Below, piece after piece: positions 1 to 34,421 of a stretch of 34,421 nt of DNA (within the stretch, counting starts at the first letter, position 1; every line of letters begins with the position of its first letter). Under the pieces are notes generated by a model, which searched no databases, was not told the DNA's origin, and was given only the letters and a program-made list of their open reading frames with translations. The position numbers and the translations under genes were made by a program. The stretch spans positions 1 through 34,421 of the forward strand of contig CAKZVF010000247.1 of NCBI GenBank assembly GCA_937921995.1, written 5' to 3'. Source of the DNA: an uncultured Pirellulaceae bacterium. GTDB taxonomy: Bacteria > Planctomycetota > Planctomycetia > Pirellulales > Pirellulaceae.

Positions 1-2
1 GA

Positions 3-113
3 CCCATCGGTTCCGCGTTATTGATTGCGGCGGCTCAAGCCGATGAAAAACTTGTCGGCAACGCCAATCCAGCGGGAGTTTGCGTCTTGAGTAAACGAGC
101 CGTGATGGTATAA
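3..113 (+). CDS. C-terminal end of an unidentified gene (5' end outside window)
   Basis: The frame beginning at base 3 is open for 36 codons and closes with TAA at 111-113; the other two forward frames stop earlier. The visible peptide contains an Ala-rich helix-like stretch (SALLIAAAQADEKLVG) and ends in SKRAVMV, which reads like a natural protein terminus and not like noise. I do not recognise the family. The gene would be co-directional with the tRNA that starts 47 bases downstream. A chance open frame of this length is possible, so the call is tentative. Confidence 0.35.
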   Translation, partial: PIGSALLIAAAQADEKLVGNANPAGVCVLSKRAVMV

Positions 114-160
114 AACTAACCGCCGTTTGGGAGCCTTTTAATGGGCGACCAGCACATCAT

Positions 161-244
161 GCGGATGTGGCGGAATTGGCAGACGCGCTGGCTTCAGGTG
201 CCAGTGGGGGCAACCCCGTGGAGGTTCGAATCCTCTCATCCGCA
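161..244 (+). tRNA. tRNA-Leu (anticodon CAG)
   Basis: The 84 bases fold as a class II tRNA. The acceptor stem is GCGGATG paired with CATCCGC, with discriminator A244 and no encoded CCA. The D-arm contains the GGC of the D-loop. The anticodon stem CTGGC/GCCAG (188-192 and 200-204) holds the loop TTCAGGT with anticodon CAG at 195-197. A long variable arm (GGGG/CCCC) is typical of leucine tRNAs. The T-arm has loop TTCGAAT with a five-pair stem. It would decode CUG codons. The 3' part from base 193 is duplicated at 3281-3332, so this gene is probably the attachment site of the island downstream and may owe its 3' half to the incoming element. Confidence 0.97.
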
Positions 245-256
245 CTTAATGATTAA

Positions 257-288
257 GCCGAGGAACTTCTGTTCGCTCGGCCTTTTTT
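257..288 (+). terminator. Rho-independent terminator after tRNA-Leu
   Basis: GCCGAG at 257-262 pairs with CTCGGC at 276-281, with a 13-base loop, and is followed after one C by six T residues at 283-288. The hairpin starts 12 bases past the tRNA 3' end and would end the tRNA transcript. If the island hypothesis is right, this terminator belongs to the island side of the junction. Confidence 0.65.
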
Positions 289-737
289 ATTTGGGCTTGG
301 AATCTGAGAGTACATCGACTGCCAAAAATGGCCGTTTTGTACGGCTTAGAATTATCGTGCTCGCCGGGTCATCCAATCGACATGTTACAGAAATAGAAAA
401 AGTGCAACACGTTTCGTTAACCTGTCGCACACTACAACACATACATCTAAGGCTCTCGGATCTCTTCTGTGAAGCGTTTCGCTGATTTCCAATTCAAAGA
501 TGGCACATTTCGATGAACTTAAACAATTTCATGTTAAAAAAACCTCTCCAATCCGCAATCCAGATTGCTAGCGACTGTTCGAATTGGTGCGGAAAGGTCG
601 GACGGTACGGGCTTTATGTTAATGGCTAGATGTTCTATAGCCGGTTTCATTAGCCTATACTAATGGCTGCCGTTAATATGGCGGCTTAAGCAAACCTGTA
701 TTAACCGGTTGCACATATAGTGTCTGAACCCAAAAAC
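289..737. other. Gene-free left part of the island upstream of the Fic gene
   Basis: I see no convincing gene in this stretch. The only long open frame across the tRNA and terminator is an artefact of reading through the tRNA. Just before the Fic gene there are three related short motifs, TAATGGCT at 620-627 and 661-668 and TAATATGGCGGCT at 674-686, together with a small hairpin GGCTA/TAGCC (624-628 with 638-642). These could be promoter or operator elements of the Fic gene, but that is a guess. Confidence 0.3.
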
Positions 738-1901
738 ATGAAGAAATCACATCGGGCAGGGCGTTATCTGCGCCAGCCAACTGGTTACAGTGCCTTCGTA
801 CCGGAACCGCTTCCGCCGAATCCGGCCGTCGAGATCTCAGCCGAAATTCAAGTCTTGCTATCCCAAGCGGATCGAGCACTGGGCAGGCTGGATGGTTCCA
901 TTCAAACCCTTCCCAACCCAGACTTGTTTGTCTTTTATGTACGTTCGGAAGGAGGCTGTGCTTTCCAGCCAAATCGAAGGAACGCAGAGTTCCCTCCAAG
1001 ACGTTCTCGCAGCCGAAGCGAAAGTGCTATCTCCAGACAGACCGCAAGATGTTGGCGAGGTAGTTAACTATGTCAATGCAATGAACCACGGCTTGGAAAG
1101 TTTGGACCGGCTTCCCATCAGTGTTCGTATGTTTAAGGAGATTCATGAAAAACTATTGGCTGGAGTACGCGGTTCTCATCTGACACCTGGCAAAGTTCGA
1201 ACAAGCCAAAACTGGATCGGACCGAGCGGTTGTGTAGTGAACGATGCGGTTTTCGTTCCACCACCGCCGACAGAAGTCGCTCGTTGTCTATCAGATCTGG
1301 AGCACTTCATCCATTCCGACAGCGACTTGCCTTTACTGGTCAAGATTGGTCTTGCTCATGCGCAGTTCGAAACAATTCACCCGTTCCTAGATGGCAATGG
1401 CAGGATCGGGCGGTTGCTGATTACGTTTTTGCTTTGTCAGCGGGAGGTTTTGCTCAAACCTGTGCTCTATCTATCCTACTACTTCAAAAGACATCGTAGT
1501 GAGTACTACGATCGACTACAGGCAATTCGAGACAACGGCACGTGGGAGGATTGGCTGGTCTTTTTTTAAAGGGTGTGATCGAAGTTAGCAAACAGGCGAC
1601 AGAGACGGCAAGGAAAATTTTGGCGCTTCGAGAAAACCATCGTGATGCCATCACCAACGCGCTTCCGAGAACCGCTGCCAACGGCCACAAACTATTGGAA
1701 CACCTATACAAGAATCCAATTGTCTCGGTTACCGATGTTCAAGAATTAATTGGCACGGCATACCCCGCAGCAAATGACTTGGTGACTCGATTCAATGACT
1801 TGGAAATCCTACATGAGATTACTGGGCAAACGCGAAATCGGAAATTTAATTACCGAGAGTTTATTCAGATCTTCAATGATAACGAGGGTGAGGCAGAATG
1901 A
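738..1901 (+). pseudogene. Class II Fic-family AMPylase-like protein, disrupted by two single-base frameshifts
   Basis: Fic proteins transfer AMP or related groups to target hydroxyls. Three consecutive pieces make one protein: N-terminus from about 738 (ATG; GTG at 720 is an alternative), middle in a second frame, C-terminus back in the first frame. Removing one T from the T4 run at 933-936 and adding one T to the T7 run at 1561-1567 restores 387 codons, a normal length for this family. The middle piece carries the complete catalytic motif HPFLDGNGRIGR at 1378-1413, and SSQIEG at 964-981 fits the class II inhibitory-helix pattern (S/T)xxxE(G/N). The last roughly 80 residues resemble a winged-helix DNA-binding domain, as is usual in this subfamily. 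As written, translation would stop at 1067 or 1569. Sequencing error, phase variation and genuine decay are all possible. Confidence 0.8.
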
Positions 1902-2120
1902 ACGAATTCCACGCCAGAGCCAATAAAACCAAACACATATCTCTTAGGCTCCTAGTGCAGCGTCTAACCTGAAATTTGAGGTTGCATCTTGAATTGACTT
2001 GTAAATTTGAAAGCTCATTCGAACTGCCAATCCCAAAGTCAATTCTTGATGCGGTACGAAAGCCTTTTTCGCTTTGCCGGATACCATTGGACCAGTCCCT
2101 TCTTCTTTGGTCGGTCGTAG

Positions 2121-3112
2121 CTAAAACTTAATTCCAACTCCGCTTCCCTCCGTACGCGAAATACGAAACGGCTTGTAGTATCGGTAAACTTTGTTTTGAC
2201 CGAATTCAATGGGATCAACTCGGCATGTATCCAGAGTCATTTCGTCAGGCAATCCGTTCGCAATATTTGCGTAGATGGCGGCAGAACCGGAACCACTCGA
2301 TGCATCGCTCATGATCCAAACTAAAAAAAGGCTGTTCTTGGGTTTAACAAGTACACCATAGGCAACATCATTCCCAGAACTGCCAATCCACACAAGAAAC
2401 TTTCCATCGCTTACAGTCCCTGCAAAATCGTCCATTGACGATATGTGTTGTATGTAGTTGTTGTAGGGCAGGAAATACTCATCGGCCTTTTGCTGAATCT
2501 TACGCTCACTCAATGACGAACAGCTTTCATAAAAGTCTCGCAGAATTCTTGCATTTTCCATGCCAGCAGCAGAGTAAGCATAGCTGTATTTGAGTAGGCG
2601 AAACATCGTTAGGTGAGCTGAGTGCAGTAGTACACCAGCAATGCTACCACTATTCCCGAACTGAGTGTTTATAGTGAATTGCTTTCCGGAAGCGATCGCT
2701 TCTTCCGCTTCTGACTTAGGTAATTGCAACACAAATTTCGCGTCAGGTGCTTCCTCGAAAACAAATGGCGTGTGCCTTTCAGGGTCAATGTTTTCAGGAG
2801 CCTTGTAGTGAGTAAATTCCGAACTTTCGATCTGAACCCACGAGTTGTGATTTTTCAAATTCTCAACATCCGATAATCCGCGCTTCTTCTGTTCAAACGC
2901 GAACTTCTTTCGATCTTCCCGAAAAAACGGTCGACATCCTGCCGCTGAATGATAGTTAAATTTGATCCTCCCAGAGATTTAGAAACGACATGTCCGTCAC
3001 ACAACTCAGCTTTTTCGTCTTTCCCCAATATAGGACAAGCGAAGTGTTCGAACTTTTTGTCAAATAATTCGGCGTGATTTTCGTTTAACTTCTCAAGCTG
3101 GTGCTGGTTCAT
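2121..3112 (-). pseudogene. Unknown protein with a Cys/His (possibly HNH-like) N-terminus, disrupted by one frameshift
   Basis: Two overlapping minus-strand frames (3112 to 2855 and 2858 to 2121) become one frame of 330 codons if one base is added to the A6 run at 2922-2927. The joined junction then reads DVDRFFREDRKKFAFEQ. The start is placed at ATG 3112 because GGAG lies just upstream; an in-frame ATG at 3142 is less likely. The first 60 residues contain CPILGKDEKAELCDGH, two cysteines and a histidine (C26, C38, H41) arranged like a zinc knuckle or a degenerate HNH motif. The remaining 245 residues match no family I know and show no signal peptide or membrane segment. The gene is convergent with the Fic gene and occupies the right half of the island. 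Its function is unknown; a nuclease or toxin-like role is only a guess from the motif and context. Confidence 0.5.
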
Positions 3113-3280
3113 CTTGCTTCTCCGTTCCAGAAAATATCGCATACTGAATTTGCACTTTGGCTATTTCAAAAATGCTCGTTTTTGTTGCGTTTAAGTGCGT
3201 GGGTCTGCAATTGAAACTGCCGATGATGCACTACGTTTGGAACGATAAAAACGAGTTTAAGTGCTGGTTCCAAATCAATT

Positions 3281-3332
3281 TTCAGGTGCCAGTGGAGGCA
3301 ACCCCGTGGCGGTTCGAATCCTCTCATCCGCA
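3281..3332 (+). repeat. Displaced 3' fragment of tRNA-Leu (putative attachment-site repeat)
   Basis: These 52 bases repeat 193-244, starting exactly at the first base of the anticodon loop. They differ at two positions: 3296 (A instead of G208) and 3310 (C instead of A222). The second change breaks a T-stem pair (A222-T234 in the intact tRNA), so the copy is decaying as an RNA. There is no 5' half. The fragment ends 13 bases before the stop codon of the reductase gene on the opposite strand. Confidence 0.85.
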
Positions 3333-3345
3333 CTTTAATCTATTA

Positions 3346-4443
3346 CTACCTAGCGATCGGGAAGTCGGTGTAGCCTTTGGCGCCGGTGGGACTGTACCAG
3401 TGGGACATGTCGGCTTCGGGATTCAGTTCGATCTCGTTCTCGAACCGGTAGACCAAGTCCGCGTTGCTGATGAAGGGGCGGCCAAAAGAGATCAGATCGG
3501 CGTCGCCGGTTGCGATCGCGGATTCGGCCGTTTCTTGCGTGTAGCCGCAATTGCCCATCAGCGGTCCATCGAAGACGTTTCGGAAATCAGCTAACGTCAT
3601 TGCTTCACCCAGTTCATGAAATCCGAAACCGAGCCCGTCCATGACGTGCAGATAGGCGAGCCCAAATTGGTTTAACTCCGTCGCCGCGTACGTGAACTGC
3701 TCGCGGTAGTCGGGGGATCCCATGTCGTTGAAGACTCCGTTGGGCGAAAGACGAACCGCGACTCGGTTCGCCGGCCACACCTCGGTGACCGCCTCGAGCA
3801 CCTCGCGCAACAGGCGGAAACGATTCTCAATACTGCCACCGTATTGGTCTTCACGCTGATTTGTTTTCGACTGCAAGAACGTGTCAAGCAAGTAGCCGTT
3901 GGCTGAATGAATTTCGATGCCGTCAAAACCTGCCACTTTCGCGTTTTCAGCTGCTCTAGAATAGTCGGCGATCACTCCCGCAATCTCGTTGGTTTCCAGC
4001 GCACGGGGAGTCTCATACGGCTGCTTGCCGGAGGGAGTATGGACGTGATCGCCGTTGATGGAGACCGCCGAAGGAGCCACCGGTAACTCGCCGTCGTGGA
4101 AACTGCTGTGCGAGGCGCGGCCGGTATGCCACAGTTGCATGAACGCCAAGCCATCAGCTTGGTGGATCGCCTGAGTGCATTTCTGCCATCCGGCGACCAT
4201 CGCGTCGGTGTAAACTCCTGGTGATTCCACCCAACCGTTGGCTTGCGGAGAAATGGTCGTGGCTTCGGTGATGATCAAACCCGCCGATGCGCGCTGACGA
4301 TAATATTCCGCCATGATTTCGTTGGGGATTCGGTCACTTCCCGAACGTGCTCGAGTCAGCGGCGCCAAAACAACGCGGTTGTTGAGGCGCAGGTCGCCCA
4401 TCTCAAATCCGGAAAGCAGTTGCGAGGATTTCGTCATTGTCAT
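3346..4443 (-). CDS. Old Yellow Enzyme family FMN-dependent alkene reductase (NemA-like)
   Basis: The 365-residue protein has the length and motif order of NemA/PETN-reductase-type enzymes, which use NAD(P)H and FMN to reduce activated C=C bonds or nitro compounds in the cytoplasm. Visible hallmarks are APLTRAR near residue 27, Q103 in FMQLWHTGR, the substrate-binding pair H179/N182 with proton donor Y184 in HSANGYLLD, the YGGSIENR segment, and the FMN-phosphate region SFGRPFISN near the C-terminus. There is no signal peptide. It is co-directional with the mutarotase gene 169 bases upstream, but the gap is too wide to insist on an operon. Its 3' end lies next to the tRNA fragment, so it marks the first chromosomal gene to the right of the island. 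Physiological substrate is unknown. Confidence 0.9.
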   Translation of the reverse strand: MTMTKSSQLLSGFEMGDLRLNNRVVLAPLTRARSGSDRIPNEIMAEYYRQRASAGLIITEATTISPQANGWVESPGVYTDAMVAGWQKCTQAIHQADGLAFMQLWHTGRASHSSFHDGELPVAPSAVSINGDHVHTPSGKQPYETPRALETNEIAGVIADYSRAAENAKVAGFDGIEIHSANGYLLDTFLQSKTNQREDQYGGSIENRFRLLREVLEAVTEVWPANRVAVRLSPNGVFNDMGSPDYREQFTYAATELNQFGLAYLHVMDGLGFGFHELGEAMTLADFRNVFDGPLMGNCGYTQETAESAIATGDADLISFGRPFISNADLVYRFENEIELNPEADMSHWYSPTGAKGYTDFPIAR

Positions 4444-4612
4444 AACTCTGTTGATGCAATTGGTAGTTCAAAACCGCATGCTACCAAAAAGCTGCATTTG
4501 GCAAAGAGCCCGGTTCGCCTTGACCGCTGTGTGTTTGCGAAAGCCCGTCAACGCAGGGACCAGAATAATGCTCTCATCCAAGCTCAGGTATTTTTCACCC
4601 GCGTTGGGAAAT

Positions 4613-5449
4613 TTACTCGACTGAAATCCGCGTTGAGAAACTGTGGGTTTCGCCTTTGCCCACAGACACCGCGCGGTCGTTGGTGATCGCGGCCTCGATG
4701 CAGACGAAGTTCAGATAATGCTCGTTGGGTAGGTCGCTCAGCGCCTCCGCCTTTTCGATCCACGGGTTCCAGACGACTGTTGAGGGGCTGGCTTTCTTCT
4801 CGATCAGAATCGTGCGCTTTTTCAACGGGTCTTCCAGTCGCACCGATCCGCTGCTGTCGTAGTAACGGTCCACCTCCTGATCGATACGAATCACTCCGTC
4901 TTGATAACGAACTGTATGATCGCCGACGGTGTCCAAGTAGTCCGTGCCTTCCAAGCCTTTGATCGCGACCTCCCGGACGTCTCCTACAGAGAAGTAACTA
5001 TGCAGTGCACCGGAAACCAATAAGGGATCGCCAGCGCGGTTAGTGGATTGGAGCGTCACATCTAAGGAGCTTCCTATGGTAATGATCGCCAGCGCCGACC
5101 ACTGTCCATTGTCGCGCCGAAGTTTTGCTACGACTCCATCGTCGGTGACATCGGTTGATTCCAGCTCCCAAAATTGGTTTCGCACCAGACCGTGCGATGG
5201 GAGATCGGAGTCCGTCGGGTGAGCATTAAACCAAGGCCAACAAAGAGGAATCCCTCCGCGGATTGCTTTACCTTGCCGATAGACTGCATCGGGGCTGAGG
5301 TAAAGGACTTCTTCAGCACCCTCCGGGCACCACGACATGACATGCGCCCCGTGTAACGCTATTTGCCCATTACATTTTGGATGTTTGATCGTCAGCACCG
5401 GGTAGCCGGGAACAAGATCTTCAAGTTGAGCGATTGAGTCTGTATTCAT
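4613..5449 (-). CDS. D-hexose-6-phosphate mutarotase (YeaD-like, aldose 1-epimerase superfamily)
   Basis: This cytosolic enzyme family interconverts the alpha and beta anomers of hexose 6-phosphates. From the ATG at 5449 the protein has 278 residues, the family's normal size; an upstream ATG at 5518 would add 23 residues with no family character, so I chose the internal start. Family features are the RGGIPLCWPWF segment near residues 64-74, H86 in PSHGLVR, the catalytic histidine H150 in SGALHSYF and the catalytic base E252 in VCIEA. Its position beside glycan-degradation genes suggests a role in sugar catabolism. A mutarotase acting on another sugar phosphate or on free sugars cannot be excluded. 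Confidence 0.88.
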   Translation of the reverse strand: MNTDSIAQLEDLVPGYPVLTIKHPKCNGQIALHGAHVMSWCPEGAEEVLYLSPDAVYRQGKAIRGGIPLCWPWFNAHPTDSDLPSHGLVRNQFWELESTDVTDDGVVAKLRRDNGQWSALAIITIGSSLDVTLQSTNRAGDPLLVSGALHSYFSVGDVREVAIKGLEGTDYLDTVGDHTVRYQDGVIRIDQEVDRYYDSSGSVRLEDPLKKRTILIEKKASPSTVVWNPWIEKAEALSDLPNEHYLNFVCIEAAITNDRAVSVGKGETHSFSTRISVE

Positions 5450-5654
5450 GATCCGGATTCTATCAAAAATCTGGCAACGATCCGACCAATGGTATGATTT
5501 TGACCGAACCCAATGCATTCAACGGCGGTTGAAAGGCCAATGACAAATCTTACCTGCGACATGTTCTGGTTTGTTTTCGTCGGTCGAATAAGTAGCCTAA
5601 ACCATTGATCAGCAAGATTCGTCCCCATAAATTCCTATATAGAAGGGCAACGTA

Positions 5655-7052
5655 GTGACATCACGAACAAAAACGAACTCCCGGCTAAGTTCACGGCGGC
5701 GGTTCCTAACCCAAGCTGCCGCGCTAACATCAGCTGCAGCGATTCCCTACACGTTCACCGCGCCACGCAGTTTTGCAAACGAAAAAAAAACAGGCCTGCG
5801 ATTCGCGCTGATCGGGGTGGGCGGTAACGGAACTCGGACCGGTCCGGTTGGCAAACAGTACGCGGATCTGGTTGCGCTCTGCGATGTCGACGCGCGTCAT
5901 CTTGAAGCCGGTAACGGGTTGCTGTGTGATGGTAAGGCTGATCTTTATAGCGACTACCGTGAAGTGCTGGCTCGTGATGATATCGACGTGGTGCAAATAT
6001 CGACGCCCGACCATTGGCACACCAAAATTCTCATCGAGGCGATGCTCTCTGGTAAAGATGCCTATTGTGAGAAACCGCTAACGCTGACGATCGACGAAGG
6101 TAAACTAATCCGAGAGGTCCAAAAGCAAACCGGACGCGTCGTCCAAGTCGGCACGCAACAGCGCAGCAGTTTCGACTTGTTCAACAAAGCCTTGGCCGTG
6201 ATCGCGGACAATCGAATCGGCAAACTAAAAAAGATCACCATCGGTATTGATGCGGGGGGCTGGAGTCCTGAAATTCCTCTGGCGGATGTGCCTGAGGGTT
6301 TGGACTGGGACCGTTGGCTGGGTCCGACGCCCGAGATGCCGTTCCGATATTTGGAAAATCCTGAGAAGGGGAATGACGGAAAGAAACGAAGTTACACCAA
6401 TGGCCATACTCATTTTCGCTGGTGGTACGAGCACTCCGGCGGCAAGCTGACCGATTGGGGGGCTCATCACATTGATATCGCAATGCTGGGAATCGAGGCC
6501 GCGGGGCAGAACAGCGATCCTGTTTCTGTCGGGGGAACATCCAAACACGAAGTCGATTTCAAAGATGGAATGCCGCAGCAGGGCAATCGCTACAACACGG
6601 CGCGTGAATTCGATCTGACGGTTAAGTTTGCTGACAAGGATGTGCAGATGAACATCCGGCACGACGTGGACAACGGGATTCTGTTTGAGGGCACAGGCGG
6701 CCGCATTTTTGTCAACCGAGGCAAACTGGTTGGCAAAGCGATTGAGGAATTGGCGGCAAACCCTCTGCCTGAAGATGCCATCGCAAAGATCTATCGAAAC
6801 ATGCCGGTCGTGAGCAACAATCGAGACGCTCATTGGCTAAATTTTATTCACGCGATTGAGAACCGGACGCTCCCGATTTCTGATGTTCACTCTCACATGA
6901 AAATGCTCAACGTCTGCCACTTGGCCGGCATCAGTTGCCGTTTGGATCGAACCATCCATTGGGATCAGTCCACCGAAACAATCGTCGGTGATGAGTTGGC
7001 TCAAAGTATGATGGCGCGTCCGTACCGAAAAGGATATGAAATCGAAATGTAG
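5655..7052 (+). CDS. Tat-exported Gfo/Idh/MocA family oxidoreductase
   Basis: The 465-residue protein begins with a twin-arginine signal (SRRRFLTQAA, residues 13-22) followed by an Ala-rich hydrophobic segment and a likely cleavage after SFA near residue 41. The Rossmann motif ALIGVGGNGTR (51-61) binds NAD(P). STPDHWH (116-122) and EKP (139-141) are standard family signatures, and HFRWWYEHSGGKLTDWGAHH near 255-275 is typical of the secreted planctomycete branch. The GTG start is supported by AGAAGGG eight bases upstream. It leads a plus-strand group with the fucosidase 73 bases downstream. The substrate is unknown: the superfamily includes sugar dehydrogenases and GH109-type NAD-dependent glycosidases, so it could act on periplasmic fucose or on a glycoside. 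Confidence 0.88.
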   Translation: MTSRTKTNSRLSSRRRFLTQAAALTSAAAIPYTFTAPRSFANEKKTGLRFALIGVGGNGTRTGPVGKQYADLVALCDVDARHLEAGNGLLCDGKADLYSDYREVLARDDIDVVQISTPDHWHTKILIEAMLSGKDAYCEKPLTLTIDEGKLIREVQKQTGRVVQVGTQQRSSFDLFNKALAVIADNRIGKLKKITIGIDAGGWSPEIPLADVPEGLDWDRWLGPTPEMPFRYLENPEKGNDGKKRSYTNGHTHFRWWYEHSGGKLTDWGAHHIDIAMLGIEAAGQNSDPVSVGGTSKHEVDFKDGMPQQGNRYNTAREFDLTVKFADKDVQMNIRHDVDNGILFEGTGGRIFVNRGKLVGKAIEELAANPLPEDAIAKIYRNMPVVSNNRDAHWLNFIHAIENRTLPISDVHSHMKMLNVCHLAGISCRLDRTIHWDQSTETIVGDELAQSMMARPYRKGYEIEM

Positions 7053-7125
7053 TTTCGTAGAGAATGCTGTTTTGATCCACCTATCTTCCCCACCTCAAAC
7101 TTTATTGCAGAACCAACGAGAATCT

Positions 7126-8709
7126 ATGAGAATCAATAGTACCGCATTTGCGATGTTGTTGGCTTGTGTTTGCCTGTTCATCACGGCGGCCGAGAAAACG
7201 AATGCTCAAACAGAAACGAAACCGTCTGAACCATCTGTCCGTTCTGATTTCAAGCCGGGACAATACCCCGAGGTCTATCAACCCAATTGGGATTCATTGG
7301 CCAAACACGGCAGTGCACCTCAGTGGTTAAGCGATGCCAAACTGGGGATCTATTTTCACTGGGGGCCTTACAGTGTTCCGGCGTTCAAGACAGAGTGGTA
7401 TCCCCGTTGGATTCATATTGAGAATCCAAAAAAATGGGGCGCCGGTTCGCGCGAGCATCATGAAGAAAACTATGGGCCGATTGAAGAGTTCGGGTATCAC
7501 CACTTCATTCCCATGTTCACTGCTGAACATTTTGATCCCGAAGAATGGGCGGATCTGTTCCAATCTGCCGGTGCTCGATTCGCTGGCCCGGTCGCTCAAC
7601 ATCATGATGGGTTTTCGATGTGGGACAGTCAGGTAAACCCCAACAACGCTATGCTTGAGGGGCCCAAGCGCGACGTTACCGGCGAATTGTTGGCTTCCCT
7701 GAAGAAGCGCGGCATGAAAACCATTACAACTTTCCATCATTCGTTCACCGGCCAAAGGCAACGTGAAGGCCAACCCGAAGGGGAGCGACCGCTAAGTTAT
7801 TATCGGTACGACAAGGACCTCTTCACATCTTCAGAAGATCCCAAGCTTCGAAAACTGTACGGGAATATGCCGGAGGAGGAATTCAATGAATATTGGCTCA
7901 ACCTCGTTCAGGAAGTCGTTGACAAATACGAACCAGACATGATTTGGTTTGATTCTTGGTTGGACGTTATTCCTGAAGACTATCGCCAGCGGATGGCGGC
8001 TCATCATTTCAATGCTGCCCAATCGCGGCAGCAGGAAGTGGCTTTGATCTGCAAACAACAAGACCTGCCGGATGAATTGCGCGTGCTGGATATTGAACAG
8101 GGTGGGATGAAAGAAATGCCCGAGCGTCTTTGGATGACAGATGTTACGCTCAGTAAAGGTGGTTGGTGCTACGTTCAGGATCAAAAGTACAAACCCGTGG
8201 ATTTGTTGGTCCGCAACATGGTTGATGTCTGGAGTAAACGAGGCGTCGTGCTGCTTAACGTTTCGCCCAAAGCGGATGGTGTCATCATCCAAGAGCAGCG
8301 CGAGCGCCTAAAAGGCTTGGGCGATTGGATGAAGGTCTACGGGGAAGCGGTGTACGGAACGCGACCGCATGCAATTTTTGGCTACGGTGAAGCAGCGATC
8401 AAGGAAGGGCACTTTGGCGGTCAGTCGGCAACGATCAAGTATTCGGCTAAGGACATTCGTTTCACTCGTTCGGCCGATGGTAAAACGATCTATGTGTTTT
8501 TGCTGGGACAACCCAACGCTGGAGACCAGATTATGGTCAAACATCTGGCTAATGGTTCAGAATCTGGTTTCGCGATTATGGATGTTGAGGTGCTTGGTAT
8601 CGACGAAGACTGCGACTGGTCTTATGAAGATGACGTTCTTAAAGTCGTGGCTCCCACCGCCACCGATGCCAACGTCATCACGACAGTATTTAAGGTGGTG
8701 TTGGAATAG
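7126..8709 (+). CDS. Secreted GH29 alpha-L-fucosidase
   Basis: GH29 enzymes release alpha-linked L-fucose from glycans by a retaining mechanism. I placed the start at ATG 7126, giving 527 residues headed by a Sec-type signal (MRINSTAFAMLLACVCLF, cleavage near TNA-Q28), and not at the earlier in-frame ATG 7036, which overlaps the preceding gene and hides the signal. Diagnostic segments are GIYFHWGPYSVP (74-85), the fucose-binding HHDGFSMWDS (159-168), and DMIWFD with nucleophile D276. A general acid/base cannot be assigned by eye, as is usual for GH29. A C-terminal beta-sandwich follows the barrel. It sits between the Gfo/Idh gene and the MFS gene and supplies the likely substrate of the fuconate pathway encoded at 12275-15351. 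Confidence 0.93.
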   Translation: MRINSTAFAMLLACVCLFITAAEKTNAQTETKPSEPSVRSDFKPGQYPEVYQPNWDSLAKHGSAPQWLSDAKLGIYFHWGPYSVPAFKTEWYPRWIHIENPKKWGAGSREHHEENYGPIEEFGYHHFIPMFTAEHFDPEEWADLFQSAGARFAGPVAQHHDGFSMWDSQVNPNNAMLEGPKRDVTGELLASLKKRGMKTITTFHHSFTGQRQREGQPEGERPLSYYRYDKDLFTSSEDPKLRKLYGNMPEEEFNEYWLNLVQEVVDKYEPDMIWFDSWLDVIPEDYRQRMAAHHFNAAQSRQQEVALICKQQDLPDELRVLDIEQGGMKEMPERLWMTDVTLSKGGWCYVQDQKYKPVDLLVRNMVDVWSKRGVVLLNVSPKADGVIIQEQRERLKGLGDWMKVYGEAVYGTRPHAIFGYGEAAIKEGHFGGQSATIKYSAKDIRFTRSADGKTIYVFLLGQPNAGDQIMVKHLANGSESGFAIMDVEVLGIDEDCDWSYEDDVLKVVAPTATDANVITTVFKVVLE

Positions 8710-8783
8710 GATCGCGGTTAAAGTCAACGCCGCATTGCTTCAAATGATTGTTGGTTAATCGCCGGAACCGATCGGCGGTTGAA

Positions 8784-8820
8784 CTTTTACGATCTATTCT
8801 GCCCCTATCTTTTACGACCT
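8784..8820 (+). promoter_or_regulatory. Direct repeat upstream of the MFS gene (possible operator)
   Basis: CTTTTACGATCT at 8784-8795 and CTTTTACGACCT at 8809-8820 match at 11 of 12 bases. They are spaced 25 bases start to start, and the second ends 44 bases before the MFS start codon. Such spacing would suit a regulator binding two sites on one DNA face, but no regulator gene is visible in the window and no promoter elements can be defined. Confidence 0.3.
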
Positions 8821-8864
8821 AGTCCTTCGAGAGCCTCAAGCTGAGGCGGTCTTCGATATTCCTA

Positions 8865-10076
8865 ATGTCAACAACCCAATCCCCTCGCAGCCGCGTTTTG
8901 ACGGCTGCCTTTCTGATTCAGGTCGTCGTTATTGGAATGATGTTTGGCTATGGAGTTTTCTTCAAAGTCTTGGAGGATGAACTCGGCTGGTCCCGAACAC
9001 TTCTCTCCAGCGCTTCGTCTTTGTCGATTCTCGTGATGGGATTCTTTGCGATGGTAGCGGGACAACTGAGCGACCGGTTCGGTCCGCGCTGGGTGCTGAC
9101 GGCGACCGGTTTAACGACCGGCATTGGCTATTTTCTAATGTCGTCGATGACGGCTCCGTGGCAATTGCTGGTGTGCTACGGTCTTCTGGTGGGACTGGGG
9201 TTTGCGACGCATGATGTTGTCACCCTATCGACCGTTGCCAGTTGGTTTCCGCAGCGCCGCGGATTGGTGACGGGAATCGTCAAGGCAGGAAGCGGCTGCG
9301 GACAAATTTTGGTTCCGCTGGTTGTGACTTGGTTGTTGGCCAACGGAGGGTGGCGAAACGCGTTTGCCGTGCTCGGGATCATGGCTGGCGTTCTATTGAT
9401 CGTTTTGGCTCAGTTAATGCGAGGCCAATCCGAGCCGGCGTCAAAGAAGTTAGACCTGTCAAAAGAAAATGACACATCAATTGCGGGGATGAGTTTTAAA
9501 CACGCGCGTAAGGATCGGATGCTGTGGACCTTCTGCGCGATTCAGTTCTGTTTTATTCCCTCCTTGATGACCATCCCTCTGCACATCGTCGCCCATGCCA
9601 CCGACCTTGGCATGACTCGGCAGCTGGCCGCATTGATTCTTTCAACGCTGGGAGCGGCGAGCATCATCGGGCGTTTGGTGGTGGGGCACTTGGTCGATCG
9701 TTTTGGTGCGCGGCGGATCCTTTGCACGTGCCTTTGGGCGTTGCTGGTTTCGTTATTGATGCTTCGTTTTAACAGCGCACCGCTATGGTTGTTTCCCGCT
9801 GCACTGATCTATGGTGCCGCTCATGGCGGACTATTTACCGCGGTGTCACCTTCGGTGGCCGAGTATTTTGGAATGAAATCACACGGAGCAATTTTTGGCA
9901 CCGTGCTTTTCTTCGGCACGCTAAGCGGAACTGCGGGCCCCGTGATTGCCGGCATGCTGTTTGATCGTTTTCAGTCTTACGATACTGCTTTCACAATTCT
10001 CGCGGTGCTTGCCGTCACAGGGTTGCTGCTGGCTTCGTCTTTGCCGCGAAAGTCTCTAACGACTGCGGCCCTCTGA
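8865..10076 (+). CDS. MFS transporter, monocarboxylate/OFA-like
   Basis: The 403-residue protein has about 12 hydrophobic segments in two halves separated by a polar loop (near residues 187-215), the usual plan of major facilitator permeases. The motif-A copies are GQLSDRFGPRWV (66-77) in the first half and GHLVDRFGARRIL in the second. The N-terminal GYGVFFKVLEDELGWSR resembles the oxalate/formate and monocarboxylate porter branch more than sugar-proton symporters. It follows the fucosidase after 155 bases on the same strand. It might import a fucose-derived acid (fuconate) or export lactate or pyruvate, the expected end products of the neighbouring pathway; direct fucose uptake is also possible. 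No Shine-Dalgarno site is visible before the ATG. Confidence 0.88.
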   Translation: MSTTQSPRSRVLTAAFLIQVVVIGMMFGYGVFFKVLEDELGWSRTLLSSASSLSILVMGFFAMVAGQLSDRFGPRWVLTATGLTTGIGYFLMSSMTAPWQLLVCYGLLVGLGFATHDVVTLSTVASWFPQRRGLVTGIVKAGSGCGQILVPLVVTWLLANGGWRNAFAVLGIMAGVLLIVLAQLMRGQSEPASKKLDLSKENDTSIAGMSFKHARKDRMLWTFCAIQFCFIPSLMTIPLHIVAHATDLGMTRQLAALILSTLGAASIIGRLVVGHLVDRFGARRILCTCLWALLVSLLMLRFNSAPLWLFPAALIYGAAHGGLFTAVSPSVAEYFGMKSHGAIFGTVLFFGTLSGTAGPVIAGMLFDRFQSYDTAFTILAVLAVTGLLLASSLPRKSLTTAAL

Positions 10077-10122
10077 TATCCGTTGCTCATGGAACGGCAC
10101 CAAAATACAAGCCCGAAGCGCG

Positions 10123-10160
10123 AGCGAGTGAATCGGAAAGGCTACGAGTATTCACTCGCT
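10123..10160. repeat. Inverted repeat AGCGAGTGAAT, perfect 11-bp arms
   Basis: AGCGAGTGAAT at 10123-10133 is the exact reverse complement of ATTCACTCGCT at 10150-10160, with a 16-base loop. It starts 47 bases after the MFS stop codon. The left arm is preceded by CCCGAAGCGCG, a combination I recall as a recurrent intergenic motif of planctomycete genomes. It may act as a transcript-end hairpin, although no T-run follows. Confidence 0.65.
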
Positions 10161-10180
10161 GACCAGCCTGTTGATTTGGT

Positions 10181-10272
10181 GTGGCATAGGCTTCCAGCCT
10201 GTGATTTAAGTCTTCAGAGAAGACTAAGAGATACAGGTTAGGTGAGCCTCACAGGCTAGAAGCCTATGCCAC
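10181..10272. repeat. Nested intergenic inverted repeat (planctomycete REP/MITE-like)
   Basis: The 24-base arms at 10181-10204 (GTGGCATAGGCTTCCAGCC...) and 10249-10272 are reverse complements with a single mismatch. A second perfect hairpin, AGTCTTC/GAAGACT (10209-10215 with 10219-10225), sits inside the loop. The right arm ends at the base before the stop codon of the convergent intradiol dioxygenase gene. The element could form a long hairpin serving as a bidirectional terminator for the two convergent genes. I recall closely similar sequence as dispersed repeats in Rhodopirellula-type genomes, but could not check this. Confidence 0.75.
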
Positions 10273-11034
10273 TTACCGGCGAGTGGGTTTGGCGACACCA
10301 CCGGTGACCGCGGCGGGAGAATTTTCGTCGGGAGTGATGCCCAATACCAGATCGTGGTTGACCATCAGTTCATTGATCTTTGAATCCAGTAAAGGTTGAT
10401 AAACGCCTGTGATCGCAGCGCGGCTTTGTTCGTCCTTGAAACGCTTGAACAGTCCGTCCCGATCGTTAGCTTTGTTTCCACGGGTGAGCATTTGGGTGGT
10501 CAGCACGCGGTGTCCGTTCATCGAAACCGCAAAGTGAATATGCGGCGTTCGACCCGGATAAGAAACCGGTTTGATCGTCCGAAAATAATACTCGCCCTTG
10601 CGATTGGTCAGGAAGCGTCCGTAACCTTGGAAGTTCGTGTCGCGCTGCTCAGCGCCAACCGAGCGTGTGTGAAGGTAGACTCCCTTACTATCGACTTGCC
10701 AGATTTCAACAAACGCATTTCTCACCGGACTACCTGCGGTGGTCAGCACGCGACCGCTGAGATGAGTGACTTGGCCAACGGCAGGTGTGATCGAATCGTT
10801 GAGGATCAGCAAGTCATTGTCAGTGTCCAGCGGAAGCTTGTCCGGATAGAATGGGCCCTCCGCCATTTCCGGCGTCTTGAAAAGCGCTTCCGCAAATTCG
10901 CCCGGTTTGTCCAGCGCCCGGCACTGACTTCCCCAGCATGCCGCCCCCAAACCTGCCATGGACATGGTGAGGAACCTGCGGCGAGGGATGATCAAGTGCG
11001 TGGGGTTGGCTTTGTGTTGGTGGTTGTGTTTCAT
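10273..11034 (-). CDS. Tat-exported intradiol ring-cleavage dioxygenase-like protein
   Basis: Intradiol dioxygenases open catechol-type rings with a non-haem Fe(III) held by two tyrosines and two histidines. All four candidate ligands are present in this 253-residue protein: Y120 after WQVDSKG, Y159 in SYPGR, and H165/H167 in TPHIHF. The conserved GPFYPD lies at residues 60-65. The N-terminus carries a twin-arginine signal (PRRRFLTMSMAG, residues 17-28) with a likely cleavage after CRA near residue 40, so it should act in the periplasm or outside the cell. A short AGG lies six bases before the start ATG. The gene stands alone on the minus strand, convergent with the MFS gene. The substrate is unknown; export suggests an aromatic compound met outside the cytoplasm. 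Confidence 0.85.
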   Translation of the reverse strand: MKHNHQHKANPTHLIIPRRRFLTMSMAGLGAACWGSQCRALDKPGEFAEALFKTPEMAEGPFYPDKLPLDTDNDLLILNDSITPAVGQVTHLSGRVLTTAGSPVRNAFVEIWQVDSKGVYLHTRSVGAEQRDTNFQGYGRFLTNRKGEYYFRTIKPVSYPGRTPHIHFAVSMNGHRVLTTQMLTRGNKANDRDGLFKRFKDEQSRAAITGVYQPLLDSKINELMVNHDLVLGITPDENSPAAVTGGVAKPTRR

Positions 11035-11259
11035 CAGAACCTGTCAATTGGAGCAACGATGCGAATAGTTAGCTTGCGATGCAATGAGTCTCGCGTCAGA
11101 AATCCGGGCGTTCACAAAATCACGGATCTCTTTTCATCTTACACGAATCTCAACGCCTGAGAGGACGTTTGCGCGAGTAGGATGTTTTCTGTTCCTTTGA
11201 CGTTTTCTACGGGGCGGATACGATAAAGACTTGTTTTTCTCCTTCACTTAGGACCTGCC

Positions 11260-12246
11260 ATGCGTACTCTTCCGATTCTGCTACTTCTGTTGCTCCAATC
11301 ACTGGCCTTCTCTCAGGAGAAAGGAAACCAAGAAGCAACTGCTGTCCACATTCCTTTCGTTTGTAACGCCGGTGAGGTGCACACCTACGATGTCACTGAA
11401 ACGCAGTACAAAAACGGCGAAGAAACTTCCGTTAAGACCGATCGACTTTCACTGGAAATTCTCTCGGTCAACGACGAAAAAATCGTGGCCACGATGAAGC
11501 TGGTTGCCCAAGTTGACGATGCGACGCTTCAGCAGGTCGAATCGGATCCGGTTGCCAAACAGGTCAAGGAACTCTGGGATTCGTTAGTCTTTGAAGTTGT
11601 CTTGGCTCGTCGCGGAGTTTTTTCCGAGTTTCAGAACATCAAAGAAGTCGAAGCAGCCATCGCACAAAATCGCGATTTGGTTTTTGAAATTCTAAACAAG
11701 ATGAAGCCAGCACTAGTGAAGATGGGAAAAGATCCGGCGGAATTCGATCGGCTCATTGCAATGATCATGAAAACTCACGGCGACACTGAAGCCACGCTGC
11801 AAAAGGTGCAGACGCCCCTACTGTTGATTCTAGAATTCGTGAACACCGACCATGAAGTTGGCAAACCAGAAATCAGCCATACAGAAGTCGATATGGGAAA
11901 TGCTACTGGCTTACCCGCAACTGAAACTTATCGAGTCTTAGAGATGGACACCGAATCAAATTTTGCAGTGGTTCAGTTCCAGCGCGTTATTGAGGGCCAG
12001 GAAGCGGGAGAAAAATTTGTGCAAGCAATGGACGCGGCGATTCAGGAACTGGTCCCCGATCACAAGCCACGAACTAGCTTTCCGAAGATTACCGTGCTTT
12101 CAGAGTCCTCCATCAAAGGCAAGATGGACTTGACCTCAGGCTGGCCTCAATCCGTCTTGCGCGTCGTCAAGCTGAATGACTTGGAAAACGACCAATTGCA
12201 ACTTAGACGCAAGATCGAAATCCAGCGCGTCGATTCTAAAAAGTAA
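11260..12246 (+). CDS. Secreted protein of unknown function
   Basis: The 328-residue product starts with a Sec signal (MRTLPILLLLLLQSLAFSQ) whose hydrophobic core is very Leu-rich, with cleavage likely around residue 18. AGGA seven bases upstream supports the ATG. The mature part is acidic and predicted to alternate beta-strands (HTYDVTETQYKNGEE near the N-terminus) with a helical centre (residues roughly 95-190) and more strands at the end. It loosely resembles planctomycete secreted proteins of the DUF6263 kind, which I offer only as a lead. There is no catalytic motif, lipobox or membrane segment after the signal. It is convergent with the fuconate dehydratase gene, only 28 bases apart. 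Confidence 0.75.
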   Translation: MRTLPILLLLLLQSLAFSQEKGNQEATAVHIPFVCNAGEVHTYDVTETQYKNGEETSVKTDRLSLEILSVNDEKIVATMKLVAQVDDATLQQVESDPVAKQVKELWDSLVFEVVLARRGVFSEFQNIKEVEAAIAQNRDLVFEILNKMKPALVKMGKDPAEFDRLIAMIMKTHGDTEATLQKVQTPLLLILEFVNTDHEVGKPEISHTEVDMGNATGLPATETYRVLEMDTESNFAVVQFQRVIEGQEAGEKFVQAMDAAIQELVPDHKPRTSFPKITVLSESSIKGKMDLTSGWPQSVLRVVKLNDLENDQLQLRRKIEIQRVDSKK

Positions 12247-12274
12247 CTGCGAGTGCCGGATTCACAAACGGCCG

Positions 12275-13615
12275 TTACAGCACTTCGTACGCCGCGCCCT
12301 TTTTCTTGGGATCGCGATCGCGCCAAACTTCTCCGTCGGGGAACTGATGCTTTTCGAGGAACTCGGGAACGAACTCCAGTCCCCAGCCCGGTGCCGTCGG
12401 AGCAACGTAGCAGCCATCTTTGACTTCAACCGGATGTTCAACCGATTCCTGAAGGAAATCAATGTACTCGATCATCTGAGTGTCCGAGTGCCCTGAAACG
12501 GCGATCTGATCCCACATGCCGTAGTGCTGGATCATGTTACAAAGCGCGATGCCACCACCGTGTGGACAAACGGGAATTTTATACTTGGCGGCCATCAAAA
12601 TGATCGCCATCACATCGTTGACGCCCGCGACGCGCACCGCGTCGATCTGGCAATATCCAATCGCACCGCTCTTCAATAGCTGTTTGAAGATCACCGGCGA
12701 AGCACCTTGTTCGCCGCAAGCAAAATTGAAACTGGCGTCCGGGAAGGTTTCTGACAGTTCCACGTAACCCAGCACGTCATCCCGCGCAATTGGCTCTTCC
12801 ACCCATTTAAGGTTGTAAGGCAAATATCTCTCAACGTGGCGTTTGGCTTCTTCAACACCCCAGAACTGATTCGCGTCGACCATCAGATTGAGTTCATTGC
12901 CGATCGCATCCCGCATGAACTTGATCCGGCGGACGTCGTCATCAGAATCACGTCCCACCTTCAGTTTGAACGAATCAAACCCAGACTCTTCCAGTTTTCG
13001 GATCGTCGCCAGAATCTGTTCATCGCTCAAACCCAACCAGCCCGCGGTGCAATACGCCTTGGGCCCGACGGGCGTCATTTCGCTTTCGCGTTTTTCGAGG
13101 TTAGGGCGGCAAGCGGAGAGGATTTCGATCGCTTCGTCGCGCGTCAGGGCGTCGCCAATGTTCCGCCAGTCAATGCAATCGGCGACAAACTCCGGTTCCA
13201 GATCCACCAGCAATTTCCACAACGGTTTCCCTTCGGACTTCGCCCAGAGATCCCACATCGCGTTGATCACCGCGCCGGCAGCCATGCGGAAAACACCGTC
13301 ATGCAACCAACGCAACTGGTGATGGTCAATCAATCGACGGTACAGCTTGAACGGCGCTTCCGAAAACTCTTCCAGCGTCGAACCAATGATCAACTGACAA
13401 AGGTCTTCGATGCCGTGGCAGATCCAGTCAGTACCCGCCCCGATAGTAAAGACCACCGAAACGCCTCGCAAACCACCATCGGTTTCCAGATGCAGAACCG
13501 CCGACGAGTAATCCGGTTCCTTGTGAAACGGATCTGATCCCAGCATATTGTCGGACGTGGGCACCCGAAGGTCGATAACGTTGGCGGAAGTAATTTTGAT
13601 CGCTGATTTTGACAT
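12275..13615 (-). CDS. fucD: L-fuconate dehydratase (enolase superfamily)
   Basis: This enzyme dehydrates L-fuconate to 2-keto-3-deoxy-L-fuconate in the cytoplasm using Mg2+. The 446 residues match the length of bacterial FucD and vertebrate ENOSF1. Active-site residues are in the expected order: K217 and K219 in FKLKVG, metal ligands D247 (VDANQ), E273 or E274 (VEEP) and E302 (GEQG), D325 in QIDAVRV and H352 in PHGGGIALCNM. The N-terminal TDWICHGIE segment is also characteristic of fuconate dehydratases among the mandelate-racemase group. It is the last gene of the minus-strand run GH3, SDR, FAH hydrolase, FucD, 61 bases after the hydrolase. A related acid-sugar substrate cannot be excluded, but the fucosidase and downstream enzymes argue for fuconate. 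Confidence 0.9.
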   Translation of the reverse strand: MSKSAIKITSANVIDLRVPTSDNMLGSDPFHKEPDYSSAVLHLETDGGLRGVSVVFTIGAGTDWICHGIEDLCQLIIGSTLEEFSEAPFKLYRRLIDHHQLRWLHDGVFRMAAGAVINAMWDLWAKSEGKPLWKLLVDLEPEFVADCIDWRNIGDALTRDEAIEILSACRPNLEKRESEMTPVGPKAYCTAGWLGLSDEQILATIRKLEESGFDSFKLKVGRDSDDDVRRIKFMRDAIGNELNLMVDANQFWGVEEAKRHVERYLPYNLKWVEEPIARDDVLGYVELSETFPDASFNFACGEQGASPVIFKQLLKSGAIGYCQIDAVRVAGVNDVMAIILMAAKYKIPVCPHGGGIALCNMIQHYGMWDQIAVSGHSDTQMIEYIDFLQESVEHPVEVKDGCYVAPTAPGWGLEFVPEFLEKHQFPDGEVWRDRDPKKKGAAYEVL

Positions 13616-13676
13616 CGTAGGTCGGTTTGAAAGTTGAAGTTCTGAGGGGGGAAGTGGACAAGTCTATACAAGAAGA

Positions 13677-14534
13677 CTACTTCTCTTTAACGGCCGTTTG
13701 TTTTTGCACGCCCAAGCCTTCAATGCCTAATTCGATCACATCGCCATCGACTAGGTACTGCGGCGGCGACATCCCAAACCCAACGCCGGCGGGTGTTCCC
13801 GTTGAAATCACATCACCGGGCAACAACGTCATGAAATCAGAGATATAGCTGACCACCGTGGCAATGTCGAAGATGAAATCGTTCGTGTTGGAATCCTGAA
13901 TCGTTTCGCCGTTGCGTTTGAGCCACAAGTGCAAGTTGTTGGGATCAGCGATTTCGTCAGTCGTGGCCATGAAGGGACCAAAGGGAGCATAAGTGTCGGC
14001 TGATTTGCCTTTGCACCACTGGCCTTCCTTCTCGATCTGCCAAGCGCGTTCTGAGTAATCGTTGTGCACACCGTAGCCTGCGACGTAGTCCATTGCGTTT
14101 TCTTTGGAAACATACTTGGCCTTTTTCCCGATCACGACAGCCAGTTCAACTTCCCAATCCGATTTGTCCGAATCGCGCGGGATCACCATGTCATCAAAAG
14201 GCGCTGCCCAAGCACTTGTGGCTTTGAAAAATAACACGGGCTCGCCTGGAGCCGCCATACCCGATTCAGCCGCGTGTTTGGCATAGTTCAAACCAACACA
14301 GACAATCTTTGACGGCCGCGCAATCGCCGGTGCCAGCCGAACGTCATCCATCTTGACAGTAGGAAGATCAGATTGCTTTTCCTCTAGGAACTTAGCCAAA
14401 CGCGCCAAGCCATCGTTGTCGAAGAAGGCTTCGTTCCAGTCTTCGCCAAACGAAGAACAGTTCACGATGGTCGTGTCGTCAGAGAAAACGGCAGGGATGA
14501 TTTTATTGTCGTCGTAGTAGCGGGTAAGTTTCAT
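13677..14534 (-). CDS. FAH-family hydrolase, probable 2,4-diketo-3-deoxy-L-fuconate hydrolase
   Basis: Proteins of the fumarylacetoacetate hydrolase family cleave C-C bonds of 1,3-diketo acids with a divalent metal. Here the metal triad is visible as E128 and E130 in DWEVELAVVIG and D159 in HNDYSER. KGKSADTYAPFGP and TGTPAGVGFG near the C-terminus are further family signatures. The 285-residue size and the order of motifs fit enzymes that split 2,4-diketo-3-deoxy-fuconate or rhamnonate into pyruvate and lactate. The gene lies between the SDR and the fuconate dehydratase with gaps of 67 and 61 bases, so one transcript is likely. The exact substrate is inferred from this neighbourhood; the family itself is broad. 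Confidence 0.87.
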   Translation of the reverse strand: MKLTRYYDDNKIIPAVFSDDTTIVNCSSFGEDWNEAFFDNDGLARLAKFLEEKQSDLPTVKMDDVRLAPAIARPSKIVCVGLNYAKHAAESGMAAPGEPVLFFKATSAWAAPFDDMVIPRDSDKSDWEVELAVVIGKKAKYVSKENAMDYVAGYGVHNDYSERAWQIEKEGQWCKGKSADTYAPFGPFMATTDEIADPNNLHLWLKRNGETIQDSNTNDFIFDIATVVSYISDFMTLLPGDVISTGTPAGVGFGMSPPQYLVDGDVIELGIEGLGVQKQTAVKEK

Positions 14535-14601
14535 CGGATATTGTTTGTTAGGTTTTTAGATAGAAGTAATAAATCGTTTTGGGCCAGTACGAATCAGCCC
14601 A

Positions 14602-15351
14602 CTATCTCAGCAGCGTAAATCCACCGTCGATATCGTAGGCGCTGCCGGTGATGAATTTCGATTTGTCGGAGCACAAAAACGCCGCTAAATCAGCGATTTC
14701 CTCGGGCTTGCCCATCCGGCCAATCGGTTGAGCCGCTGAAAGTTTCGCCTCCATGGCGGGGCGTTCTTCGTCGCTGAAATTGTTGGCCAGATAACCGTCC
14801 ACAAAAGGCGTGCGGACACGCGCCGGGCAGATACAATTCGCGCGAATGCCTTTATCAATATAGTCACGTGCCACGGACAACGTCATCGTCAGCACGGCAC
14901 CTTTGGACATCGAATAAGCAAACCGATCGGCGATCCCGATCTTGCTGGCGATCGACGCCAGGTTCAGAATCGCGCCACCACCACCTTCGACCATCTTAGG
15001 CACCGCGAAATATAAGCAGTGGTAAACGCCTTTTACATTGATGTTGTAGATTCGGTCCAGTTCCTCCGGCGTGCAGGTTTCCAAGTTCCCGATCGAAGCC
15101 ACGCCCGCATTGTTAACCAACACGTCAACTTGATCCAACTGCTCAAAAGCGGCCTTGACCGATTCGGTCGACCCGACGTCGGTTTTGATGTGCTGAGCCG
15201 TGCCGCCGGCTTGGGTGATCATCTCGACGGTCGCTTCGCCGTTTTCATCGCTGAATTCTAGCAGGACGGCGTGAAATCCGTCGGCGGCTAATTTCATCGC
15301 GATCGCTTGACCGATTCCAGAACCGCCTCCGGTAATGACTGCTGTGGGCAT
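14602..15351 (-). CDS. SDR oxidoreductase, probable 2-keto-3-deoxy-L-fuconate dehydrogenase
   Basis: This 249-residue classical short-chain dehydrogenase has the cofactor loop TGGGSGIG (7-14), NNAG at 80-83 and the catalytic set S133, Y146 and K150 (YSMSK). I start it at ATG 15351, because AGGA lies six bases upstream and the protein then begins with the Rossmann strand; an ATG at 15390 would add 13 unlikely residues. The substrate-lid region ICPARVRTPFVDGYL resembles keto-deoxy-fuconate dehydrogenases of the Xanthomonas type. In the pathway it would oxidise 2-keto-3-deoxy-L-fuconate to the 2,4-diketo acid with NAD+, between FucD and the FAH hydrolase. Alternatively it could be the L-fucose dehydrogenase that is otherwise missing. 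Confidence 0.87.
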   Translation of the reverse strand: MPTAVITGGGSGIGQAIAMKLAADGFHAVLLEFSDENGEATVEMITQAGGTAQHIKTDVGSTESVKAAFEQLDQVDVLVNNAGVASIGNLETCTPEELDRIYNINVKGVYHCLYFAVPKMVEGGGGAILNLASIASKIGIADRFAYSMSKGAVLTMTLSVARDYIDKGIRANCICPARVRTPFVDGYLANNFSDEERPAMEAKLSAAQPIGRMGKPEEIADLAAFLCSDKSKFITGSAYDIDGGFTLLR

Positions 15352-15386
15352 CTTGATTCCTATTTCAATACGGTTAAGTCCGATTA

Positions 15387-15422
15387 CCAACGGACCTGTG
15401 TTTGATCCAACGGACCTGTGTT
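15387..15422. repeat. Short tandem direct repeat between the GH3 and SDR genes
   Basis: CCAACGGACCTGTGTT occurs at 15387-15402 and again at 15407-15422, a perfect 16-base repeat with a 20-base period. It occupies about half of the 74-base gap between the GH3 stop codon and the SDR start. It may be a recent slippage duplication or a paired protein or RNA element inside the operon. Confidence 0.8.
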
Positions 15423-15425
15423 AAT

Positions 15426-17765
15426 TCATTTCAATTCGAATTCAAGTTTCTGCACGTCGACGGAATTACCGCCCACAAAAACCTCGAACTTGCCCGGCTC
15501 GGCAACGAATTCCAGATCCGAATTGAAGAAGCTTAACAGGCTCCGATCAATTTCGAAAGTAACAAGTTTTGTCTCTTGGGGTTGGAGTTCAGCTTTCTCA
15601 AAGCCCTTCAATTCCTTGGTCGGACGACTGATACTGCCGACAAGGTCGCGGATGTACATCTGCACGATTTCGGTTCCAGGCCGCTGTCCAACGTTGGTCA
15701 CTTCTACCGAAAAGGTAACCGTTTGGTCTCCCGAAAGTTCCGTTTTGGAAAGCTTCGGTTGTCCATACTTAAACGAGGTGTAGCTTAGTCCGTGTCCGAA
15801 AGCGTACAACGGATCGTTGGGAATATCCAAGTAATTTGAAGTGAATTTTGGACGCTCCGCCGGAGAAGGCCGGCCCGTGTTGAGCATGCTATGATAGACG
15901 GGGATCTGCCCCACGCTGATTGGAAAGGACGTGGTCAGTTTGCCCGCCGGATTCACGTCCCCAAACAGCACATCGGCGACCGCGTTTCCGGCTTCGGTGC
16001 CCCCAAACCAGACATCCAGAATCGCATCCATGTTCTCCGATTCCCACTGCAAGGTCATCGGCCGACCGTTGAATAAAACCAGTACGATCGGTTTGTCGGT
16101 CTTGGTGAGCGCGTCCAGCAATTTGCGTTGGGAGGGCTGCAATCCGATCGAGGCCATGCTGGACGCTTCGCCAGACATATTCGCCGCTTCGCCCACGACC
16201 GCCACGACGATGTCTGATTTTTCCGCCGCCGCGACAGCCTCTTGGATCAGTTCGTCAGCGCTGCGGTCACTGATGACGATCTCTTTCCCAAATGCGTTTA
16301 CGCGTTTGGCAAGTTGTTCATCGTCGCTAATATTACATCCTTTGGCGTGAACGATCGTCACGTCATCACCGACGGCTTGCTTGAGTCCCGCTAGGACCGA
16401 AACTGATTTCTGCCAGTCACCACTGACACTCCAACATCCCAACATGTTTTGCCGGCTGTCTGCCAACGGACCGACCACCGCGATCGTTCCCTTTTTCTTC
16501 ATCGGTAATGTTTCGTTCTCATTCTTGAGCAGCACAAACGAACGCGCGGCCACGTCCCGCGCGAACTCCCGATTGGAATCAGAGAAGATATCCGTCTTGC
16601 CGCGGTCGGTGTCGAAGTACCGGTACGCATCATCGAACAAACCCAAATCCGCTTTGGCTTGCAACACGCGCCGGCACGCCGCGTCAATCTGAGCCTCGGT
16701 CACGTCGCCGTCCTCCAGCGACTGCTTTAGCGTTGTTAGAAAACCTTCGCCCACCATGTCCATGTCGACGCTCGCGTTGAGCGACATTGCGGCCACGCGT
16801 TTGAGATCGCCCAAACCATGAGCGGTCATTTCGTTAACCGATGTGTAATCGGTGACCACCAAATCATCAAATCCCCAGCGGTCTCGCAAAAGATCTTTAA
16901 ACAGTGCCTTATTACCCGACGCGGGCACATAGTCCACCACGTTGAACGATGTCATCACCGAACCAACACCCGCATCCACGGCGGCTTTGTACGGTGGCAA
17001 GTATTCGTTGTGCATCCGGACTTGGCTCATGTCCACCGTCGCGTAGTCACGCCCACCCTCGGGTGCACCGTAATTGGCAAAGTGTTTCACGCAGGCCAAC
17101 ATCGTCGTCGGCGCGGTCAGATCATCCCCTTGGTAGCCACGCACCATCGCCGCCGCGATCGCAGATCCCAGAAACGGATCTTCGCCGGCACCTTCAGCGA
17201 TGCGTCCCCAACGTGGATCCCGCGCGATGTCGACCATCGGTGAAAACGTCCACATCAACCCATCGGCGGTCGCTTCCTTGGCGGCCGCTTTGGCGGTGGC
17301 TTCGATCAACTCCATGTCCCATGTGCATGACAGCGCCAGCGGAATAGGAAAGATCGTTTCGTGACCATGAATCACGTCCATCCCCGTCAGCAGCGGAATC
17401 TTCAGGCGGCTTTGTTCGGAAGCAATTTTTTGCAGTTGCCGGACTCTGTCAATTCCACGAATACCAAACACGCCTCCGACTTTGCCTGCAGCGATTTTGG
17501 CTGCGACATCTTTACTGACAGACGTTCCCGTTACCGCGCCGCCGGGTGTCAGTAGGTTCAGCTGGCCGATTTTCTCGTCCAGCGTCATCTTGGCCAACAA
17601 ATCGTCGATCGAAAAATCGGCTTTTTGAGCGGCAACGGTCGGCGCTGCTTGCTGGTCTATCGTTTGAGACGCCACCGGCGCTTGGGGTGATTGAGCAATC
17701 GCCGATTGCTTCATCATCAGCCCACAACAAGCGATGGAAAACGTAAGATAAAATAGTGGTTTCAT
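15426..17765 (-). CDS. bglX: Secreted GH3 beta-glucosidase (BglX-like)
   Basis: GH3 enzymes remove terminal beta-linked glucose or related sugars. The 779 residues show the BglX layout: signal peptide to about residue 25 (SAIAQ), the (beta/alpha)8 domain with GMDVIHGHETIFPIP (128-142), KHFANYGAPEGGRDY (227-241) and nucleophile D306 in VVTDYTS, then the alpha/beta sandwich domain, and a C-terminal fibronectin III-like domain (VTNVGQRPGTEIVQMYI). The usual SDW/SDY at the nucleophile is TDY here, a conservative change. GAAGG lies about ten bases before the ATG. It is the first gene of the minus-strand run leading into SDR, FAH hydrolase and FucD, suggesting that the target polysaccharide contains beta-linked hexose or xylose beside fucose. 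Substrate specificity within GH3 cannot be read from sequence. Confidence 0.93.
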   Translation of the reverse strand: MKPLFYLTFSIACCGLMMKQSAIAQSPQAPVASQTIDQQAAPTVAAQKADFSIDDLLAKMTLDEKIGQLNLLTPGGAVTGTSVSKDVAAKIAAGKVGGVFGIRGIDRVRQLQKIASEQSRLKIPLLTGMDVIHGHETIFPIPLALSCTWDMELIEATAKAAAKEATADGLMWTFSPMVDIARDPRWGRIAEGAGEDPFLGSAIAAAMVRGYQGDDLTAPTTMLACVKHFANYGAPEGGRDYATVDMSQVRMHNEYLPPYKAAVDAGVGSVMTSFNVVDYVPASGNKALFKDLLRDRWGFDDLVVTDYTSVNEMTAHGLGDLKRVAAMSLNASVDMDMVGEGFLTTLKQSLEDGDVTEAQIDAACRRVLQAKADLGLFDDAYRYFDTDRGKTDIFSDSNREFARDVAARSFVLLKNENETLPMKKKGTIAVVGPLADSRQNMLGCWSVSGDWQKSVSVLAGLKQAVGDDVTIVHAKGCNISDDEQLAKRVNAFGKEIVISDRSADELIQEAVAAAEKSDIVVAVVGEAANMSGEASSMASIGLQPSQRKLLDALTKTDKPIVLVLFNGRPMTLQWESENMDAILDVWFGGTEAGNAVADVLFGDVNPAGKLTTSFPISVGQIPVYHSMLNTGRPSPAERPKFTSNYLDIPNDPLYAFGHGLSYTSFKYGQPKLSKTELSGDQTVTFSVEVTNVGQRPGTEIVQMYIRDLVGSISRPTKELKGFEKAELQPQETKLVTFEIDRSLLSFFNSDLEFVAEPGKFEVFVGGNSVDVQKLEFELK

Positions 17766-17895
17766 TTTGAAATAGCCTTCGCAGCGCGGGTTTCAAATCG
17801 TTAACAGAAAGTTAAATTAGAGAGTCACCAGTGCGAAAGATCTTCTTGCACTGTTCGATGTGGTCATCATATTTCAATAGGAAGAAGCTGGCGAG

Positions 17896-18243
17896 ATGCG
17901 AGTAGGGATCAAAATTCTTGATGAAGCAGAATTTCGAAAAATTCTCGACGATGGTTTCGATCGGCTCGGCTATCAATTGGCCAACTCGGACGTCGATGAA
18001 CCGCTGTATCTTGCTCACTACTGCCATTTGACGTCCCGTAGACGCGGGACTGCTTATTTGCTGAAGTTTACAAAAGTTCCTGAAGGGAACTGGAACGCGG
18101 CGACGCTGATAGTGGCTTCCAGAAATGTGGCTTTGGCAGTCTGCGATCTGGAGATGAGCTCAGATGAGCAAACCGATGCTCATCACCGCCGCTGGGCGCA
18201 TCGAATCGTCAAGATGTTTGCCTCGGCTGCAGAACCTCTATGA
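17896..18243 (+). CDS. Doubtful small ORF between the GH3 gene and the giant gene
   Basis: The region 17766-18277 holds no gene I can identify. The best plus-strand candidate has 115 codons starting MRVGIKILDEAEFRKILDDG and ending MFASAAEPL, with AGGAAG about 12 bases upstream. However, a 71-codon minus-strand frame (18027 to 17812, ending CKKIFRTGDSLI) overlaps it and also looks protein-like, with many G/C third positions. At most one is likely to be real, and neither has a signal peptide or known motif. The stretch probably also contains the upstream control region of the GH3 gene and the 3' flank of the giant gene. Confidence 0.25.
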   Translation: MRVGIKILDEAEFRKILDDGFDRLGYQLANSDVDEPLYLAHYCHLTSRRRGTAYLLKFTKVPEGNWNAATLIVASRNVALAVCDLEMSSDEQTDAHHRRWAHRIVKMFASAAEPL

Positions 18244-18277
18244 AATCTATCTTTCGGCTATCGAAAGTGTCAGCGTT

Positions 18278-21200
18278 CTACCTGTTAAACAGCCAGTCGC
18301 GCATCCGCAGCAGCACGCCGCCGCGCTGCGCCGACACATCTCCGCACCCGCAGCAGTTTGAACACGCTTCGCACGCTTCACACGGGATCGTTTCTTCGAC
18401 GCAGGCTGAGCACTCAACGGTTTCCTGGCAAACGTCTTCGGTGATCACGCATTCTTCAACAATTTCCGTTTCGCAGCCGGAAATCTCTTCGGCCACAATC
18501 GACTCTTCACAAGGAACACACGCCTCGTTTGGTGTGACTGCGGCGAATTCAGTCGCATAACCACCCGTCACCGTTCGGCTGCTGTTGAGCGACAGAGGAT
18601 TGGCGTTGCTGGCGATTGGAACGCCCGAGTAGATCGGGCCCGGTCCGCCGAGGAAGTTGTTGATGCGGTTGCTTAGTAACTGACCATTGAAACGTGGAAG
18701 TAGGGGCAGCTGAGACGGATTGCCAGAGGTTCCAGAACGCAGTTCTCCAAAGTTGTTATTTTGTAGACTTTCGCCGAAGCCAAGATTGATACCATCGAGC
18801 TGATCATCGCCAACCGATGCCGCGGCGTTGGAACTGTCGATGCCGTCGCTGAACTGATTAGGTTGCGTTTCGGTCACGTTGTAGACGCCCGCAACGAGAT
18901 TCTCAAACAAGTAATTCCCTGCCGCGTCGGTCAACACCGTAAGATCAACGGCGTTTCCATAAACATCGGTGCCGGTCAAGTTGATCTCGACACCGGCGAT
19001 GCCATTTTCGCCCGGATCAAAAATTCCATTGTTATTATCATCGACGAACACCGTTCCCGAAATCTCTCCCAAAGGAGCCGCCGGCGGAGTGAAGGAGGTG
19101 ATGTCGCTGCTCGAACCGGTGTCATCGGGTGACCCGGCGTTGGTGGAACCTGGATCGGTGCCGCTGTCGCTCAGGTCGCTCGCGACGATCGGGTTGCCTG
19201 AAGAATCAAGCAACGCATTGCCGCTGCTGTCGATGGCTCCGGCAGTTGCCGAAATCTGATTGCCAACGCTGCCGGCCACGTTGGTGGGGTCGAGCTCAAC
19301 ACTGAACTCAAGCGTGAAGGAATCACCGACCGCCAAAACGCTGCTGCCTGTGTCCAACATCTCCGTCGTGGCCGCCCCATCAAAGGGCTCATTAACGGCG
19401 ATGTTGCTTGCAGAATCCGATGGGGCATCGGCCAATTGCAATCCGCTGACTCCCACAAACGCGCCGCCAAACTGAGTGGCAAGATCTTCTTGCAAACTAA
19501 GACTGGCCAGATCAGCCGTTCCCGTGTTCTCAACAACGACAGTGAAGGTAACCAGATAATTTCCATTGGCCAGCAGATCAGGCTCTCCCGCGATGGCCTT
19601 GGCCACGCCCAAGTCCGCGATCACGATGTCGGTGACATCGTCGATCTCTCCCGACGGGTCGGTACCGCTGTCGCTGTCGTCAGTCGCGACCACTGGATTG
19701 CCACTGCTGTCGGTCATGACCGAACCATCGGGGTTGATGCCTTGCCCCGAAACGGTGGCTTGATTGCCAAGCGATTGAGCCGGGCCGGCCGCGTCGGGGT
19801 CGATGGTGATCGTAAATGTGATTTGGAACGAAGCACCCGGATGCAGCACACCGCCGGTGATCATGTTCTGTGAAGTGTCGCCTGTCCAAGCGGGATTGAT
19901 TGTCGGCGGAGTTCCAATGCCTTCGGTGTTCAAAATGATCGGTGTCGAAGTCGCCACCAAAGCCGGACCGAATTTGGCCGTCACGTCGTCGTACACCGTC
20001 AGGTTATCCAAGGCCACATTGCCAAGGTTCCCCACGACGATGGTGAAGGTCACATCAAAGTTGTCTCCATTAGGCACCGCATCAGAAACGTCCTTGGCCG
20101 ATCCGATGGCCGCTTCGTTGATCGTAATGGTGACCGTTTCGGTTTCCTCGTTGCCATACTCATCGACCACCGTGTACTCAAACGTATCCGCGCCCGAAAA
20201 ACCGGCAAACGGAGTGAAGGTGAACGATCCATTTGGATTCATCACCACCGTACCGCAATCGGTCACGATCGGCGATCCAATAGGCTGCCCATCAACCTCC
20301 GTGACCATCAACAAGTCTCCATCAGGATCCGAATCGTTGGTCAGGACGTTACCAACAAACAGCGTATCAATATTGGTGAAGTAGTCATCGGGGTTAGTGA
20401 CCGGTGATCCGTTGATCGTGGTCAACACATCGTCGGCGGCGGGATCAATGGTCGGCGAAAGTCCGCTGCTGCTGGAAGGATTACTCAGCGCGATCACGTA
20501 GTCTTCAGGGGCTTCGCTGATGCCGTCGGAGGTGATGGGCAATTGGATAATCAAATCTGCCATCGATGCACCATCGGCAGGTGCCGTGTAAGTCAGTGTT
20601 CCCGTGGCGGGATCAAAGACAACGTCCGGGTTGGATGCGGCAGCAGCGCTGATCGCGTTGATCAAGCTTCCATAGTCGCCGCTGGTCGTGTTGATGTCCG
20701 TCAAACCGATATTGACCGAAACAGTTTCCCCGGATTGGAAAACGCCAGCGAGCGAAACCGTGTAGTCGGCCGTTGAACCTTCGCCCGTCACCGCAGGCCC
20801 CGCAACCGACCACTGAGCGTCATCGTTGTCGATGATCGTCGTCGTGACAAGATTGTCCGTTGCCGAAATCGTGGGGCTCAAACCGGTTGTGCTGGACGCA
20901 TTGGAGATCGCCAAGTTCAATCGTTCATTGCCTTCGATCAACAAATCATCAAACGAAGTAAAAGTCACCTCCAAATTATTCATTGCACCGGTGCCGTCGC
21001 TGACGAAGGTCAAAAAGGTTCCGTCCCAGCTGAGCGTGCCCGGGTTGGCCGGATCGTTGTTATAGGCCACCACCGCTGCGCTGACCGAAGCACTCACATT
21101 GGAGTAGTCGCCGCCATTGGTTTCGATGTCGCTGACGCCAAACTGAACCGTCGCCCGTTCGCCCGTTTGAAGATTGCCCGTCAAACCAATGCTGAACGTG

Positions 21201-24200
21201 ATCGGATCGCCTTCGGTAACTGACGTCGGTCCGGTGATCGACCACTGGCCGCCCGGTTCCGCCGGTCCGCCATCACCGTCGGTATCGTTGATGGTTGTCA
21301 GAACGGTATTGAGAACAGGGTCAATGAATACCGCGATGCCGGTATTGCTGCCAGAATTGGCCAACGTCACATCGTAGATCTCGGGGCCTTCCAAAAATGC
21401 ATCGTCGACCGCGCCCAGATCAATCACCAATCCCGTCAGCGTATCGCCATCGACCGCCGCGCTGAAGGTCAACGTTGTGCCGTCCCAACCGACGCTGCCG
21501 GGATTGCTTCCCGAGTTATAGTTTGCCACCGCGGCAACAACGGCTGCGTCGAATCCAGCATAATCAGCGCCGTTGGTGTCGATGTCACCAATCGAAAGTT
21601 CAACGGTCGCATCGTCACCTGCCGCCAAAGCATTGGTGATCGCAACGGTGTATGTGGCGGTACCACCTTCATCGACACTGTTGTCGCCAATGATCGTCCA
21701 CGTCACATCGTCGGCACCTGGCCCGACGGTATCGTCGATCGTGGTCACGACATCATCCGCCGCCACGTCGATCGCGTTGGCCGCGCCTGTCAGAGAATTC
21801 GAATTGCAAAGCGTGATCAAGAAATCTTCGGCGCCCTCGGCAAAGCTGTCGTTGATCGTTGCCAAATTCAACGGCAATCCATCCATCGGTCCGGTGCCAT
21901 CGCTGGTGAAGGTCAGCGTCGTGCCATCCCAAGCAACATTGCCCGGTCCGGTGTAGGTTGCCACGGCCAAAGTGATCGCCGAATCCAAACTTGCATAATC
22001 GGTCGACACAGTATCCACGTCCGACAGCTTCACATCGACGGTGACGATTTCCCCGGCCTGCAGATTGCCGGCTAATTCTAATGTATGTGCTGCGGTGTTA
22101 CCTTCGGGGACGGTTTGATCAACGCCGATCGACCAGACGGCAGTGGCCAATGCGCCGCCATCTCCGATCGTGTCGCGAATCGTTGTGGTGACAATGCTTT
22201 TATTAGGATCAATGCCGGTCGTCGATCCCGTCGTGCTGGCGGAACTGGACAACAGCACTTGATATCGCTCAGGACCCTCGATCAACGTGTCGTCGATCGC
22301 GTCGAGGTTGATGATCAAGTCGGCCATCGGCGCGTCGGTTCCCGTCACGGTCAATGTTCCGGTGGCGGCATCAAACGCCAAATCTGATCGGGTGGCAACT
22401 GCCGTTTGGACGGCGGTGACAAAGGTGTCGTAGTCGGCTGCATTGGTTTCGAGGTCCGCCAACGTCAAAACAACACTCGAGTTTTCACCCGATTGCAGAA
22501 TGCCGCTCAGCCCAACCATATACTGCGCCGTACCACCTTCGTCGACCGTTACATCGCCCATGAGACTCCACGCCACGGCGTCGTTGTCGATGATCGTGGT
22601 CATCACTGGGTTGGCCTGTCCGGTGACGCTGCTGCCGGTGGTTGATCCTGGGTTGCTCAAGCCCACGGTGAAGTCTTCGCTGCCCTCGGTAATCACATCG
22701 TCAACGGCCGTCAGTTCAATGCAGAGATCTTGCATCGGGTCGCCCGCGCTGGTGAAGGTTAACGTCGTCCCGTCGAAGGCCAGCGTACCGGTTCCGGTGT
22801 AGTTGGCGATCGCCGTGTTCACCGCCGAAACAAAGTTTGCATAATCGGCGGCGGTTGTGCTGGTGTCGCTGATCGTCAAATCTATCGAGGCCGTTTCGCC
22901 GGATTGCAACGTTCCCGAGAGCGCGACGAAGTATTTCGCATCGTCCCCTTCGATGACGGATGCATCTCCGGTGATGCTCCATGACACCGCATCGTCGTCA
23001 ATGATCGTCGTCGCGACGGTGGTTGGACCGGTGGAGGTGATTGCGCTGCCAGTGGTCGATCCCGGGTTGGCAATCGAAATGGTGAAGGCTTCATCCCCTT
23101 CGGCCAAGGCATCATCGACCGCGGTTAGCTCGATACACAAATTGTCCATCGGGTTACCGTCGCTGGTAAATATCAGCGTGGTTCCATCGAAGGAAAGTGC
23201 ACCCGGACCCGCGTAATTGGCGACCGCTGTGTTGACTGCGGTAACAAAGTTCGCGTAGTCCGCTGAATTGGTGTCGGTGTCTCCGATCGCCAATTCAATG
23301 GTTGCCGTTTCGCCTGATTGCAGCGTGCCGACCAATCCGACGAAGTACTTGGCGTCGTCCCCTTCGTTGACCGCGCTGTCGCCGGTGATGTTCCACTGGG
23401 TAACATCGTTGTCGATGATCGTCGTGGTGACGATGCGCGACGTGTTGTCGGTGAAGACCGTGCCGCCGGTCGTTGAACCTGGGTTGAAAATCGAAACGGT
23501 GAAGTCTTCATCGCCTTCGGCCAGCACATCATCCACGGCGCCCAAATTGATAATCAGATCCGACATCACATCGCCATCATTTGCGGCTGTGAAGGTGATC
23601 GTCGTGCCATCGAAGGTAACGCTGCCCGGGCCGGAATAAGCCGCCACCGCGCTGTTGACGGCCGCGACTAAATCCAAATAGTCCGTGCTGGCCGTATCAA
23701 CATTCGCATTTCCAATTTCAACCGTGGCGACTTCGCCCGCACCGAATTCTCCCTCGAGCGCCACGGTGTACTGTGCGTTCGCACCTTCGCCAACCGTTGC
23801 GTCGCCGATGATGCTCCACGTGGCAGCATCGTTGTCGATGATCGTTGTGGTGACGCTGTCGTTGGCAGCGCTGATTGAGACATCAGCGCCGGTCGTTGTC
23901 GCGGCACCTGATAAAGCGACGGTCAGGTCTTCTGGCCCTTCGATCAAGGCATCATCATTGGCCAGCAGATCGACGATCAAATCATCCATCACATCACCGT
24001 CGGCCGCGGCCGTGAATGTCAGCGTTGCGCCGTCAAACACGACATCGCCAGGACCCGCGTAAGCCGCCACCGCAGCGTTGACCGCCGCTACGAACGATGC
24101 GTAATCGCCAGAGTTGGTGGCAACGTTGGTCAAACCCACATCAACCGAAACCGATTCACCCGCGCCAAAGGCACCTGCTAAGGCGACAATGTAAGTCGCA

Positions 24201-27200
24201 TTTACGCCTTCGTCGACGGTTGTGCTGCCGGCGATGGACCACTGGGCCGAATCGGGCGCACCGCCAACGTTTTGAGTGTCGTTGATCGTCGTGGTCACAC
24301 TGTTGTCGGTGGGAGAAACAGTGACCGCCGCACCGGTGGTGGAACTGGGGCCGCTGAGCGCGATCGTGTACTGTTCGGTTCCTTCGACCAAGGCGTCGTT
24401 AAGCACTGGCAGCACGACCGTCAACGCCGGCATCGTCGCGCCGTCGGCAGGAGCGGTGAAAGTCAATTCGCCAGTGACCGGGTCGTAGCTCAAGTTCGGA
24501 TTGCCAGCGATCGCCGCGTTGATCGCGCCGTTAAGTGATCCCAAATCGGACGCGTTGGTCGTAATGTCGGTCAACCCAATCACAACGGTCGCCGTTTCGC
24601 CAGCGCCGAAGGATCCGCTGAGCTCCACCACGTACGACGCGGAGCCGCCTTCGTCTTCCAGCGCCGGACCGGTGATGCTCCACTGGGTCGGAGCGGTTTG
24701 GTCGATGATCGTCGTCACAACATCAGATCGGCTTGGATTGACAGCAACGGCAGCGCCCGAAGACGAGGCAGGGTTGGTCAGCGCCAACTGAAAATCTTCG
24801 TTGCCTTCGGAGAGCGCGTCGGTGCTCAGCCCGAGGTCGATCGTCAGCGGTGTCAGCGACGCACCATCGGTCGGTGCGGTGTAGGTCAACGTTCCAGTAG
24901 TGGCGTTGAACGTAACGTCCGGATCCGCTGCCGCGGCGGCAGTAATGGCCGCCACAATCGAAGCATAGTCGCTACTGTTGGTGGTTAAGTCATTCAGATT
25001 CAGGTCGACTGAAATGGATTCGCCCAATCCGATTGCGCCGTTAAGCCCCACGCGGTAGGTGGCGGTAGTACCTTCGTTGCCCGAGGTTGGCCCAATGATG
25101 GACCAAGTCGCCACGTCCGGTGCGCCGCCAACGTGTTGCGTGTCGTTGATCGTGGTCGTCACGCTGTCTTGGCCTGGCGCGATCGAAACGGCAACGCCCG
25201 TTGGGCCCGTTGGATTGGTCAAATCGACAGTGAAGGTTTCAACGCCTTCGACGATCGCGTCATTGAACAGCCCCGACAAGATGACTAATTCCGTCATCCC
25301 ATCACCATCATCAAAGGCGGTGAAGGTTAGCGTTGTGCCGTCAAAGTTCAGCGTCCCCGGACCGCTATACGCCGCAACCGCCGCGGTGACTTGTCCTGCG
25401 AAGTTAGCGTAGTCGGTTGAATTAGTGTCAACGTCATTGAGCCCAATATCAACGGTGGCCGATTCGCCGGCACCAAAGGTTTCTGACAATCCAACGGTGT
25501 ATTGGACCGCGCCGCCTTCATCGTTTCCATTGTCCACGCCGATCGACCATAGCGCCGCTGTCGCGCTGGGGTTGATCGTCGTTGTGACGGAACTGCTGGT
25601 GTTCAATCCAAGGCAAGCACCGGTGGTGCTGGTCGGATTGGTCAGCGTCAACGAGTAGTCTTCGGCCGCTTCAAGGAACCCGTCGGAGGTGGCGGTGATC
25701 TGAATCACCAAATCGCCCATCGGTCCGGTGCCATCACTGGTGAAGCCGATTTGCGTACCGTTCCAAATGACCGATCCCGGTTGGCCGCTGGCATTGTAAG
25801 TGGCGACCGCTGCATTGACAGCGGTGTTGAGCGCGGTGATATCACCGGCGGTCGTATCAATATTGGCCAGCGTGAGATCGACCAAGGCCGTTTCTCCTGA
25901 TTGCAGCAGCGCGTCGATGGTGACGGTGTAGTCGGTGGTGTTGGCTTCATCAACCGACGTTGCTCCGGTGATCGACCAGAGCGCTTTGTCCAGAGCCGTC
26001 CCCGCAGCGTCTATCGTGTCTTGGATTTCGGTATCGACGGAGTCATTGGCCGCGTCGATGGTGACTGCGATGCCGGTTGTGGTAACGGGATTGGCAACCG
26101 AAACATTGTATTGTTCGACACCTTCGACGACGGGGTCATTGATGGCGGTCAAGTCGATTGACAAAGCCGTCATCGCGCCGGTTCCATCACTGGTGAACGT
26201 GATCGCCACGCCATCCCAGTTGACCGTGCCCGGCCCACTATAAGCAGCGACCGCTGCCGCGACGGCCGCATTGAACGAAGCGTAGTCCGCTGGAGTGGTG
26301 GTGATGTCGGCAATCGAAAGATCAACGGTGGAACTTTCACCCGACTGCAGCGTCCCCGTTAAAATTAGTTCGTAATTTGCATCGGCACCTTCGTTGACCG
26401 TCGTGTCGCCGGTCAACTGCCACACTGCGGCGTCGTTGTCGGTGATGGTCGTCGTGACGATCCGGGCGGTGTTGTCGTTGAGGACTTGGCTGCCGGTGGT
26501 CGAACCGGGGTTGAAGATTGACACGGTGTAGTCCTCATCTCCTTCGACCAATAGGTCATCAACGGCGCCTAAGTCGATGACTAAATCTGCCATGACGTCG
26601 CCATCGTTGGTGGCGGTGAAGGTGATCGTTGTCCCGTCAAAGGTAACCGTGCCCGGCCCCGCGTAGGCCGCAACGGTGCTGTTTATCGCTGCGATCAAAT
26701 CCGCTGAATCGGCGTTGGTGGTGTCAACGTTGGCGCGTCCGATTTCAACGGTGGCAACCTCACCGGCCCCAAAAAGCCCATCCAGTTCGACCGTGTACTG
26801 GGCCGTCGCACCTTCAGCAACGGTGGCATCGCCTGTGATGCTCCACGTCGCGCCGTCGTTGTCAGTGATGGTTGTGGTGATGATTCTGGACGTGTTGTCA
26901 ACCAAGACCGAACCGCCGGTGGTCGAACCGGGGCTGAGGATTGACACGGTGTAGTCTTCATCGCCTTCGACCAACAAATCGTCGACGGCGCCCAAGTCGA
27001 TGACCAAATCCGTCATGGCATCACCATCGTTGGTCGCGGTGAAGGTGATCGTCGTGCCGTCAAAAGTAACCGTGCCCGGTCCTGAGTAGGCAGCTACCGC
27101 CGCGTTGGTGGCCGCCACTAAACTGGCGTAATCCGTACTGGTGGTGTCGACGTTGGCTTGGCCCAGTTCAACGGTCGCGACTTCGCCCGCCCCAAACTGC

Positions 27201-30200
27201 CCGGCCAGCGCAACGGTGTACTCGGCGGAACCCCCTTCAGCGACGGTGGCGTCGCCGGTGATGCTCCACACGGCGGTATCATTATCAATGATCGTTGTGG
27301 TAACGGTCGTTGATCCACCGGTGGCGATGGCGCTGCCGGTGGTCGATCCTGGGCTAGCGATCGAAACGGTATAGTCCTCCGGTCCTTCAACAAACGCATC
27401 ATTGATGGCTCTTAGTTCGATGCACAGATCCTCCATCGGGTTGCCGTCGCTGGTGAACGTCAGCGTGGTTCCGTCGAAGGTGAAGGATCCCGGTCCGGTG
27501 TAATTGGTGATGGCTGAGTTGACGGCCGTGACAAAGTTGGCGTAGTCGGCCGATGTTGTGTCGACGTCGCCAATGGCCAGTTCAATCGAGGCCGTTTCAC
27601 CGGATTGCAAAGTCCCTGCGAGGGCCACGTTGTATTTCGCATCGTTGCCTTCGCCGACAGTCGCGTCGCCGGAGATGCTCCACGTCGCGGTGTCGTTATC
27701 AGTGATCGTTGTCGTGACGGTTGTTGTTCCGCCGGTGACCACCGCGCTTCCAGTGGTCGTGCCCGGGTTGGCGATTGAAACGGTATAGTCCTCCGGTCCT
27801 TCAACAAACGCATCGTCGATGGCCGTCAGTTCAATGCACAAATCGTCCATCGGGTTGCCATCGCTGGTGAAGGTCAGCGTGGTTCCGTCGAAGGTAAACG
27901 ATCCGGGGCCAGTGTAGTTTGCGATCCCGGTGTTGACTGCCGCGACAAAGTTGGCGTAGTCGGCCGATGTCGTATCGACGTCTCCAATGGCCAGTTCAAT
28001 CGTCGCCGTTTCACCTGATTGCAGAGTCCCCGCAAGAGCCACGTTGTATTTCGCATCGTTGCCTTCACCCACGGTCGCGTCGCCGGAGATGCTCCACGTT
28101 GCCGTATCGTTATCGGTGATCGTTGTGGTGACGATTCTTAACGTATTGTCATTGAAGATCGTGCCGCCGGTGGTTGAACCGGGGTTGAGAATCGAAACGG
28201 TGTAGTCTTCATCGCCTTCGACCAGCAAATCATCGACGGCGCCCAAGTCGATCACCAAATCGGACATGACATCACCGTCATTGGCCGCGGTGAAGGTGAT
28301 CGTCGTTCCATCAAAGGTAACCGTCCCCGGTCCTGCGTAGGCCGCCACGGCGCTATTTGCCGCCGCGACCAAACTCAAATAGTCAGTATTGGCCGTGTCG
28401 ACGTTGGCTTGACCCAATTCAACGGTGGCGACTTCGCCGGCACCAAATTGCCCGGTCAGCGCGATCGTGTACTGCGCCGTCGCCCCTTCGGCCACCAGCG
28501 CGTCACCGGTGATCGACCAGACCGCTTGATCTGGGTCCAGCCCTGCGTCTTGCGTATCAAAGATCTCGGTGGTCACCAAATTGTCGGTGGCCGAAATAGT
28601 TGTTGCCGCACCCGTCGTCGAAGAAGCGCTGGAAAGGCCAATCGTGAAATGCTCGGATCCTTCCACAAATGCGTCGTTGACAATGCCAAGATCAATCAGC
28701 ACCGGCGGCATCGTGGCTCCGTCGGCCGGCGATGTGAACGTCAGCGTTCCCGAAACCGGATCGTAGGCCAAGTTTGGATTACCGCTAATGGCCAGCGCGA
28801 TCGCGGCGTGGATGTCCGCGTAGTCGTTGGGGCTGGTCGTCAAATCAGCCAATCCAATGACGACGCTGGCCGTTTCTCCCGCGCCCAAAGCACCGCCAAG
28901 GGTAACCGTGAACTGAGCCGTCGCGCCTTCGTCGGCGTTGAGCGGACCGGTGATCGCCCACTCAAGTGGAGCGGTCAGATCGTTGATCGTCGTCGTGACC
29001 ATGTCCGCCGAACCGTCGATGGTAACCGCCGCGCCCGTTGTGGAAGCTGCGCTACTAATTGCGATGTCAAAATCTTCCGGTCCTTCGGCAAGCGCGTCGG
29101 TGGCCAGTCCAAGATTAATCACCAGATCGGCCATCAGCGCGCCATCAGAGGGCGCCGTATAAGTAAACGTGCCGGTGATGGGGTCGAAGGTCACGTCTGG
29201 GTTCGCAGCCGCCGCTGCGGTGGCCGCGGCAATGATGGACGCGTAGTCACTGCTGGTGGTGTCGACATCGGTCAGACTTAATACCACCGAAACGGATTCT
29301 CCAGCGCCAAGGGCTCCGTCAAGTTCAACGGTGTACTGCGCGTTGGTCCCTTCGTCGCCGGCGGCAGGTCCGGTGACCGACCAAGTCGCGATGTCAGGTG
29401 ATCCACCGGCACCGATCGTGTCGATAATGGTTGTGGTTACACTGTCGTCAGTGGTTGAAACGGCAACGTTGACACCGGTGGGGCCGGCGGGATTGCTCAG
29501 ATCAACCGTGAACGTTTCGACGCCTTCGACAATCGGGTCGTCGATCAGATCAAGGTCGATCGTAAGGCCTGTCATCGCGTCGCCATCGTTGGTGGCAGTG
29601 TAAGTCAGCGTCGTTCCGTCGAAGGTCAGCACGCCAGGTCCAGCATAGGCCGCAATCGCATCGTTGACGGCCGTCACAAAGTTGCCATAGTCGGCTGAAT
29701 TGGTATCAACGTCGTTCAGGACCAAGTCAACTTCAGCCGAATCACCGGCCCCCAAGGCCTCGGTCAACTGGACGTCGTAGGAAACGGTCGACCCTTCATC
29801 GCCGCTGTTGTCAACGCCGATGGACCACTGGGCAGCGGTCGCGTCGGGATTGATCGTGGTCGTCACCGCATTGTTGACGTCCAATACAACGCACGCTCCG
29901 GTGGTGCTGTTGGGGTTGGTCAGTTGGACAGAATAGTCTTCGGGACCTTCCAAAAATCCATCGGCGTTGGCTGTGATCTGAACAATCAGATCGCCCATCG
30001 GCCCGGTGCCGTCACTGGTGAAGCTTAATGTCGTACCGTTGAATGCCAACGTTCCCGGTTGGCCGCTGACGTTGTAGTTGGCAACCGCGGCGACCACCGC
30101 GGCGTTGATGCCGGTGATGTCGCCATTGCTGGTGTCGATGTTTGTCAGAGAAATATCGACTTCGGCCACCTCCAGCGCTTGCAGCGTCGCGTCGATGGTG

Positions 30201-33200
30201 ATCGTGTAGTTTGTCGTGTTGGCTTCGTTGACAGAAGTCGCGCCGGTGAGCGACCAGCTGGCCTTATCCAGTGACGTGCCGACCGCGTCGATGGTGTCTT
30301 GGATTTCGGTGTCGACCGAATTGTTGGCGGCGTCAATGCCGACGGCAATGCCTGTCGCGCTGGCGGCGCCGGAGATGGAAACGTTGTACTCTTCGACGCC
30401 TTCAACAACCGCGTCGTTAATGGCCATCAAGTCAATGACCAATGGCGCCATTTGCCCGGTGCCGTCGCTGGTAAAGGTGATCGCTGTTCCATCCCATGCG
30501 AGTGTGCCGGGACCGGCGTAAGCCGCAACGGCCGCGGCGACAGCGCCGTTGAACGAAGCGTAGTCCGCCGGCGTGGTTGTGGTGTCGGAAAGAATCAGAT
30601 CGACCGAAGTGCTTTCGCCCGACTGCAGTGTCCCGCTGAGCGCTAAATTATAAGTCGCGTCGGCCCCTTCGTTGACGGTGGTGTCTCCGGTCAGCGCCCA
30701 AGATGCGGTGTCGTCGTCTTGAATCGTCGCGGTATCGGCATTGTTGGCGGCGTCGATCGAAATATCTGCGTCGCCGGAGACAATGGACGTCAGCGTGATC
30801 GTCACGTCCTCGATGCCTTCAATAATCGTGTCGTCGATAACCGTCAAGTCGATGGTATCCGACGTTACGCCGGCCGGAAGCGTGATCGTGCCCGATAGCG
30901 CTGCGAAATCAACGCCGCTGGTCGCGGAACCAGTGACGGTGTAGGCGATCACCGTTGCGGTGTCCGAAGGGTTGGTCATCGAGACCGTAAACTGACCGTG
31001 GCTGGAAGGTTCGCCCGCGATTGGATCATTGGCGACGATCGAAACCAGCGCGGCATCATCGTCGATGATCGTTCCCACGGCGGTGTCGGTGGTATTGCCG
31101 ACCAAACCGGAAACGACGCCGCTGATCGCCAGTTCCATCGTTTCAGTGGTTTCCAGCGTCAGGTCTTCGGTGGTCAACACGCGCACCTGGACCGCTGTTG
31201 AACCGGAGGGAATGGTGACTTGAGATCCGCCGGTGGCCGCGATCCAAGTCGCTCCGCCATCGGTGGAGTACTCAAAGGCGGTGGCGTTGTAGTCCGTCGC
31301 TGCGGTGGCGGTGGTATCACTGGCCGCGAAGTCCAATACGATCGGCTGGCTGGAAGGGTTGGAAAGCGTCACGTCGAAGACCAACGGATCGCCTTCGCTT
31401 GCCGTTGCGTCGTCGATCGTGACATCGGGCGCAGGATCGTCGTCCAGAATCGTGCCGGTGCCGATGACTTGGATGTTGGTCGTCGTGCCCGCGGTTACAT
31501 CCACGGTCAGCGTATAATTCTCCGTCGGTTCGTCGATCAAATCGTCGATGATGGGGACGCGGAATTCAGCTATCGAATCGCCGGCTGCGATCGTCGCGGT
31601 GGTCGCATCGACCCACGCTACTCCATCAAAGATCTGCAGGTTGCCCGCACCAGCGGATCCAAAATCGACGCCGCCACCGAGCGCCGTGCCGCTGGCCAAA
31701 GCCAAGCTGACGTCGATGTCTTCAACGGACAAGTTAGAAAGGGTGACGTTGAATCGGGCGAAGTTATCAGTGCCTTCAACGGAAGTCACGCTGTTGATCG
31801 CGACCGTTGGGATGTCGGCGTCGTCGGTGATCAATGTCGTGACCGAATCAGCGGTCGGATCAGCGGCGATGCCTTCAAATCCGCCACCGGTGACGCTGTC
31901 GATCGTGATGATGATGTCTTCGCTGCCCTCGTACAGAGAATCGTCGACCGTCGGCAAGGTGAAAGTGCCCGAGTCAGATCCCGCCGGTATCACGACGATG
32001 GCTTGACCTGTGTAGTCCGAACCATCGGCGGCGACTCCCGTGTAGGCCAACGTGACCGTCACATCTTCAGCCGCATTGATGGGTAGACCCATCGGATCGG
32101 TCAAGTCGATCGTGTAGTCGGTGGTGGTCGCGCCTTCCACGACCGACGGTGGACCCACGATCGAAACCAAAACGGTTTCGGGATCCGATGTGTCGTCTTG
32201 GATCGTGCCCGTTCCGGTGTCAGAAGGGTTGGAAGTCGTTCCAGAGATTGTGGTCACAGTGACGGTGAATGTTTCGATGCCTTCGGCGAATGCGTCATCG
32301 GTAATTGGCGTCCGCATGAGGATCGTCGTTTCGCCGGGAGTAAAGGACGCGGACGTTGCGGGCACGAAACTGGTACCGTCGAAGACTTCCAGTTCATCCA
32401 GCCCCAGAATTCCATAGTCAACCGTTTCACCGTTGGCCGAAACGCTTGACGCGGCGATGCTGAAGCCGATCGTTTCATAGGTCGGGTTGCTCAATTCAAC
32501 CGTGAATTCAGCGAACGGATCGAAGCCCTCGGTGACAATTACATCGTTGACGTCGATCGCCGGCACGTCGTCGTCAATAATGTCGGTGGTGACTTGGAAA
32601 TCGGTCGGGTCAATTTGGAAGTTCTCAAACGAACCGCCGGTGGCTGAATTGATCGTGATCGTGAAGTTCTCAAGCGGTTCCCCCAGCGTGTCGTCGATCG
32701 TGGGGATCGTGACCGTGCCGGTGGTGGAGCCTGCGGGAATCGAGATCGTGGCAACGCCGCTGTAGTCCGTTCCGTTACTCGCGGTGCCGGTGTAAGTGAA
32801 CGTGAGGGCGACCGGCGTGATCGGTGTGTTGCCAATCGAGATGTTGTAAACGGCGGAACTGCCTTCGGTGACGCTGGCGGGGCCGGTGATGCTGACAAAA
32901 GTCGGGTCGGCATCGTCAAGGATCGTGCCGGTGCCTGTTACGCTGGTGTTGAATGTCGTTCCGTTGACGCGCGTCACGACCAGCGCATAAGTTTCGTTGT
33001 TGTCGGCGATCGGATCATCAATAATCGGCGTGCGGACTTGCACCGAAGTCGAACCTGCGGGGATCGTGATGCTACCGGTGACGGCTTGCCAAGCCGTACC
33101 GTTGAAGAACTCAAGTCCCGGACCAAAGTCGTTGCCGCTGGTGGCGGTCCCATTGACCAACGCCAGAGACACGTGTGTGTTCTGAACGCTTGGGTTGGAG

Positions 33201-34421
33201 AGGCTGATGGTGAATTCGGCATGAGTGTCTACCGATTCGGTCGATGTGACGTTGTCGACGCTGAGGATCGGACGATCGTCGTCGCTTCCGTTGGGGCCGG
33301 TGCCGTCGTCGATGATGGTTCCCACGCCCATTCCATCAACGATGGTGCCGCCGCTGGCATTGGAAAGGTTGACATCGAAGGAGTGTGGGCCTTCGTAGAT
33401 GTTGTCTTGGGTGATTGCGATCGTCACCGTTTGCGTTTGCACGCTCGGTGCGAAGCTGGCGGTTCCGGATGCAGCGGTGAAGTCGGCGCCGCCGGTGGCG
33501 GTGCCGTCGGAGGTTGCCCAGTCGACCGTTACCGGGGTGACCGAAGGTTGGTCCAAGGTAATCGTAAACGTCATCGTACCGTTGTCTTCATCGACGGTGA
33601 CGTCGTCGATGGAGATATTCGCGACATCATCATTGATGATCGTGCCGGTACCGGTGTCGCTGGCGCTGGTGACGGTGCCTGAAATTACCGTCGCCGACAT
33701 CGTGAACGTTTCGTCGGGTTCGACCAGCGTTTCTTGGACCGAATCGACTCGCACATCCAGCGCCGTCGTGCCGGCGGGCAAGGTGACTTGTGTGCCGGCA
33801 GTCGCAGGCAACCATGACGTGCCATCGAAGTATTCAAAGTTCGTCGTTTCAAAATCAGCAACAGCCGTCGCTGATCCGCTGGCGACGGACAGGTCTAATA
33901 CAATGTCTTCAAAGGACGCAACATCCAGATCGATGCGGAACCGGACCGGATCGCCTTCGACTGCGGAACTGCCCGTTATCGAGACCGTCGGGGCAGGGGT
34001 GTTGTCGGTGATGGTGGTGATGACTTCATCCGCCGCCGCGTCGACGGTGATCGTTTCGCCGGTGGTGCTGGCAGGGTTGGAAAGGTTGATCTGGAAATCT
34101 TCGTCGCCTTCATAAACGCCGTCAGGCGTCGTCGGTAAGACGATCGACAGCGGCGTCATCGCGCCGGTTCCGTCGCTGGTGAAGGTCAGTGTGGTGCCGT
34201 TGAATGTGAGCGCGCCCGGTCCAGCGTAGGCCGCCACGGCAGTCGCAACAGCGGCGTTGAGCGCCCCGTAGTCGGCGCTAGTGGTGTCGATGTTGGTCAA
34301 TCCCAGATCGACCGACGCGGTTTCACCGGTGCGCAGCGGATCCGATAGTGCGACAGCGTAGGTGGCAGTGTTGCCATCAATAACAGAGGCTGGGCCGCTG
34401 ATGGACCACTGGGCAGGAGTT
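18278..34421 (-). CDS. Giant multi-domain Calx-beta surface protein (5' end outside window)
   Basis: One frame stays open from the stop codon at 18278 to the window edge, at least 5,380 residues; the true start lies upstream. From N to C: one partial long Calx-beta unit (34421-34001), nine classical Calx-beta units (34000-30710), 24 long-variant units (30709-20405), a cadherin-like/Ig domain (NDSDPDGDLL, PFAGFSGADTFEYTVVDEYG), two DUF11-like domains, an SdrD B-like domain with a calcium-loop pattern (DDNNNGIFDPGENG, near 19040), a low-complexity linker and an 82-residue Cys-rich tail. The acidic linkers (DND, DDD) and E-G-x-E motifs fit calcium binding. The protein is acidic, Thr/Ala/Gly/Asp-rich and nearly free of Lys, Arg and Cys until the tail, as expected for an extracellular adhesin or cell-surface protein. 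No LPXTG, PEP-CTERM, dockerin or RTX signal is visible. Function is inferred from architecture only. Confidence 0.93.
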   Translation of the reverse strand, partial: TPAQWSISGPASVIDGNTATYAVALSDPLRTGETASVDLGLTNIDTTSADYGALNAAVATAVAAYAGPGALTFNGTTLTFTSDGTGAMTPLSIVLPTTPDGVYEGDEDFQINLSNPASTTGETITVDAAADEVITTITDNTPAPTVSITGSSAVEGDPVRFRIDLDVASFEDIVLDLSVASGSATAVADFETTNFEYFDGTSWLPATAGTQVTLPAGTTALDVRVDSVQETLVEPDETFTMSATVISGTVTSASDTGTGTIINDDVANISIDDVTVDEDNGTMTFTITLDQPSVTPVTVDWATSDGTATGGADFTAASGTASFAPSVQTQTVTIAITQDNIYEGPHSFDVNLSNASGGTIVDGMGVGTIIDDGTGPNGSDDDRPILSVDNVTSTESVDTHAEFTISLSNPSVQNTHVSLALVNGTATSGNDFGPGLEFFNGTAWQAVTGSITIPAGSTSVQVRTPIIDDPIADNNETYALVVTRVNGTTFNTSVTGTGTILDDADPTFVSITGPASVTEGSSAVYNISIGNTPITPVALTFTYTGTASNGTDYSGVATISIPAGSTTGTVTIPTIDDTLGEPLENFTITINSATGGSFENFQIDPTDFQVTTDIIDDDVPAIDVNDVIVTEGFDPFAEFTVELSNPTYETIGFSIAASSVSANGETVDYGILGLDELEVFDGTSFVPATSASFTPGETTILMRTPITDDAFAEGIETFTVTVTTISGTTSNPSDTGTGTIQDDTSDPETVLVSIVGPPSVVEGATTTDYTIDLTDPMGLPINAAEDVTVTLAYTGVAADGSDYTGQAIVVIPAGSDSGTFTLPTVDDSLYEGSEDIIITIDSVTGGGFEGIAADPTADSVTTLITDDADIPTVAINSVTSVEGTDNFARFNVTLSNLSVEDIDVSLALASGTALGGGVDFGSAGAGNLQIFDGVAWVDATTATIAAGDSIAEFRVPIIDDLIDEPTENYTLTVDVTAGTTTNIQVIGTGTILDDDPAPDVTIDDATASEGDPLVFDVTLSNPSSQPIVLDFAASDTTATAATDYNATAFEYSTDGGATWIAATGGSQVTIPSGSTAVQVRVLTTEDLTLETTETMELAISGVVSGLVGNTTDTAVGTIIDDDAALVSIVANDPIAGEPSSHGQFTVSMTNPSDTATVIAYTVTGSATSGVDFAALSGTITLPAGVTSDTIDLTVIDDTIIEGIEDVTITLTSIVSGDADISIDAANNADTATIQDDDTASWALTGDTTVNEGADATYNLALSGTLQSGESTSVDLILSDTTTTPADYASFNGAVAAAVAAYAGPGTLAWDGTAITFTSDGTGQMAPLVIDLMAINDAVVEGVEEYNVSISGAASATGIAVGIDAANNSVDTEIQDTIDAVGTSLDKASWSLTGATSVNEANTTNYTITIDATLQALEVAEVDISLTNIDTSNGDITGINAAVVAAVANYNVSGQPGTLAFNGTTLSFTSDGTGPMGDLIVQITANADGFLEGPEDYSVQLTNPNSTTGACVVLDVNNAVTTTINPDATAAQWSIGVDNSGDEGSTVSYDVQLTEALGAGDSAEVDLVLNDVDTNSADYGNFVTAVNDAIAAYAGPGVLTFDGTTLTYTATNDGDAMTGLTIDLDLIDDPIVEGVETFTVDLSNPAGPTGVNVAVSTTDDSVTTTIIDTIGAGGSPDIATWSVTGPAAGDEGTNAQYTVELDGALGAGESVSVVLSLTDVDTTSSDYASIIAAATAAAAANPDVTFDPITGTFTYTAPSDGALMADLVINLGLATDALAEGPEDFDIAISSAASTTGAAVTIDGSADMVTTTINDLTAPLEWAITGPLNADEGATAQFTVTLGGALGAGETASVVIGLADLTTSPNDYADIHAAIALAISGNPNLAYDPVSGTLTFTSPADGATMPPVLIDLGIVNDAFVEGSEHFTIGLSSASSTTGAATTISATDNLVTTEIFDTQDAGLDPDQAVWSITGDALVAEGATAQYTIALTGQFGAGEVATVELGQANVDTANTDYLSLVAAANSAVAAYAGPGTVTFDGTTITFTAANDGDVMSDLVIDLGAVDDLLVEGDEDYTVSILNPGSTTGGTIFNDNTLRIVTTTITDNDTATWSISGDATVGEGNDAKYNVALAGTLQSGETATIELAIGDVDTTSADYANFVAAVNTGIANYTGPGSFTFDGTTLTFTSDGNPMDDLCIELTAIDDAFVEGPEDYTVSIANPGTTTGSAVVTGGTTTVTTTITDNDTATWSISGDATVGEGNDAKYNVALAGTLQSGETASIELAIGDVDTTSADYANFVTAVNSAITNYTGPGSFTFDGTTLTFTSDGNPMEDLCIELRAINDAFVEGPEDYTVSIASPGSTTGSAIATGGSTTVTTTIIDNDTAVWSITGDATVAEGGSAEYTVALAGQFGAGEVATVELGQANVDTTSTDYASLVAATNAAVAAYSGPGTVTFDGTTITFTATNDGDAMTDLVIDLGAVDDLLVEGDEDYTVSILSPGSTTGGSVLVDNTSRIITTTITDNDGATWSITGDATVAEGATAQYTVELDGLFGAGEVATVEIGRANVDTTNADSADLIAAINSTVAAYAGPGTVTFDGTTITFTATNDGDVMADLVIDLGAVDDLLVEGDEDYTVSIFNPGSTTGSQVLNDNTARIVTTTITDNDAAVWQLTGDTTVNEGADANYELILTGTLQSGESSTVDLSIADITTTPADYASFNAAVAAAVAAYSGPGTVNWDGVAITFTSDGTGAMTALSIDLTAINDPVVEGVEQYNVSVANPVTTTGIAVTIDAANDSVDTEIQDTIDAAGTALDKALWSITGATSVDEANTTDYTVTIDALLQSGETALVDLTLANIDTTAGDITALNTAVNAAVATYNASGQPGSVIWNGTQIGFTSDGTGPMGDLVIQITATSDGFLEAAEDYSLTLTNPTSTTGACLGLNTSSSVTTTINPSATAALWSIGVDNGNDEGGAVQYTVGLSETFGAGESATVDIGLNDVDTNSTDYANFAGQVTAAVAAYSGPGTLNFDGTTLTFTAFDDGDGMTELVILSGLFNDAIVEGVETFTVDLTNPTGPTGVAVSIAPGQDSVTTTINDTQHVGGAPDVATWSIIGPTSGNEGTTATYRVGLNGAIGLGESISVDLNLNDLTTNSSDYASIVAAITAAAAADPDVTFNATTGTLTYTAPTDGASLTPLTIDLGLSTDALSEGNEDFQLALTNPASSSGAAVAVNPSRSDVVTTIIDQTAPTQWSITGPALEDEGGSASYVVELSGSFGAGETATVVIGLTDITTNASDLGSLNGAINAAIAGNPNLSYDPVTGELTFTAPADGATMPALTVVLPVLNDALVEGTEQYTIALSGPSSTTGAAVTVSPTDNSVTTTINDTQNVGGAPDSAQWSIAGSTTVDEGVNATYIVALAGAFGAGESVSVDVGLTNVATNSGDYASFVAAVNAAVAAYAGPGDVVFDGATLTFTAAADGDVMDDLIVDLLANDDALIEGPEDLTVALSGAATTTGADVSISAANDSVTTTIIDNDAATWSIIGDATVGEGANAQYTVALEGEFGAGEVATVEIGNANVDTASTDYLDLVAAVNSAVAAYSGPGSVTFDGTTITFTAANDGDVMSDLIINLGAVDDVLAEGDEDFTVSIFNPGSTTGGTVFTDNTSRIVTTTIIDNDVTQWNITGDSAVNEGDDAKYFVGLVGTLQSGETATIELAIGDTDTNSADYANFVTAVNTAVANYAGPGALSFDGTTLIFTSDGNPMDNLCIELTAVDDALAEGDEAFTISIANPGSTTGSAITSTGPTTVATTIIDDDAVSWSITGDASVIEGDDAKYFVALSGTLQSGETASIDLTISDTSTTAADYANFVSAVNTAIANYTGTGTLAFDGTTLTFTSAGDPMQDLCIELTAVDDVITEGSEDFTVGLSNPGSTTGSSVTGQANPVMTTIIDNDAVAWSLMGDVTVDEGGTAQYMVGLSGILQSGENSSVVLTLADLETNAADYDTFVTAVQTAVATRSDLAFDAATGTLTVTGTDAPMADLIINLDAIDDTLIEGPERYQVLLSSSASTTGSTTGIDPNKSIVTTTIRDTIGDGGALATAVWSIGVDQTVPEGNTAAHTLELAGNLQAGEIVTVDVKLSDVDTVSTDYASLDSAITLAVATYTGPGNVAWDGTTLTFTSDGTGPMDGLPLNLATINDSFAEGAEDFLITLCNSNSLTGAANAIDVAADDVVTTIDDTVGPGADDVTWTIIGDNSVDEGGTATYTVAITNALAAGDDATVELSIGDIDTNGADYAGFDAAVVAAVANYNSGSNPGSVGWDGTTLTFSAAVDGDTLTGLVIDLGAVDDAFLEGPEIYDVTLANSGSNTGIAVFIDPVLNTVLTTINDTDGDGGPAEPGGQWSITGPTSVTEGDPITFSIGLTGNLQTGERATVQFGVSDIETNGGDYSNVSASVSAAVVAYNNDPANPGTLSWDGTFLTFVSDGTGAMNNLEVTFTSFDDLLIEGNERLNLAISNASSTTGLSPTISATDNLVTTTIIDNDDAQWSVAGPAVTGEGSTADYTVSLAGVFQSGETVSVNIGLTDINTTSGDYGSLINAISAAAASNPDVVFDPATGTLTYTAPADGASMADLIIQLPITSDGISEAPEDYVIALSNPSSSSGLSPTIDPAADDVLTTINGSPVTNPDDYFTNIDTLFVGNVLTNDSDPDGDLLMVTEVDGQPIGSPIVTDCGTVVMNPNGSFTFTPFAGFSGADTFEYTVVDEYGNEETETVTITINEAAIGSAKDVSDAVPNGDNFDVTFTIVVGNLGNVALDNLTVYDDVTAKFGPALVATSTPIILNTEGIGTPPTINPAWTGDTSQNMITGGVLHPGASFQITFTITIDPDAAGPAQSLGNQATVSGQGINPDGSVMTDSSGNPVVATDDSDSGTDPSGEIDDVTDIVIADLGVAKAIAGEPDLLANGNYLVTFTVVVENTGTADLASLSLQEDLATQFGGAFVGVSGLQLADAPSDSASNIAVNEPFDGAATTEMLDTGSSVLAVGDSFTLEFSVELDPTNVAGSVGNQISATAGAIDSSGNALLDSSGNPIVASDLSDSGTDPGSTNAGSPDDTGSSSDITSFTPPAAPLGEISGTVFVDDNNNGIFDPGENGIAGVEINLTGTDVYGNAVDLTVLTDAAGNYLFENLVAGVYNVTETQPNQFSDGIDSSNAAASVGDDQLDGINLGFGESLQNNNFGELRSGTSGNPSQLPLLPRFNGQLLSNRINNFLGGPGPIYSGVPIASNANPLSLNSSRTVTGGYATEFAAVTPNEACVPCEESIVAEEISGCETEIVEECVITEDVCQETVECSACVEETIPCEACEACSNCCGCGDVSAQRGGVLLRMRDWLFNR
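18281..18526 (-). other. Cysteine-rich C-terminal tail of the giant protein
   Basis: The last 82 residues contain 13 cysteines, set in an acidic Glu-rich background (CVPCEESIVAEE, CEACEACSNCCGCGD), whereas the thousands of preceding residues are almost cysteine-free. The protein then ends in a basic, aromatic segment, GGVLLRMRDWLFNR. The change of composition is abrupt. Disulfide cross-linking in the proteinaceous planctomycete cell wall, metal binding, or a sorting signal are possible roles; none is shown by the sequence. Confidence 0.85.
18527..20404 (-). other. C-terminal non-repeat domains of the giant protein
   Basis: This coding segment holds, in N-to-C order, a cadherin-like/Ig domain (about 20400-20110), two DUF11-type domains typical of bacterial cell-surface proteins (first about 20105-19640, starting GSAKDVSDAV; second about 19615-19130, starting LGVAKAIAGE), an SdrD B-like domain (about 19075-18740) and a Pro/Asn/Ser linker (18740-18527). 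Both DUF11-like domains end in similar Asp/Ser-rich segments (DSDSGTDP and DLSDSGTDP), so they probably arose by duplication. Boundaries are approximate. Confidence 0.75.
20405..30709 (-). repeat. Array of 24 long-variant Calx-beta repeats (about 137-150 aa each)
   Basis: Each unit begins with a W-containing strand (ATWSITGDATV), continues with DEG and YTVALxGxLxSGE, then the helix-like insert DYASFVAAVNAAVAAY, the strand GTLTFDGTTLTFTSDG, and ends DDALVEGPEDYTVSLSNPGSTTG plus TTTIxDND. Units start at 30709 (first), 28105, 27691, 27277, 26431 (eleventh) and 22579 (twentieth), so most are 138-150 codons. Linkers alternate between a short DND form and a longer Gly-containing form such as DTIGAGGSPD. 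Units 7 and 8 (28105-27278) are near-identical over long stretches, indicating recent duplication. Confidence 0.92.
30710..34000 (-). repeat. Nine classical Calx-beta repeats in two alternating subtypes
   Basis: Units of about 105-130 residues each end in a TGTIxDDD-like acidic strand. Subtype one contains an aromatic hairpin such as EFFNGTAWQAVTG or EVFDGTSFVPATS before the IPAGSTSVQVR strand (units 1, 3, 5, 7, 8). Subtype two lacks it and reads TGTASNGTDYSGVATISIPAGS (units 4, 6, 9; unit 2 is close). Units 3-4 and 5-6 look like copies of a two-domain module. Confidence 0.85.

Follow-up and report, generated by a model that had tools for sequence, protein, structure and literature searches.

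The stretch of 34,421 nucleotides from an uncultured Pirellulaceae bacterium analysed here (the window) probably carries the lower half of a route-3 oxidative, non-phosphorylating pathway of L-fucose catabolism, and candidates for the upper half were found in the same draft genome. Gene content, enzyme families, conserved linkage and an arginine signature were observed, and from these we infer every reaction and substrate. L-Fucose would be freed outside the cell by a GH29 enzyme, imported by the symporter FucP and converted by an aldo-keto reductase (AKR) encoded beside FucP to L-fucono-1,5-lactone, which a lactonase encoded on contig C57 would open to L-fuconate. The latter would be dehydrated by FucD to L-2-keto-3-deoxyfuconate (L-KDF), whose C4 would be oxidised with NAD+ by a short-chain dehydrogenase (SDR), and the resulting 2,4-diketo acid (L-2,4-DKDF) would be cleaved by a FAH-superfamily enzyme to pyruvate and L-lactate. 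Since lactaldehyde would never be formed on this route, no microcompartment would be needed. Such a lactaldehyde-free oxidative route had been proposed in a previous sequence-only reading of the window, and it is also the best reading of the present data.

Organisation of the window

The tight minus-strand unit GH3-SDR-FAH-FucD spans positions 12275-17765, with gaps of 35, 67 and 61 bases between the frames as listed. Its first gene encodes a GH3 beta-glucosidase-like protein (15426-17765; 912 bits to NF011678 BglX, passing the cut-off of 666), followed by the SDR (14602-15390), the FAH hydrolase (13677-14534) and the L-fuconate dehydratase-like enolase of the FucD family (12275-13615). Scanning of the block for promoters and terminators gave 7 promoter-like sites (3.7 expected) and 18 terminator-like sites (7.1 expected). 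Three genes on the opposite, plus strand encode a GH29 alpha-L-fucosidase family enzyme (7036-8709; PF01120, 305 bits), an MFS transporter resembling L-lactate carriers (8865-10076; NF049980, 225 bits, under the cut-off of 320) and a Gfo/Idh/MocA oxidoreductase (5655-7052; PF01408, PF19051) whose sequence shows a twin-arginine-like leader. The window also contains an intradiol-dioxygenase-fold protein with a twin-arginine-like leader (10273-11034, minus strand; PF00775, 91 bits), an aldose 1-epimerase family protein (4613-5518, minus strand; PF01263, 139 bits) and hyp328, which has a signal-like start and no Pfam or NCBIfam match (11260-12246, plus strand).

The reported co-occurrence of fucosidase, fuconate dehydratase, SDR and FAH genes was thus confirmed, these four as well as the MFS and Gfo/Idh genes being full open frames with family matches, with the fucosidase located 3.5 kb from the block on the other strand. 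Note that the ORF lists omit genes overlapping a longer spurious frame; tblastn results were used instead for these, namely the window intradiol dioxygenase, FucD in loci L172 and L179 and FAH in L041 and L043. Of the window genes, those for the GH29 enzyme, the intradiol dioxygenase, hyp328 and the aldose epimerase are retained nearby in a 21-kb sister stretch (L142), with identities of 90, 91, 88 and 86%, respectively; the Gfo/Idh, MFS and GH3 genes were sought there and not found.

Enzymes of the lower half

The window FucD scored 383 bits against human ENOSF1 (PDB 4a35) and 349 bits against L-fuconate dehydratase (1yey), compared with 47 bits against rhamnonate dehydratase. The KxK, Asp-Glu-Glu, Asp/His and Glu383 columns are invariant across the 10 rows of alignment A1, and these intact superfamily catalytic columns, together with the scores, place it in the FucD family as a candidate L-fuconate dehydratase. 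At the same time, of the five canonical-type sequences in A1, four share only 43-46% identity with it and one 39%, and the motifs following three barrel strands are EPIARDD, GEQxASP and HGGGIALCN, as against canonical EPTSPDD, GEQCQNR and HAGGVGLCE, so that the substrate may have shifted. Sequence comparison, including a tree obtained with the quick version of the tree search, assigns it to a divergent subclade occurring in Pirellulaceae and Verrucomicrobiales. Its closest relatives in several Pirellulaceae stand alone, without adjacent SDR or FAH genes; FAH relatives in G113, G117, G121 and G180 were weaker (at most 216 bits).

The SDR, whose true start is probably the ATG at 15351, scored 157 bits against the L-KDF dehydrogenase 8xwk and has the Ser-Tyr-Lys triad. 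Its pattern is R-R-Y-A, which shares Arg 148 and Arg 183 with types 3 and 4 and has Tyr at 192 and Ala at 214. Both arginines occurred in all 22 listed SDRs at least 47% identical to it and together in none of the 20 others, 5 of which are of type 1 (R-T-R-R). The pattern differs from all four types assayed in PMC11199699, where type 4 (R-R-F-T) was active on L-KDF, and the arginine signature suggests a type-4-like enzyme, a candidate L-KDF dehydrogenase. Because of this signature the SDR fits step 4 of the pathway and is rejected as its first enzyme.

The FAH hydrolase, of the 2,4-diketo-3-deoxy-L-fuconate/rhamnonate hydrolase type, matched NF053535 best among NCBIfam families (299 bits, below the 500-bit cut-off) and the L-DKDR hydrolase 8gsr best in the PDB (220 bits). 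In the FAH tree it grouped with 13 Verrucomicrobiota rows, L199, the sister and Aporhodopirellula (support 100/100).

Recurrence of the block

The order SDR-FAH-FucD recurs in 17 of the 61 public loci fetched with the window FucD (3 from Pirellulaceae and 14 of Verrucomicrobiota type), one of which (L165) has an extra gene between FAH and FucD; the clustering therefore exceeds chance. L188 combines FucD with an oppositely oriented type-4 SDR and has no FAH, and FucP adjoins FucD in 2 of the 61 loci. A further, fucose-dehydrogenase-like SDR family is common to 10 of the 61, and its one tested member, in L170, matched 4gkb/4gvx best (280 bits), the FucA of B. multivorans as named in PMC11199699; the same locus encodes a RhaM-type mutarotase domain and an FMN-dependent dehydrogenase. 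A full fucose cluster, FucP-AKR-FucU-lactonase-FucD-SDR-FAH, lies in one row in genome G095 (locus L038), which belongs to the same order. It differs from the window in uniting all steps, in its canonical-type FucD (46% identical to that of the window) and in its type 1 SDR.

Upper-pathway candidates and competing substrates

The draft genome of the organism is 77% complete with 5% contamination, and the two halves of the pathway are spread over three contigs; the tetranucleotide profiles of the C129 and C57 stretches match that of the window (r 0.94 and 0.95; sister, 0.92). The L-fucose:H+ symporter FucP on C129 passed its cut-off (TIGR00885, 470 bits against 280) and is followed by an AKR gene. 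The AKR gave no informative family match, and its context and 53% identity to the AKR of the G095 cluster are what suggest it as the candidate first enzyme. Of 246 genomes, 13 have both FucD and the AKR where 2.7 would be expected, a comparison uncorrected for kinship. The COG3618-like (Amidohydro_2) lactonase on C57 scored 226 bits against NF052480 (cut-off 400) and 148 bits against 4dlf; it is 60% identical to a lactonase encoded beside UxaE, a FucU-like gene and another AKR gene in G240, and 40% identical to that of the G095 cluster. This putative fuconolactonase-family enzyme is the weakest link of the pathway.

The dehydrogenase and COG3618-type lactonase whose search had been recommended were both located as candidates, which, like the shell search described below, favours the proposed oxidative route. 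Of the proposed sources of the missing first step, genes elsewhere in the genome stood, and the SDR and the exported Gfo/Idh protein fell. The latter, not found in the sister stretch, is not needed as a fucose dehydrogenase with an AKR adjoining FucP, and is probably outside the pathway. Import by the MFS protein of fuconate made in the periplasm found no support either: the search of the sister stretch gave no MFS gene, and the presence of an L-fucose symporter makes such import unnecessary. The MFS protein is regarded as accessory, and its likeness to L-lactate carriers would rather suit the pathway product.

Among other substrates, L-galactose (6-hydroxy-fucose), whose source would be glycans resembling porphyran or agar and which GH29 exo-alpha-L-galactosidase, AKR L-galactose dehydrogenase and FucD acting on L-galactonate would convert to pyruvate and glycerate, is quite unlikely but is the strongest competitor. 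The best PDB matches of the GH29 protein, the alpha-L-fucosidase 7snk and the exo-alpha-L-galactosidase 7ljj, scored 289 bits each, all four PDB matches of the AKR, weak as they are (at most 35 bits), are L-galactose dehydrogenases, and in G113 a related AKR and lactonase occur with a Zn-ADH and UxaE, which in our reading would fit conversion of L-galactonate via tagaturonate to fructuronate. However, the lower block corresponds to that known for L-fucose, FucP or a FucA-like SDR adjoins it in Verrucomicrobiota loci, and the best match of the FAH enzyme is a 6-deoxy-sugar hydrolase. It is still less likely that FucD of Pirellulaceae has another, older role and that the window block is a chance assembly with an SDR and a FAH enzyme for another keto acid: FucD does stand alone in the 8 planctomycetes used as controls, all of them with the microcompartment, but the same three-gene order is found in 18 genomes of two phyla, in some of which fucose genes adjoin it. 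A pathway for L-rhamnose, in which L-rhamnonate would be dehydrated and KDR 4-dehydrogenation would be followed by the shared hydrolase, is most improbable, since FucD scores far higher against L-fuconate dehydratase than against rhamnonate dehydratase and the SDR bears the arginines of L-KDF dehydrogenases, even though the best match of the FAH enzyme belongs to the L-rhamnonate pathway, whose diketo intermediate is common to both sugars, the substrate of L-DKDR hydrolase being the same compound as L-2,4-DKDF (PMC11199699).

Oxidative block and microcompartment shells

The relation of the pathway to bacterial microcompartments (BMC), which most relatives of the organism keep for sugars of this type, was also considered. 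The recommended search for shell genes (PF00936) gave none in the 77% complete draft and none in the sister genome G246. For the 61 loci it covered a hand-picked set of 22 genomes (the 17 block loci, L181 and four lone-FucD isolates) and those of 4 loci searched separately; the remaining loci, which include L188, many Pirellulaceae with a lone FucD and the lone-FucD Verrucomicrobiota L152, L154-L156 and L161, lay outside it. All 18 genomes with the window-type block were without shell genes, and all 8 tested lone-FucD planctomycetes had them. Canonical FucD-SDR-FAH blocks occur without shells in G086 and G095, and together with shells in G024, G099 and G123. Strict mutual exclusion is contradicted by these last three genomes of the order, and the two routes are therefore not mutually exclusive in general.

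Over the order, no negative link between FucD and BMC was detected (6 of 28 FucD genomes without BMC; Fisher p 0.38). The AKR was associated with lack of BMC (13/24 against 31/222, p 2e-5), which may follow kinship, family f7 often being without BMC with or without the AKR. A search of 14 genomes for L-fucose isomerase (PF02952) gave matches in only 4 and none in the own genome, shell-bearing genomes being among the misses; Aldolase_II (PF00596) had three matches in the own genome.

It could be imagined that the window-type block replaces the BMC route in Pirellulaceae and some Verrucomicrobiota, an SDR-FAH pair, perhaps of Verrucomicrobiota-like source, having joined an old lone FucD before the shell operon was lost, with the lone FucD of shell-bearing relatives serving a side branch. 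This scenario is doubtful, its odds being lowered by the three canonical-block genomes that keep shells. Some of the fuller fucose clusters of the order occur with shells, so that an alternative route does not mean "instead of" across the group as a whole.

Comparison with known systems

Planctomycetes are thought to process algal fucose and rhamnose in microcompartments because of lactaldehyde toxicity, and such a route in Planctomycetes and Verrucomicrobia was reportedly described by Erbilgin in 2014. The route 3 L-fucose pathway is also present in Xanthomonas campestris. The pathway is already known, and novelty is weakened by the fuller fucose clusters in the same order and by an assayed L-KDF dehydrogenase from Planctomycetota. 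The latter, PSMK_RS04265 of Phycisphaera mikurensis, is a type 3 enzyme assayed on L-KDF according to PMC11199699; its pattern is R-R-R-T, compared with R-R-Y-A in the window, and its host belongs to another class, Phycisphaerae.

Route 3 of Herbaspirillum huttiense, as described in the same source (PMC11199699), resembles the window in that the dehydratase, L-KDF 4-dehydrogenase and L-2,4-DKDF hydrolase are encoded together, and the own genome in that candidates for the transporter, dehydrogenase and lactonase are present. Unlike that system, the own genome has the halves on separate contigs, a divergent FucD, a type-4-like rather than type 1 SDR and a candidate AKR as first enzyme. Annotators may search for both the divergent FucD subclade and the type-4-like dehydrogenase signature.

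The BMC route of Planctomycetes and Verrucomicrobia proceeds via fuculose-1-phosphate and lactaldehyde within a shell (PMC8857213); the sugar and the phyla are the same, but no shell gene was found in the own draft. The advantage of the compartment over a cytosolic oxidative route is raised as a question in that source, where bioenergetic studies are said to be missing (PMC8857213). Within one family and order there are relatives with the shell, with the oxidative block and with the two combined, and these would provide natural material for testing the need for the compartment.

Results

Contig C247, taken whole as the window, comes from a 329-contig draft genome totalling 4.82 Mb, at 77% completeness and 5.35% contamination. 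Its minus strand carries at 12275-17765, in transcription order, a GH3 enzyme, an SDR, a FAH-superfamily hydrolase and an MR/MLE enolase resembling L-fuconate dehydratase (FucD), the listed frames being 35, 67 and 61 bases apart. Three genes of the plus strand encode a Gfo/Idh protein whose leader is twin-arginine-like, a GH29 enzyme and an MFS carrier. Between these groups lie a protein of no known family and an intradiol ring-cleavage dioxygenase-fold protein (10273-11034, minus strand; twin-arginine-like leader), which has no obvious part in fucose use and occupies the same place in the sister stretch (91%). This sister, L142 from an uncultured Pirellulaceae bin, is the nearest named locus (FucD identity 96%), so the sequence-only reading was right to call the genome planctomycete-like. 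A Fic/DOC-family protein with a Fic_N domain is encoded near the contig start (790-1569, plus strand), and a single 5340-aa open frame occupies 18278-34300 (minus strand); its predicted product is a giant surface adhesin-like protein in which Calx-beta domains are numerous and some LapA, SdrD-B and cadherin-like domains also occur. This frame is richer in GC than the remainder of the window, from which its tetranucleotide profile also departs (r 0.73).

The closest PDB matches of the enolase were human ENOSF1 (383 bits), 4ip4 (365 bits) and Xanthomonas L-fuconate dehydratase (349 bits), and the PDB rhamnonate dehydratase was distant (47 bits). The FAH protein was closest to L-2,4-diketo-3-deoxyrhamnonate hydrolase (PDB 8gsr, 220 bits; NF053535, 299 bits, below the 500-bit cut-off); excerpts of PMC11199699 give 2,4-diketo-3-deoxyrhamnonate as the same compound as 2,4-diketo-3-deoxyfuconate, because C4 is the lost centre. 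Among PDB matches of the SDR, the L-2-keto-3-deoxyfuconate (L-KDF) dehydrogenase 8xwk (157 bits) came second after 4dqx (167 bits), which the same excerpts place near type 2.

According to these excerpts, L-KDF dehydrogenases bear R-T-R-R, R-T-Y-R, R-R-R-T or R-R-F-T at positions 148-183-192-214, each pattern having a representative enzyme active on L-KDF (PMC11199699). When the window SDR and SDR-like frames from 100 longer loci were aligned to 8xwk (42 rows besides the window), arginine occupied 148 and 183 in all 22 rows most similar to the window SDR (at least 47% identity); seven read exactly R-R-F-T, 14 R-R-F/Y-Y, and the sister R-R-Y-A, as in the window. The other 20 rows comprised five of type 1, each beside a canonical FucD (of a subclade other than the window's), and 15 with none of these patterns. 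The Ser-Tyr-Lys triad was intact in each of the 26 SDR rows checked; position 41 holds an acidic residue, suggestive of NAD+ as the cofactor.

Relatives of the window FucD were located in 61 loci of public genomes. Most are from Pirellulaceae and Verrucomicrobiales; Latescibacterota, Gemmatimonadota and Acidobacteriota contribute one row each. SDR and FAH stand beside FucD in three Pirellulaceae loci (L142, L147, L148) and in 14 of Verrucomicrobiota type, one of which, L199, is titled just "Bacterium"; FucD was detected by tblastn in L172 and L179, L187 and L196 are cut at one end, and in L165 an extra gene separates FAH from FucD. Lone FucD genes of the window's subclade, with no SDR or FAH adjoining, were observed in shell-bearing planctomycetes (L145, L146, L150, L164, L168, L171, L176, L191).

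A further SDR family is common to ten of the 61 loci, and its only member tested, from L170, best matched the L-fucose dehydrogenase of B. multivorans (4gkb/4gvx, 280 bits), then 6drr, then HSD17B14. FucP follows FucD in L165 and L170. The latter also encodes an FMN-dependent dehydrogenase, of the family to which the L-lactate dehydrogenase LldD belongs, and a mutarotase domain of RhaM type. GH29 enzymes, FucP-type carriers and AKRs (candidates for the fucose dehydrogenase step) could also serve L-galactose. The motifs after three barrel strands set the window's FucD subclade apart from canonical FucD, and its substrate may have shifted from the predicted L-fuconate. A row of lactonase, Zn-ADH, UxaE-family epimerase and AKR in genome G113 (L203 2634-7169) reads like a possible L-galactose route via L-galactonate and tagaturonate; L204 (G117) is similar by gene sizes alone, and a related set lies in L121 (G240). 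The fucose genes linked to the block elsewhere are the strongest evidence for L-fucose as the predicted sugar.

A complete cluster, FucP-AKR-FucU-lactonase-FucD-SDR-FAH, is present in G095, a member of the order (L038 5624-12386) in which the order-wide shell search found no shell genes. Searched against the window's genome, its AKR gave a single match, on contig C129 (53% identity), directly preceded by FucP (TIGR00885, 470 bits, cut-off 280), and Amidohydro_2 gave two, on C57 (the stronger) and C6, the best family of the C57 protein being L-fucono-1,5-lactonase. The genome-wide search proposed in the sequence-only reading has thus returned a candidate fucose dehydrogenase and a candidate COG3618-type lactonase. 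This putative lactonase is the weakest link of the proposed pathway; it shares 60% identity with the G240 lactonase, whose gene neighbours are UxaE, a FucU-like gene and an AKR of a different kind, and 40% with that of the G095 fucose cluster. Tetranucleotide correlations with the window of 0.94 (C129 stretch) and 0.95 (C57 stretch), against 0.92 for the sister stretch and 0.72-0.87 for six other members of the family, speak against contamination as the source of these contigs, without excluding it.

Partial gene sets were also observed. An upper-half cluster, lactonase-FucU-AKR-FucP, lies apart from any FucD in G127 (L207 4217-7956; 57-64% to known members), where FucD had no match at E 1e-60. 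G091 carries two FAH-SDR pairs (L116 8428-10083 and L117 8315-9968; 61% and 51-52% to the window's) and had no FucD match at E 1e-60, though an AKR is present; another dehydratase may serve with these pairs.

The SDR tree places the window and its sister within a set of 12 Verrucomicrobiota rows and L199 (support 98/95), separate from L147 and L148, both Pirellulaceae; the planctomycete row L050 (G150) lies just outside (88/68), so a transfer could have run either way. A similar set, joined by Aporhodopirellula, appears in the FAH tree (100/100), and FucD groups with Pirellulaceae rows instead (quick tree, modest support of 83). Transfer of SDR-FAH is a plausible reading of these trees, although several changes on a tree do not prove it.

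Microcompartment shell proteins (PF00936) are present in 202 of the 246 genomes of the order; the shell search that had also been proposed found none in the window's draft genome, 77% complete. Possession of any FucD does not predict shell absence across the order (6/28 FucD genomes without shells, p 0.38). Shells were absent from all 18 genomes with the window-type three-gene block, namely its own and those of 17 loci (L142, L147, L148, L165, L166, L170, L172, L174, L175, L179, L180, L182, L183, L184, L187, L196, L199), and present in all eight lone-FucD planctomycetes tested (L145, L146, L168, L191, G113, G117, G121, G180), as in Aporhodopirellula (L181), where FucD adjoins FAH but no SDR. 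Within the window's family together with L142, L147 and L148, shells occurred in 0/4 genomes with the block vs 46/48 others (p 5.5e-5). G125, a 99%-complete genome of that family, fits this: shells were not found, an R-R-F-T SDR and FAH share one contig, and a canonical-type FucD and an AKR lie elsewhere in the genome.

Discussion

The segregation of block and shell is a lead rather than a result. Canonical FucD with adjoining SDR and FAH occurs with shells in G024, G099 and G123 and without them in G086 and G095; the presence of both routes in three of these five genomes counts against the block replacing the shell. Moreover, the Pirellulaceae with the block number four, all of them draft bins (4.6-4.8 Mb) and probably from two lineages, the other 14 genomes are mostly Verrucomicrobiota bins of unstated completeness, and the lone-FucD side of the comparison consists of planctomycetes. 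In Verrucomicrobiota, shells are known from just some members, for example 4/8 Akkermansiaceae in an excerpt of PMC8857213.

The oxidative, non-phosphorylating route from L-fucose to pyruvate and L-lactate is itself already known. The L-KDF dehydrogenase of Phycisphaera mikurensis, a planctomycete by lineage, has been assayed (PMC11199699, where the word "planctomycete" does not occur); parts of PMC12263773 describe the route in an actinobacterium and cite it as reported for sponge Verrucomicrobia (Sizikov 2020, whose title, as given in the references of PMC10444878, names microcompartments), and for Pontiella genomes a passage of PMC7356697 names fucD alongside fucI and fucA. Among open-licence papers on planctomycetes and fuconate or fucose dehydrogenase, none was found to treat this route in Pirellulaceae. 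Beside these known systems, the modest new part is the occurrence of the predicted route in shell-less Pirellulaceae.
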